A DNA stretch of 55,805 bases from an uncultured Prevotellaceae bacterium (lineage in GTDB: Bacteria > Bacteroidota > Bacteroidia > Bacteroidales > Bacteroidaceae). Of this stretch, positions 1-55,805 are shown one piece after another (the stretch's first letter is position 1; each line of letters starts with the position of its first letter). A program made the translations under genes and the position numbers. Below the pieces are notes generated by a model. It saw nothing but the letters and a program-made list of their open reading frames with translations, searched no databases and was not told the DNA's origin. Location of the stretch: NCBI GenBank assembly GCA_902799765.1, contig CADCBZ010000045.1:1-55805 (forward strand), read 5' to 3'.

Positions 1-366
1 GCCGTCCTTATCGAAGTAGGAACAGAGTAGCGACACGGTGGGTATCTCAGCAAACGGATCGACGAAGGCCGTGCGGAAACGGGGCAGCACATAGAGATCG
101 CTTGAGCCGGCCTGGATAAAACTGAACAGGCTCGAACCGTCCACACGCTCGCCGCAGGTGAGGATGGTCTCGAGGTAGTCGAGGTCGTTGATGACGAAGT
201 TCAGCGTCTTTAACTTACCGTCGCCGCCAGGATACATGAAGTTCACCATGCGGATGTCGTTATTAACGATGTAGTCGATGATGTCGGCTTTCGTAAATTC
301 CGAAGCCGGTTTCTGAAGTGCCGCTACAATGAGATTAGCATTCAGTTTTAGATGTTTGTTGTCCAT
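1..366 (-). CDS. glnA: glutamine synthetase, N-terminal part (runs off left edge)
   Basis: The minus strand from the ATG at 366 gives 122 residues beginning MDNKHLKLNANLIVAAL and ending at the window edge. The frame shows the beta-Grasp region of a glutamine synthetase: MVNFMYPGGDGKLKTLNF, then GERVDGSSLFSF and FVDPFAEIPTVS. The enzyme makes glutamine from glutamate, ammonia and ATP in the cytoplasm. The catalytic barrel and its metal ligands lie outside the window, so activity cannot be judged. The 88 bases between this gene and the next one upstream are AT-rich and should hold its promoter; I could not fix a clear -33/-7 pair there. Confidence 0.85.
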   Translation of the reverse strand, partial: MDNKHLKLNANLIVAALQKPASEFTKADIIDYIVNNDIRMVNFMYPGGDGKLKTLNFVINDLDYLETILTCGERVDGSSLFSFIQAGSSDLYVLPRFRTAFVDPFAEIPTVSLLCSYFDKDG

Positions 367-454
367 AATTATTTGAAAAATATTGTTCAATATAACATTA
401 GTTTTGCCCAAAAGCACGAATTAATAATTACTCTAAATGTCAATTAATTTAATG

Positions 455-1169
455 CTATTCTTCATCCGGCTGCTGGCCGTCGTGAGCCTTCCAGGCACAC
501 TCGGTAATCTTCATGTCTGAAAAGAGGGCGGTGAATGATGATTCCTCGGGCGAACAAGCATAGATGCCGAACTGGATTTCATCGGCTGCGGCATACATGT
601 GGCAGATGCGCATCTGACTGAAGTTCTCGCCGTCCGTTGAGCACTCTACGCAGTAGTCATCCTCGCGGCGCGAGAAACGATACCACATCGTCTTGACATC
701 GGCAGGGATGGCTGTCGTAGCCCAATCGGAATAGCCCTTGTTTGTAGCCACACTGCCTAAGTGCTGGAACTCGTCGTTCTCGTATTCCACAGACCCTTTC
801 AGCCAGTTCTCGCTGTCGAGATACATCACGATGCCGCACTGGTCAAAGCGCTGATGGCTCTGCGTGAAGTCGGTCTTCACAACGAAGCTGAAGAATTTCT
901 CCTTTGTCTTCATCTGCAGCACAGGGGCATTGTCGTTCTGGAAGTGATAGTACGTGCGCTGCCACAGGTCGGTATGCGGAGCGGTGGTGATGGCAATGGT
1001 GTCACCTTTGACCTCAAAGGCTTTAACTCAGGTCGATGCGCCCACTATCGGCAAGTGCCACCTTTACATCGTCCACGAAGTCGGTTGTCTCGACCTTACT
1101 TTCTTTACTGCCGCAACCTGTCAGAGTTGTTGCTACTGCTGCCATAAACAAAATGTCTTTTATCTTCAT
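455..1169 (-). pseudogene. DUF1349 (concanavalin-like) lipoprotein, frameshifted
   Basis: From the ATG at 1169 the frame starts MKIKDILFMAAVATTLTGC, a clear lipoprotein signal peptide with a lipobox ending in Cys, but it meets a TAA at 1025-1023 after GRIDLS. The next frame continues at once (KAFEVKGDTIAITTAPHTDLW, seen one base over) and runs to a stop at 455. The 155-residue open part carries the DUF1349 pattern, including WYRFSRREDDYCVE and YACSPEESSFTALFSD. Removing one T near 1023-1028 would restore a single protein of about 237 residues. The intact form would be a surface or periplasmic lipoprotein with a lectin-like jelly-roll fold, often found with carbohydrate enzymes. It is either a young pseudogene or a one-base sequence error. 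Confidence 0.7.
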
Positions 1170-1259
1170 AATTGTATTTGTTTTATTTCATTCTCTTTTG
1201 ACTTTCGTCCAAAATGCTCACGCTCGATATAGCTTAAGCAAGCTTAGCTCTGTGCTCGC

Positions 1260-1553
1260 TTAAACGCATTTTTCAAACTTGAACAGTCCATCTTCCTGGT
1301 CACGCTCGGCTCTGCCGCTTGGCTTGTCCAAGAACTGCTCGGGCATGTGCGGGTCTGGATGATGCTCATTGAAAAACTCAACGGCATGGAATCCTAAGCG
1401 GTTGATGTAGAAGTGGATGTTGCGACGGTCGAAGTACGGGGTGTAAGTTTCCCATACCTCCGTCTCAGGATGCAGCGACTCAATGGCTTTCCAAATTGCC
1501 AAAACAGTTGTGAGTGTACTCATATTTAAATTATCGTTATTATTTTTTGCCAA
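1260..1553 (-). pseudogene. C-terminal remnant of a GNAT acetyltransferase
   Basis: This short frame (97 residues, or 87 from the internal ATG at 1523) matches only the C-terminal end of a GNAT N-acetyltransferase: WETYTPYFDRRNIHFYINRLG, then GFHAVEFFNEHHPDPHMPE and a final FKFEKCV. The N-terminal half with the acetyl-CoA-binding R/Q-x-x-G-x-G/A loop is missing. The frame opens inside the stop region of the upstream NifX-like gene (14-base overlap), so it could still be translated by coupling, but it cannot be a working acetyltransferase alone. I read it as a deletion remnant fused to the end of the upstream gene. Confidence 0.65.
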
Positions 1554-1944
1554 AGGATGGAATTACATACACAGGCTTCTCTTCATGGTGAGTACAATCA
1601 TGATGGTCGCAAGATTCTAAAGAATCCTGTAGTTCTCCGTTTTGATAAGACCTGAGCACATCATCCACTTTACCATGACAACCTCTGATGACGGTAATAC
1701 CGTGGGCTGACAGCTTGTTATAGGCACCCATGCCCATGTTACCAGCAAGCATCAGAGTGATTCCTATTTCCTGCATGAAAGAGGCAATATTCGATTTGCA
1801 TCCGCATCCTTCTGGCGAATCCAGACGTTCCTGGTTCACAATCTGATTCTGCTCATCAAGCGTAACTACGGTATAATAGGCACAGTGGCCAAAGTGGTCA
1901 TCGACCATATCCTCACGTGTTGGAATTGCTATCTTCTTCATCAT
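1540..1944 (-). CDS. NifX/NifB-type dinitrogenase iron-molybdenum cofactor family protein
   Basis: This 134-residue cytoplasmic protein starts MMKKIAIPTREDMVDDHFGH, the typical start of the NifX/NafY/NifB C-terminal fold, in which the DDHFGHC segment is conserved. A GCGCKSN segment near residue 47 and GNMGMGAYNKL near 68 follow. The tail is rich in His and Cys (CDHHDCTHHEE), which suggests metal binding. In anaerobes without nitrogenase such proteins are usually uncharacterised metal- or Fe-S-handling proteins; no nif gene is present here, so a role in nitrogen fixation should not be assumed. The 3-prime end overlaps the acetyltransferase remnant by 14 bases. Confidence 0.8.
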   Translation of the reverse strand: MMKKIAIPTREDMVDDHFGHCAYYTVVTLDEQNQIVNQERLDSPEGCGCKSNIASFMQEIGITLMLAGNMGMGAYNKLSAHGITVIRGCHGKVDDVLRSYQNGELQDSLESCDHHDCTHHEEKPVYVIPSFGKK

Positions 1945-1975
1945 TATTTCTAATAATTCTTCTTAATTCACTTTG

Positions 1976-2014
1976 CAAAGATAGTCAAATATCTTATATT
2001 TTTTGTACCTTTGC
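1976..2014. promoter_or_regulatory. divergent Bacteroidetes-type -7 elements
   Basis: On the minus strand TATCTTTGC at 1984-1976 lies upstream of the NifX-like gene. On the plus strand TACCTTTGC at 2006-2014 lies upstream of the FKBP remnant. Both fit the TAnnTTTG element. I found no good TTTG box about 20 bases further upstream for either, so the pair is only a likely promoter region. Confidence 0.4.
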
Positions 2015-2041
2015 ACCGAATATTAGGATAGTTTAGGATTT

Positions 2042-2204
2042 ATGGCAAAACGAGAATACATACAGGCCAACAAGGAATGGCTGGACCATTCAGCAGATGC
2101 ACATCAGCGACAAGTGGGAGATTTACATCCCTGCTGAAATGGGCTACGGCAAGTTCTCTCAGCCTTATCTTTGCCAATATATTTGGAAAGTTTATGAATT
2201 GTAG
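2042..2204 (+). pseudogene. decayed FKBP-type peptidyl-prolyl isomerase
   Basis: The frame at 2042 begins MAKREYIQANKEWLD, the usual start of small Bacteroidetes FKBP proteins, then runs out of frame. In the frame starting at 2097 the FKBP C-terminal core appears: MHISDKWEIYIPAEMGYGKF, followed by loss of the final GGSTLIFE-type strand and a stop at about 2204. Most of the domain between the two parts, including the active-site Y..DF region, is missing. The order is that of one gene that has suffered an internal deletion and a frameshift. No function is expected. Confidence 0.65.
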
Positions 2205-2214
2205 CAACGAGACG

Positions 2215-2361
2215 ATGACTGAAAAAGAGAGAATGCTGGCGGGTGAAATATATTCCGCCGTAGACCCGCAGCTGATAGAAGAGCTGACGGAAGTGAAGGA
2301 GGTAATTCATGACTATAACCTGCTGCGTCCGTCAGAGAAAGAATTACTCATCTTTACTTGA
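2215..2361 (+). pseudogene. N-terminal fragment of a maltose/galactoside O-acetyltransferase (Mac domain)
   Basis: From the ATG at 2215 the 48 residues MTEKERMLAGEIYSAVDPQL onward, ending in IHDYNLLRPSE, match the Mac domain that opens sugar O-acetyltransferases of the LacA/Maa family. The stop at 2359-2361 comes before any hexapeptide-repeat beta helix, so the catalytic part is absent. The fragment lies in the same open frame as the FKBP debris just upstream, and that open frame is not a real gene. I read the region as the joint of two deletion remnants. Confidence 0.6.
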
Positions 2362-2474
2362 ATTTTAAGTTGTTATTTATAATGTGTATGGGGACTCTTG
2401 TTTTACACAAACTCCAGTCAATCCACTCGCAATCTATTTTCTTGACATTTTTGGCGTTTTGAACGGGAAATGAC

Positions 2475-2495
2475 CGTATTTTTACTGAAAATACG
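2475..2495. other. perfect hairpin in a 514 bp gene-free stretch
   Basis: CGTATTTT (2475-2482), a five-base loop and AAAATACG (2488-2495) form an eight-base-pair stem. The stretch 2362-2875 between the gene remnants and the first kinase contains no gene I can support; besides this hairpin it holds three short direct repeats and the kinase promoter region. Confidence 0.5.
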
Positions 2496-2552
2496 TTAAG
2501 GTAGTAGGGTTCAGAAATATCCCTCGTAGTTTAAGGATGTTAATATGCTTTT

Positions 2553-2740
2553 AGCGTCCCCAAGCAGCGTCCCCAAAGGGTTTCCGCTATTAAGGACTAC
2601 TGTTTATGTTGTACCAAAATGTCCTGTAGATCGTATTCCTAAGAGACGGCTATTTAGACACCTTGTGAGAATGTCCCATGTCAATGAGTCGGAATAGAAC
2701 CGTATAGCTTTTTCGTCTCAAAATGACAAGCGTCCCCAAG
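2553..2740 (+). repeat. three copies of AGCGTCCCCAA
   Basis: AGCGTCCCCAA occurs at 2553, 2566 and 2729. The first two copies are two bases apart, the third about 160 bases downstream. The motif is not part of any gene I see. It could be a protein-binding site or debris of a mobile element. Confidence 0.5.
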
Positions 2741-2875
2741 AACTTCTGCAAAGTTATAGGGTTCATTTTTATCTTGCAAAAGCAAATAAAACTTAAAAAA
2801 CCATCTTACTTGACAAAAATGTGCCAAATTTGAGCTATTTTTGCAAAAACAAAAGGAGTGAAGGTATGACCTTAC

Positions 2876-4903
2876 ATGCTTTTACAAGGAATTGCAGAGT
2901 TTAGTTTGGCTGCCTCCAGCTCCACCAATTTGAAAATTAATAAGACTAAAACAACTATTGACCATCTCATGAATCAAGAAGTTGAGAATCAAAAACAGAA
3001 GGCTCGTTTGGCGCTGATCATGAAGACCAGTAAGCTGCGCCTTTGGTTTTACGACCCTACGACACGCCATTGCTGTTACCTGTCGGAGGCAGGCGACTAC
3101 GAGCGTGAATACAACCCTGCCGATTTCGCCCTTTTCTTTCATCGTGACGACCTGGATCAGATGCGTGCGATGGTCTTCGCCATCTGCGAAGGTAAGATGG
3201 ATACGGGGAAGGTGAGCATACGGAGTAGGGCGGGAAGGGAGTCGGACTGCAAACATTATGAGATCTCCTTCTCGGTGATGAGTCGAGGTGTCGATGGCCT
3301 GCCCACCTCGTTGATGGCTATTCAGCACGACGTGACGGAAGAGTATCAGCGGCAGGAGAAGATCAACCAGTTGCTGGCGCGTTATCACACGATCTTCAAC
3401 TCGTCGCTGCTTGATATGCTCTACTACGACAAGAACGGTGTGCTGACCGACCTGAACGAACGGGCCTGCAAGTCGTTCAACGTGAAGAACCGTGAGCAGG
3501 TGCTCGACGGCAGCTTCCTCCTGAAGAACAACCCCTTCTACAGTCAGATACCGCTGAATGAGATGACGAACACGCTGACGGGCAGCATCATCGACTTCAG
3601 CGAGTTTGGTCTGCCGGAATACCGGCTGGAGGAGTTCGGCCTGGAGGGAAAGATGTATTATGAATCCACCATCAACGCCATCCGCAACCTGCAGGGTGAG
3701 CTGGAGGGCGTCTATATGTCGGGCCGTGACATCTCGGAGATGGTGAACTCCTACCACCGCCAGCAGGCCGGCATCAGACAGCTGCAGCAGGGCACGGAAA
3801 GCATCCAGCAGTATATCTCCAACATCGACTACGCCCTGAGCGTGAGCGGTGTGCAGCTGGTGAACTATTATCCCCACTCCTATACGTTTGAACTGATCAA
3901 CCGTGAGACGAAGAAGACACTGCGTATGTCGCAACTGCGCTGTATCCGCCTGGCCACGCTGCGCTTCCGCAGAACGGTGAACAGTGCGCTGAACAGGATG
4001 GATCACCTGACGAAGCGCGGCATCATGCAGGCTATCGAGATAGAGATACGCGACAAGAAGGGCCGACAGATATGGCTGCTCTTCAACATGGTGCCGATGC
4101 TGAATGAGAAAGGAGAGGTGGATCGCTACTTCGGCACCTATCGTGACATCACCGATATGGTGGCGACGGAGCAGCAGTTGGCTGTGGAGACGAAGAAGGC
4201 ACAGGAGACGGAGTTGCTGAAACAGGCCTTCCTCACGAATATGAGTTATGAGATCCGTACACCGCTGAACAACATCATCGGCTATGCAGGACTCTTTACC
4301 AGTGATCATGACGAGAGCGACGAACCTTTCTTCATCGACCAGATCAGAAACAGCACCAACGAACTGTTGCTGGTGGTGAACGACGTGCTTTATATCTCGC
4401 GCCTGGAGGCCAATATGGAGGAATACAAGAAGGAGTCGGTGGATTTCGCCTTTGCCTTCGAGGGGTATTGCCAGAACGGCCTGTCGAACATCAAGCCAGG
4501 TGTGCAGTCTGTCATCGTGCAGCCCTACAACAAACTGCTGGTGGATATCGACAGCAGTCATGTGTCGATGATCATCCAGCGTCTGTGCAATCTTTCCACC
4601 CTGATGACCACCCACGGCTCGATCACCGTCAGTTACGAGTATCATCGTGGGGAACTGACGATCCGCTTCGAAGATACGGGTTCCGGATTTACGGCAGAGA
4701 TAGCGCCTCACATCTTCGACCATTTCGCACGTCATGAGGATGGCGGACTGATCGGCTCAGGCCTCGACCTGCCCATCGTGCAGCTGATGACCAAGCAGAT
4801 GGGCGGTTCCATCGAGATACAGTCAGACTACGGTAAGGGCACGAGTATATGGGTGTCGATACCTTGCACGGCCTCTGTCATTGAAAAGAAAAGGGAGAAT
4901 TGA
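2876..4903 (+). CDS. multi-PAS sensor histidine kinase with Tyr in place of the phospho-accepting His
   Basis: The 675-residue protein has three PAS-like regions (about 45-155, 165-290 and 305-440), a HisKA-like dimerisation region (450-520) and a HATPase domain (560-665). No membrane segment is visible, so it looks cytoplasmic. The H-box reads NMSYEIRTPLNN: residue 458 is Tyr (codon TAT, 4247-4249) where kinases of this class have His. The N-box is also unusual (QRLCNLSTLMTTHG) and the G2 box is GSGLDLP rather than GTGLGLP, while G1 (DTGSGF) is kept. It therefore probably cannot autophosphorylate in the normal way and may act as a partner or decoy of the next kinase. The start is uncertain: AAAGGAG at about 2852 is rather far from the ATG at 2876, and an internal ATG at 2969 is possible. 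Confidence 0.75.
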   Translation: MLLQGIAEFSLAASSSTNLKINKTKTTIDHLMNQEVENQKQKARLALIMKTSKLRLWFYDPTTRHCCYLSEAGDYEREYNPADFALFFHRDDLDQMRAMVFAICEGKMDTGKVSIRSRAGRESDCKHYEISFSVMSRGVDGLPTSLMAIQHDVTEEYQRQEKINQLLARYHTIFNSSLLDMLYYDKNGVLTDLNERACKSFNVKNREQVLDGSFLLKNNPFYSQIPLNEMTNTLTGSIIDFSEFGLPEYRLEEFGLEGKMYYESTINAIRNLQGELEGVYMSGRDISEMVNSYHRQQAGIRQLQQGTESIQQYISNIDYALSVSGVQLVNYYPHSYTFELINRETKKTLRMSQLRCIRLATLRFRRTVNSALNRMDHLTKRGIMQAIEIEIRDKKGRQIWLLFNMVPMLNEKGEVDRYFGTYRDITDMVATEQQLAVETKKAQETELLKQAFLTNMSYEIRTPLNNIIGYAGLFTSDHDESDEPFFIDQIRNSTNELLLVVNDVLYISRLEANMEEYKKESVDFAFAFEGYCQNGLSNIKPGVQSVIVQPYNKLLVDIDSSHVSMIIQRLCNLSTLMTTHGSITVSYEYHRGELTIRFEDTGSGFTAEIAPHIFDHFARHEDGGLIGSGLDLPIVQLMTKQMGGSIEIQSDYGKGTSIWVSIPCTASVIEKKREN

Positions 4904-4905
4904 GT

Positions 4906-6794
4906 ATGAAGATGAATATCATGTTTGACGAGCAGCAGGCCATGACGATGGCGCTCAACATCACTGGCAACCACGTGATGTGTTTCGACTTGAAGGAGAA
5001 CCGTGTCTATGACCTGCACGGCAAGGCGATGTTCGGCAATAATGTGGGTATAGAGGTGTGTTATAACTATGTCCATCCCGACGACTGCGAGAAGTTCCGC
5101 TCCTTCATCCGGCGGCTGAGCGACGGCACCGACATGGAGGCCGAATGCCATTACCGCTGGAACTACAACTATACGGGACAGGGCGAGCCCGACTGGCACG
5201 ATTTCTATCTGCGCGCCATTGCCGAATATGAGGACGGCAAGCCCGTGAACATCATCGCCACCATTAACGACGAGACGGAGACGAAGCGGAAAGAGCGCGA
5301 GGTGGAGCAGGTGTCGGAGCGATACAGGTCGATCTTCGAGAACTCTATCATCGGCATGTCGTTCTACACCCCCGACGGCTGGCTCATCGACGCCAACCGC
5401 ATCATGCGTAAGATATGTAACTTCGACAGCGATACGGGCGATGCGTTCTTCTCGAAGGTGAACCTCTTTGATATGACGCCCTTCAACGAGGTGCTCGATC
5501 ATGTGCATCCTGAAGACTACTGGGCCTGTTCGTTGAGTGTCATTCCAGAGCGTAACATGCGTGTGTATCTGGAGATCAGCGTCCACCCCATCTACGATGA
5601 GCATGACAAACTGATGTATATCTCGTGACGGAGGAACGTAACATGTACCTCAACGTGCTGGACAATGATGCCCGGATGAAGCAGATGAACGAGGCCATCC
5701 AGAACTACGAGGCCGAGCTGCGCTATATGTTGGAGGCCTCGAAGATGCAGACCTGGCGCATCAGCCTCGAACGCGATACCTTGGAATTCTATAATGGTCT
5801 GAACACTGTGGTTCGTTCGTTCAACCTGCAGCAGATGCAGAAGATCTTCGTCGATCAGGATAATGAATTCGTCAAGGCCCTGTCTAACCCCACAGAGGCC
5901 CTGAAGAAACCGCAGGTCTATGTGGGTCAGATGCGTCCGATGGTGACGCAGAGCTCCACGGAGAATCAGTGGGTGCAGATCAACTGTATCCCTGAATACG
6001 ACAAAGACGGAAAGCTGTTGGGTGCCTTCGGCGTCTGGCGAAACATCAACGACCTGATGCACAAGCAGGATCAGCTGCGCAAGGAGACGAAGCGCGCGCG
6101 TGAGTCAGGAGAGATGAAGACATTGTTCCTGGCGAACATGACGCATGAGATCCGTACGCCTATCAACGCGATTGTGGGCTTCTCCGAAGTGCTGTCGTCG
6201 CTGCCTGGTGTAGAAGAGAAAAAAGAAGTCATCCAGATCATTAAGAACAACTGCGACATGCTGCTGCGCCTGATCAACGATATCCTGACGGCTTCCTCGC
6301 TCGAGTCGGGTCACATGGATATCCGTCCCGTTGAGGTCGATTTTGCCAAGTCGTTCAATGAGCTGTTTGAGTCGTTGCGCCCCAGGGTACAGGAGCCAGG
6401 CGTGGAGTTCATCAAAGACAATCCTTATACCACGCTTCCGATCAAGGTCGATGTTGATCGCATGGCGCAGGTCATCACCAACTTCGTGACCAATGCCGTG
6501 AAATATACCCATCAGGGTCACATCAAACTGGGCTACCATACTGAGACCAGAACCGTTGAGGGTCAGCAGCGTGAGGGCTTATATGCCTACTGTGAAGATA
6601 CGGGTGCCGGCATCTCCCCGGAGTCTCAGCAGAAGATCTTCGAGCGCTTCTTCAAAGTCGATGACTTTGTGCAGGGTACCGGTCTCGGCCTCTCCATCTG
6701 TAAGGCCTTCACCGATGCCTGTCATGGCGACATCGGCGTGATATCAGAAGGCAAGGGTAAAGGCTCTATCTTCTGGATGTGGATTCCGCTTTAG
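4906..6794 (+). pseudogene. PAS sensor histidine kinase split by a frameshift
   Basis: An ATG at 4906, three bases after the stop of the upstream kinase, opens a frame of 240 residues with two PAS regions that stops at 5626-5628 just after KLMYIS. A frame starting VTEERNMYLNVL at 5625 continues with a third PAS region, a normal H-box (NMTHEIRTPINAIVGF, His codon 6144-6146), an N-box with NFVTNAVKYT, G1 DTGAGIS and G2 GTGLGLS, ending at 6794. Together they make one kinase of about 630 residues with the same layout as its neighbour. A loss of a few bases at the usual RDVTEER junction explains the break. The second half could still be made from the GTG at 5625 by translational coupling (four-base overlap), giving a kinase with one PAS domain, so activity cannot be excluded. 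Confidence 0.7.
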
Positions 6795-6831
6795 GGCTCG
6801 AATTATTCGACCTAAGATCTGTCATTTGCGG

Positions 6832-6885
6832 GATTTAATTCTGGAACTTGTTACATTTAAATGTAGCAATTGCTGGAATTAAATC
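6832..6885. promoter_or_regulatory. nested symmetric palindrome upstream of cysE (operator or terminator)
   Basis: GATTTAATTC (6832-6841) and its exact complement GAATTAAATC (6876-6885) flank the perfect palindrome TACATTTAAATGTA (6852-6865). The two spacers are both exactly ten bases. The element ends seven bases before the -33 box of the cysE promoter. A site for a dimeric or tetrameric repressor fits this geometry; it could also stop transcription from the kinase genes, though there is no U-tract. Confidence 0.55.
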
Positions 6886-6892
6886 TGGGAAA

Positions 6893-6926
6893 TTTTGGTA
6901 TTTTGCTCGCTTATTCGTATCTTTGC
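6893..6926 (+). promoter_or_regulatory. Bacteroidetes promoter of cysE
   Basis: TTTTG at 6893-6897 and TATCTTTGC at 6918-6926 are separated by 20 bases, matching the Bacteroidetes primary sigma consensus. The cysE start codon follows 28 bases later. Confidence 0.7.
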
Positions 6927-6953
6927 ACCCAAAATAAATAAAATTAGGCTGTT

Positions 6954-7877
6954 ATGATGGACAAGAAACAGGTGAACGACGTGGTGCGCCAGAACGTGGC
7001 GCTCTTGTCGAAACTGTCTGAACAGGAGGTGGGTATGATGCCGGCCACCGAGGCGCCGTTGCCCTCTGTGGATCAGGTGAAGCAGATCATTACGCTGGCC
7101 AAGCGTATCATCTTCCCCGACTATTTCAATAAGCGTCAGCCCGACGAGGCGATCCGCTCCTATTATATCGGTGTGCACATGGAGGAGCTGGTGACGCTGC
7201 TCACGAAACAGATCGCACACGGACTGCAATTTTGTGAGGACTGCGAGGCCATCCGCACGAAGGAACAGGTGTATACGGAGGCAGAGCGACTGGCATTGGC
7301 GTTTGTTAACACGCTGCCGGAGATCAAGCGACTGCTTTATACCGACGTGCAGGCGATGTTTGACAATGATCCTGCTGCACCAAACTATGGTGAGGTGATC
7401 TTCTGCTACCCCTGTATGAACGCCATGACGCATTACCGTATTGCCCATAAGCTGCACGAGCTGAAGGTGCCCGTGATACCGCGTATCATTACGGAACAGG
7501 CCCACTCGAAGACGGGTATTGACATCCACCCGGGCGCGCAGATCGGCGAGTATTTCGCGATCGACCACGGCACAGGCGTGGTGATCGGAGAGACGACGAT
7601 CATCGGCAACCACGTGACCTTGTATCAGGGTGTGACGCTGGGTGCCAAGAGCTTCAAGTATGATGAGCAGGGTAATATGCTGAATATACCGCGTCACCCG
7701 ATCATCGAGGATCACGTGACGGTCTATTCAAATGCTTCGATCCTGGGACGTATCACCATCGGACATCATTCTACGATCGGCGGTAACATCTGGCTGACGC
7801 ATAGTGTGCCGCCCAATTCCAGGATCCTGCAGTCGAAGGCTATAGATGCTGACTTTATTGACGGGGCGGGCATCTGA
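6954..7877 (+). CDS. cysE: serine O-acetyltransferase
   Basis: The 307-residue protein makes O-acetylserine from serine and acetyl-CoA, the first step of cysteine synthesis in the cytoplasm. The N-terminal helical domain (about 1-165) contains FPDYFNKRQPDEAI and the C-terminal part (about 170-300) is a left-handed beta helix with the typical motifs DIHPGAQIGEYFAIDHGTG (catalytic Asp and His region), VVIGETTIIGNHVTLYQGVT and NIPRHPIIEDHVTVYSNA. The sequence is intact and of the long serine acetyltransferase type. ATG codons at 6954 and 6957 are both possible starts. Its 3-prime end meets the convergent 7880-8554 gene with only two bases between the stops. Confidence 0.92.
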   Translation: MMDKKQVNDVVRQNVALLSKLSEQEVGMMPATEAPLPSVDQVKQIITLAKRIIFPDYFNKRQPDEAIRSYYIGVHMEELVTLLTKQIAHGLQFCEDCEAIRTKEQVYTEAERLALAFVNTLPEIKRLLYTDVQAMFDNDPAAPNYGEVIFCYPCMNAMTHYRIAHKLHELKVPVIPRIITEQAHSKTGIDIHPGAQIGEYFAIDHGTGVVIGETTIIGNHVTLYQGVTLGAKSFKYDEQGNMLNIPRHPIIEDHVTVYSNASILGRITIGHHSTIGGNIWLTHSVPPNSRILQSKAIDADFIDGAGI

Positions 7878-7879
7878 GC

Positions 7880-8554
7880 TTATTCATCTTCTTCGTCGCC
7901 CAGGTGCATGCTATGGGTAACGTCTAAGTCGCCATCTTCCGCATCAGTCTGTGGATGGTCTTCCTGATATTTCGCGTAGGCTTCTTCGATCTCGTCGAGT
8001 TTCTTGTCGCGCAGTTCCTGAATGTCGCTGACGGCATCGCTGTGTTTCTTGTTGATCTGATCGACCGTTTCCTGGAGGCTCTCCGGATCTTCGGCGAGCA
8101 GTTCAACGAAGATTTTCTTCTCTTCGAGCAGAATGGCATCCATGCGTGCCTTGCACTCTTCGTAGAGGCTCTTGGTGGCCTCGGTCAGCAGGTCGTGACG
8201 CTTTTTGTCAACCGGCGGCATCTCGCAGAGCAGGAACTTGCTGTTGGCATCGTCTTCTTCCATCTGCTCCTGGCTTGTCTTGAATTCCGGATGGGCCTCG
8301 AAGATGCCTTCCTGCACGTCGCGGATCACGTCCATGCGCTTGGGCATGACAGCCAGATGGAAGTCGTCCATCTGTACCACCTCGGCCACATCCTCGATGT
8401 TACGCTCCATATTGCCCACGGTGACGGTTACCGGCAACAGCGACATGGGGTCGGCCTTGACGCAGAGGTTTGAATAACGGAAGGTGAGCAGGTAATGGTA
8501 GCTGCCTAACTTTTTCTCAAATGACTTGATCTCTGTTTCTGAAAATTTATTCAT
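7880..8554 (-). CDS. acidic coiled-coil protein with ribosome-recycling-factor-like pattern, last gene of the T6SS spike operon
   Basis: This 224-residue soluble protein starts MNKFSETEIKSFEKKLGSY. Its middle part resembles ribosome recycling factor in order and spacing: a segment FHLAVMPKRMDVIRDVQEGI like the RRF domain II entry, LCEMPPVDKKRHDLLTEATK like the IPPLTEERRKEL turn, then a long charged helix to about residue 195. The tail is very acidic (EDGDLDVTHSMHLGDEEDE). It lies 43 bases downstream of the beta-repeat gene in the same direction and probably ends the same transcript. The RRF resemblance is my reading of the pattern and not a proven homology. A chaperone, adaptor or immunity role for the secretion spike is possible. 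Confidence 0.55.
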   Translation of the reverse strand: MNKFSETEIKSFEKKLGSYHYLLTFRYSNLCVKADPMSLLPVTVTVGNMERNIEDVAEVVQMDDFHLAVMPKRMDVIRDVQEGIFEAHPEFKTSQEQMEEDDANSKFLLCEMPPVDKKRHDLLTEATKSLYEECKARMDAILLEEKKIFVELLAEDPESLQETVDQINKKHSDAVSDIQELRDKKLDEIEEAYAKYQEDHPQTDAEDGDLDVTHSMHLGDEEDE

Positions 8555-8597
8555 ATGTCTTTTTATGCTTTACCTTGTTGATACTATGATTTCCGTT

Positions 8598-10607
8598 TCA
8601 CTCTTTGGGGGCATCCTCCGTCTTCAGCTTGGCACTCAGGTTACCGCCTGAGCCTGGGGCACCTGCGCCCATGCCGTCGCTGATGTTGGGTGAGTTGAAC
8701 GATGACTTGGCCTCCAGGTTATCCACGGTAGCCTTGGGCACCTTCAGGCTGCACTTGATCTCGGTATCGGCATTGATGGTGGTCTTGCCGTAGAGGTTGG
8801 TCTCGCTGCCGCTGACGGCTGTCTTTCCGTCGGAGAGCTGAACCACGGCCTTGGCTTCGCCCTGCTGGGCCTCGAGTGTGTTGTCGGCAAAGAGGCCGAT
8901 CTCCTCGCTCTGAGCCTGCAGCTTCTTGCTCTTGAGGTCTTTCGAGAAGGCACCCACATACATCTTTTCTGCCACGGTCTTGATGACACCGCCCTCAGCC
9001 AGCTTGCTGTCGGTTCGCTTCTCTTTCTCCACATCCATCGCCTTCACGTCGATAGACTTGGCGTTGATACTCATGCTGCCGGTAGCCTTGCCTTCGGTGT
9101 CGGTGGCGGAGAAGCTGTTCTTCTCGGCACGGACGCTGAAGCTGCTGTCCTTCGTGAGGGCCGTCTCCTTGGTTTCGCCGCCGTCGAGCTGCGTGTCAAC
9201 AGCTTTCACGGAGACGGTCTTGGAGTTGATGATGACATCGCCCTCAGAGGTGTAGGTGGCCTTGGTCAGCTTACCCTTCTCATCGACATCGACATCCTTG
9301 GCGTTGACGGTCGAGGCCTCGATGGTCTTGGAGCGGAGCAGGATCTTGCCGTCGGCGGTAAGGCCCTTTTCCTTGTATTTCTTCTCGGCAATCTCGTAAT
9401 CGACGCTCTCGAGCGTGATGTTCTTGGAGCGGATAATCACATCGCCCTCGTTCTGGTATTGCGCCTTCGTGAGTACATCCTTGTCGTCGGCCTCCATGTT
9501 GGTTGCGCCAGAGGTGGTGATATCGACATTCTTCATGTTCACCTTGAGACTGTTGCCTTCGAGCAGGGAGCCTTTCTCATCGTGGTCGCCCATGATGTTC
9601 ATGGTGTTCGTCAGGATGTTGATACCGGCTTCGGGATTGGTGCGTACGTTACCGTCGCCGTCCATGGCCGACAGGTTTACCGTCTCGCTGACGATATTGA
9701 CGGAGGAGAAGGTGGAATCTTTCTTGAACTGGTCGTCGCTGGTCTTGGCGATCTCTTCCTTCCTGGCCTGGAAGTACTTGAGCAGCCGCTGGGTCTCGCC
9801 CTGCATCGACAGCAGGTTGGAGTATTTGTAGATGCTCTCGGAGAGGGCCTTTGAGAGATCCTCGATCTCATCGTTCAGCGAGTCCATGTCGAGATAGTCG
9901 GTACGTATGCAGTCGTCGCCATCGCCGAGCTTGCTCTTCTTCTCCAGCAGTTCATCGATTGCCTGACGCTGGGTCTTGAATTCCTCTTGGGCAGTCTTCA
10001 CTTGTGCGTCGATCTGCTCTTTGGAGCCCTTGAGCGTCTGGATCTGTTCTTCGATCCGGGCTTTGAGTCCGTCGAGGCTTTGGATAGCCGTCAGATCCAC
10101 CTGGGAGTCGGAGTTGATCCGGATGCCGCCTTCCGTGATGCTGTTGACAGCGGGGAAAGCTCCGTCTTTCTGCACGCGGTCGCTCTGGATGGTGATGTTG
10201 GCTGCCTGGGAGATGAGACTGGATACGTCGCCGATGATGTGCTCGTTGCCATCGATGCCGGGATTCTCGGCTATCTGTTCAATGATAGGTGCACGCATGT
10301 CGATCTTTCCCAAGTTGCCGGCACCTTGCATGCTGACATCATTGCCCTTGATGATCACGCTCGAATGGGCGTCAGGGTTCAGCACACCTCCAAAGTTGAC
10401 GTCACCGATGATAATCTCGGGGGCGGAGAGGACGATGCGCTTGTCATCGCGGATCAATTTGCCCATCGACTGGTTGAAGTTATCGACCTTGAGGTTATAA
10501 ATCTCGTCCTTCAACTGGCGAATGGCTTTCAGAACGCCTTCCTTGAAGTCGCCTGAGGTCAGTTCGTCGATTTTCTCATCCCAACTCTTATATACTGAAT
10601 CTGCCAT
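8598..10607 (-). CDS. beta-repeat needle-like protein of the T6SS spike operon
   Basis: The 669-residue protein begins MADSVYKSWDEKIDELTSG. Residues 55-170 are short beta strands of the gp5/VgrG needle type (IVLSAPEIIIGDV, VIIKGNDVSMQG, NITIQS). Residues 185-285 are a charged coiled coil. From about 300 to 640 similar units recur with a core such as EGDVIIRSKNITLESVD, ADGKILLRSKTIEAS and EGDVIINSKTVSVKAVD. The C-terminus is Gly-rich (GMGAGAPGSGGN). No catalytic motif and no PAAR motif is visible. It lies 12 bases after the VgrG gene in the same operon, so it probably decorates or extends the spike; a structural role is an inference. Confidence 0.65.
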   Translation of the reverse strand: MADSVYKSWDEKIDELTSGDFKEGVLKAIRQLKDEIYNLKVDNFNQSMGKLIRDDKRIVLSAPEIIIGDVNFGGVLNPDAHSSVIIKGNDVSMQGAGNLGKIDMRAPIIEQIAENPGIDGNEHIIGDVSSLISQAANITIQSDRVQKDGAFPAVNSITEGGIRINSDSQVDLTAIQSLDGLKARIEEQIQTLKGSKEQIDAQVKTAQEEFKTQRQAIDELLEKKSKLGDGDDCIRTDYLDMDSLNDEIEDLSKALSESIYKYSNLLSMQGETQRLLKYFQARKEEIAKTSDDQFKKDSTFSSVNIVSETVNLSAMDGDGNVRTNPEAGINILTNTMNIMGDHDEKGSLLEGNSLKVNMKNVDITTSGATNMEADDKDVLTKAQYQNEGDVIIRSKNITLESVDYEIAEKKYKEKGLTADGKILLRSKTIEASTVNAKDVDVDEKGKLTKATYTSEGDVIINSKTVSVKAVDTQLDGGETKETALTKDSSFSVRAEKNSFSATDTEGKATGSMSINAKSIDVKAMDVEKEKRTDSKLAEGGVIKTVAEKMYVGAFSKDLKSKKLQAQSEEIGLFADNTLEAQQGEAKAVVQLSDGKTAVSGSETNLYGKTTINADTEIKCSLKVPKATVDNLEAKSSFNSPNISDGMGAGAPGSGGNLSAKLKTEDAPKE

Positions 10608-10619
10608 AATCTTTACTAT

Positions 10620-13600
10620 TTATTTGGTGTTGATAATTGCGTTCTTGAGCATGCCCTCATTGCCGAGGTCGGCATGAACCCAAGTCTTGATGCTTTCTTT
10701 TTCAAACCTGCAAGTGGAACCCTTCTCGTCGGAGAAGATAATCTTTCCGCCTTTTCCGTCCCATACTCTTCGATCCCATCCCAACTTGGGCTTCTCGGTA
10801 TTGAACATCTGTGAATAGGCCTGCTTCACACCGACAGCGTCGATCAAGCCATTGGCGATTTTCGTCATATACTTGTTGATGATGCTCCTTTTGGGGGCGA
10901 GACGGGCTACTTCGGCCCAATTCTCATCGACTAGTTTGAGATCAACCTTGTCGTAACAGATGGTGATGAATTTGCCTGGCTTACCTTTGGCTACACCCAA
11001 TTGAGGCGGAAGCAGGTTCTCCTCACTCTTGAAGAGTTCAAGGAGGAACAAGGCCACGAGCCAGCGCTTGAGGCGCTTGGGATTAATAAATGCATCGAAT
11101 CCGGCAGGACAGCTGGGCTTGAGGAAGAGCGCTCCGGGGCCTTTATTGGTATCGCCAAAGTTGTTATGCCAATTATGGATCAGCGTCTCCAATTCAGATT
11201 TGTTAGCGGCGAAGATGGCCTTCTTGAACGCGTTGTCGATCCACTTGGTAGCCTGATCCTCTTTGCGGCCCAATGTGGCATCATTGATGGCCTTGATGGT
11301 ATCGTCGTTGATGCAGTTCTTGAAGTCGAGCACATGTTTGTGGAGTGCCCAGACGGCATGTCCGAAGTGATCCATGGCGGGCTTCATGTAGAGCTCAACA
11401 TCTTTGACGGTTACCAGTTTCTCGCCATTGATACCCTTGATGGGTTGGCGGTCTTTCTCCATACCTTTCAATTTCGTATGGTTGAACACATCGAGGTTGA
11501 TGGTGCCGCCCTGGCCTTTCTCGTCGTTATACTTGAATTCACCAGCAGCAGCCTTGAAGCCCTGTTCCCTGACTTGAGGCTTACCGTCAGCGCCTTTCTT
11601 CCATACAGAATTCAGGTAGGTGTTATAGCTCGTCTGCGACTTGAGGGCCTCCTCACGCAGTTTGGCGTAGTCGTTGCAGAAGTTGCCAACCTTCTGGTTG
11701 ATACGACTGATGTAGGCCGAAGTCTTGGCATAGAAGATCTGTTTCTCCGGGTCTTTCTCCACCACCAGACGATCCTGCCAGGCCTTGCTGTATTTGTCAA
11801 CAGGCACCTCGGCTCTGCCTTTGCCTGCCTCAAGCATGAGGTAGTTGCGTGACTTAACCAAGAGTGTACCTTCGATGGGGCGGAGGAATACATCAGCCAG
11901 ACAGCGGAGCAGATACATATCCACCACCTGGAACTGGCCCGTGGCTTCTTTGGCTTTGCTCTTGGCGGTATCTATGGCATTTTCCTTTGCCATCTTGGCA
12001 CCGTCGGCAATGGCACCTCCAACGGCGCTTCCAGCTTTCTTTGTCCAGCCCCAGAGTTTTTTCCCGAAAGTAGGATCCGGGTGCTTGAAGCCGTCGCCAT
12101 CATCAGCTCCGTGATTGTCGTTATCCGGCTCGGGTGCGCTGTTCTCATTGGTCACGTTGGTGCCTGAGATCAGTCGCAGGTTATTGCCGGCTTCGATGGA
12201 TACGTTCTTACCCTTGATCTTGACATCACCATTAGGTGCGCTGATGGAGATACCTGTGAAGGCGTTGATGCCTACCGTACCAAAGGGGGAGGAGATATTC
12301 ACGCTACGTTTAGTGGATGACATGTTGACAGAGAACATGCCGAACTCATCGGTGATATTGATACCGCCACACAGTTTGCGGGCATCCTTACCAAACGTGA
12401 GATTCTTGCCTAAGCCGGGGATATAGGTACCCAGTTTGCTGAGCATTGGGGTAAGGGTCTGAACGAACTTACCGTCGTTTTCTGCAATATCGAATGAGAT
12501 TCTCTGGCCGCTGGGCGACTTGATAACCATACTCTCATCGGGGCGGACGTGCTCCTTTGAGTAGAGGCTACCCGTGACGTAGGGGCGCTCAATATTGTCG
12601 CAGTCGAAGTTCACCATCACCTCATCACCTTGACGCGGCTTGAAATATACACCGCCTTCCTGGGTGGCCATAGGCATGGCTACGCGTACCCAAGGTGAGG
12701 CCACCTCTGAGAGCAATACTTCCCATTTCTTGGACAGCTTCTTGACAACGGCTTCCGACTCGTCCTGAGCTTTCTGGGCGGTACAGACTTCCTGCTCAGC
12801 ATCTTTCAGGAGGCTCTTGGTCGTTTCGATGCTATTTTCAGTTCTTTTCTCCTGTCTCTTTCTCAGGAATTCCATCGGGGTGTCGGAACTACTGCTGCTA
12901 TAAGCTTTCAGGTCCTCTTCGGCGCCTTCCAGCACCTCTTTTTCAACTTTCAGCTTCTGACACTCTTCCTCCTGCTGGACTTTCTCTTTCAAGAGAGCGT
13001 CCTCTTTTTCCTTTTGATCCGGGTCTTTGGCAGCAGCCTCCAGTTTGCTGGCCAGCGAGTCGGGGTTCGTATCGTCAGTCAGGTTATCGTTGATCTTGTT
13101 GATACGCTTGGTGATGGCCTCCAGCTTGGCCTTGTTCTCTTCATGTTTCCTCTCGAAGACCTCTTTCTGCTGCCTGACATCGGTATACCACACAAGTGAT
13201 CCCTCAATTCTTGCCAATGTCCTGTTTTGATTTTTCTGCATTTCCAGCTTCTGTTGCAGCTGTTCCTGCTTGGCCTGGGCCTTTTTTGTGATGTCGGTCT
13301 TCTTTTCCAGGTCATCCTTTGCCTCTTTAAGGTCATGCTGCAGTATAGGATCGCCAACGGCCTGCCAAGGGAAGGCAATACGTACACGACCCTGATTCTT
13401 GGGATCCTTGTTCTCGACGATAAATGCCGTCTGTGGGCCAGACTTCCTGACGACAGGCTCTTCGATGACTGGAGGGAGTACACGGTCTTTTTCTTTATCT
13501 TCTGTCTCAATGACGGGAATGACGTCGATCTGCTGCGATTGCACGATCTTGGTAGTTGTGCTGCCAGGCACGGTTCCTGTCTTCTTGCTGATGTTCGACT

Positions 13601-15059
13601 GTTGCTGGACGCGTATGACGATAAATTTGCCTGAAATCTTATCGATGGTCACCAGATCGCCGAGTTTGGCAGGAATGATGTTGGTGCCCATATCGATGTG
13701 CATGATTTTCTTCTGCTGAGCCTCTTCGCCTTTGCGAATCTGAGAATAGTAGGCCAGTTTCAACCAACCTTCTTTCGCGGCTGTTCCGAATTGGACAGCT
13801 GAGGTGCCGTCATACTGCTGTGGCTTGTTCTTATAGCAATCCACCCAAGCCTTGTTACCACCGGCATTGGCTTGGGAGGCATTATATTTGGCAAACGCTA
13901 AATCTATGCCATACTTAACCACCGTACTTTTAGCGATGCCTTTGGGTCCCTCCCAGGCATCATCGGAATTAGAAACAATCTGCGAGAAGATGTCGAGAGA
14001 GATCTTCCTGATGGCGCTCTTGGCGTCGTACATACCGATGACTCTTCCAAAGTTTGAGAAGTTGTCCTTGAACATCGGGAAGATATAGTCGTCGTGAGCC
14101 AGCTCAGAGTTGTAGGTATAATCAGTACCGAAGGTGCCTACCGGATAGCCAGTCTTGTCTTTTTCTACAGGACTGTTGTTGAGTTCACCTTTCTTCTCAC
14201 TCTTGACGCTGTCGCGAGTGAAGGCTTTGATGTTGAGTGGGGCGGTTGACATGTTCTGATAGGACACCGAGGCGTAGTTCTTGATGAGTTGCGGCTCGGA
14301 TTTCTTCGGCAAACCCAATATCAGCTGTCCGTCCTCGAACATCAGGAACTCGCCGCAACGGTTGGCGACGCGGACCATGAAGTCGTAGAACGACTCGTTG
14401 TACTGCACGAGGTAAGGCTGGATGAATTCATTGTTCGTACCTGGTTGAGCAGCATTGGGGTACACCAGGCTTTGCATGTTTTCGGTATTGACCTTTACCA
14501 ACGGACTCTTGAATCCGAAAATCTTGCTCTCAGCGGTCAGGATATCTGCGCCCAGTCGCTTCGTGACGTAAGCCTTGCTATACTCGTTGAGCGTCATGAG
14601 TTTGTCCATGCTGAACATGTTCAATTTCACAAAGAGCATATTCTTCTTGGAATCCCTGACCATCTGAGGGACGATCTCATGCACATAATAGTTCTCGGCA
14701 ATGGTGGTAGCAGCTTTCGGATCTGAGACAGGCATCAACGTGAGTGTCACTCTGCGCTGCAGCAGGAGTTCCTTCAAATCGTCCTGCGAAATGAATGAGG
14801 ATGACTCAGATACCTTGTCAGACTGGAAACTGATCTGTATGTTGGCGACGATACAACCTGGCTGATAGATCTTCCTCTCAAACAACAGCTCGTCGAGATT
14901 GATGTCGAACGACTCTCCATTCTTTGTCAAGGTAGTCTTTGTGCGCTGGATGATCGTCAATTCAGGAACTTTCTTCCCAGGATCTTCAATATTTTCGTGA
15001 AAAAAGAGCTTGTAGATAAACTCTGAGGCGTTTTCGTAAATGGCGTTTGACATAATCAT
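10620..15059 (-). CDS. vgrG: VgrG-like T6SS spike protein with coiled-coil insertion and C-terminal extension
   Basis: This 1479-residue protein is the spike of a contractile secretion machine, of the Bacteroidetes type VI class. Residues 1-500 correspond to the gp27-like base (FYDFMVRVANRCGEFLMFED). The gp5-like OB fold starts at about 535 (NKDPKNQGRVRIAFPWQ), is interrupted by some 210 residues of coiled coil (about 575-785), then resumes with ASPWVRVAMPMATQEGGVYF and RQGDEVMVNF. A beta-helical needle (SPSGQRISF, then repeats to KGKNVSIEAGNNLRLISG) ends near 1000. Residues 1005-1479 form an extra domain starting with Ala/Gly-rich segments (AGSAVGGAIADGAKMA) and with no family I recognise; it may be an effector or adaptor. 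A second ATG at 15053 is an alternative start. Confidence 0.8.
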   Translation of the reverse strand: MIMSNAIYENASEFIYKLFFHENIEDPGKKVPELTIIQRTKTTLTKNGESFDINLDELLFERKIYQPGCIVANIQISFQSDKVSESSSFISQDDLKELLLQRRVTLTLMPVSDPKAATTIAENYYVHEIVPQMVRDSKKNMLFVKLNMFSMDKLMTLNEYSKAYVTKRLGADILTAESKIFGFKSPLVKVNTENMQSLVYPNAAQPGTNNEFIQPYLVQYNESFYDFMVRVANRCGEFLMFEDGQLILGLPKKSEPQLIKNYASVSYQNMSTAPLNIKAFTRDSVKSEKKGELNNSPVEKDKTGYPVGTFGTDYTYNSELAHDDYIFPMFKDNFSNFGRVIGMYDAKSAIRKISLDIFSQIVSNSDDAWEGPKGIAKSTVVKYGIDLAFAKYNASQANAGGNKAWVDCYKNKPQQYDGTSAVQFGTAAKEGWLKLAYYSQIRKGEEAQQKKIMHIDMGTNIIPAKLGDLVTIDKISGKFIVIRVQQQSNISKKTGTVPGSTTTKIVQSQQIDVIPVIETEDKEKDRVLPPVIEEPVVRKSGPQTAFIVENKDPKNQGRVRIAFPWQAVGDPILQHDLKEAKDDLEKKTDITKKAQAKQEQLQQKLEMQKNQNRTLARIEGSLVWYTDVRQQKEVFERKHEENKAKLEAITKRINKINDNLTDDTNPDSLASKLEAAAKDPDQKEKEDALLKEKVQQEEECQKLKVEKEVLEGAEEDLKAYSSSSSDTPMEFLRKRQEKRTENSIETTKSLLKDAEQEVCTAQKAQDESEAVVKKLSKKWEVLLSEVASPWVRVAMPMATQEGGVYFKPRQGDEVMVNFDCDNIERPYVTGSLYSKEHVRPDESMVIKSPSGQRISFDIAENDGKFVQTLTPMLSKLGTYIPGLGKNLTFGKDARKLCGGINITDEFGMFSVNMSSTKRSVNISSPFGTVGINAFTGISISAPNGDVKIKGKNVSIEAGNNLRLISGTNVTNENSAPEPDNDNHGADDGDGFKHPDPTFGKKLWGWTKKAGSAVGGAIADGAKMAKENAIDTAKSKAKEATGQFQVVDMYLLRCLADVFLRPIEGTLLVKSRNYLMLEAGKGRAEVPVDKYSKAWQDRLVVEKDPEKQIFYAKTSAYISRINQKVGNFCNDYAKLREEALKSQTSYNTYLNSVWKKGADGKPQVREQGFKAAAGEFKYNDEKGQGGTINLDVFNHTKLKGMEKDRQPIKGINGEKLVTVKDVELYMKPAMDHFGHAVWALHKHVLDFKNCINDDTIKAINDATLGRKEDQATKWIDNAFKKAIFAANKSELETLIHNWHNNFGDTNKGPGALFLKPSCPAGFDAFINPKRLKRWLVALFLLELFKSEENLLPPQLGVAKGKPGKFITICYDKVDLKLVDENWAEVARLAPKRSIINKYMTKIANGLIDAVGVKQAYSQMFNTEKPKLGWDRRVWDGKGGKIIFSDEKGSTCRFEKESIKTWVHADLGNEGMLKNAIINTK

Positions 15060-15064
15060 TTAAT

Positions 15065-15547
15065 TTAATCGTTGGTGATATTCAGTTCGTGCATATTCTC
15101 CATGCCGAGGTATGAAATCTTATTCAAGGCCAAGACGATGCTGACTTCCAGTTGCTCGTCGCCTGTTTCATCATCATTCTTACATGACTCCATGATATCG
15201 ACGACATAGCCTTCTACCATCATACCGTCCTTGTAGCTCGTCATGCGCTGATAGGCATTGAATACGGGGTCGAAGATGATGGAGAACGGGTGACTTCTGT
15301 TCTCGTCCATCAGCTTGTAGAAAGTCGAACAGTCATTGAGCGAAGAAGCCTTGACTGTGAAAATCAGGTTCTCTGTCAGGAATGAGCCGTAGGGGTTGTT
15401 GAAATCATCGCGCTCGCGATAGCAACGGTATTTGTAGTCTATCACGCTCAGGCAATTTGTCTTGAGCACATTATCTGGCATCTCAAAGAAATTCTCCGGA
15501 AAGAGAACGGCTTTCAGATTTTGTGGATTCCTATTCAAATTCATCAT
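15065..15547 (-). CDS. second Hcp/tube-like protein of the T6SS operon
   Basis: From the ATG at 15547, which overlaps the stop of the upstream TssD gene as ATGA, the protein has 160 residues. It is all-beta in pattern (ENLIFTVKASSLNDCSTF, DPVFNAYQRMTSYKDGMMV, EQLEVSIVLALNKISYLG), without signal peptide or membrane segment. It resembles Hcp-like tube or tail-tube-initiator proteins in length and strand pattern, and its place between Hcp and VgrG fits a tube-to-spike connector. The assignment rests mostly on context. An in-frame ATG at 15556 is an alternative start. Confidence 0.55.
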   Translation of the reverse strand: MMNLNRNPQNLKAVLFPENFFEMPDNVLKTNCLSVIDYKYRCYRERDDFNNPYGSFLTENLIFTVKASSLNDCSTFYKLMDENRSHPFSIIFDPVFNAYQRMTSYKDGMMVEGYVVDIMESCKNDDETGDEQLEVSIVLALNKISYLGMENMHELNITND

Positions 15548-15957
15548 TGTACACAATTGATTGTTACGCCGTCGATGGTCTCCTGTTCGGCAACGATGGA
15601 AATTCTTAACTTACGGACTTTGTCTGTATTGAAATGAAACTCCTCCTCGATGGAGTAAATCATGGCATTCTCAAAGAGAATATCCTTCGTCTCGCCTTTC
15701 TGACTGGCACTTGGCGGCAATTCAATATGAATTCTGCCTGACTCAGCATCCTGAGAGATAAACCACTGGTAAAGAGAAATGTCTTCACGTCCTGGTGCCA
15801 CGATGGTCATGTCGATCCGTTCGCAGAACTTGTCTGCGTCTGGTCTGAGCTCATTGCAATGTCTGCAGGTGTGACACTTGTAATCCATCAGTAAATAATC
15901 ATTTGTGTATTTGCCGATCTCGTTGTTGCCGATTTGTAATTTCTTTAATAATGACAT
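15544..15957 (-). CDS. tssD: TssD (Hcp) type VI secretion tube protein
   Basis: The 137-residue protein fits the Bacteroidetes TssD/Hcp family: MSLLKKLQIGNNEIGKYTND at the start, a central MTIVAPGREDISLYQWFISQ in the place of the usual LFDWMIS motif, then IHIELPPSA and FENAMIYSIEEEFHF, ending in the beta strand RKLRISIVAEQETIDGVTI. Hcp rings stack into the tube that is pushed out of the cell. A CHTCRHC segment near residue 30 is unusual and could bind metal. It is the first gene of the five-gene minus-strand operon; no sheath, baseplate or ClpV genes are in the window. Confidence 0.75.
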   Translation of the reverse strand: MSLLKKLQIGNNEIGKYTNDYLLMDYKCHTCRHCNELRPDADKFCERIDMTIVAPGREDISLYQWFISQDAESGRIHIELPPSASQKGETKDILFENAMIYSIEEEFHFNTDKVRKLRISIVAEQETIDGVTINCVQ

Positions 15958-16016
15958 ATTCTCTTCTTTTTAATTTTCAGATATTGCTTACAACCTTTTT
16001 ATGATTGATTTCGGGT

Positions 16017-16025
16017 GCAAAGGTA
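16017..16025 (-). promoter_or_regulatory. -7 element upstream of the T6SS spike operon
   Basis: TACCTTTGC on the minus strand at 16025-16017 lies 60 bases upstream of the tssD start. No clear TTTG box stands at the usual distance, so the promoter call is tentative. Confidence 0.4.
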
Positions 16026-16151
16026 TGATGTTTTTCCGATATAAATGCATGATTGCCAAAAGAATGCTCAATTTATTGTGACATGAAGTCGTTTTTGCGT
16101 CAAATCCGTTCCATCGTGTCGGATTTTGTCGTTTCAGAGTTTATAAACGAA

Positions 16152-16177
16152 TCATCCCCGCTGGTTGGCGGGGATGA
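16152..16177 (-). terminator. hairpin downstream of the lipoprotein gene
   Basis: TCATCCCCGC (16152-16161) and GCGGGGATGA (16168-16177) form a perfect ten-base-pair stem with a six-base loop, 17 bases after the stop of the 16195-16794 gene and between it and the T6SS operon promoter. The run of T after it is weak, but position and strength fit an intrinsic terminator. Confidence 0.65.
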
Positions 16178-16194
16178 CTGTTTCTATTCATTTT

Positions 16195-16794
16195 CTATTC
16201 TTTGGCCATTTTCTTGAGGGCCTTGGCGAATCGGCCTGTAGCGACACCGCAGCCATTGTTGCTGATGTAGGTGCTGTCGTTGTCAACCTCTGAGCGGGTG
16301 TAGGCTCCGCCATAACGGTAGCGATCCCAGTCCCAATAGCCGACGTTGGCCAGATCGAAGTCATAGATGCGATCTTCCCAGTCGTACATCGTCCCGCTGA
16401 AATAGCTGGAGTTGATGGAGTAGTCGCGCCAGTCGATACGTACATTGTTCCATCCGGGAGCATCGTAATAGATGTAGATGTTGCCGTTGTTGACTTCCCA
16501 GCGGAAGGAGCTGTAGGCGTACTCACGCTCATCATAGATGTTGTAATCTACTTCGTAGCCAATACCGCTTGTTACATAACCGTAACTGTCATATACGCCA
16601 CCATCGAAGCGCCAAACGGTGTAGAACTCGCCATCCAGGAACTCATCACCCCAGCGGTTGGTGTAATAGGTATCAAGGCTACCTTTCCAGTTGCCGTTGA
16701 TGAGGTAGTTGGCTATCTGCTGGTCTGTGTCACAGCTGGTCATTGTGAACAGTGTGGTCATCATTGCGAATGCGTAGTAAAGTAACTTCTTCAT
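16195..16794 (-). CDS. Tyr/Asp-rich lipocalin-like lipoprotein
   Basis: The 199-residue product begins MKKLLYYAFAMMTTLFTMTSC, a signal peptide with a lipobox and Cys at residue 21, so it is probably a membrane-anchored lipoprotein. The mature part opens with ANYLINGNWKGSLDTYY, the pattern of lipocalin-like or copper-resistance-like small domains of Bacteroidetes, and is rich in Tyr, Trp and Asp (WDWDRYRYGGAYTRSEVDND). The C-terminus is basic (FAKALKKMAKE). It is a single gene with its own hairpin terminator. The specific function is unknown. Confidence 0.65.
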   Translation of the reverse strand: MKKLLYYAFAMMTTLFTMTSCDTDQQIANYLINGNWKGSLDTYYTNRWGDEFLDGEFYTVWRFDGGVYDSYGYVTSGIGYEVDYNIYDEREYAYSSFRWEVNNGNIYIYYDAPGWNNVRIDWRDYSINSSYFSGTMYDWEDRIYDFDLANVGYWDWDRYRYGGAYTRSEVDNDSTYISNNGCGVATGRFAKALKKMAKE

Positions 16795-16888
16795 AATCGT
16801 AACGTTTTAAAATTGATTTCTGGTGCAAAATTAAGGAGAATCCTCCGCCGTAGCAAGAGAATTCTCCTATTCTTGGGTAGGACTTTCC

Positions 16889-18160
16889 CTATTCTTGTTT
16901 CTTCTTTCCGAATTCGGGATCGATCTTCAACAGGGCCGTGACGATATAGGTCATGCTGCAGGCTACCACCACGATGAGGAAGAAGGTGGGATAGCCTACT
17001 GTCTCCTGGAGGGCTCCGGCAAAGAGTCCTGGAATCATCATCGAGAGGGCCATGAAGGCGGTGCAGAGTGCATAGTGGGCCGTCTTGTGTTCACCCTGAC
17101 TATAATATATAAGGTATAGCATGTAGGCCGAGAAGCCGAAGCCGTAGCCGAACTGCTCGATGAAGATGCAGACGTTGATGATGAAGAGGTTAGAGGGCAG
17201 GGCATAGGAGAGATACACATACACGAGGTCGGGTAGGGTGATAGCCATCACCATCGGCCAGAGCCAACGCTTCAGACCGTCTCGGCTGGCTACGATACCG
17301 CCCAGGATGCCGCCTAAGGTCAGTCCGATGACACCTACCGTACCCTGCACGAGTCCGTATTCCGCTGGTGAGAGCCCGAGTCCGCCCTGGGCTGTGGTGT
17401 CGATCAGGAAGAGGGCGCTGACCTTGGCCAACAGACCCTCCGGCATGCGGTAGAACAGCATGAAACAGATGCCTGCCCACACCTGGGGCTTCTGGAAGAA
17501 GGTCTTCAGCGTATGCCAGAATTCCTGCAGGATCTGCTGACCGTTCATCTTCTCTAAACCCTTGTCTTCAGAGGGGCGCGGCAGGATGTAATGATGCCAG
17601 AGCCAGAAGGCGATGAAGAGACCTGCCATCCCGTAGAACATGATGCTCCAGGAGTATTTGATGTTGCGTGTCACCACTTCGAGGTTACCTGCCAGCATCA
17701 CCAGCAGACCCTGTCCCACAATCGTGGCGATACGGTAGAACGTGGAACGGATGCCTACGAAGTAAGCCTGGTCGTGCTCCTCCAGTCCGAGCATATAGAA
17801 GCCGTCGGCAGCGATGTCGTGGGTGGCACTTGAGAAGGCCATCAGCCAGAAGAAGGCCAACGACCCCTGTAGCCAATACGGCGCAGGAATGGTGAAGGCC
17901 ACGCCGCCCAACGAGGCGCCGATGAGCAACTGCATGGTGACGATCCACCAGCGCTTCGTCTTGATGATGTCGATAAACGGGCTCCACAGCGGTTTGATGA
18001 CCCATGGCAGATAGAGCCACGAGGTGTAGAGCGTGATGTCGGTATTGCTCAGGCCCAGTCGTTTGTACATGATGAGTGAGATGGTCATTACCGCCACGTA
18101 GGGGAGACCTTCAGCAAAATAGAGGGTGGGCACCCATGCCCAGGGAGATTTTTTATTCAT
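16889..18160 (-). CDS. MFS transporter, AmpG-like (PAT family)
   Basis: The start is set at the ATG at 18160 ([20 protein letters not shown]), which overlaps the end of the upstream gene by eight bases; the frame extends further upstream but that part lies inside the neighbour. The 423-residue protein has about 12 hydrophobic segments and AmpG-like motifs: [12 protein letters not shown] in helix 1, [16 protein letters not shown], and [12 protein letters not shown] in helix 4 to 5. AmpG-type permeases import anhydro-muropeptides or similar solutes. Coupling to a gene with a SpoIID domain supports a link to cell wall fragments, but the substrate is inferred. Confidence 0.75.
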
Positions 18161-21100
18161 ACAGTCGTTTGATTTGTGCGTTGCGATAATAGAATAGGAG
18201 GATCTCATCGTAGGTCTTACCCTGCTCGCCCATGACGGCAGCACCTATCTGACAGAGACCGACACCATGTCCCCAGCCCTTGCCGTTGAGGATGAACTTG
18301 TCGCCCTCCTTTGTCACGTCGAAGGCAGAGCTGTAGAGATGGGTCTCGCTGAGGGTTCGACGGATCTCGAGTTCCTTGCCAATGGTAAGGGTCTTCTTGC
18401 TGCCCACGATCTTCAGCTTCCAGATGCGGCCGCTCTTGCCGCGGGCTACCGGGATGAGGTCGATGATCTCGCCGAAGTCATCCTTCAGCTTGCTGTTCAC
18501 GAGCTCAGAGAGTTCGGCCTGCGTATATTCCACCTTCCAGCGATAGAAGTCGGGTGTCTCCTGATCAAAGTCGTTGAGCACCTGCGAGAGGATATGCTTG
18601 TCGTTGGTGTTGCAGTAAGGATCGTGGAAGCTCACGAGATAAGGCTTGGGCGTGTCTTCCCAACAATACTGGAACTCTTCCGTCTCTCCGCCACAACACT
18701 TCGAGAAGCGGGCATCACAGATCTCGTCGCCATAGGCGAGAATCTGTCCACGGGTGGCGCTGATGGCCTCTACCACATGGGCGTTGCTGGCCTTGGTGAT
18801 ACCTTGATAACGCTGACAATGATCATCGGCGCAGACATCGAAGATGGTATGATCCTCGCGGTCGTACCAGCGGATGATCTCATCGTCTTTCTTGATGAAT
18901 GAGAAGAAGCCGTCGCTACCGTTCTCGCGCTGCTGACGCTTCTCCATCTGGGCAAGGAGCCACGAACGGGAGATGACGGCGTGGGCCTTCAGGAACTCTA
19001 ATGAAGAGGTGGCCGACATCTCGCTGGAGATGACACTCGTGAGGTATTTCTCTACCGGCAACTCGTTGATGGCAACAATCTGATCTGCCTCTACCACCAG
19101 GTGGAGCGTTCCCTCGAACACCTGTGTCTCCTTACGTTCCCAATGGAAGTTCACGCCGATGGTGACATCGTGGAGTGAGAATGAGGCGTCGGGGGCCTGA
19201 GGCGTGAAGTTGAGTTCGCGATACTGCGTACCGCGCCACAGGATTCCACCCTCGGAGAATTCTACCGTCTGCTCACCTGTGATCACCTCGCCCTTGGCGA
19301 TATAAGGACTGTTGAGGGTAAATGAGATCTTCTCTGCCGAGACGATGCCTACATTGACATCAGGCTCCTTCTGGAAGTGAGAAGTGAGGAGTGAGGAGTG
19401 AAAAGTCTGGGTAGAGGTCTTCAGCTTGTCGATGACCTGCTGGAACTCGTCCTTGGTGAGCGACACCTCATTCAGGATGCCAAGTGCCGTTTCAGGCGTC
19501 AGCCGTTCGAAGTCCTCCTGTCGTGGCGTGATGATCAGACCCGACATGTCGAGGGCGCCCGGACTGATGATATATTGGTCGTTGCCCGTTGCATAATAGC
19601 AGTCGGGACGGTGCTTCCTGCGTGGGAACACCACAGAGAGGAAATCGTCATTGCGGCGCCAGCTCACGATGTTCATCATGGGCTCTGTATCGTCGTCCTG
19701 CATCGGCAGGGCCTCGTAAAGTCTCAGGAACAGCTGTTCGTCACCATATTGTGAACGGCTTCGGATCAGCAGGGCAGGACAAGGATACTCCTCTATCACA
19801 GAGATGTCCTCGTGCTCGTTCAGGCTCACGATCTGCGTCATGTTACGACTCAACCGCTGCCACGACAACTGCATGGGCAGCACACCGCTCGTACCAGCCT
19901 GGAAATGGGCATGATCAGGAGCCGACGCGCCACACTTCGGACCATTATAGAAGACCAGCATCTCCGGGTATTCCTCCAACAGCTTATGGATCTGTCCGTA
20001 GCTGTTGTGGATTAGCTGCGGCTCGTGCTTCACGCTGGGAATGGTGAAGTGGATAGGCAGGATGGGGAAGGGGTTCACCAGCAGGTCATATTGATTGCCG
20101 ATGTTCTTCTTCACCTGCTCCTTCGGACGGTTCTGTTCGCAGAGGAAACAGGGACGTGCTGCCACCGCCTGCTTGTCGATGCTGGCACCTGTAGAGACGA
20201 TACGCGCGGGATTCCATTGTACTTGCATCGTCGAGGAACCCACAGCCAACTCACGGGTCTTCACGTTACGCAGCTCCCGATAGCGACGACGGGCATCGTC
20301 CCATTTCTCCAACTGACGGTTGAAGAAGCGCAGCAAAGGCGAATCCACCATCTGCTCCTGACGTCCTTGCAGCATCTGCTGACGTGCCAGGATCTCAAGG
20401 GTGCGCAACTGGTCTTTATAGAGGTTGTTGGCGTTGATCTTGTCAATGCTGAGGGCTGCATCGCTGTTACCTCCCCAACGGCGACACAGATAGAGCTCCG
20501 TGAAGATGCGTCCGATGCGATAATGGCGCGAGAAGATCAGTCCCAAGGCATAGTCCTCACCATACGAGGTGTTGGGGAAGCCGATCTGTCGCAGCAAGGG
20601 GGTGAAGAAGGCACGGGGAGCACCTAAACCATTGATGCGCAGGGCGTTGTTGGGGCCGTTCTCATCCGTCCACTCCTTGTGGTCGATGAGTCCTGGCGGC
20701 AAGGTGTTCAGGTCGAAGTCGCACATGCGGTAACTACCGATCACCATCGCTGCATTCTGCTTGTGGAAGGCATCCACCACCTGCTGCAGGGTCTTCGGCG
20801 AGGAATAGAGGTCGTCGGAGTCGAGCTGTACGGCAAAGCGTCCACACCGGTCATCATGGATGGCAGTATTCCAGCAGCCGCCAATGCCTAAGTCCGTACG
20901 TTCTGGGATGATATGGATCAGTCGCTCGTCATGGATGCCCTCCAACAGCTCCGTCGTACGGTCTGTAGAGTGGTTATCCACCACGATGACATTATACTTG
21001 AAGTTCGCCTTCTGATTGAGGGCGCTGTTCACGGCGTCGCAGATGGTCTTTTCCCGGTTATAGACGGGAATCACGACGGAGGCCTCGACGTCAAACTCCT

Positions 21101-21836
21101 GTTCGTTGAAGTCAGGACGACGGTAATAGGAGGGGTCGATCTTCGCGCCGATCTCCGCCAGATGGGCGGTAGCGGCCTGTTCCATCTCGATCTGCACCTC
21201 ACGGTTACGTGGGTTCACGTAGTCAAACTGCTTCACGCCAGAGGCACGGGTATCGGTCTCTTCCTCGGTATAGAGCTTCTCGTTGATGTGGAAGATACGT
21301 CCGTTCCTGCTCAGGAAGAGGCGAAGGGCATAGAGTCCTGCATGTTGATAGGGGTGCTCCTCGGCCTGTGAGGCAAACGCCTGCAGCAACGCGGTCTTCA
21401 CGAGGATCAGCGAACCGAAGTCGAAGTCATCGCGGATACTACCCAACTGATAGTCGATGACGGGGTGGGGCTTACGCTCCCCCTCGATGATGTCGAAGTG
21501 GTCGGCATACACCATCGCTGCATCGGCATCGAACGCCACGCGCACCAGTCTGTCGAGGGCTCCTAAGCCGATCTCCAACTGGTTGGGCTTCGTCTGCAGC
21601 AACACGTAGTCGGCTTTGGCTTGTTCGGCAATGTTTGCCAGCGTCTGACTACTGGTTAGGTTACCTGCCTCCACCTGTTGGCAGTCCTTGAAACTGTCTG
21701 CTTCTTCACCTGAAAGCGGTTCTGAAACTAAAAGGAATATACGTTGGATTGACTTGCTGCCCCTCAACTGAGCCACAATCTGCTGTGTGACCTGGATGGA
21801 ACCGCAAGGCAAGAAACAATCAATTTTTTCTCTCAT
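18153..21836 (-). CDS. fusion of GT2 glycosyltransferase, DUF4922 (HIT/GalT-like) and SpoIID/LytB domains
   Basis: This 1227-residue protein joins three parts. Residues 1-230 form an N-terminal glycosyltransferase-like region, and 250-500 a family 2 glycosyltransferase ([42 protein letters not shown]). Residues 540-810 form a DUF4922 domain with a HIT-type PDHAHFQAG motif near residue 640, as in sugar-1-phosphate nucleotidyl transferases or phosphorylases. Residues 860-1227 form a SpoIID/LytB domain ([39 protein letters not shown]), which in spore formers trims peptidoglycan glycan strands. No signal peptide is visible although the SpoIID part would normally act outside the cytoplasm. It overlaps the AmpG-like transporter gene, so both are co-translated. 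A role in cell wall or glycan turnover is an inference. Confidence 0.75.
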
Positions 21837-21922
21837 TGGGATTTGATTTCTGTTTTAATTAGGCGCAAAATTCGCAAAAATATTTGAGAATACCAAATAA
21901 AACGGGTAAAAACTCAAATTTA

Positions 21923-21955
21923 TTTGGTTTTTCGCTCAGTTTGCACTATCTTTGC
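21923..21955 (+). promoter_or_regulatory. Bacteroidetes promoter of the rlmN block
   Basis: TTTG at 21923-21926 and TATCTTTGC at 21947-21955 are 20 bases apart. The start codon of rlmN follows at 21972, which supports that start over an open extension upstream. Confidence 0.75.
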
Positions 21956-21971
21956 AGCCAAAAAGAAACAG

Positions 21972-23012
21972 ATGCAGCAGGATAAGAGAGTTTTGCTTGG
22001 TATGTCGCTCGACGAATTGAAGACTGTTGTGAAGGAGCTGGGGATGCCCCAGTTCACGGCTGGTCAGATAACGAAGTGGCTCTATCAGCAGCACGTGAGT
22101 AGCATTGACGAGATGACCAATATCTCTAAGGCGAATCGCGAGAAGCTGTCTGAGCAGTTTGTTATCGGGGCGATGCAACACATTGATTGCCAGCGTTCTA
22201 TTGATGGAACGTTAAAGTATCTCTTTCCCGTTGGCGATGGCTCGAAATTCGTCGAGACGGTCTATATCCCCGATGGCGATCGTGCCACGCTTTGTGTGTC
22301 TTGTCAGGTGGGCTGTAAGATGAACTGTCTGTTCTGTCAGACGGGTAAACAAGGCTTTGAAGGCAGTCTCACGGCAGGCGATATCCTGAATCAGATCTAT
22401 GCCTTGCCGGAGCGCGAGAGCCTCACGAACATCGTGTTTATGGGTCAGGGAGAGCCGATGGATAACCTCGACAATGTGTTGCGGGCTACCGAGGTGCTCA
22501 CGTCGGATTGGGGTTATGCCTGGAGTCCCCGTCGCATCACGGTAAGTAGTGTGGGTATCAAGGGCAAGCTGAAGCGCTTCCTTGATGAGAGTGAATGTCA
22601 TGTGGCCATCTCGATGCACTCGCCCCTGCCCGAACAGCGTCAGCAGCTGATGCCAGCCGAGCGTCAGATGTCAATCACCGAGGTGGTGGAGCTGTTAAAG
22701 CAGTACGACTTCACCCATCAGCGCCGTTGTTCGTTCGAGTATATCTGTTTTGCAGGACTTAACGACACCACGATGCATGCCCGCGAGATCGTTAGGCTAT
22801 TGCAGGGGCTGGAGTGCCGTGTGAACCTCATCCGTTTCCACGAGATTCCTGATGTCGATCTGCCTGGTGCCGACGAGAAGCGGATGGAGTCGTTGCGCGA
22901 CTACCTCACGAAGCATGGTATCTTCACCACCATCCGCGCCAGTAGGGGACAGGATATCTTTGCCGCCTGCGGCCTGCTGAGTACAGCTAAGAAATTGAAA
23001 ATTGATAATTGA
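21972..23012 (+). CDS. rlmN: 23S rRNA (adenine-2503-C2)-methyltransferase RlmN, radical SAM
   Basis: The 346-residue enzyme methylates A2503 of 23S rRNA, and A37 of some tRNAs, using two S-adenosylmethionines and a 4Fe-4S cluster. The cluster motif CKMNCLFC is at about residues 116-123 within SCQVGCKMNCLFCQTGKQGF. GQGEPMDN and the catalytic Cys in DIFAACGLLS near the C-terminus are present, so the enzyme looks complete. The start at 21972 (MQQDKRVLLGMSLDELK) lies 17 bases after the -7 box. It is the first gene of the plus-strand block; the next gene begins five bases after its stop. Confidence 0.95.
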   Translation: MQQDKRVLLGMSLDELKTVVKELGMPQFTAGQITKWLYQQHVSSIDEMTNISKANREKLSEQFVIGAMQHIDCQRSIDGTLKYLFPVGDGSKFVETVYIPDGDRATLCVSCQVGCKMNCLFCQTGKQGFEGSLTAGDILNQIYALPERESLTNIVFMGQGEPMDNLDNVLRATEVLTSDWGYAWSPRRITVSSVGIKGKLKRFLDESECHVAISMHSPLPEQRQQLMPAERQMSITEVVELLKQYDFTHQRRCSFEYICFAGLNDTTMHAREIVRLLQGLECRVNLIRFHEIPDVDLPGADEKRMESLRDYLTKHGIFTTIRASRGQDIFAACGLLSTAKKLKIDN

Positions 23013-23017
23013 AATAT

Positions 23018-24067
23018 ATGGAAGATAAAAAGATTCGCGTGGCAATCACGCATGGTGACACGAACGGCATCGGCTACGAGCTGATTCTCAAGGCATTTGA
23101 GGATCCCATGATGCTCGACCTCTGTACACCGATTATATATGGTTCCCCAAAGGTGGCCTCCTTTCATCGTAAGGCGATGGAGCTGGAGACCCAGTTTCAT
23201 ATGATCGACAAAGCCGAGGATGCCCATCCCAATCGTCTGAACCTCTTGTCAACCTTCGACGAGGAGGTGAAGGTGGAATTCGGCCAACCCACGGCGGAGT
23301 CGGCTGAGGCTGCCCGTAAGGCGATGGCTCGTGCGAAGGAGGATCTGCAGAAGGGGCTCTTCGACGCCCTCGTCACGGCTCCTGTGCAGCCTGCTCCCAA
23401 TCCTCCGCGTGAGGACAAGGCGCTCACGGTGATGTGTAGCGACAAGGTTCGTATCGGCTTGGTCACCACCCATCTGCCGCTCAAGGATGTGGCGCAGGCC
23501 ATTACCGTAGAGAAGGTAGTCGATAAGGGCACCATCTTCCACCATAGTCTGCGTCGCGACTTCCGCATCTCCAGTCCGCGCATCGCCGTCCTGGCACTCA
23601 ATCCCCAGCTGGGATCGGAAGAAGAGCAGGTCATCAAACCTGCCATCGAGGCGTTGGAGAAGAATGACATCCAGGCCTTCGGACCCTATGTGGCTGATGA
23701 GTTCTTCGGCAAGGACATGTACTATGACTTCGACGGTGTGCTGGCGATGTACGACGATCAGGGTGTCGTGCCTTTCAAGACGCTCTCCTTGGAATATGGT
23801 ATCAAACTCAAGGCTGGTATCGCGGTGGTAGTGGTAACGCCCGATCAGGATCCCTCCTTTAATATCGCGGGTAAGGGCGAGGCCGACGCACAGTCGATGC
23901 GCCAAGCCATCTATACGGCTGTTGATATGTTCCGTCATCGGGCGGATTACGATGCACCGTTGGGCAATCCGCTGCCGAAACTCTATCACGAGAAACGTGA
24001 GGATGGCGACAAGGCCAGATTCGCCGTTAGGGCCAAGGATCAGTTTAAAACACCGCCTGAAAAGTGA
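23018..24067 (+). CDS. pdxA: PdxA-like 4-hydroxythreonine-4-phosphate dehydrogenase, metal-binding His residues missing
   Basis: The ATG at 23018 gives MEDKKIRVAITHGDTNGIGY, the opening of Bacteroidetes PdxA, and the whole 349-residue length follows this family (NAD-dependent step of pyridoxal phosphate synthesis). Conserved places are altered. After LVTAPV (residue 128) the usual segment with FPGHTEY is replaced by a short Pro-rich joint. LNPHAG is LNPQLG, several residues shorter. MYHDQG is MYDDQG, and the SPDHGTA region is TPDQDPSF. In known PdxA proteins the His residues at these sites bind the metal and substrate, so this protein is likely inactive as PdxA or has a changed role. Its gene order between rlmN and the sigma-54 activator is the normal one. 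Confidence 0.75.
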   Translation: MEDKKIRVAITHGDTNGIGYELILKAFEDPMMLDLCTPIIYGSPKVASFHRKAMELETQFHMIDKAEDAHPNRLNLLSTFDEEVKVEFGQPTAESAEAARKAMARAKEDLQKGLFDALVTAPVQPAPNPPREDKALTVMCSDKVRIGLVTTHLPLKDVAQAITVEKVVDKGTIFHHSLRRDFRISSPRIAVLALNPQLGSEEEQVIKPAIEALEKNDIQAFGPYVADEFFGKDMYYDFDGVLAMYDDQGVVPFKTLSLEYGIKLKAGIAVVVVTPDQDPSFNIAGKGEADAQSMRQAIYTAVDMFRHRADYDAPLGNPLPKLYHEKREDGDKARFAVRAKDQFKTPPEK

Positions 24068-24133
24068 TTTTCCGTTAAAAATCTGCCAAAATTGCAGATT
24101 TATCGAAAATAATATGTAATTTTGTCAGCTCAA

Positions 24134-25355
24134 ATGAAGACAACCGAATTACAGGCCATCAAACAGCGGTACAATATCGTGGGCAACTGCGAGGCATTGA
24201 ACCATGTGCTTGACGTCGCATTACAAGTGGCGCCAACCGACTTGTCTGTACTCATCGTCGGAGAGAGTGGTGTAGGTAAGCGACAATTCCCCTCGCCGAC
24301 GCGAGAAATATTTCGCCATCAACTGCGGTTCGATTCCTGAAGGCACCATCGACTCCGAGCTCTTCGGACATGTGAAGGGTTCCTATACAGGCGCTATCAA
24401 CGACTCACCAGGTTACTTCGGTGTGGCCAACAAGGGCACGCTGTTCCTCGATGAGGTGGGAGAGTTGCCGATGGCTACACAGGCCCGACTGCTCCGTGTG
24501 CTCGAAACGGGAGAATATATCCCCGTCGGCGGCACCGAGATCCGCAAAACCGATGTGCGCATCGTGGCTGCCACGAATGTCAACATCCGTCAGGCCATCA
24601 GCGAGGGCCGCTTCCGCGAAGACCTCTATTACCGTCTGAACTCCATTCCCATCCAGATGCCTTCGTTGCGCGAACGCGGCGAGGATATCGTGCTGCTCTT
24701 CCGTCTCTTTGCCATGCAGATGGCCGAGAAATACAAGATGGACCGCATCACCCTTGATGAGAGTGCCAAGCAGCTGTTGCTGAAATACAAGTGGCCAGGC
24801 AATGTGCGTCAGCTCAAGAATATCACCGAGCAGATCAGCGTGCTCTCGCCGGAGCGACTGATCACCGCCGACATCCTGCGCCATTTCATCCCCGAGGATC
24901 ATGAGACCACCCAGTTGGCTACGATTCCTCATGAGGGCGGCGACCACAGCTTTGAGAACGAACGTGAGATTCTCTATAAGATCCTCTTCGAACTGCGCGG
25001 CAATGTGAACGATATGCGTCGCGAGATGAGTGCGCTGAAAAAGCAGCTCGACGATGTGCAGGGCGGCACCACGCCTGTCAGCACGCCGATCCCCACCACG
25101 CAGCTGGCTCCCATCACGCCCGCATCTCTCTCCACGCTCCACGCTCCACTCTCCACTGCTGAGGACGCTGTGGCTGAGGAATATGTGGAGCCCGAAAAAG
25201 AACAAGAGAACCTGAACCTGAGCGACCTGAGTAAGCAGATGCTTGAAAAAGCGCTGGAGCGCAATCACGGCAATCGGAAACGCGCGGCTCAGGAACTGGG
25301 TATCAGCGACCGCACCCTTTATCGCAGACTGAAACAATATGGACTGGACAAATAA
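24134..25355 (+). pseudogene. sigma-54-dependent transcriptional activator, disrupted after the Walker A Lys
   Basis: From 24134 the frame reads MKTTELQAIKQRYNIVGNCE to VLIVGESGVGK (Lys codon 24278-24280), then goes out of frame and stops at 24340. The correct frame resumes at once with NSPRRREKYFAINCGSIPEG, then SELFGHVKGSYTGA (GAFTGA-like sigma-54 contact loop), LFLDEVGELP (Walker B), the R-finger region and a C-terminal Fis-type HTH (AAQELGISDRTLYRRLKQYG). The usual seven or eight residues after GVGK are gone; a loss of about 23 bases explains both the gap and the frameshift. As sequenced, no working activator can be made. The gene order before lptE and secG is that of intact Bacteroidetes genomes. 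Confidence 0.75.
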
Positions 25356-25860
25356 AACCTTTAAAGTTGTGATGGCGGCGGTAGCCACCGTCATCCTCAC
25401 AGCTTGCTCCGTCAGCTATAAGTTCAACGGCGCCAGCATCGACTATACGAAAACGAAGACGATCCAGATAGCCGACTTCCCCATCCGAAGTGCATACGTG
25501 TGGGGACCGATGGGCCCGTTGTTCAACAACACCCTCAAGGACCAGTTCACCAGTCACACCCGTCTTGAACTGGTGCGACGCAACGGCGATCTGAAGCTCG
25601 AAGGCGAGATCACCCGCTACGAACAGCGTAACAAGGCGGTATCTGCAGAGGGTTACTCTGCCCAGACGGAGCTCTCGATGACTGTCAACGTGAGATTCAC
25701 CAACAACGTGAACCATAACGAGGACTTCGAACAGCAGTTCACCGCCGTGCAAACCTATGACTCCATGCTCTCCCTCAACTCCGTGCAGGAAGAGCTCGTA
25801 GCCAAGATGGTCAACGACATCTGCGATCAGATATTCAATGCCTGCGTAGCCAACTGGTAA
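25339..25860 (+). CDS. lptE: LptE-family lipopolysaccharide assembly lipoprotein
   Basis: The 173-residue protein has a signal peptide with lipobox (VMAAVATVILTAC) and then CSVSYKFNGASIDYTKTKTI and NTLKDQFTSHTRLELV, the Bacteroidetes LptE pattern. It would sit in the outer membrane with LptD and help to insert lipopolysaccharide. The start ATG at 25339 lies inside the last codons of the disrupted sigma-54 activator (17-base overlap), so translation is coupled. An internal ATG at 25372 would give a shorter signal peptide. Confidence 0.8.
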   Translation: MDWTNKTFKVVMAAVATVILTACSVSYKFNGASIDYTKTKTIQIADFPIRSAYVWGPMGPLFNNTLKDQFTSHTRLELVRRNGDLKLEGEITRYEQRNKAVSAEGYSAQTELSMTVNVRFTNNVNHNEDFEQQFTAVQTYDSMLSLNSVQEELVAKMVNDICDQIFNACVANW

Positions 25861-25882
25861 AAAAGACAGATAACAATAACCG

Positions 25883-26641
25883 ATGGAACGGATAACAGAA
25901 CTGATACGACACCCGGAACACCTGGATCGCGATACCCTTTATGAGTTGCGCTCCCTCTGTGCTCTGTATCCCTACTATCAGACAGTCCGTCTGCTGATGC
26001 TCCAGAATCTGTATCTGCTCCACGATCCCACCTTCGATGAGGAACTGCGCCGTGCGGCCATCTATATCACCGACCGTCGTGTGCTCTTCAATATGATCGA
26101 AGCGTCCCATTACCAGCTCAAGCCCAAGACCAGCCGTCAACAGACTGCTGCCGCTGCCGCCCCTGCTGGGAGTCGCACCATATCGCTCATCGACAACTTC
26201 CTCGATTCCATCCCCAAGGAAGAGGAAAAGCCGAGTACCAAGAAGCGCAAGCCGACGCCTGCCGATGCCGCCATCGACTACGTGGCCTATCTGCTCGATA
26301 CGGAAGATGAGATGGGGGAAGCTGCCGAGGTGCCCGAAATGCCTGGTCAGCAACTCATTGATACTTTCATAAATAGTGACAAACCGAAGTTCGTGCTCAG
26401 TGAGGCCCCTGCAACTGGCTCACTATCCGTCGAAATCGATGAAATAGCCTCTGAAGGGGTGGGTGAGGAGTATTTTACTGAAACTTTGGCCAGAATTTAC
26501 ATCAAACAAGGCAGATATTCGAAAGCACTTGAAATAATTCAGCGATTAAGTTTGCAATTTCCGAAAAAAAATGCTTACTTTGCAGACCAAATTCGTTTCT
26601 TAGAGAAATTGATACTAAATAATAATAAAAAAAATAAGTAA
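25883..26641 (+). CDS. hypothetical protein between lptE and secG, possible TPR-like C-terminus
   Basis: The 252-residue cytoplasmic protein begins MERITELIRHPEHLDRDTLY. Its N-terminal part is helical, the middle is a low-complexity linker with Lys, Pro and Ala (KPSTKKRKPTPADA), and the last 50 residues (FTETLARIYIKQGRYSKALEI onward) look like a single tetratricopeptide repeat. The gene is commonly seen between lptE and secG in Bacteroidetes. It ends five bases before secG. The function is unknown; protein interaction is the only thing the repeat suggests. Confidence 0.65.
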   Translation: MERITELIRHPEHLDRDTLYELRSLCALYPYYQTVRLLMLQNLYLLHDPTFDEELRRAAIYITDRRVLFNMIEASHYQLKPKTSRQQTAAAAAPAGSRTISLIDNFLDSIPKEEEKPSTKKRKPTPADAAIDYVAYLLDTEDEMGEAAEVPEMPGQQLIDTFINSDKPKFVLSEAPATGSLSVEIDEIASEGVGEEYFTETLARIYIKQGRYSKALEIIQRLSLQFPKKNAYFADQIRFLEKLILNNNKKNK

Positions 26642-26646
26642 AAAAG

Positions 26647-27027
26647 ATGTACACACTATTTGTAATTCTTATCGTGATTGCAGCCCTGCTGATGATCGGT
26701 ATCGTGCTCATTCAGGAGTCAAAAGGTGGAGGCCTGGCTTCCAACTTCTCTTCTTACAACCAGATCGGTGGTGTCCGCAAGACTACCGACTTCATCGAGA
26801 AGACCACTTGGGGCCTTGCAGCCGCTATGGTGGTGCTCAGCGTTGCTTGCGCTTATGTTGCTCCTCAGGCTCTCAACGATGTGTCTGTGATGGAGAACTA
26901 TGAGGTACCTGCCACGAACCCGAACAACCTGCCTGGTTTCGGTGCCAGCCAGCAGAAAGATGCTGCAGCCCCTGCAGCTCCTGCTGCACCTGAGGCTCCT
27001 GCCGCACCTGCCCAGCCAGCAAAATAA
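26647..27027 (+). CDS. secG: preprotein translocase subunit SecG
   Basis: The 126-residue inner membrane protein starts MYTLFVILIVIAALLMIGIV (first membrane helix), followed by IQESKGGGLASNFSS, the conserved SecG loop, and a second helix (TWGLAAAMVVLSVACAYV). The C-terminal tail is rich in Ala and Pro. SecG works with SecY and SecE in protein export. It closes the rlmN to secG block. Confidence 0.9.
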   Translation: MYTLFVILIVIAALLMIGIVLIQESKGGGLASNFSSYNQIGGVRKTTDFIEKTTWGLAAAMVVLSVACAYVAPQALNDVSVMENYEVPATNPNNLPGFGASQQKDAAAPAAPAAPEAPAAPAQPAK

Positions 27028-27044
27028 TCAAATTTGGAAAAAAA

Positions 27045-27083
27045 GTACGAGTTTTATTTGGTCAATCCAAAAAAAACTCGTAC
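27045..27083. promoter_or_regulatory. 39 bp imperfect palindrome overlapping the tRNA promoter
   Basis: GTACGAGTTTT (27045-27055) is matched by AAAACTCGTAC (27073-27083), and inside it TTTGG (27057-27061) pairs with CCAAA (27067-27071) around the loop TCAAT. The element begins 17 bases after secG and contains the -33 box and part of the -7 box of the tRNA promoter. It may end secG transcription or regulate the tRNA. Confidence 0.55.
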
Positions 27084-27089
27084 CTTTGC
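27057..27089 (+). promoter_or_regulatory. promoter of tRNA-His
   Basis: TTTG (27057-27060), 20 bases, TACCTTTGC (27081-27089) fits the Bacteroidetes consensus. The tRNA starts 18 bases downstream. Confidence 0.7.
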
Positions 27090-27107
27090 ACCCGCAAAAC
27101 CAACATG

Positions 27108-27181
27108 GTGCCCGTAGTTCAGTTGGTTAGAGCGTCAGATTGTGGTTCTGAATGTCGACGGTTCGAGTCCGTCCGGGTGTA
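27108..27181 (+). tRNA. tRNA-His (anticodon GTG), probable island attachment site
   Basis: The cloverleaf is clear: acceptor GTGCCCG, D-arm GTTCAGTTGGTTAGAGC, anticodon stem TCAGA with loop TTGTGGT and TCTGA, variable ATGTC, T-arm GACGG TTCGAGT CCGTC, then CGGGTGT. The anticodon GTG reads His codons. The outer acceptor pairs are three wobbles in a row (G1-U72, U2-G71, G3-U70), and base 73 is A where bacterial tRNA-His has C opposite G-1. No CCA is encoded. The left half looks native and the last bases altered, as happens when a mobile element inserts at the 3-prime end of a tRNA gene. All accessory genes lie directly downstream. Confidence 0.8.
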
Positions 27182-27225
27182 AGTCAAGCACTTACAGGGA
27201 TTTTTAATTCCCGCACCTTTCAATT

Positions 27226-27247
27226 TTGATGGAACATTGATGGAACA
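27226..27247 (+). repeat. tandem 11-mer TTGATGGAACA x2 next to the tRNA
   Basis: TTGATGGAACA is present twice without a gap, 45 bases after the tRNA. Paired direct repeats close to an attachment site are typical of integrase arm-binding sites; that role is inferred from position only. Confidence 0.5.
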
Positions 27248-27433
27248 TTTTCAAATTGTTCTGAGAAAAACAGGTACCAAATGGTCATAAAGGCGTGTAT
27301 GGATTCTAATAAATCCAACACTCACGATGGGCATATATTTAATAAGGTTCGTATATATTGCGCCTCTAACCTGCCTTTTTTCTTCATCTAAAAATGCATT
27401 TCATCATCTGATGCAGATAAATATCATTTTTGC

Positions 27434-27465
27434 TTTGTTCTTTCAATAAATCTTCGTACCTTTGC
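27434..27465 (+). promoter_or_regulatory. promoter of the 27586-27837 gene
   Basis: TTTG (27434-27437), 19 bases, TACCTTTGC (27457-27465). The 17 bases TCGTACCTTTGCACCCG at 27454-27470 are identical to 27078-27094 in front of the tRNA. Confidence 0.65.
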
Positions 27466-27585
27466 ACCCGAAGCATCAAGAGCAGACACTCGCAAGAGTG
27501 GACTCGCCAACCGAGCAATAACATTGAGCCACGGTGGTCAGTACGATGCGGAAGTATTATTATTCACTTCAAAAACAAAAACGTT
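27466..27585 (+). other. 120-base untranslated leader, possibly structured
   Basis: Between the promoter and the small gene lies a long leader of balanced base composition, unlike the AT-rich spacer just upstream. It contains the hairpin ACTC-GCAA-GAGT near 27488-27499 and other GC-rich short complementary parts. There is no open frame in it that I can support. The 27182-27433 stretch before it holds the tandem 11-mer and otherwise nothing I recognise. Confidence 0.35.
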
Positions 27586-27837
27586 ATGCAACAAAGTATT
27601 TATTACATCAAGTTCGCTCTGCAATTCGCAGACTTGCAAATCACAGAATTAGTAGACATCTTTAATCGCCAAGTTGGTAATCGTGGCTGGACAGGTATGC
27701 GAGCTTATCATAATCAAGCTCTGATTGATGAGTTCCATAGACGCGGAATCGATGTCTCTGCCATTTATGATAGAGCCACTATAAGCTTTGCACATCACAT
27801 CCGATATAATTTCTTCCAAAACAAGCTTGTTCTATAG
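27586..27837 (+). CDS. small conserved-looking protein of unknown function
   Basis: The ATG at 27586 gives 83 residues: MQQSIYYIKFALQFADLQIT, then ELVDIFNRQVGNRGWTGMRA, a segment YHNQALIDEFHRRGIDVSAI, and a beta-like end (ISFAHHIRYNFFQNKLVL). There is no signal peptide or membrane segment. The mix of helix and strand with many polar conserved-type residues looks like a real small protein and it has its own promoter 120 bases upstream. I do not recognise the family with confidence. The 126 bases after it, up to the protease gene on the other strand, show nothing further. Confidence 0.6.
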   Translation: MQQSIYYIKFALQFADLQITELVDIFNRQVGNRGWTGMRAYHNQALIDEFHRRGIDVSAIYDRATISFAHHIRYNFFQNKLVL

Positions 27838-27963
27838 ACTTAAGCCAATCTATCGATGCTCTGCCCTTGTGTCTGCTTTTACAAGGGCGAGCCCATTAAC
27901 AGAGGCATTGTTTATTACACCTTTAATGAGTAACAAAACAAGGCTCTCATATATATACACAAA

Positions 27964-30900
27964 TCATTTGATTTCATCTAATCCTCCAAAACGATTAATA
28001 ACTTCTTTTGAAGTCCAGTATCTAACTTGACTTGTCTCTTCATATTCAGGCTTCATACGATGGGCAATAAGACTAAGTCTATGGTTGATGACAGGAACTC
28101 GAAAGTTCATTTTTTCAAAGTCATAATCAGCGTAATTCTTTAACAGGCATAACAATAAATCACCAAAATTCTTTTTCATCTCTACTGGATAGTGCTGCAT
28201 CAGAAAAGCAATGAAATTAATACAATTGTCTATATCGGCAGATTGTTTTAGAGCAACTTTGTTTATGATAAGATTAATCTCTGACTTGTGCTTGTCAAAG
28301 TCATCTGTTCTTAAATAGACGTTTAGTAGATTTAAAGCAACATTAACCTTATTATAGTCATCTGACGAAAGTGCATCCAGCAGATTTTCGAATCCACTTA
28401 ATTCTTCAATATCAGTATTGACTCTCTGAATCATATCATCCACATTGATACCGTTCTTTTGTTGCAGACCTATCATAAACAATTTCATATCTGACAAAAG
28501 ATCAATATACATACAGTTATAGTAATTAGAAGATTCCCCTATTTTTTTATGACTTTCAATAAGATCCAAATTCTGTTCCATATTATACTTTATCTGGTGC
28601 CACTCATCTTCAGTCCAAATCACTTTGTCATCAAAAATTTCAATGTGGTATGGTGAGGGATCTGTATAACATGAATCTGTAATGCCACAATTCCAAATAT
28701 CTCCATTTAGAACAATCTGTTTGATTTTCGAGATACTTTTGGACGAAATTGCCAAATGACTAAGATTAATCAATGCAGGATAATCACTTTTTGAAAACGA
28801 CAAATCCTCTGTTTCAATTTTATTGTCTATTGCCTCTTTCTGTTCTGCCGATAGAGCATCAACTCTTTTAAACTCACACAACACATTGTATGATTGGGAT
28901 ATAAGCGTATTATTTATTATTTTCCATAAACATTTTGACACTTCATCCATAGCTGCGAAATCTTTATCTACCCACAAAGCGCCACAAAACAGCAGACTAA
29001 TTAGGTGTACATTTTGTGGCATTTTTTTCGTAAGTATGACAAAGATTTCTTGCCTCCTTTCAACATTTTTTATGCATTGGATAGCATAGAATAAATTTTT
29101 ATAAATGGCATCTGATGTACTCACATTTTTCGCATCAATTTCATTGAAGAAATAATATAGAATAGATTGCCTAAACTCGTCATACCACAAATCTTCTGGA
29201 ACCGACATATACAATTCTTGAGATAGATAGTAAAGTCCCATATATAAATATCTGGGAACATGCTTCATACGTAGAGACTTTAATAATGAAATAAGCAAAG
29301 AAGGACGAACTTCTGCTAAAAATCTATCATCGCTATATGCAATCATCTGACCAGCCCATCTTACGGTTTTTTCGTCTGCATATTGCAAAGTATAGTAAAT
29401 GGTGGGATATGGGATGAAGTGTATCAGATGTCGAAATGCTTTCATCCAATACTCAATATTCACGATGTTATAGATTCCAAATTTCGTAGTTAATCCTGCG
29501 TTTACCAAATACTGCAACAATCGTATAGATTCCGGAAACGATGCTATGTCTTGGCCACCCAAAATCTGTGTGGTGTGAACTCCAAAGATTTTGGGCTGTA
29601 CTTTTTTCTTGTCAATATGGCTGGCGATATATGACATAATATCGCTTGGTGCTTCAATACCAGCCTGCCAATATTCAGTATACTTGTAGTGTTGTTGGGT
29701 GATTTGGCTTGTTACATTGTAGATGAGTGAGGCTACGAACCTCTCACTTGCTGAATTCTCTTTATTTTCAACAAACAATTTTACAGGAGTTAAGCAATCT
29801 TTATCTTCTCTAAATAGATTTATAAGTAATGCTTTCTTTGCTGCCCATAATTCAGATGGGGTCCAAGAGTTAGTTAGTTCGTACATCTTATCAAACTCGA
29901 ACTTGTATGCTTCGCGAAGAACAAGTTCATACATACCCTCATCTGTGCTTTCATCAAGAACGTATGTTCCATCCGTCATTCCACATTCAAAGGTTGACGC
30001 ACGTTGCATCATAAATTTTAGTTCTGGAATCTCATTTAAATTACCAGCATTAGTTAACTCTCCATACAAAGTAGGCCACAGTCCCCTATCCTGCAAAGCA
30101 TAAACAAACGCACGACGTTCACAAAAGTTCCATTGTTCGTCCTTTCTCAATAGAGTACTTATTACGCGTTCTTGATTTGAAACAAATTTAACATATGGGT
30201 AGTCTATTCTTAGTGCTTTTATTTCATCAAGAATTATATTGGCATCTTCTTTATTGGAGAGCAACTGACATATTTCTTTCCATTTATTGATATATTCAAT
30301 TTCTATGGCAGACCTACTTGAAAAGACACGACCTAATACTTGATTCTTTAAAACGGATGGTGACAATATTGGGCGACCAACTATTTCATTTATTTTATTT
30401 GGAATCCTACGAATTTTAATGTCATCCAATTTATCCTTTTCTGTCATACGACTTTTAACGTAGCCAAGGCAACAAATCCAGTCTTCATATCCGACAAATA
30501 ATCCTGCTCCAGAACTACCCTTCATAACACGAGAGAATTCAGCACCTGTTGCAGTAATGTCTTCCTCTATTGCGTAAGTGTCCGAAGAGACCATACGGGC
30601 TCTAAACATACGCCCTGAAGGTTCAGATGATGTATAGCCATAAAGACAAGTATCTGTTCCGAACTCGTCTTTATCAAGAAACCGAATGCCGTTCTCATAG
30701 TCAAAATCCAACAGAAAACTATCAACATCAATTTTAACAGATAAAAGAGCGAAATCCACATCTTCCTTTAGTACAAAAACTAATATTTCGTTCACATCAA
30801 TTATGCTGTTGCTACGAGGAAGGCTTATCTTTATATTTGTTTTATCGTAGTGTTCTGAGGTCTCTCCATATTGAATACAATGAGCAGCCGTAATTACATA

Positions 30901-31056
30901 GTATGAGCCATCTGAAGAAAAAAGAGTACCTGTACCTTTGTTGGGTTCTTCTTTTTCAGATATGAAACATTCTATTTTTACAGAAATTGCTTCAAGTGTT
31001 GTAGCAAGAGGGCAATATGAGGATTCTCTCAGTTTCTTGGGGTTCATGACATTCAA
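27964..31056 (-). CDS. trypsin-like protease with long helical C-terminal region, defence candidate
   Basis: The 1030-residue protein has an N-terminal trypsin-like domain (about 25-240) with a full catalytic triad by motif: His59 in ITAAHC, Asp101 in EDVDFALLSV and Ser182 in KGSSGAG. The rest is a long mostly helical region (about 250-1030) without any P-loop that I can find. In Avs1-type and related conflict systems a trypsin-like protease and an MBL-fold protein are combined with a STAND NTPase; here the NTPase seems to be missing and the helical region could be the sensor. The gene is AT-rich. Its start overlaps the end of the upstream MBL gene by 65 bases (or 56 from the ATG at 31047), so the two are surely co-translated. 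Confidence 0.7.
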   Translation of the reverse strand: MNVMNPKKLRESSYCPLATTLEAISVKIECFISEKEEPNKGTGTLFSSDGSYYVITAAHCIQYGETSEHYDKTNIKISLPRSNSIIDVNEILVFVLKEDVDFALLSVKIDVDSFLLDFDYENGIRFLDKDEFGTDTCLYGYTSSEPSGRMFRARMVSSDTYAIEEDITATGAEFSRVMKGSSGAGLFVGYEDWICCLGYVKSRMTEKDKLDDIKIRRIPNKINEIVGRPILSPSVLKNQVLGRVFSSRSAIEIEYINKWKEICQLLSNKEDANIILDEIKALRIDYPYVKFVSNQERVISTLLRKDEQWNFCERRAFVYALQDRGLWPTLYGELTNAGNLNEIPELKFMMQRASTFECGMTDGTYVLDESTDEGMYELVLREAYKFEFDKMYELTNSWTPSELWAAKKALLINLFREDKDCLTPVKLFVENKENSASERFVASLIYNVTSQITQQHYKYTEYWQAGIEAPSDIMSYIASHIDKKKVQPKIFGVHTTQILGGQDIASFPESIRLLQYLVNAGLTTKFGIYNIVNIEYWMKAFRHLIHFIPYPTIYYTLQYADEKTVRWAGQMIAYSDDRFLAEVRPSLLISLLKSLRMKHVPRYLYMGLYYLSQELYMSVPEDLWYDEFRQSILYYFFNEIDAKNVSTSDAIYKNLFYAIQCIKNVERRQEIFVILTKKMPQNVHLISLLFCGALWVDKDFAAMDEVSKCLWKIINNTLISQSYNVLCEFKRVDALSAEQKEAIDNKIETEDLSFSKSDYPALINLSHLAISSKSISKIKQIVLNGDIWNCGITDSCYTDPSPYHIEIFDDKVIWTEDEWHQIKYNMEQNLDLIESHKKIGESSNYYNCMYIDLLSDMKLFMIGLQQKNGINVDDMIQRVNTDIEELSGFENLLDALSSDDYNKVNVALNLLNVYLRTDDFDKHKSEINLIINKVALKQSADIDNCINFIAFLMQHYPVEMKKNFGDLLLCLLKNYADYDFEKMNFRVPVINHRLSLIAHRMKPEYEETSQVRYWTSKEVINRFGGLDEIK

Positions 31057-32086
31057 AGTTTAAGTTATTATCTAATTCGGCATTGAACAGAGCTTCTTCT
31101 CTGTTTTTTTCGATCGTTTCAAGTGGATAATTAAAATAGAAATGAACGACACGGCTATAATCTCTTTCCGGATGACAAAGCACATTTGCCAAAGCTTCAC
31201 GATGTGGATGCTTGAAACCTTTGCTCCCATCGGTCGTTATGATGTAGTTATCGCAATCAATAATATCCAATAACTCATTGCTGATATTTTCAGCGCTCCC
31301 ATGATGAGGCATTTTAACATAGTCCACATGAAGCTTATTTATTTTGCTATAGCCTCTCTCAACAAGGGACTTGTATATTTCCTGCGAAAAAGAATCACCT
31401 AACGCGAGCAAACTAAATGCATCACAACAAATAAGCATACTCACAGAAACCATGTTGATAAGTTCCGATGGCTTGTCAACGTTGCCAGGGGCTTTGGGAC
31501 GATTTGCCAATTCATGCATATCTACATTGATATCTGACTTCTTATCCTTTTTGTTTGATAGGTTTTCTTCCGTATAGCCACAACCATACTCTTCTTTATA
31601 ACTCGCAATGAAGTGCTCAAATATATCTATGCGAGGATTAATAACTTCTATGTCGGCAAACGAAATGGTTTCGTCAACAAATCCGTTCAATCTATATTTT
31701 TCCCAGTCAAGCTGTGATGTTTGCGATATTTCCCAAAGAACATCAGCCATCTTACTTGCTTTTTTTGACGACAGGTCTTCAGAAAGATCAAAACTGATAT
31801 GTTTAGCGCAGTTTGCCCATATTCTTTTAACTGGGAATGGATTATCATTACGATGGTTTTCAATAAATCTCTTTATTCCCACAAGATGATCGTCATCAAA
31901 ATGAGTTGCTACCATCAAATCAATTGGGAGATGTTTTTCTATTTCCTTTATAAAAGGATTGAAGCGTGGATTAGGATAGGGACCGCCGTCAATGGCTATG
32001 ATGCCCCTATTCCCATTTTTGCTACAGTGCAAAATAAGAGCATCACCATGTCTTGCAGGCATAACTTGTATATAGGATTCTTGCAT
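30992..32086 (-). CDS. ComEC-type metallo-beta-lactamase-fold hydrolase paired with the protease
   Basis: The 364-residue soluble protein starts MQESYIQVMPARHGDALILH. It holds IAIDGGPYPN, the metal motif ATHFDDDHLVG (His62, Asp64, Asp66, His67; the HxDxDH form of ComEC-like proteins), a long variable insert (about 85-225) and the later MPHHGSAEN motif near residue 256, with ITTDGSKGFKHPHREAL after it. Such enzymes usually cleave phosphoesters of nucleic acids or nucleotides. It is the first gene of a two-gene minus-strand operon. The pairing with a trypsin-like protease is known from predicted defence systems, which supports a role in phage defence. Confidence 0.75.
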   Translation of the reverse strand: MQESYIQVMPARHGDALILHCSKNGNRGIIAIDGGPYPNPRFNPFIKEIEKHLPIDLMVATHFDDDHLVGIKRFIENHRNDNPFPVKRIWANCAKHISFDLSEDLSSKKASKMADVLWEISQTSQLDWEKYRLNGFVDETISFADIEVINPRIDIFEHFIASYKEEYGCGYTEENLSNKKDKKSDINVDMHELANRPKAPGNVDKPSELINMVSVSMLICCDAFSLLALGDSFSQEIYKSLVERGYSKINKLHVDYVKMPHHGSAENISNELLDIIDCDNYIITTDGSKGFKHPHREALANVLCHPERDYSRVVHFYFNYPLETIEKNREEALFNAELDNNLNFECHEPQETERILILPSCYNT

Positions 32087-32131
32087 AGCTTATTATTTCC
32101 CTATTAGCTTTTACGATTATCTTTAAACATT

Positions 32132-32161
32132 GCAAAAGTACAAAATTTCTGGCAACATCAA
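32132..32161 (-). promoter_or_regulatory. promoter of the MBL/protease operon
   Basis: On the minus strand TTG (32161-32159), 18 bases, TACTTTTGC (32140-32132) matches the Bacteroidetes pattern with a slightly short spacer. The MBL start codon is 46 bases downstream. Confidence 0.5.
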
Positions 32162-32286
32162 GCAAATTTTGTATATAAGATGAACGAAATTCATTAAAAT
32201 CGTTGATTCTTGCTACTTTTTAGTGACTTTTGTCTTTATTTTGTGAGGAATTTTGTAATTTTGTGCCATTAATCTAAAAATGCGAT

Positions 32287-32475
32287 ATGGCAGGCAATAA
32301 AGATCTCAACCGCTTGAAGGTGGTACTTGTAGAATGTGCGCCAACGACTGTATCGAAATGGTGTACAAACTCATCACAGCCACCGTTGGAGATGTTGATG
32401 AAGACTGCAAAATTACTTGATGTGGAACTAAATGACCTCGTCAGGTTTGATGAACTATATAAAAATGAAGAATAG
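32287..32475 (+). CDS. small XRE-type HTH regulator lacking part of the HTH
   Basis: The 62-residue protein reads MAGNKDLNRLKVVLVE, then CAPTTVSKWCTNSSQPPLEM and AKLLDVELNDLVRFDE. It clearly belongs to the small XRE regulators that sit in front of restriction and defence operons. In these, about 13 residues with the first HTH helices (of the type KTNKWLAEQL) stand between VLVE and CAPTTVSKW; here they are absent while the frame is kept. The recognition helix (TTVSKWCTN) remains. DNA binding is doubtful. The gene ends three bases before brxP, so it is the first gene of the BREX operon. Confidence 0.65.
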   Translation: MAGNKDLNRLKVVLVECAPTTVSKWCTNSSQPPLEMLMKTAKLLDVELNDLVRFDELYKNEE

Positions 32476-32478
32476 AAT

Positions 32479-34980
32479 ATGTATAAGATAACCTGGGACA
32501 AAGAGACTGGCGGGGTGCTTTTGCACTCGCGTATAGTGGAGGGTACGCTTGGTACTTCTCCACGCCCTGTGTTCTGGGAAGAACTCGATTTGCTGAAGTT
32601 GAATGAGCTTGGGTGGAAGTATCCTCATTGCGAGGAACCTCTTCTTTGGGCAATTAACAAACAGTACTGGTATCGTGGTGAACTGGTTTTCGAAGCCAAG
32701 GGAGCCAATATCTATGACGAGGCGACGGTAGTTTTCCAGCCAGGGATGGAAGCCCTGAAGCTGAAACCTGTCAATGTGAAGAAGATGCTGGAAAACACCA
32801 AGGAATATATGTTCCTATTGGAAAGTGAAGCCATAGAGTTCATCCACGAGACCTACATTCAATATGCAGGAGCGCGTAAGAGCGTGCAGGGAGTTGCTGC
32901 CAACCAGCTCGACTACGAAGCGTTGGCTGCGAGAGCAGAGAAGAAGTCGAAGACGAAGATGGCTATTGTCAAGGAAGATTGCGACTCCTTTGAGATCGTT
33001 CCACTTGACAAAGCCGAAGAACAAGGCCGTAAGATATATCAGACCACCAAGATAGACAAGTTCCTTGCCTCCTTCTCTGGTGGTAAGGACAGCCAGGTCG
33101 TCCTTGACCTCTGCACCCGTGCCATCCCAAGTACGGACTTTGAGGTGATTTATAGCGATACCGGCTATGAATTACCGCCTTCGCTCAGTCTCTATGAAGA
33201 CGTACAGAAACACTATAAGGAGCTTTACCCCGATTTGAAGTTTTCCGTGGCCAGGAACCACGAAAGCGTCCTGAACTATTGGGATAAGATCGGTACGCCC
33301 AGCGATACCCATAGATGGTGTTGTTCAATTATGAAGACAGCACCACTGTATAGAGGATTGAAGCTGGAAGGCACCAACAAGCAGGCCAAAGTCCTTACGT
33401 TCGATGGCGTTAGAGCCGAAGAGAGCGTTAAGCGAGGAGCCTATATGCGTGTTGGTAAAGGTAAGCATACAACCATTACCAATGCGCATCCTATTATCAA
33501 CTGGAACGCAGTAGAGATATTCCTCTATCTCTTTAAGCACGACCTTCCCATCAACGAAGCCTACCGTTACGGAAAAGCCCGCGTCGGATGCCTGATTTGT
33601 CCGTTCTCCACAGCGTGGGATGATATGATAGCATCAAAGCGATATGGCTCGGAGCTTAAACCGTTTACCGAAAGGCTTGTTGCATGGTCAAAGGATAGTA
33701 AGATCGGTAAAGTCGATGAGTTTATCAAGGAAAGACGTTGGAAAATCAAAGCCATAGGAAACACCGATTTGGTAAAAACCGTCGTTTCCTTCTCCGATGC
33801 CAATAATAGCTTCACGGCAACCGTTAAGAACCCGCTTCATCCAGTTTATGAATGGTTGCCAGCGTTATGCGAATATACCGTTGAGCAAAAGGACAACGTT
33901 GATAAAGGCTCGCTAAGATTTGACGGTAACGTCTATGACTTCCATCTCAAATATGAGAAGGAGAAGAACCAATATGCCTTTGTCGTAGAGAACCCTTCAG
34001 CCCAGCTGAGCTTCCTGTTAAGGCGTGTCATCTATAAGAGTGCATATTGTGTTCATTGTGAGGTTTGCGAGGTGGACTGCCCCACTGGAGCATTATCCAT
34101 TGTCCCCAACGTCTATATTGACAAGACCAAATGCATCCATTGTCACAGGTGCCTTAACTCCCATGACTTAGGTTGCATATCAGCAGATTGCGTAAGAATG
34201 ATTAAGAATATGAATAATAACGAAGAGACAAAGATCCAAGGCTACAAGACCTTTGGTTTTAGAGAAGAGTGGCTACAGGAGTATCTTGTAGACCCCGAGT
34301 ATTTCTGGAAGAGTAATTCCCTTGGAACAGCCCAGGTGGACGGTTTCAAGGCGTGGTTGAAAGATGCTGAGATCAACGACTCCAAGAATAAGTTGACACG
34401 TTTTGGGGAGTTGCTTCAGCAGATATATGTCGATGACACTAATCTGACATGGGAGTTGATACTTACAAACCTGTCATACAACTCCTTTATCTTCAACTGG
34501 TTTGTCAACAATATCAAAATCGGTCAGGAATACGACCGTAAGATTCTGGAGGGAATGATTAATGAACAAGGTTATTCGTCGAAAGGAAAGACGGTAGCCA
34601 ATGCCGTTGCCGCACTTATCCAGACATTCGATTACTCTCCCATCGGTGATACCTTGAACATGAGCATGAATACCGACGGGAAGAATAATGTCCGTGGAGG
34701 TTATGAAGAAATAACCAAAGCCGGTTTAGCCTACAGCCTCTATAAGTATGCCGAGAAGAAAGGCGTTCATTCCCTACGGGTTTCTGACTTCTATAGTGAC
34801 GAATGTACCAGTGGTCCGTTCCGTGTTCTGGGCATTAGCAAGCAGGTGTTCAACAATACCCTGAAGGCCCTGAACTCAGCCAACAACCGAGTGCTGATTG
34901 CAGAACTGGCGATGGGTCTTGACAGTATCACCCTTCGCGAGGACTTGAACTCCATTTCTTGTTTAGAATCCCTTTTATAA
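32479..34980 (+). CDS. brxP: BrxP: PAPS-reductase-like (DndC-like) protein of type 4 BREX, with ferredoxin-type clusters
   Basis: The 833-residue protein has an N-terminal region (1-185) of its own type, a PP-loop ATP pyrophosphatase/PAPS reductase domain with SGGKDS at residues 200-205, YSDTGYELP, HRWCCSIMKTAP and GCLICPFSTAWDD (Cys residues for a cluster), then two 4Fe-4S motifs (CVHCEVCEVDCPTGAL and CIHCHRCL). The last 250 residues are helical. DndC, the related enzyme of DNA phosphorothioation, activates DNA or sulfur with the same PP-loop. In type 4 BREX this gene takes the place of the methyltransferase. The next gene starts two bases after its stop. Confidence 0.85.
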   Translation: MYKITWDKETGGVLLHSRIVEGTLGTSPRPVFWEELDLLKLNELGWKYPHCEEPLLWAINKQYWYRGELVFEAKGANIYDEATVVFQPGMEALKLKPVNVKKMLENTKEYMFLLESEAIEFIHETYIQYAGARKSVQGVAANQLDYEALAARAEKKSKTKMAIVKEDCDSFEIVPLDKAEEQGRKIYQTTKIDKFLASFSGGKDSQVVLDLCTRAIPSTDFEVIYSDTGYELPPSLSLYEDVQKHYKELYPDLKFSVARNHESVLNYWDKIGTPSDTHRWCCSIMKTAPLYRGLKLEGTNKQAKVLTFDGVRAEESVKRGAYMRVGKGKHTTITNAHPIINWNAVEIFLYLFKHDLPINEAYRYGKARVGCLICPFSTAWDDMIASKRYGSELKPFTERLVAWSKDSKIGKVDEFIKERRWKIKAIGNTDLVKTVVSFSDANNSFTATVKNPLHPVYEWLPALCEYTVEQKDNVDKGSLRFDGNVYDFHLKYEKEKNQYAFVVENPSAQLSFLLRRVIYKSAYCVHCEVCEVDCPTGALSIVPNVYIDKTKCIHCHRCLNSHDLGCISADCVRMIKNMNNNEETKIQGYKTFGFREEWLQEYLVDPEYFWKSNSLGTAQVDGFKAWLKDAEINDSKNKLTRFGELLQQIYVDDTNLTWELILTNLSYNSFIFNWFVNNIKIGQEYDRKILEGMINEQGYSSKGKTVANAVAALIQTFDYSPIGDTLNMSMNTDGKNNVRGGYEEITKAGLAYSLYKYAEKKGVHSLRVSDFYSDECTSGPFRVLGISKQVFNNTLKALNSANNRVLIAELAMGLDSITLREDLNSISCLESLL

Positions 34981-34981
34981 G

Positions 34982-35434
34982 ATGAATCTGAAGACCTCAT
35001 ATTATAAAAACAGTATTCTCTCTATCCATAGAGGACTGGCCTTTGGAGTACCCTCTAATGCCAAGCCTCTATTCCTTCTTTCGATTATCAGAGGAATCGA
35101 GGAAGGAGTGATTATTGGGAATAAGTTTACTTATGAGGAAAAGCTGGAAGCTATTTACAAGGAACTATGTTCGCTTTATGAGCCAGACAGGAAGCCAGCC
35201 CCCTTCTATAAGCCATTCTACCACTCTATCAGAGAGCATTATTATGGCATCAAATGGAAGGGAGGTAAGATTCCTGAACATACATGGCATACTCCCTCTC
35301 CTAAATTTATTAAGGAGAACATTGAATATGCTTTTCTTGACGATGGTCTTTGGGATCTTCTGCAAGACAAGTCCGTCAGGAACGAGTTTCGGGAGCTTAT
35401 CATAAGCTATTATCTTAAAACTGAAAACAACTAA
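34982..35434 (+). CDS. probable stand-alone sulfur-binding domain (SBD) protein
   Basis: The 150-residue protein has no enzyme motif. Its pattern follows the sulfur-binding domain of ScoMcrA-type phosphorothioate-dependent endonucleases: HRGLAFGVPSNAKPLFLLSI with a helix IIRGIEEGVIIGNKFTYEE, a Pro-rich KPAPFYKPFYHS, and the C-terminal pair FLDDGLWDLLQDKSVRNEF-RELI. Such domains read the phosphorothioate group on the DNA backbone. No HNH or other nuclease domain is attached. It sits directly between brxP and brxC, three bases before the latter. If right, it would be the reader for a sulfur mark made by BrxP. The assignment is by eye. Confidence 0.55.
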   Translation: MNLKTSYYKNSILSIHRGLAFGVPSNAKPLFLLSIIRGIEEGVIIGNKFTYEEKLEAIYKELCSLYEPDRKPAPFYKPFYHSIREHYYGIKWKGGKIPEHTWHTPSPKFIKENIEYAFLDDGLWDLLQDKSVRNEFRELIISYYLKTENN

Positions 35435-35437
35435 CGT

Positions 35438-38400
35438 ATGAAATACAGTGATATCGTAACACTCAGGTCTATGCGACCTGCTTACAACATTCAAGAAGAA
35501 GGACTTGGAGAGTGGAAGACCTTTATTGCCAATGACCAGTTCAATGAGATCCTTTACAGCATGATTAAGGCTGTCCGCAATAATGATGCTGATAATCACA
35601 AGTCGGTGTGGATTGCCGGAACATACGGCACCGGAAAGTCACACGCCGGAGCAGTTTTGAAACATCTGTTCTGCGACCCCGTGGACGATATCAAGGAATA
35701 TGTCGAGGAAGAGTATAAGAAAGATAAGTACGACAAGCTACGCTCTGCCATCCTGAATGTCCGTATGCAGAAACGCCTCTTCCCCGTCAATATGTATGGC
35801 CAGCAGAGCATAGCCCATGAGGAAGACCTGTCATTACAGCTTCAGAAAGAGATCAAGGGCGCACTCCATGCTGCAGGCATCGATATTGTCGTACAGACGG
35901 ACTTCGACACCCTCGTCCAGCATATTGACGAACAACCAGCCATCTGGCAGTCGCTCATAGACAATAACATTATATTAAGTAGTGTAGCCCCAGACTTGAA
36001 GAAGCTAAAGCAGCTGCTCATGGCTGGTAACCCCGAGGTTCTTGATCGTGTTCGCAATGCCCAGCGTATCGCAGGTATTGACATCCGACTGCAAGGCAAC
36101 AATATCCAGCAATGGATTTTTGAGGTCCAGGATAAGCTTCGTGGTGAAGGCTACGATGGACTGCTGATTATCTGGGATGAGTTTACGGAGATTATGACCT
36201 CCAGTATTGCCAAGCGCCTTATTGTACAGCTGCAACGTATCAGCGAGGCGATGATGAATCCCGAGAACGATAGCTACTTCCTGTTTATCTCCCATCCCTC
36301 TGCCATCCTGACATTGAATGAGGATGAGCGTGAGAAGACCAAGGGCCGTTATCACTACGAACCCTATAATATGGAGCCTGTTTCTGCGTTCAAGATCATG
36401 TCGAAGAAATTCAAGGTTATTGATGAGAATGTCTATAAGCTCCGCAAGGACCGGTTCTTCTCCCTTCACAGTGATCTGCTGGATGTCTTCTCGCAGACGT
36501 CGGCAAATACCGAAGAGACCATCGACAACATCAAGAACCTGTTCCCGCTCCATCCGTCAACAGCCAATCTTGCCACTTACTACGCCCGTGAGGCTGGAAG
36601 CTCCAGCCGTAGCGTGTTTGAGTTCCTGGCAAGCGATACCGTCAGGGATTTCTTGGATAACGAAGACAACTGTGCCAACGAGCGCACCATCACCTGCGAT
36701 CTGCTGTGGGACTATGTGCAGGAGTATTTCGAGAGCGACACCACAAGGTTTGGCGCAGTGACCGAGAGATATAACAGTCACCACTTGGCCGTCGAAGCCG
36801 CCGGTGACAACTACCTGAAAGTCTTCAAGGGCATCTTACTCTTGAACGCCCTGAACAATATCGCCAACAGCGATACCGTCACACCCAGCACGGAGAATAT
36901 CGAATCGCTGTTTGTTGGCACCGAGGTCGAACAGGAGTTGAACGACATTCTGGATTTCCTCAATGACAAGAGCATTATTCAGAAGCAGCCCAACGGCAAC
37001 TACTCCATCCTGTTCACGGCTTTGCCCGGTGAGGAGATCCAGAAGATTAAGGAAGAGCTGATGTCGAGCAACTACCTCTATACCGATCAGGTCATCAAGT
37101 TCGGCGATGCTGCCCGACAGAGCTTCGACAAGAACTTTAAGCAGGTCAACCGTCCGTTGAGTTACCAGTTCTTCTCCAAGCAGGGCAACGAATACACGCT
37201 ACTCAGTAAGATTGAGAATACCCAGCGCGACGCGAAAGGCTACGAGATCTTCCTTGCCATCCTCGTTGCTAAGACGCAATCAGAGATGTTCGACCTGAAA
37301 GACATTGCAGAACGCAACAGCCAGGAAGAAAGGTTCAAAAACACCGTTTTTGTGGTGATGGAAGCCTACCTCACCGACAAGAACTATGAGCGTTTCATCG
37401 AATATCAGGCCAATGCCCAGTGCGCTCAGCGTCATGGATTGGCTAACCAGCAGAAGACCTACGCCAAGAACGCCTCAGATATGATTACCGAGTGGACAAC
37501 GAGGATGAAGGGCAGCAATGTCACCTTCTATCTTCGTGGCGACTCCATGACCATCTCAGGCAGCAAGCTTTCGTCAACCATCAACATGACGATAGCCCCG
37601 TCTATTTTCGAGGCAGGCCCAGAGTCATTAGAGATCGTCCGCACGAAGAGTTCAGTCACCTATTGGAAGAAGGCATCGGTGAAGGCTACCGTTGACACCA
37701 TTCTATCCTTCAACACCAAGCAAGACATCCTTGCCTCACCGTCCTGTGGCGGTCAAGCCCGTCATGTGGAGTTCCTTTTACAGGATAGTGTTGATGACAA
37801 CCTGGAGTGGAAATCAGATATTGACCCCAATCACCCATTGAAGAAAGTCTGTGACTATGTTGATGAATGGCTCTCAGGCCGTCATACCAATAAGAACCAG
37901 ACGTTTAACCTTGGTGAGAAGCTGATAGGACTCACCGAGCCGCCTTACGGACTCTTCCAGAGCTATGCCTCTATGGCGATGGTAGCCTTTGCCATGAGAA
38001 AATACGTTAATCAGATTTTCGACACCAACGGTAAGCAGCGTACTGCCCAACACTTAGTCGATGATGTTGTAGAATTGTTCAAGGCATGGGAAACAGGCAA
38101 GACCTCTCAGAAGTTGAATTTCATGTTTGAGAGTAAGGAGGCCGGAAAGCTCTGCAAGCATCTTATTTCCATGTTCTCCTTAAAGAAACTGAAAGGCTAT
38201 TCCGATATCAGCTCCCTGAAGGATGCCCGTTGGGCTATTCAGCATGAATATGCTAAGGAAAAGGGCTATCCCTTATGGTCACTGAAGTATTCCACCAGTG
38301 AATACAACACCGAGAAGATGCAGCAGCTCATCGATGATGTCATCAAGGTTGTCAGCGATCCCGAGAGTATGAAGAATCCCCAACTCCTCAACAGCACCAT

Positions 38401-38878
38401 CAGCGGCTATGAGGAGCAGAAGATTGAATGGGGCAACCTGCTCATCGAAAACAACGGCGGCAATTACAAAGAGGGCTTTGACAACTTCCTGAAGGGAGTA
38501 GATATCGTCAACCTTCAGGATTCGGAGATATCTGAAGCTATGGACTACCTGCAAGGTCACTTGGAGGGAGAGGTCGGTCTCTGGAAAGAGTTGGAAGTCA
38601 GGGAAAAGCTAAAAGACTGGCGTATCTCCCAACAGAAGCCTGCCGGTGGAGGTGCTGCTGGCGGTGGCACCCCGGGATTCGGATATGGCGGTGGCTCTAC
38701 TGGCGATGACGGTTTCGTCGGAGTCAGGGAGGAACCATCCGATGTCTCAACGAAACGTATTGAGCTTGCTGATAAGATCAGGATGATTCCATCAGGAGAA
38801 ATCAAGGAGATTATCAGTGAGATTATTGAGAAAGAAGACGGTTACATACTTGATGTCCTTTTGAAATATGTACAGTGA
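35438..38878 (+). CDS. brxC: BrxC/PglY-family P-loop ATPase
   Basis: The 1146-residue protein starts MKYSDIVTLRSMRPAYNIQE and contains a Walker A motif (AGTYGTGKSHAG, about residues 59-70), a Walker B-like LLIIWDEFTEI (about 246), and a large helical C-terminal part with a Gly-rich linker (about residues 1067-1090). This fits BrxC/PglY, the large AAA-type ATPase found in all BREX types, which forms complexes on DNA with PglZ and other components. Its length is normal. Its stop overlaps the start of pglZ by 11 bases. Confidence 0.85.
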   Translation: MKYSDIVTLRSMRPAYNIQEEGLGEWKTFIANDQFNEILYSMIKAVRNNDADNHKSVWIAGTYGTGKSHAGAVLKHLFCDPVDDIKEYVEEEYKKDKYDKLRSAILNVRMQKRLFPVNMYGQQSIAHEEDLSLQLQKEIKGALHAAGIDIVVQTDFDTLVQHIDEQPAIWQSLIDNNIILSSVAPDLKKLKQLLMAGNPEVLDRVRNAQRIAGIDIRLQGNNIQQWIFEVQDKLRGEGYDGLLIIWDEFTEIMTSSIAKRLIVQLQRISEAMMNPENDSYFLFISHPSAILTLNEDEREKTKGRYHYEPYNMEPVSAFKIMSKKFKVIDENVYKLRKDRFFSLHSDLLDVFSQTSANTEETIDNIKNLFPLHPSTANLATYYAREAGSSSRSVFEFLASDTVRDFLDNEDNCANERTITCDLLWDYVQEYFESDTTRFGAVTERYNSHHLAVEAAGDNYLKVFKGILLLNALNNIANSDTVTPSTENIESLFVGTEVEQELNDILDFLNDKSIIQKQPNGNYSILFTALPGEEIQKIKEELMSSNYLYTDQVIKFGDAARQSFDKNFKQVNRPLSYQFFSKQGNEYTLLSKIENTQRDAKGYEIFLAILVAKTQSEMFDLKDIAERNSQEERFKNTVFVVMEAYLTDKNYERFIEYQANAQCAQRHGLANQQKTYAKNASDMITEWTTRMKGSNVTFYLRGDSMTISGSKLSSTINMTIAPSIFEAGPESLEIVRTKSSVTYWKKASVKATVDTILSFNTKQDILASPSCGGQARHVEFLLQDSVDDNLEWKSDIDPNHPLKKVCDYVDEWLSGRHTNKNQTFNLGEKLIGLTEPPYGLFQSYASMAMVAFAMRKYVNQIFDTNGKQRTAQHLVDDVVELFKAWETGKTSQKLNFMFESKEAGKLCKHLISMFSLKKLKGYSDISSLKDARWAIQHEYAKEKGYPLWSLKYSTSEYNTEKMQQLIDDVIKVVSDPESMKNPQLLNSTISGYEEQKIEWGNLLIENNGGNYKEGFDNFLKGVDIVNLQDSEISEAMDYLQGHLEGEVGLWKELEVREKLKDWRISQQKPAGGGAAGGGTPGFGYGGGSTGDDGFVGVREEPSDVSTKRIELADKIRMIPSGEIKEIISEIIEKEDGYILDVLLKYVQ

Positions 38879-41288
38879 ATATAACACCTTTGAAGAGCTG
38901 AAAGCCCATGTCATAGCTGACAGGGAGCAGACAGGCTTGGATGTCTCGACACGAAACAGATATCCTATAAGGTTCGTGTTGTTCGACAATTTCCGGGATT
39001 GCAGCCAGTTTGTTGATTTCGTACAGGAGGATATGGATGCCATTGTCCAGAGTGTGGACAAATGGATAGACCCCGACTATCCAGATATTATGATCACCTA
39101 TACGGAGTTGGCCGAACGCATACAGGCACATATCAAGAAGATGGATGGTGTCAACTGCGTCATAGCTCCCTTCTCCGAGCTGGCCCGTTTCTACGAGAAC
39201 GACGACAAGAAAACCTTCGATGCTCTTCTGAAGACCATCAAGGCTACGGAATCCAGCACAAAGTCGTTCGAGAACCACCAGCGGGTTTATGTGCCTATCG
39301 TCGGTCTGGAGGGTAAGATGGAGTCTTTCAAGAATGACTCGCAGAGTACCATCTGGAGATTAAGAGCCGAGGACAAGGGTCTTACCTACCGCCTGATCAT
39401 CACCAACGGTGAGACCTTTGGCGTGCAGGGGTTAGAGGCTCATTATACGGTAGTACACAACATCCATGAGTGGCTTAATATCTGGAAAGATGCCGATAAG
39501 CAGGTAACGCCAAACATCATCTGTACCTCAAAGTCCATCTTCGGCAATGCCGTTTTCGCCCAGCCTGATAACGCATTTGCCTTCGTACAGTGCCTTGATG
39601 CCTATGACTTCCTCACCAAAGGACTGCAGCTACAGTTCGGAGGCATGACCAAGGCATTAGGTGATGGTGACAACTGGCAGGAGTTAGCTGCCCAGATAGA
39701 CATCACCAACGGTTTCAGCTTCAGCAAATACGTCAAGAACTACTTCTCCATAACAGAGATAGACACCCATGAAGCCTTTATCAAGCTATGGTTTGACTAT
39801 CCTGGTCAGTATGAGCGTTGGCTCCTTTCCAGATTCTACCAGCTGCAACAGGAGGGCGAAGGCTTTATCTGCCGGATCCTGACTAAGACCACCACCCTGA
39901 CAGGCAACGATTTCATAGAGCAGATGGTCTTGGATATGACGGAAATCGAGTCAGAGATGGCCGTCCGTCAGTACTGTCTCAGAGAGGCCGCCAAGCGCAA
40001 CGTCGTTTTACGTGAGGGAGTGGAAGCCACTCTGAACAGCCGTTTACAGGCTATTGCCAATAAGTATAATGCTGCCAGCGCGTTAAAGTACTGTACGGGC
40101 ATAACCATAAAAGAGAAAGAGCTTGCTATCTCCTGGTTAGGAAAAGGTCAGATCAGCGTTGACCAGATCAAAGCCTTCTATCCGGATATGTACCATTATT
40201 ACGCCACGTCTCTTGGCGTGTCCGTCAACATTCCGGACTGGCTGCCCGACTACATGAAAGAGTACAAAAGGGCGAAACTATCCAACACCTATACAGAAGA
40301 GGTTGACACCCAGATAAAGAACCTCAACGGTTCAGAGGTGTCTTTTGATACTTGGTATCAAGCTTTCAGCACAACAAGAACGCTGTTGCAAGGCAGAGGA
40401 GATATTGAGGTGTTCTATTGGGTGGATGGTCTTGGAATCGAGTGGATCCCACTGATTAAGGAGATTATCAGGGAGAAGAACAACCAAAACATCTTCCTGA
40501 ATGATATTAAGATTGCCAGAGCCTTATTACCCTCAAAGACCGATGTCAATAAGGCTGACCTGCAAAAGCTACTGCCGGAATACGAACAGCTTATGAAGAT
40601 GGGCGACTTAGATAACCTCGCCCATCAGCCGACAAACCTCTGGCCAACGACTATCATCAAGGAGGTGAAGCTTGTCAGGGATATCATCGAGGATATTATT
40701 GCGAAGTATAATGGCAAGAAGATCGCCATTATCTCAGACCATGGTCTTACCTACCTGTCACAGCTGTGTAACGGCCTTGGACTTAACGGCGTTGAGTCCG
40801 ACCATCACGGTCGTGTTGCCATTAAGAAGAGTGGTACATGGACTAAGGATGACAACTATTTTCGCTTGGAGGATGGGATGACCGTTTGCGCTTTACGGCA
40901 CAACTCCCTATGCAACAAAGTTCCCAAGGGTCAAGGCATCCATGGTGGATGCACCCCTGAAGAGGTCCTCGTGCCGATCTTCATCATTTCGAGTTATATC
41001 GGTGATGCGGAGTGGTCGGCCGATATACTGACGCTGGAGCTTAATGGTGCCAATCCTGTGGTACAGTTCCGCATCAAGAATATACCATCTGTTGAGATAC
41101 CCGTTGTGGAGTATGACGGTATCAGATACGCCTTACACCAGGTTAGCGGAGAGATATTCGAAAGCGAGCCGATAGCCGTCAACGAGCATTGTAACACCAT
41201 TGCTCTTGTGATAGGCAGCATTACGAGACTATATAATATAAGTATAACTACCGGTGCCAAGGAGGATGATCTCTTTGGTGGCTTTTAA
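38868..41288 (+). CDS. pglZ: PglZ, alkaline-phosphatase-fold BREX protein
   Basis: The 806-residue protein has a long N-terminal helical part and a C-terminal PglZ domain (about 500-720) with the metal-site motifs VFYWVDGLGIEWIPL (first Asp), KKIAIISDHGLTYLS (Asp and His) and a later HNSLCNKVPKGQGIHGGC (His). PglZ is the hallmark of BREX systems and has a nuclease/phosphatase fold whose exact reaction is not settled. The C-terminal 100 residues are beta-rich. The gene is intact and 12 bases upstream of brxL. Confidence 0.87.
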   Translation: MYSEYNTFEELKAHVIADREQTGLDVSTRNRYPIRFVLFDNFRDCSQFVDFVQEDMDAIVQSVDKWIDPDYPDIMITYTELAERIQAHIKKMDGVNCVIAPFSELARFYENDDKKTFDALLKTIKATESSTKSFENHQRVYVPIVGLEGKMESFKNDSQSTIWRLRAEDKGLTYRLIITNGETFGVQGLEAHYTVVHNIHEWLNIWKDADKQVTPNIICTSKSIFGNAVFAQPDNAFAFVQCLDAYDFLTKGLQLQFGGMTKALGDGDNWQELAAQIDITNGFSFSKYVKNYFSITEIDTHEAFIKLWFDYPGQYERWLLSRFYQLQQEGEGFICRILTKTTTLTGNDFIEQMVLDMTEIESEMAVRQYCLREAAKRNVVLREGVEATLNSRLQAIANKYNAASALKYCTGITIKEKELAISWLGKGQISVDQIKAFYPDMYHYYATSLGVSVNIPDWLPDYMKEYKRAKLSNTYTEEVDTQIKNLNGSEVSFDTWYQAFSTTRTLLQGRGDIEVFYWVDGLGIEWIPLIKEIIREKNNQNIFLNDIKIARALLPSKTDVNKADLQKLLPEYEQLMKMGDLDNLAHQPTNLWPTTIIKEVKLVRDIIEDIIAKYNGKKIAIISDHGLTYLSQLCNGLGLNGVESDHHGRVAIKKSGTWTKDDNYFRLEDGMTVCALRHNSLCNKVPKGQGIHGGCTPEEVLVPIFIISSYIGDAEWSADILTLELNGANPVVQFRIKNIPSVEIPVVEYDGIRYALHQVSGEIFESEPIAVNEHCNTIALVIGSITRLYNISITTGAKEDDLFGGF

Positions 41289-41300
41289 TAAGTTTGGTAT

Positions 41301-42734
41301 ATGAAAGCAGAAATCAGTGAAAAGATCAGAACGTATTTCTCACAGATGTCTATCTATAAAGACCCTGAGAAAACCAACAGCATATTTGCAGGCCGTAATC
41401 TCCCAGCCTTTGTCAAGGACTTCCTGTTGAAGCGTTATCTGAACGTCCAGACGGGAGAGATTGACACCCTTGGTCTGACACAGTTCCTTGACCAGGTGAT
41501 ACCGACGGTTACTGGTTCGGTCAAGGATAGGATTGTTTCGGGCCAGGAAGTAGTGCTTCTTGCACGTTTCATCATCTACATCGATCTTGTTAAGGGTCAG
41601 AAGCAATTCGCCATCCCCGACTACGGCATCAAGCTTAGAGAGGGTATCATCCCGGAATTTGTCTACAACAAACATCAGGGCGAACTTGTGGACGGAGAGA
41701 AATGGGGCATCGTAAAGCTGTGCCTGCTGCCTGATAGCGACGGCAAGAAGTTTCACGTCCAGATGGTAGACTATAAACCCTTCAAACCTTATAGTTCCGT
41801 CGATATTAGCTATCTTGCTGAAGCGCGTCAGCATTTCACTACCGATGAATGGATGGACTTGCTCCTTTCGGCTATGGAATATGACCCTGACGGCTTTGCT
41901 AATGCCACACAAAAGTTAGAGTTTCTTACCCGCCTGCTCATTTTCGCCGAGCCAAGGCTGAATGTCATTGAGCTGGCCCCAAAAGGAACCGGTAAATCCT
42001 ATGTCTTTGGCAATCTGTCAAAGTATGGCTGGCTTGTCAGCGGCGGTAAGGTGACACGCGCCAAGCTATTCTACGACAAGTCTAAGCAGCAGAATGGAAT
42101 CATCAAGAACCACGACTTCACCGTTTTCGATGAGATCCAGACCATAGTCTTCCAGGAGCCAGCCGAGATACAGGCCGCCTTAAAGTCATACCTCGAAAGC
42201 GGTAAGACCACTATTGACAACAATGAGTTCTCGTCTGAGTGCGGCTTAATGCTGATGGGTAACATCCCATTGAATGAGCAGCGTCGCCCAATTTCACCCA
42301 AATATTTTGGTTCTCTGCCTGAAAATTTCCGCGAGTCAGCATTGCTCGACCGCTTCCACTGTTTCATTGAGGGGTGGTTATTGCCGCGAATAGATACAAG
42401 CATGATATTCAAGGGATGGACAATCAATGTGGAGTATTTCTCTGAAATACTACATACTATGCGTACTAATAATGCGTATAGTCTTCTTTTCGACCAGCTC
42501 TGCAGGTTTGAGGAAAAGGCCGATGTCCGTGACTCCAAGGCCATCAAGCGCATTGCAACCGGCTATATGAAGCTGCTTTTCCCGCAATGGAGGAGCGTTG
42601 CTGATGTCAATAAGGAAGAATTTGAGATGTATTGTCTTAATCCTGCTATCCATCGCCGTGGTATCATCAAGGAGCAATGTCGCAATATTGATCCTGAGTT
42701 CAAGTCGCGGATGCCCGAAGTCTATTTAGCCTAA
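41301..42734 (+). CDS. brxL: BrxL, Lon-like AAA+ protein (short form)
   Basis: The 477-residue protein has an N-terminal DNA-binding-type region (about 1-200) and an AAA+ domain with Walker A (APKGTGKSYVF, about 228-238), Walker B (FTVFDEIQTI) and a sensor-type LMLMGNIPLNEQ; ESALLDRFHCFIEGW follows. BrxL forms DNA-translocating rings in BREX and works as the effector. The Lon-type protease domain at the C-terminus of longer homologues is absent, as in the short forms of type 4. It completes the brxP-brxC-pglZ-brxL set. Confidence 0.85.
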   Translation: MKAEISEKIRTYFSQMSIYKDPEKTNSIFAGRNLPAFVKDFLLKRYLNVQTGEIDTLGLTQFLDQVIPTVTGSVKDRIVSGQEVVLLARFIIYIDLVKGQKQFAIPDYGIKLREGIIPEFVYNKHQGELVDGEKWGIVKLCLLPDSDGKKFHVQMVDYKPFKPYSSVDISYLAEARQHFTTDEWMDLLLSAMEYDPDGFANATQKLEFLTRLLIFAEPRLNVIELAPKGTGKSYVFGNLSKYGWLVSGGKVTRAKLFYDKSKQQNGIIKNHDFTVFDEIQTIVFQEPAEIQAALKSYLESGKTTIDNNEFSSECGLMLMGNIPLNEQRRPISPKYFGSLPENFRESALLDRFHCFIEGWLLPRIDTSMIFKGWTINVEYFSEILHTMRTNNAYSLLFDQLCRFEEKADVRDSKAIKRIATGYMKLLFPQWRSVADVNKEEFEMYCLNPAIHRRGIIKEQCRNIDPEFKSRMPEVYLA

Positions 42735-42748
42735 AAATACCTAAGCCT

Positions 42749-43027
42749 ATGAATAAAGTTGATAATATGTTCCTGAGAATCATCAGTGATGAGCGTTTTG
42801 CCAGCACTTTTGATGTTGTCCCGTCAAAATACAGGAGTCTTGACGAGGGAAAGCGAGCATTGAATCCGCATGTTAAGGCCGTTGCCGAAATGGTGGATCA
42901 GTTGAACAAGAAAATCAACGAGGCCAAATCCGACATGAGGATTCGCAATAAGGTCGGTCCTGTGGTGTTTACCGAAGCCGATTTCAAGCCGATTTACAAT
43001 AAAGCGGTCTCATCACTTTCAAAGTAG
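42749..43027 (+). CDS. 92-residue protein of unknown function in the BREX operon
   Basis: This small, basic, soluble protein (MNKVDNMFLRIISDERFAST) is predicted to be mostly helical, with AEMVDQLNKKINEAKSDMRI in the middle and a C-terminal FKPIYNKAVSSLSK. I see no known motif. It begins 14 bases after brxL and ends six bases before the SMC-like gene, so it is part of the operon and may be a partner of that ATPase. In Dnd systems a small DndE protein accompanies DndD; I cannot show homology to DndE here. Confidence 0.6.
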   Translation: MNKVDNMFLRIISDERFASTFDVVPSKYRSLDEGKRALNPHVKAVAEMVDQLNKKINEAKSDMRIRNKVGPVVFTEADFKPIYNKAVSSLSK

Positions 43028-43033
43028 TCGCCT

Positions 43034-45229
43034 ATGGTTATCAAGAAACTCACGATATATAACTTCCGTAGTTATTACGGCACGAAGGTGTTTGAGTTTT
43101 CCGACCATCTGAACCTTATCCTTGGTTCTAACGGCGACGGAAAGACAACGTTCTTTGATGCCATCAACTGGGTCTTAACGCCAGATTACGTCCAGAAGAC
43201 GGAAGAAGACAAGCTTGAGGAAAGCTCTCTTGTCTCTGCCAAGATGTTCAGTGAACTGAAGACCGGAGAAAGTGGTAGAGTACTGGTGTCTATGACCCTA
43301 CGGAACAATTCCGGATCCACACGTATCATTGAGAGAGCTTTCAATGTTACGAAGACACCAGATGGTAAGATGCGTATTGATGGCCGTATCCATAAGGCGT
43401 ATCAGCTTTTAGGGTCAATCCGTAAGGAAATGTTTTCTGTGAAGGATGTCTTTGAAAAAGAAGGTGCTTTCCCTGCCATTATTAAGAAATACCATATCTT
43501 CAAGGGCGAGGACAGGCTTAATATCTTCAACGACAAGACAACGTTACAGGCGCTGATAGATATGTTCTCAGAAGTCAAGGACTTGGAGCCGTTCAAGCAG
43601 TTTGCCAAGTATGCCAAGGAAACATCAGACAAGGCTATCTCAGGTTCCAAGGAAAAGGCTAATAAGCAGAACGCGAAGATTGCTGAAATCCAGCATGATA
43701 TCACCACCTTGTCAAAGCGGTTGGAAACGGCAGAGTCAGACCTGACCACTGCTAAAAGGGATTTCAATGAGGCCAAGGAGCATATAGAGGCCGTTGACAA
43801 TGACTATGAGATCATTCAGGAGGCCGACAAGCTGGAAAAGGATGTTTCCAGAATTGATGGTGAGATAGAACGTCTATCCGATAAGATAGACGAGGAATAT
43901 AGCTTCAAGCTCCTTGATGACCAGTGGATTCTCATGGGCTTCGGTTCCATCCTGAAGGAGTTCAACAGTAAGCTTGAATCACTGGCGTACAGTAAGAACA
44001 ACATCGAGTCGGACTATAGAAAGAAACAGGAAGACGAGTTCAATCAGGCCAGAGTTGACAAGGCGAAGACCGAACTTGAAAAGATTGCTTGGAATCGGTC
44101 TGATATTGACAAGATGAAACAGATGTTGGTCACCCATCGTTGTGCCTACTGTGGCAGTGCGGTTCCAGAGGGCAGCGTGACCTATGATTTCATCAGGCAG
44201 CGCATCAACGATGTCATTGACCTACTCACTCCACGGCCAGAGGAGAAACGCCCGGAGATCAAGCGTTATTTTTCTGCCCGTAATATCGAAGAGCTGAAGG
44301 AGATGGGCCTCAGTCTTGCTCATACAGGCAAGGATCTCAGCGGTATTCCCGATGAGATAGAAAGCATCTATCACGAGAATGACGAGATCAGGAGCCTGAT
44401 TGCCCTGAAGAAAAGGCAGGCTGATGCACTGCGAAAGAATATCGCCGATTTATATGCCAGCTCATCCACGGGAGAAAATCTTAAAGAGTATGTTGCCAAC
44501 ATTGCTGTTGTCAACCGCTGGCATGATCAAAAAGAGGCATCTGCAATCGCGATGAACAAGCTTCTTACAAGCACAATCCCCGACCTGAAAGAGCAGCTGA
44601 AGAAGAAGCGCGAGGAACAGAAGAAGAATGTGAAAGCGTCCGGAGGAAGCCCGATGATGATGGTCAATGAGTTCTTCCGGCTATTCGGCGACGCTATTGA
44701 AAATACGGAAGCGGCTACCTATGAAGAGTTCCTTGCCAGGTTGGCCAAGGAGGCCAATGTATTCCTGGCTCATCTGAATGTGGATGACTTTACAGGTGTT
44801 ATTAAGATTTATCTTGACCGTTATAACGACCTGAAGATCGAGTTGCAGGATAAGAATGGTAAGCTGATTACCAATCCCAACACCTCACTGCTTACGACTA
44901 TGCACATCAGCATTCTCTTCGCCATTTCAGAATTGACGAAAGAGAATCGGGATGCTGAATATCCCCTTATCTTCGATGCTCCCACATCATCGTTCGACGA
45001 AGGTAAGGATAAGACTTTCTATGAATGTCTTAACACACAGGTCAACAAGCAGTGCATTGTCGTTACCAAGAGCTATCTCTACAAGAACAACAATGGCGAG
45101 TATGTCACAGATACCAAGGCATTGAGCAAGCTCAACTGCCAGAAGTATCGTATTAAGAAACTTACAGGTTTCGATAAGTTGGATATCACAACTATCGACA
45201 CTGTAGTAGAAGAAATAAAGGAGGCTTAA
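43034..45229 (+). CDS. DndD/Rad50-like SMC ATPase with zinc-hook-type CxxC
   Basis: The 731-residue protein starts MVIKKLTIYNFRSYYGTKVF and has Walker A GSNGDGKTTFFDA (about 33-45), two long coiled-coil arms, a CAYCGS motif near residue 373 at the apex as in zinc hooks, and a C-terminal ATPase half with YPLIFDAPTSSFDEGKDK (Walker B and D-loop). This layout is that of Rad50, RecN-like and DndD proteins, which act on DNA ends or nicks. In this operon with a DndC-like BrxP, a DndD-like role is the most attractive reading. It is not part of the standard type 4 BREX set. The next gene starts three bases later. Confidence 0.7.
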   Translation: MVIKKLTIYNFRSYYGTKVFEFSDHLNLILGSNGDGKTTFFDAINWVLTPDYVQKTEEDKLEESSLVSAKMFSELKTGESGRVLVSMTLRNNSGSTRIIERAFNVTKTPDGKMRIDGRIHKAYQLLGSIRKEMFSVKDVFEKEGAFPAIIKKYHIFKGEDRLNIFNDKTTLQALIDMFSEVKDLEPFKQFAKYAKETSDKAISGSKEKANKQNAKIAEIQHDITTLSKRLETAESDLTTAKRDFNEAKEHIEAVDNDYEIIQEADKLEKDVSRIDGEIERLSDKIDEEYSFKLLDDQWILMGFGSILKEFNSKLESLAYSKNNIESDYRKKQEDEFNQARVDKAKTELEKIAWNRSDIDKMKQMLVTHRCAYCGSAVPEGSVTYDFIRQRINDVIDLLTPRPEEKRPEIKRYFSARNIEELKEMGLSLAHTGKDLSGIPDEIESIYHENDEIRSLIALKKRQADALRKNIADLYASSSTGENLKEYVANIAVVNRWHDQKEASAIAMNKLLTSTIPDLKEQLKKKREEQKKNVKASGGSPMMMVNEFFRLFGDAIENTEAATYEEFLARLAKEANVFLAHLNVDDFTGVIKIYLDRYNDLKIELQDKNGKLITNPNTSLLTTMHISILFAISELTKENRDAEYPLIFDAPTSSFDEGKDKTFYECLNTQVNKQCIVVTKSYLYKNNNGEYVTDTKALSKLNCQKYRIKKLTGFDKLDITTIDTVVEEIKEA

Positions 45230-45231
45230 AT

Positions 45232-45747
45232 ATGGAATCACTATATGAGACATGGCTAAACAGGATGGATTCTTACTACGAAAGTAAGTATAAGGAACCA
45301 GTCGTTGACTTCCTTTGTCAATACGGCGGCGGCAGTGCTGACGGCAGGATGGCAAAAGGAAAGATCTTCAATGCAGGATATGAGGTGTTCATCTATGCCT
45401 TCTTCGTCGGCCTATACTATGGTGAGCGTAAGCCTCTCTCTGGTGAGAAGCTGAAGTTCCGCATGGAGATGACCACATGGGGCAGAAAAAAGAATGAGAT
45501 AGGTCGTAAGTCCTATACAATCCTGCAGAAGTACATCTTTACAGCCCTTGTTGCCAAGTCAGATGTTGATTTGATAGCTTTGGATAAAGGTGATATTGAC
45601 GTTAATGATGTCTGCGATGTGCTGATGACCACACTAAATGAGTATGCTAATTCCGGATTTTCCCTGATAAAAGACCAAATAGACAAGAAACCGGATTGTT
45701 TCTTTGAGAATACGGGATTGTTGGATTATATTAATAATTTCTGTTGA
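45232..45747 (+). CDS. 171-residue protein of unknown function, partner of the SMC-like ATPase
   Basis: The protein begins MESLYETWLNRMDSYYESKY. It contains FCGGG-like turns (CQYGGGSADGRMAKGKIF), an aromatic FIYAFFVGLYYGERKPLSG that may be buried rather than membrane-spanning, and a helical C-terminus. I recognise no family. It follows the SMC-like gene by only two bases, so the two products are likely to act together. Base composition is still like the BREX genes. Confidence 0.6.
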   Translation: MESLYETWLNRMDSYYESKYKEPVVDFLCQYGGGSADGRMAKGKIFNAGYEVFIYAFFVGLYYGERKPLSGEKLKFRMEMTTWGRKKNEIGRKSYTILQKYIFTALVAKSDVDLIALDKGDIDVNDVCDVLMTTLNEYANSGFSLIKDQIDKKPDCFFENTGLLDYINNFC

Positions 45748-45755
45748 AAAATGAT

Positions 45756-47627
45756 ATGAGAGTAAAACGAGTTATATTTGTAAACAGAGCACCATTCGAA
45801 CATCTTGATTTGGAGTTTTTTAGTGGGCATATCAATGTTTTAACTGGCATTAATGGAAAAGGGAAGACAACGATATTATCTTATATCGTAGATGCTTTCC
45901 ACGAATTTGCCAGACCCCATTTTAGTAATTCATATGTTGGAAAGGAAAATAAGTTCTACAGATATTCATCCCATCTTTTCAATATACACATCGGGAAAGC
46001 TTCATTTGTATATATAAGATTTGAGGATGAATCGAATTATTATGATTACATAGATATAAGAGGTGAATTAACCGAAACTGAATATGAAAAGTTTGTTCCA
46101 TTTAAAGACAAAATTACTCTTCAGGCAATAGGCCAAGAATTAAAAGAGAATGGTTATTTGGCGAAAGTTGTATCAAGCAATGTGACGAAGGAAGTTGTTA
46201 ATAGACTATTTAATACATATGTGTTGACTTATTTTCCGTCATATAGGTATGAATATCCTGGTTATTTAAATGATCCATATAAGTTTCAAATGCGCCATAA
46301 TCAAGAACTTAAGTTTAATTCAGAGTTAAGGAATCCAATAGAGGTGGTGTCTGACCTTAACGAACTGTCAAATTGGTTTCTGGATGTGGTACTGGATGGC
46401 TTGTTATATAGTAATAATGTGAGACACTTGCATGCGAGAGACTTCTTGAATTCAATTCTGGCGACAACATTATCCCATAAATTAGGGCCTTCAATCAGAT
46501 TTGGTGTAGGAGACAGGAATCGGGGGGCAAGTCGGCTCTCTGTTACCAAACAAAATGGTGAAGTCTTGTATCCTTCTATATTTAATATTTCGTCAGGAGA
46601 AGCGGCTCTTCTGTGTATCTTTGGAGAGATTTTTAGACAGGCCGACGTTATAAATAAGGATATGAATGTCTCTGGTATTGTTTTAATAGATGAAATTGAC
46701 AAGCATTTGCATATTTCTTTGCAGAAAACAGTTTTGCCATTACTCCTAAACATGTATCCACAAATCCAATTCGTCGTAACATCCCACTCTCCGTTTATGA
46801 ACGCAGGATTTGTAGACACGGGTATTCATGCAAACATTTATGACTTGGATAATAATGGTTTATTATCTTCTCCCCATAATACCGTAGAATTGAATAGGGT
46901 GTATGATATGGTAATTGGCGATAATATAAATTATCTCAGATTGTACAACGAATTGAAAGTTGAAATAGCCAAGGGGCAGAAGCCTTTAGTGCTCACAGAA
47001 GGGAAAACGGATGCAAAGCATTTGCAAGCAGCTGCTAAAGCGTTACATATAGACAATCTTGACATTGAGTATTTCGAGATTACTGATAATCAATGGGGGA
47101 ATTCTCAATTACAGAACATGCTTATTCAATTGTCAAAGATTAAACAAAATCGTATAATCGTAGGAATCTTTGATAGAGATGACAGTGCTTACATTTTTGA
47201 TGGTCAGTTTAAGCAATTAGGAGATAATTCAAATGTCTATGAGTTTACAATTCCATTTGTAAATAATGGATATGGGGATAAAATTTCCATAGAACATTAT
47301 TATAAAAGGGGTGACCTTACTAAGATTGACAATAATGGAAGACGACTTTTCTTAGGCGACGAATTCTTTCCCAGTTCCAATAGTAAAAATGGAAAATTTC
47401 AAACACGAATAAGTCAGATACAGAATAAGATAAAAAATAATGGCATTATTGATGAAAAAGTATACAATGCAAAAGATTTGGAACAAACCAATTCAATAGC
47501 GCTATCTAAGAATGATTTTGCAGATTTGGTCTTAAATGACGAGAATTATGCAAAGGATTTCGATTATTCTGATTTCAGCAGAATTTTCGATATTATTAAG
47601 CAAATTGTCAACAATGGCACAACATGA
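45756..47627 (+). CDS. OLD-like ATPase with TOPRIM-type nuclease domain
   Basis: From the ATG at 45756, nine bases after the previous stop, the protein has 623 residues. Walker A is TGINGKGKTTILSY (about 30-43), a signature-type SSGEAALLC lies near 280, and Walker B is GIVLIDEIDKHLHI near 305. The C-terminal part has the TOPRIM motifs LVLTEGKTDAKHL (about 408) and VGIFDRDDSAY, as in OLD family and Gabija-type nucleases. These proteins usually defend against phage by cleaving DNA. The gene is much more AT-rich than the BREX genes before it, so it was probably acquired separately although it is now the last gene of the same tight array. Confidence 0.75.
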   Translation: MRVKRVIFVNRAPFEHLDLEFFSGHINVLTGINGKGKTTILSYIVDAFHEFARPHFSNSYVGKENKFYRYSSHLFNIHIGKASFVYIRFEDESNYYDYIDIRGELTETEYEKFVPFKDKITLQAIGQELKENGYLAKVVSSNVTKEVVNRLFNTYVLTYFPSYRYEYPGYLNDPYKFQMRHNQELKFNSELRNPIEVVSDLNELSNWFLDVVLDGLLYSNNVRHLHARDFLNSILATTLSHKLGPSIRFGVGDRNRGASRLSVTKQNGEVLYPSIFNISSGEAALLCIFGEIFRQADVINKDMNVSGIVLIDEIDKHLHISLQKTVLPLLLNMYPQIQFVVTSHSPFMNAGFVDTGIHANIYDLDNNGLLSSPHNTVELNRVYDMVIGDNINYLRLYNELKVEIAKGQKPLVLTEGKTDAKHLQAAAKALHIDNLDIEYFEITDNQWGNSQLQNMLIQLSKIKQNRIIVGIFDRDDSAYIFDGQFKQLGDNSNVYEFTIPFVNNGYGDKISIEHYYKRGDLTKIDNNGRRLFLGDEFFPSSNSKNGKFQTRISQIQNKIKNNGIIDEKVYNAKDLEQTNSIALSKNDFADLVLNDENYAKDFDYSDFSRIFDIIKQIVNNGTT

Positions 47628-47675
47628 TACGAGTAAAAGATAACAAAGGTAGTTGCTGAAAGGATATTTGTAACG

Positions 47676-50600
47676 ATGAACACGCCAAAACAGATACTCA
47701 AATCATATTATGGTTACGACTCCTTCCGTCCCTTGCAGGAGGAGATTATCAGTCATGTGTTGCAGCGAAAGGACTCACTGGTACTGATGCCTACGGGTGG
47801 CGGCAAGTCGATATGCTTTCAGGTTCCTGCCCTGATGATGGAAGGTACGGCTATCGTTGTTTCGCCACTTATCTCGCTAATGAAGGATCAGGTAGAAGCA
47901 CTACGTGCCAATGGCATTGCAGCAGAGGCTTTGAACAGTGCCAACGATGAGATAGCTAATCGCCAGATTGCAGAACGGTGTCGGCGGGGGGACGTGAAAC
48001 TGTTGTATATATCCCCAGAGCGACTGATGACGGAACTGAAATGGATGCAAACGATGCTGAAGGTATCGCTCTTTGCCATTGAACACAGCTGGGCAATCTG
48101 CATGAACTGTTCCCCAATGTGCCTGTCATGGCGCTTACGGCTACGGCAGACAAAATAACGAAGGCTGACATCATAGAGCAGTTGCACCTGAAGGAGCCGG
48201 AGGTTTTTATCAGTTCGTTTGACCGCCCGAATCTGAGTTTAGATGTCAGGCGTGGCTATACGGTCAAGGAGAAGCTGCGCACCATCGCGAACCTGATTCG
48301 TCGTCACCGTGGAGAGAGCGGCATCGTCTATTGCCTGGCGAAGAAAACCTGTGAGAAACTGGCAGAGAAACTTCAGAAGGAAGGTATCTCGGTGGGTGTC
48401 TATCATGCTGGACTGCCTACGGATGAGCGCAATCGGGTACAGGAGGACTTTATCAACGACCGCATTCAGGTGGTCTGTGCGACAATTGCCTTCGGAATGG
48501 GTATCGACAAGAGCAATGTGCGCTTTGTGGTACATTATAATCTGCCCAAAAGCATTGAGAACTACTATCAGGAGATAGGACGTGGAGGGCGTGACGGACT
48601 GCCCTGCGAAACCATCTTGTTCTACAACATTGGAGATATTATCACGCTACGCAGCTTTGCAGAAGAAAGTGGACAGCGGGAAATCAACACGGAAAAGCTA
48701 CAACGTATGCAGGAGTATGCCGAGGCACAGGTTTGCAGGCGACGCATCCTGCTGAACTATTTCGGTGAGACCAGCGACAAAGGCTGTGGCAACTGTGACG
48801 TTTGCCAGACACCCCCACAGACGTTTGATGGAACGGAACTGGTTCAAAAGGCGCTTTCTGCCATTCTGAGGACGGGCGAGCAAGTGGGATTCACACTGAC
48901 GATAGACATTCTGCACGGCAGCTTCTCACCAGAAGTCATAGCGCGTGGATACAACCAGATTAAGACCTTTGCGGCTGGCAGGGATGTTCCTATAAGAGAC
49001 TGGCACGACTATCTGCTACAGATGTTGCAGATGGGATTTATCGAGATAGCCTACAATGAAGATAACCATCTGCATGTTACGCCACTCGGACAAGATGTGG
49101 TGCGTGGTAAGAAGCGTGTACAGTTAGCAGTCATCAGCCGTGAGGACTTCAGCGTGAAGGGCCGTCGTAAGCTGATGCTGGAAGAACAGGTTTCTGCTGT
49201 GACCTTTAGCGGACAGAGTGAGAACATGAAACTGTTTGAGCGTCTGAAGGTGCTGCGGAAAGAGATTGCCGACGAAATAGGCTATCCTGCATTCGTTGTG
49301 ATGTCTGACAAGACGCTACATGTGCTGGCTACCGATATGCCTACAACGCTTGAAGCCTTTGGCAATACGTTTGGGATAGGTGAACATAAGCGCGACACCT
49401 ACGGCAAACGATTTGTTGAGGTGATTAAGCAATATGCACCAGAGAAAGTAGAGCTTCCGTTCAATAATGTTGCTGTTACCCAAGCCACTTCAACAGAACG
49501 TAAAGGAGAAAAGAAGAAAAAACTGAAGAACCAGATTACGATACAAGGAAGAACATTCGTCATTGATGAAGATATTTGGGAATCTATTGAATGGCGGAAG
49601 GTGCTGAAAGAGATTACAGAGAAGGCTTACTGGAATTATCAAGGTGCTCTTGAAATTCATCTGAGTGATTATGTGGCTCCTGACACACTGCATCGGGACA
49701 GGATTATCACTACGCTATGCCGCTTATTAAAAGACGGGTATGGCATGAATGTTGACGAGCAGGTGGGTGTGGTGACTGTTGCTCAGAAATACGATTACGA
49801 CAAAGACGGACAGGTGGTTGAGTTCCCGCCAGGTTCTTTCTTTGAGATACTTTCCCGTTTCCGTCTGTTTGTGATAAAGAACAAACGATATCCTTTAATG
49901 GATGGGGAGCATGATGAAGTAGCTCTAAGGAAATGGTTTAGAGAGGTCGGACATGGACTGGTGCCTATTACTGATGAGCAAAAGATCCTATTCGATAATC
50001 TGGGCGTGGAGTTTGCCGATGTGCCTAAGAATAGGAGCCAATTAGAAAAAATTACAGAAAAAGAAGCTGCATCAGAGGGGGATGGAATGTTTGCCCGTGA
50101 GGATTTACCATCAGTTGACGAAGATGAAGAAGAGTTAGCTGAGCCAGAAATAGAGCCGGAATTGGCAAAACTCTTTAATACTCCTATCAGACATCTGTCT
50201 CTGTCAGATAAGACGGCAAAGACCCTCATCAAGCTGGGATATGATACATTTGTGGAGATACCCCAAATAGAAAGTTCACAAGTGTTGGTTGAAGTACGCA
50301 AAGGTGGATTGGAAGCGACCCATGAAGTTGAGGAATACCTTGAAAGCTACAACTTGACTTTCGGTATGTCGTACGAGGAGATTGTAGAGCAGATAGAATT
50401 GCCAGATGAGGTTGATGTAGATAAACTGTCATCGTCAAAAAGGAGGAAGGCTATTCCACGAACCATACAAGCCACTCTTGACCTTGCTAAGCAAGGTTAT
50501 ACATTTGAGGCAATAGTATCGAAGAGAGAGTTGTCTGCACTGACAATCTCGAAGCATCTTTCATACCTTATCTTACATGGTTTGGTGGATGTTTCTGATT

Positions 50601-50758
50601 TCGTAGATAGCTATTTGTACAATAGAATCTCAGAAATAGTTAGAGATTTACCGAAGGGGGCTACGGTGAAAAAGGTGAAGAGTAAATGCCCCGAAGGGTT
50701 CAGACGCAGCACTATTCGGATGGTGATGGCTGATTTAAAGAGAAAACTAAAAGAATAA
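47676..50758 (+). pseudogene. recQ: RecQ helicase, long form, deleted for the DEAH-box region
   Basis: The first frame starts MNTPKQILKSYYGYDSFRPL with motif I (MPTGGGKS), VVSPLISLMKDQV and LLYISPERL, and goes wrong after VSLFAIE at about 48083. The proper frame resumes at about 48085 with TQLGNLHELFPNVPVMALTA and runs to 50758 with the other helicase motifs (GIVYCLAKKTCE, ATIAFGMGIDKSNVRFVVHY, QEIGRGGRDG), the zinc motif (CGNCDVC), an HRDC domain and a C-terminal HTH. About 16 residues with DEAHCISQWGHDFRP-type sequence are missing, a loss of near 49 bases that also breaks the frame. A GTG at 48119 could start a 879-residue C-terminal product, but it has no ATPase lobe I, so no helicase activity is expected. 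Confidence 0.75.
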
Positions 50759-50785
50759 AGTAGAAGTATAAAACGTTTATGAGAT

Positions 50786-52423
50786 ATGAACATATACGAG
50801 ATATTCAATAGTTTGCGCTACCGTCACGAGAATGAGGTGGTGGAGTTCAAGAAGGCGGAGAACAGCTTTAGCTTTGACGACTTGGGCAAGTATTTCTCGG
50901 CACTGAGCAATGAGGCTAACCTGAGGGAGAAGGACTTTGCTTGGCTGGTGTTCGGTGTGCATGACAAAACGCGGGAGATACTGGGTACTTCGTATAAGAA
51001 CGGGATGAAGAGCCTGCAAAGACTAAAGTTTGACTTGTCGCAGCATACCACCGACGGAAATACCTTCAGGGACATCTTCGAACTGGAGGTTGAAGGTAAG
51101 CGGGTGCTGATGTTCCAGATTCCGGCCGCTCCTCGTGGTATTCCTATGGCTTGGCAAGGACATTTCTATGCCCGTCGTGGTGAGAGTTTGGTGGCTCTCG
51201 ACATGAGTAAGTATGAGGAGATCCGCAGGCAGAGGGTGAATGAGGACTGGACTGCAAAGGTCGTTGCAGATGCCACAATAGACGACCTTGACAAAGAGGC
51301 AATCGCAAAGGCTCGCGAAGGATATAAGCAACGTTATCCAAAGCTTGCAAAGGAATGTGACGGCTGGGAAGACAAGGTATTTCTTGACAAGGCTGGGCTG
51401 ACAATCGACGGAAAAGTGACGCGCACAACGTTGTTGTTAGTAGGCAAGGAAACTGCTGCTCATAAACTGAATCACATAGCTCAGATTGTGTGGAAGTGTT
51501 TTCAGGATGGGCAGGTGTTTGGCGACATTTATACCATCCCGTTTGTCCTCACGACAACTGAGCTGCTTGGCAGAATACGCAACTACCGTTTCAAGATTTA
51601 TCCAAAGGATTCGTTGATACCAGCGGAGGTTTGGAAGTATGATACGGAGAGCATACTCGAAGGTATGCACAACTCGATAGCCCACCAAAAATATGAGAAG
51701 AATGCCAGGATTATTGTGACTGAGAATATGGATTCGTTGAAGTTTCAGAATGATGGAAGCTTCTATGAGGGGGACTACAAAGAGTATATCACTGGTGAGA
51801 AGACTCCCAAGAACTATCGTAATCCTGCACTTGTAAAGGCTATGGTGAACATCAGAATGATAGACACGCAAGGCTATGGTATACACAAGATGTACCAGAG
51901 TCAGAAAGACCGCTATCTTCCGATGCCAGACTACGACCTGTCAACTGCGGATGAAGTCATTCTCAATCTGCCTGGTACCATCATCGATGAGAACTACAGT
52001 CTGATGCTGCTTGCCAATCAGGACATGTCTCTAATAGATGCAGTGTTACTGGATCAGGTGCAGAAAGGTAAGCCAATCAGCGACGAGGCTATTAAGATGC
52101 TGAGGAAGAAAGGGCTGATAGAAGGTCGTAAGCCTCATTTGTTTGTCTCAAAGCAGATTGCTAAGGCGACTAATACGCAGGTGGAATATACTTTGAAAAA
52201 GGGATTTAACGACGCAGAATGTCAGGAGTGGGTTATGAAAGCCCTGAACGACCATAAGGTGCTGAGCAGGAAGCAGATTAACGAACTGCTGTGGAACAAA
52301 CTTCCCATGGACTTTACAGAAGAACAAAAGATGTCAAAGATAAAGAACCTGCTTTATAAGATGCACAAGAACGATGAAATCTGGCTTGACGAAGACAGGA
52401 TGTGGCATCGAAAAGAATCTTAG
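50786..52423 (+). CDS. AlbA_2 (Schlafen-like) DNA-binding protein with HATPase-type domain
   Basis: The 545-residue protein starts MNIYEIFNSLRYRHENEVVE and has an N-terminal AlbA_2/Schlafen domain (about 15-135; VVEFKKAENSF and FAWLVFGVHDKT), a middle region with an ATP-binding pattern of the HATPase_c_4 type (ILEGMHNSIAHQKYEKNARI, about 290-310, and DTQGYGIHKM near 365), and a C-terminal winged-helix part. Proteins of this kind are often called RecG-like regulators and are common next to RecQ-like genes and in defence islands. The stop codon TAG is the first base triplet of the repeat array that follows. The exact function is unknown. Confidence 0.7.
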   Translation: MNIYEIFNSLRYRHENEVVEFKKAENSFSFDDLGKYFSALSNEANLREKDFAWLVFGVHDKTREILGTSYKNGMKSLQRLKFDLSQHTTDGNTFRDIFELEVEGKRVLMFQIPAAPRGIPMAWQGHFYARRGESLVALDMSKYEEIRRQRVNEDWTAKVVADATIDDLDKEAIAKAREGYKQRYPKLAKECDGWEDKVFLDKAGLTIDGKVTRTTLLLVGKETAAHKLNHIAQIVWKCFQDGQVFGDIYTIPFVLTTTELLGRIRNYRFKIYPKDSLIPAEVWKYDTESILEGMHNSIAHQKYEKNARIIVTENMDSLKFQNDGSFYEGDYKEYITGEKTPKNYRNPALVKAMVNIRMIDTQGYGIHKMYQSQKDRYLPMPDYDLSTADEVILNLPGTIIDENYSLMLLANQDMSLIDAVLLDQVQKGKPISDEAIKMLRKKGLIEGRKPHLFVSKQIAKATNTQVEYTLKKGFNDAECQEWVMKALNDHKVLSRKQINELLWNKLPMDFTEEQKMSKIKNLLYKMHKNDEIWLDEDRMWHRKES

Positions 52424-52648
52424 ACGAGTTTAGACGGGATTAGACGAAAATTTAGACGAGTTTAGACGGAAAATTTAAGCGAGATTACGTGACTTTTAAG
52501 CGGGATTTCAAGCGAGAATCTTCTGGATCCCTTTTATTTAGGGCATTTCTCGACAAGTAAATTTACGTAGCATTAAGCGAGAATTACGTGAATTTTAGAC
52601 GAGTTTAGACGAGAATTTAGACGGGATTAGACGAAATCCAAGACGAGA
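52421..52648 (+). repeat. degenerate 10-12 bp repeats TAGACGRGAT/TTAAGCGRGA
   Basis: Nine copies of TAGACG followed by AG, GG or AA (52421, 52431, 52441, 52453, 52463 and again from 52596 to 52637) and four copies of AAGCG(A/G)GA alternate in 228 bases, in two blocks with a non-repeat stretch (about 52520-52573). TTACGTGA occurs twice between units. Spacing is 10 to 12 bases, about one helical turn. The repeats could be iteron-like protein-binding sites or a slipped and decayed coding tail of the gene before. Confidence 0.65.
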
Positions 52649-52688
52649 AAAGAGGTAGAGAGGGCACTATAACCTACTCCACCTCTTT
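52649..52688. terminator. bidirectional hairpin between convergent genes
   Basis: AAAGAGGT (52649-52656) pairs with ACCTCTTT (52681-52688), with GTAG/CTAC next to it. It lies between the AlbA_2 gene (plus) and the relaxase gene (minus) and has A- and T-rich flanks, as expected for a terminator used from both sides. Confidence 0.5.
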
Positions 52689-52703
52689 ATATATAAAGAA
52701 TAT

Positions 52704-54497
52704 CTACCAGCCTAAGCCCTTCTTCTTTGTACCATCCCAGTTGGTCAACTCGTCTGCATTGCCGTTGCTGCCACCAACAGACTGACCTCCCATAGAGACT
52801 TTCATTTCAGAAGCCAGTTGACCGATGCGAAGTACAGCCGTGTCCCACATGAATTGAGAGATAGATCCAACGGTCTTCTCTGCAACCTCAGCGATGTTGT
52901 TGGCTGCGGTCTTACGGTCTGCCTCGCTAACAGGATTGAGACCTTCAAGCTGACACTTCGCAATAATACCTTGTCCAATAACACGTTCATCATCACGACT
53001 GAAAATGGACGCTGTATTGTGAGCCCAGGCATTGAAGGCAGCAATGGCCCTGTCTACTATCGTAGTAAGATGTGCCCAACGGTCAAAAGCCTCTGAAGCA
53101 CCAGCCTGTCTGACAAAACGCTCTATCATAGAGAGTCGTTCTTCGGCTTTGTTGGCACGTTGTTCTTCACGATTAGCACGGGTAGCCTGTTCCAGTGCCT
53201 TACGCTCTGCCGTAGCAGTCCTTCCTTTCTCACGGGCAATCGCATTCTCATCCAACTGAGAAATACGCTGCTTCAGCCGTACATTCTCTTCCTCTGTCTT
53301 GGCAGCAAGAGCAACCTTCTGCTTGGCATCGAGGTACATCTGCTTACCCACATTGTTAATCTGCTTCTTATGGAGCTTGGAAACACTGAGAAGTTGCTTT
53401 TGGAGAATAGTAACAATCTCCTTAGCCTTGACATTACGTTCCTTCTGCCACTCTTCTCGTTTCAAAAGGGGAATTGGTGTGCTGATATCCTTATTGATGC
53501 GACGAAGGGCATCATCAACAAGATCCCGTACTGTCTTGACCTCATCAGACCCTTTCATCGTAAAGGTCATCTCTGCAAATGGCACGGCATCAAGAGACTC
53601 TTCGGGTACACTGGTGGCAGATAGCAAGTCGTCAATAGCCTTCTGGAGTTTGGTCAGCTTATCGCTGTTTTCCTTGATAGCTTCAATAATCTGCTTAGAC
53701 TCAGCCTTCTTACGCTCGGTGAACTCTGCAACTTCCTTGGCACGAATTGCCTCCTGCTCTGCCTTGTAGGTATGAGCGTCACGCCACTTCTTGTCACTCT
53801 TCTTGCCTCGTTCCATCTTAAAGGTGTTGGCAAGCATGTCTTGAAGTTCCGACATATCATGGCGGTTGAGGTTGATGCACTGTCCTGTATTGTGGTCAGT
53901 CCAGTCGAATATGTAATGAGCATGGTAGTTCCATATCATGATAGTTTTGCCTTCTGGAACGTCAAGATACTTACCCTTCTCATGATTCTTGTCGGTTACC
54001 ACGTGCTCATGTCCCTCATCGAGATGCGCATAAATAGCTTTCGTCTCGATGCCGAATCGCTGTCTGATTACGCTTGCGAGTTCATGCATCTGCTCCATAG
54101 TAGTAGACTCTGTGATGACGGCAACACCCTCACGAATAGGTTCGGCATTCTTTGGCAGCTTTTTAGGTTTAGACAGGTCTGGCTCCCATGCGGGTACCAT
54201 TTTCTGAAGTCCAGTTGCAGGGTCAACAATCGGGTTGCCAGTCTTACTGTCTATGGCAGGTATTGTCAATTGTTTTCCGTCTTCGCCCAGTTTCGCTTTA
54301 CGGCAGAAATGCTTAGACGAATAGCGTTCCTTAGCCTTACGAATCTCATCAGCCACAGACTTGAAGTCAGAAGACTCCCACGTCTTATTGAGGTGTGAAT
54401 ACTCAGAATGAACATGCTTCATCTCTTTCTCGCGCCTGTTATGCTTTTCGGCACCATACTTGGCGGCGCATATATGAATTGAGGTCTTCTTACCCAT
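52704..54497 (-). CDS. Mob/Pre-type relaxase (mobilisation protein)
   Basis: The 597-residue protein begins MGKKTSIHICAAKYGAEKHN and has the His-rich relaxase motif in two parts: AIYAHLDEGHEHV (about 160-172) and WNYHAHYIFDWTD (about 190-203), as in MobV/Pre plasmid recombination enzymes (HxDE...HxH). The C-terminal two thirds are long coiled coil (TEEENVRLKQRISQLDENA). It would nick DNA at an oriT and lead the strand to a recipient. The hairpin-rich segment just upstream of its start is the natural place for that oriT. The element would rely on transfer genes elsewhere. Confidence 0.7.
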   Translation of the reverse strand: MGKKTSIHICAAKYGAEKHNRREKEMKHVHSEYSHLNKTWESSDFKSVADEIRKAKERYSSKHFCRKAKLGEDGKQLTIPAIDSKTGNPIVDPATGLQKMVPAWEPDLSKPKKLPKNAEPIREGVAVITESTTMEQMHELASVIRQRFGIETKAIYAHLDEGHEHVVTDKNHEKGKYLDVPEGKTIMIWNYHAHYIFDWTDHNTGQCINLNRHDMSELQDMLANTFKMERGKKSDKKWRDAHTYKAEQEAIRAKEVAEFTERKKAESKQIIEAIKENSDKLTKLQKAIDDLLSATSVPEESLDAVPFAEMTFTMKGSDEVKTVRDLVDDALRRINKDISTPIPLLKREEWQKERNVKAKEIVTILQKQLLSVSKLHKKQINNVGKQMYLDAKQKVALAAKTEEENVRLKQRISQLDENAIAREKGRTATAERKALEQATRANREEQRANKAEERLSMIERFVRQAGASEAFDRWAHLTTIVDRAIAAFNAWAHNTASIFSRDDERVIGQGIIAKCQLEGLNPVSEADRKTAANNIAEVAEKTVGSISQFMWDTAVLRIGQLASEMKVSMGGQSVGGSNGNADELTNWDGTKKKGLGW

Positions 54498-54547
54498 ATT
54501 GTAGAAAATTAGAAATTATAAAAGATAGAATTTATGAAATACAGAAG

Positions 54548-54920
54548 ATGCGTTGACGCATTTCTTCCAGTGAGAGAGTCCAGGGAGAGCGTTTCTCCTT
54601 GGTCGGGTTCTTAGGGCAGAAAGTCCTAAGTGGGGGGCTGGGGAGGGTCACTCCAGCGGTAGGGTTCGGAGGGGAGAGGTCGCTCCCCTCGCGGTACATA
54701 GGCAGAGCCTGTGCGGAGTCCAGAGAGGTCACTCTGGCACACATAAGGGTTGACATAACCCTTAGTGTGCTACCAGTATTCCGTTGGAAACTGTCGGGCT
54801 GCGCGACGTGTGAGGCGCAGGACGGCTGTTCCGGCGGGGTGCTGGTAGAAAGTTCGCGAAGCGATAGACAATCGCAACTCTGTTGCGTCGGAAGGGGGCA
54901 TAGGGGGCAGCATAGCCCCC
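54548..54920. ncRNA. hairpin-rich segment: candidate oriT or structured RNA
   Basis: This GC-rich segment between the relaxase and the DnaC-like gene holds at least ten strong stems: 54548-54561, 54580-54602 (nine pairs), 54610-54630, 54669-54690 (eight pairs GAGGGGAG/CTCCCCTC), 54720-54737 (CCAGAG/CTCTGG), 54737-54770 (GCACAC, bulge A, TAAGGGTT pairing with AACCCTTA, GTGTGC), 54770-54848 (CTACCAG/CTGGTAG, long range), 54799-54820 (CTGCGC/GCGCAG), 54873-54887 and 54903-54920 (GGGGGC/GCCCCC). Three of the hairpins share a loop of the form GAG-(A)GGTC(A/G)-CTC with different outer stems. No protein-coding frame is convincing. Location upstream of a relaxase supports oriT; the density of stems also fits a folded RNA. 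The strand is unknown. Confidence 0.5.
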
Positions 54921-54970
54921 ATAACGTCCAGTACCATAATGTAGCATTGATGTAATGCATAAATACAGTA

Positions 54971-55678
54971 TTATTGTTTTACAGCATTATCCGTTGACTG
55001 TTGTGGAGTACGGAATGATGGGGTCTCATAGGGGATGATGAGCATCATTTCATTGAAGCGGTCTGCAATCCGGTCGCCATACGTACTACGAATCTGCTTC
55101 GGTGTGAGGTTGGTCGTCACCATCGTAAACAGCATCTGGTCATAGCGATAAGACAGCAGATCTATGACTGGGGTAACACGATTTCCGTAGTCCATCATCG
55201 TTGCCTCTTCTTCTCCAAGATCATCTATGCCAAGCATGGTAAGTTCTTGATATCGTAAAGAATTTTTAGGGTCAGCACGAATCTGGCGACCGAGTTCCTT
55301 AGCACTGATAATCTTTATTCCAAGTGTCTCAAATGAGGTGTTGTGCGTGATTCTAATATCAAGTTGAATAAGCAGACTCTGGAGAGCCTTCATCATAGTG
55401 CTCTTGCCGTTTCCTACCCCACCGCACAACATGATACCGAACTTATAAGTCGGACTGGTGAATAACTCTGCAATCTTCTTGATATGTTCATGAAGCTCTG
55501 GTACATCTTCGTATGTTCTCCGTCGGAGTTCTATCTCCGCCTGGACTGCTGCTTCAATCCACTCGATTGCTTCATTAGGTGACATGGGCAGTCTAACAGG
55601 CTCCCTTGTAGTCCTCTGGCCTATTATCTGAGATTTGAGTTGGGCCAGCTTTGCTTTCGCACTTTCTTTCTTGTCCAT
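54971..55678 (-). CDS. DnaC/IstB-like AAA+ ATPase (helicase loader type)
   Basis: The start is set at the ATG at 55678 (MDKKESAKAKLAQLKSQIIG); an open extension further upstream has no family features. The 235-residue protein has Walker A CGGVGNGKSTMM (about 100-111), Walker B LTMLGIDDLGEEEA (about 163-176) and a sensor region MVTTNLTPKQIRSTYGDRI, as in DnaC-like helicase loaders of plasmids and mobilizable elements. It would load the replicative helicase on the element or serve its replication. It lies 470 bases upstream of the relaxase, separated by the hairpin-rich segment. Confidence 0.75.
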   Translation of the reverse strand: MDKKESAKAKLAQLKSQIIGQRTTREPVRLPMSPNEAIEWIEAAVQAEIELRRRTYEDVPELHEHIKKIAELFTSPTYKFGIMLCGGVGNGKSTMMKALQSLLIQLDIRITHNTSFETLGIKIISAKELGRQIRADPKNSLRYQELTMLGIDDLGEEEATMMDYGNRVTPVIDLLSYRYDQMLFTMVTTNLTPKQIRSTYGDRIADRFNEMMLIIPYETPSFRTPQQSTDNAVKQ

Positions 55679-55713
55679 AATTGTTATTCTTATTGTGATA
55701 CTTAATCCATTAT

Positions 55714-55805
55714 GTAGTGTAGTAAAATATGTGGGCATGCATCTGAATAGCCCCTGTTGCTGCAAAATTCCAATAGTTTACCCAACATAATTTTACCACA
55801 CTACG
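55714..55805. repeat. imperfect inverted repeat at the right edge
   Basis: GTAGTGTAGTAAAATATG at 55714-55731 with the following TGGG resembles the complement of the last 25 bases of the window (CGTAGTGTGGTAAAATTATG then TTGGG when read on the minus strand, 55805-55781). About 45 bases lie between the arms. It stands upstream of the DnaC-like gene and may be an operator or a recombination site; the window ends inside it. Confidence 0.45.

Follow-up and report, generated by a model that had tools for sequence, protein, structure and literature searches.

An operon in which genes of BREX type 4 are accompanied by a small protein of the sulfur-binding domain (SBD) fold and an ABC ATPase cassette raises two questions: how a cell recognizes a sparse sulfur mark in the DNA backbone as self, and which component acts as the BREX-4 effector. 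This operon is located on contig CADCBZ010000045.1 of an uncultured Prevotellaceae bacterium (GCA_902799765.1). The stretch analysed, termed the window, is 55,805 nucleotides long, and the operon spans 32479..47627 with nine ORFs (P0001-P0009), all on the forward strand:

32479..34980, +, brxP: PAPS-reductase-like PP-loop, two Fe-S-type cysteine clusters, DUF4007/SspB-like C-terminus
34982..35434, +, stand-alone SBD-fold protein (P0002), 150 aa, from sequence profile and structure model
35438..38878, +, brxC, type 4, SspC-like AAA+ ATPase (PADLOC)
38868..41288, +, pglZ, BREX-4 type (NF033445)
41301..42734, +, brxL, short type-4 form, 477 aa (PF13337, TIGR02688)
42749..43027, +, pbeB-like small protein, 92 aa, from a profile link to ORFs intervening between PbeA and PbeC
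43034..45229, +, pbeC-type zinc-hook ABC ATPase (P0007), 731 aa, from zinc hook, profile and gene order
45232..45747, +, pbeD-type protein (P0008), 171 aa, of a family related to TIGR04062
45744..47627, +, OLD/PtuA-like ATPase with a C-terminal TOPRIM-like region (PADLOC)

The intergenic spacing across the operon is −11 to +14 nt. The genes named in a first-pass annotation of this DNA are found in the ORF list as open frames at the same coordinates and on the same strand. It lacks the 92-aa ORF (42749-43027) and ends the operon at 45747, but the run continues to 47627 with the OLD-TOPRIM-like ATPase, which overlaps the preceding gene by 4 nt. Scans for promoters (34 found, 28.1 ± 5.1 expected) and terminators (13 found, 12.6 ± 3.6 expected) were set aside.

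The BREX genes brxP, brxC, pglZ and brxL are all present, as had been annotated. BrxP matches the PADLOC model PDLC02510 (907 bits over 1-832), Pfam PF01507 (106 bits) and Fer4 (25 bits), and its DUF4007 region (PF13182) taken alone scores 23.2 bits, under the cut-off of 27. It contains SGGKDS at 200 and the two cysteine clusters at 524-566, and SGGKDS and the cysteine motif are present in all 38 BrxP proteins of at least 740 aa. BrxC scores 1806 bits with PDLC02490 and at most 73 bits with the SspC models, PglZ scores 777 bits with NF033445 (BREX-4 PglZ; cut-off 140), and BrxL scores 427 bits with TIGR02688 (cut-off 329.3) and 391 bits with PF13337. The operon therefore has what characterizes BREX type 4: BrxP, BREX-4 PglZ, BrxC and a short BrxL without C-terminal extension. 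Pfam detects no methyltransferase family among P0001-P0009, in agreement with the annotation. Published work treats BREX-4 as a writer of phosphorothioate (PT), and homology to BREX-4 backs the PT-type host mark that had been proposed. The operon is thus very probably a BREX type 4 system writing PT on host DNA. The proposed check for a desulfurase finds a SufS gene in the genome. A scan of a viral contig set finds no PglZ relatives. BrxP matches 54 plasmid records, two of them over at least 80% of BrxP, and both are versions of the Methanosphaera plasmid. The BREX type 4 operon of plasmid pNP174 from Methanosphaera sp. ISO3-F5 has the same order of brxP, brxC, pglZ and short brxL, but consists of these four genes only; the SBD gene, PbeB-C-D and the OLD gene are extra in the window. 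As compared with SspBCD(+E), in which SspC, SspD and SspB are homologous to BrxC, BrxP and DUF4007 respectively (PMC12839542, partial text), the window has PglZ and BrxL in addition.

The 150-aa protein P0002 gets no name from Pfam, PADLOC or NCBIfam. Its sole PDB sequence match in a profile search is SBDHga1 (8h0l; E 1.2e-23), and the top seven rows obtained with its structure model are SBD-containing chains; a second structural comparison was confined to the 489 best chains of Foldseek. The profile match and the model confirm the predicted SBD fold, which had been annotated as probable. Lys28 and Pro78, which correspond to R117 and P165 of ScoMcrA, are present in all 28 rows of the aligned 150-aa family (s150) and in all 23 other SBD rows. 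In contrast, the position of ScoMcrA H116 is Ala in all 28 s150 rows but His in 21 of the 23 others and in Hga. W124 is fixed in s150, and W occupies this position in 3 of the 23 others. The ORFs of loci L094 (99 aa) and L098 (66 aa) were left out of this table because they are shorter than 125 aa; that of L094 also reads AKP, and that of L098 is without this part. The P165 and R117 mutants of ScoMcrA lose binding, and H116, which is among the most conserved residues, makes its contact via the beta-methylene, the H116I mutation reducing binding by 94% (PMC6224610, partial text). Ala still carries the beta-carbon. With the cavity His replaced by Ala in every aligned member, the protein may bind sulfur differently or no longer at all, and this counts against a reader role. 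The protein is therefore termed an SBD-fold protein and not a proven sulfur reader. The protein differs from the SBDs of Hga, ScoMcrA and SprMcrA in standing alone and in this substitution, and its sulfur binding is putative. The wHTH(SBD)-SAD(SRA)-HNH enzymes, in which wHTH corresponds to SBD (PMC10853773, partial text) and which are reported beside BREX and BR systems (PMC12839542, partial text), are nucleases, whereas the domain of the window stands alone within the operon.

Of 41 loci with the brxP-brxC junction, 28 carry the SBD gene there. This count consists of 26 scripted cases and loci L102 and L111, which were added by hand because the BrxC ORF there is called from an upstream start, and it includes L094 despite its 99-aa ORF. 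The gene is missing at the other 13 junctions, indicating that BREX-4 as such does not need it. The brxP-SBD-brxC arrangement also occurs in cultured bacteria, such as Bacteroides salyersiae (L114), a species reportedly used by Yuan et al. in their study of BREX-4 phosphorothioation. The SBD gene is present in 9 of 9 loci with the cassette and in 19 of 31 others (Fisher p 0.037), but little weight is given to this value, because the tree leaves two independent pairs and hence no power.

The cassette behind brxL consists of pbeB-, pbeC- and pbeD-type genes. The PbeC-type ATPase has Walker A at 31, CxxC at 370/373 and LIFDAPTSS at 645. In L062-L064, a small ORF separates PbeA from PbeC, and the profile of the 92-aa protein matches it with 43-72 bits; L062 and L063, but not L064, are among the seeds of this profile. 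In the pbeD-type family, 10 of 13 members match TIGR04062 (phosphorothioation-associated protein 4; best E 4.7e-11), whereas P0008 itself reaches 16.8 bits and so falls short of the cut-off (74.25). PDB profile searches give weak rows only for PbeD (best E 0.55) and PbeB (best E 0.03). PbeD is claimed to be a DndE cognate (PMC10853773, partial text); hhalign lends this no support, with a probability of 0.4% against a three-sequence DndE profile. Eleven of 53 loci carry the cassette behind brxL, and they fall in two parts of the BrxL tree (two changes). Among the 46 BREX-4 loci in which a further core gene is present and the sequence extends 300 bp or more beyond brxL, 10 have the PbeC-type ATPase. 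This slot is variable across loci. In plasmids, PbeC gives one partial match.

The cassette shares the B-C-D order, comparable protein sizes (PbeB and PbeD have 92 and 171 aa in the window and 66 and 152 aa as published) and the zinc hook with PbeABCD of Haloterrigena jeotgali and the CxC-ABC ATPase systems, and its PbeD-type protein belongs to a family most members of which match TIGR04062. However, PbeA is missing, and the partner writer is BREX-4 and not Dnd or Ssp. The operon is not filed as a PbeABCD system, because it is without PbeA, a helicase with an N-terminal PLD/HKD nuclease; no PbeA orthologue is found in the genome (94.5% complete), the best match reaching 31 bits and covering no more than the helicase part. 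Outside BREX-4, 13 of 15 cassettes have PbeA upstream of PbeC, but in BREX-4 loci PbeA is absent or helicase-only. A cassette outside BREX (L040) has no PbeA within 1.5 kb in view, and the loss of PbeA may thus occur in other systems as well as in BREX-4. Of the eight stronger PbeC matches, G478 and G506 are short contigs without flanks, and their loci L039 and L040 were checked; of the eight other genomes, G162, a fragment, was left out of flank retrieval. In isolate locus L117, the effector cassette is naturally without PbeA. According to PMC6459918 (partial text), pbeB, pbeC and pbeD are indispensable and pbeA is needed only in part, and PT-modified virus escapes the Pbe system.

According to the first-pass annotation, the ATPase is a DndD-like SMC protein that writes the mark with BrxP. 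It is encoded in a PT-type operon, and it has weak similarity to DndD (48 bits with PADLOC DndD; 29.4 bits with TIGR03185). However, the TIGR03185 score is far below the cut-off of 245.85, the zinc-hook CxxC is present in 12 of 12 PbeC and in none of three DndD, which were named by their position adjoining a DndE-like ORF, and the profile of the BREX-locus ATPases scores 68-511 bits with PbeC and 13-20 bits with DndD. Most BREX-4 loci in which the sequence behind brxL can be inspected are without this ATPase, as is the Methanosphaera plasmid operon. DndD was rejected as its identity, and a DndD-like writer subunit is highly improbable. A PADLOC PbeC model gives 429 bits for the DndD of L172, as against 286 bits with DndD, and the PADLOC label is therefore not trusted alone; P0007 is assigned to PbeC on the basis of gene order, the zinc hook and the profile built here. 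The bridge between BREX and Dnd that had been proposed has in itself already been published (PMC12839542 and PMC11931770, partial texts), and the part given to the SMC protein is not supported. Lamassu was also considered, because the best PADLOC model of P0007 is LmuB (79 bits, above 62 bits for PbeC) and P0012 is a divergent match to LmuA (202 bits). Together with the variable slot, these matches would fit PbeB-C-D as a separate Lamassu-like or similar ABC-ATPase module that neighbours BREX in a defence island and makes no use of the PT mark. This is rather unlikely, however: relatives of P0012 and P0013 are the best label of no ORF listed in the 53 loci, cassette order and TIGR04062 tie the genes to PT systems, a BrxP/PAPS-reductase-like ORF is in view in 10 of 12 fetched PbeA-bearing loci outside BREX, and the spacing in the window is 2-14 nt. 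The protein encoded at the end of the operon matches PtuA (103 bits) and RT-Toprim (69 bits over 403-624) in PADLOC, and a 36% relative of it is encoded directly after brxL in L084; it is probably a backup effector.

The explanation that we narrowly favour is that a BREX-4 PT operon gained two additions, an SBD-fold protein that stands alone and a Pbe-like effector cassette from which PbeA is missing. BrxP would receive its sulfur from a housekeeping enzyme, a cysteine desulfurase such as SufS, and its DUF4007 DNA-binding part would position it together with the BrxC ring. It would then replace a single oxygen of the backbone by sulfur within a short motif, as homology suggests and as others report for BREX-4. 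The SBD protein, made between two writer genes, would bind the marked self-DNA sites and link the BREX complex with these sites; its most likely role is that of a self signal restraining PglZ/BrxL and PbeBCD. On unmarked incoming DNA, the zinc-hook PbeC would load with PbeB and PbeD and stall replication, with BrxL and PglZ taking over the helicase and nuclease roles that PbeA has elsewhere, and the OLD-TOPRIM-like protein would act as the backup. The presence of the cassette in a minority of loci, the absence of PbeA, the defining Pbe part, the score of P0008 alone and the LmuB match of P0007 count against this explanation.

Two other roles of the SBD protein have to be weighed. It may keep the fold but no longer read sulfur, serving as a structural or plain DNA-binding BREX subunit. 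The Ala in the cavity and the fixed W124 argue for this role, which is nevertheless doubtful, because the cavity Lys and Pro are kept in every row, Ala retains the beta-carbon at a contact made via the beta-methylene, and the operon belongs to a type that writes PT. A shield that covers PT sites against incoming PT-dependent SBD-HNH restriction enzymes is less probable still; the protein is a nuclease-less relative of longer SBD proteins, which 22 of the 394 other genomes in the phylum sample encode, but its fixed place between writer genes would be left unexplained. Within the favoured explanation of an acquired SBD-fold protein and cassette, we tentatively propose that the reader of an SBD-HNH type IV nuclease lost its nuclease and became a self-recognition subunit, in which His-to-Ala gives weak or reversible binding, and that it licenses a nuclease-free PbeBCD borrowing BrxL and PglZ in place of PbeA.

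Literature searches and the text of PMC12839542 give no published account of BREX-4 with either a stand-alone SBD or a Pbe cassette, and that text, without its supplements, does not mention sulfur-binding, SBD, CxC, Pbe, DndE or DndD. An SBD-fold protein inside a PT-type writer operon suggests how writing and reading may be coupled. The reader-fold gene in cultured bacteria and the PbeA-less cassette of the isolate make the system experimentally tractable, and the cavity His-to-Ala provides a concrete handle on sulfur recognition. If our proposal is correct, BREX-4 would be the third class of PT writer served by a Pbe module, after Dnd and Ssp.

The operon consists of nine genes on the plus strand, all of them open frames, with intergenic gaps of −11 to +14 nt. 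This operon and other features of the window are as follows.

32479-47627, plus strand: in order, brxP, a 150-aa gene, brxC, pglZ, brxL, a 92-aa gene, the gene for an SMC-like ATPase, a 171-aa gene and one for an OLD/PtuA-like ATPase whose C-terminus is TOPRIM-like
30992-32086 and 27964-31056 (minus strand): divergent pair of an MBL-like protein (PADLOC LmuA 202 bits; Avs1a 134 bits, under cut-off) and a 1030-aa protein
10620-15059, minus strand: protein of 1479 aa that contains a VgrG/phage-baseplate OB domain (PF04717)

The core genes are those of BREX type 4, with scores far over the curated cut-offs, and no methyltransferase is detected with Pfam among the nine proteins, confirming the BREX-4 locus described in the first-pass annotation. 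BrxP contains SGGKDS and Fe-S-type cysteine clusters, Walker A is present in BrxC, BrxL and the PbeC-type ATPase, and SDHG is present in PglZ. The closest BrxL (94%) is that of L083, from an uncultured Prevotellaceae bacterium, which makes a host within the Bacteroidales probable. The central idea of that annotation, that BrxP writes a backbone sulfur, is already known for the family, because published surveys describe BREX-4 as a phosphorothioate (PT)-based BREX (BrxC=SspC, PAPS-reductase=SspD, DUF4007=SspB, short BrxL; PMC12839542) and count brxPCZL among the families that synthesise PT (PMC11931770); for the present locus it is suggested by homology. The operon contains no cysteine desulfurase. 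The genome has a SufS gene scoring 586.7 bits against a cut-off of 475.1. Another desulfurase gene, which adjoins an encapsulin shell gene, scores 468.2 bits on SufS and 607.7 bits on encapsulin-cargo, each below its cut-off. This Family 2 encapsulin shell gene and its encapsulin-cargo-related cysteine desulfurase gene (contig C66, L076) are possibly a sulfur store in a genome carrying a sulfur-type BREX. The sole PF01507 (PAPS-reductase-family) match in this 94.5% complete genome at E 0.001 is BrxP, and no separate cysH-like gene is found by this search.

The 150-residue protein has the sulfur-binding domain (SBD) fold, as previously called. In one BrxL scan of genome contigs, 53 loci were collected, 48 of them with a further BREX-4 core gene in view. 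The SBD gene lies at the brxP-brxC junction in 28 of the 41 loci in which this junction is visible (26 counted by script; L102 and L111 by inspection), and the remaining 13 junctions (gap −4 to 133 nt) have no room for it. Its presence or absence requires seven changes on the BrxL tree, indicating that it is an accessory gene with turnover in BREX-4. In L105 (2290-2955), a 221-aa protein immediately 3' of brxL weakly matches the SBD profile (E 7.5e-6) in its C-terminal half.

The SMC-like ATPase was previously regarded as DndD-like and as part of the sulfur writer. Its best PADLOC match is LmuB (79 bits), followed by PbeC (62) and DndD (48). Its identity as DndD is rejected, because the CxxC hook, invariant in a 14-row alignment including this ATPase, is present in 12/12 PbeC proteins outside BREX and 0/3 DndD proteins, and because the BREX-locus profile gives 68-511 bits for PbeC versus 13-20 bits for DndD. 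The role of writer is likewise judged wrong for it. The PADLOC PbeC models are mixed, since a DndD adjoining DndE in L172 (3328-5421) scores 429 bits on 'PbeC' versus 286 on DndD.

A PbeB-like gene is located 3' of brxL in 11 of the 53 loci, either directly behind brxL (L083, L085, L086, L087, L102, L104, L108, L117, L124 and L135) or after a helicase-only PbeA lacking the N-terminal nuclease part (L103). PbeC is seen in 10 of these 11 loci, with just 97 aa of it in L102 and a cut-off copy in L124. PbeD is seen in 8; the L085 sequence stops within the cassette, and the BrxL proteins of L085 and L086 are identical. The cassette requires two changes on the BrxL tree. Full PbeA is found in none of the 53 loci, and the search for it in the window's genome gives only generic-helicase matches. 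Outside BREX-4, PbeA lies 5' of PbeC in 13 of 15 loci (13 with flanks, two at 4.7 kb), with contig ends cutting it in L064 and L039; the exceptions are L065, which is degraded, and L040, without PbeA in the 1.5 kb in view. A BrxP/PAPS-reductase-like ORF is in view in 10 of the 12 PbeA-bearing loci with flanks, that of L062 being SspD; DndE is present in L172.

The slot behind brxL has an alternative occupant, an ORF of 488-720 aa beginning 3 nt past brxL (L088-L092, L095-L097, L100 and L126) and with similarity to part of the window's RecQ. Two of these ORFs (L089 and L096) were scanned and match the RNA-polymerase alpha-CTD and, weakly, a sigma-70 region-4-like domain. The window's recQ-like helicase gene is broken into two overlapping frames (47676-48158 and 48119-50758) by a frameshift or sequencing error. 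A 545-aa protein (50786-52423) contains Schlafen AlbA_2 and RecG-C-like (HATPase_c_4) domains, as do proteins 3' of BREX-4 in L083, L089 and L107. The divergent pair is probably another defence pair; the N-terminus of its 1030-aa member, without a family match, is protease-like by eye.

By homology, BrxP, BrxC and the DUF4007 part would write the mark, and the SBD protein, given its fold, may read it at PT sites. PbeBCD, with BrxL and PglZ, may be the effector that acts on unmarked DNA, as suggested by the PbeA loss and by published deletions, in which pbeB, pbeC and pbeD are each absolutely needed and pbeA partly (PMC6459918). According to the same source, a virus with PT modification escapes, and viral DNA cleavage is not seen; in an opposing view, PbeA does cleave (PMC10853773). 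The OLD-TOPRIM-like protein would be a backup, such effectors and others being described near BREX (PMC12839542). A fixed His-to-Ala change in the SBD, absence of the SBD gene from 13/41 loci, restriction of the cassette to a minority of loci, and L040 count against this mechanism. SBD-type (wHTH)-SRA-HNH nucleases close to BREX are already published (PMC12839542). Within the literature searched, two things seem to be new: the membership in the operon of a stand-alone SBD whose cavity carries a fixed change, and a PbeA-less Pbe cassette in BREX-4.
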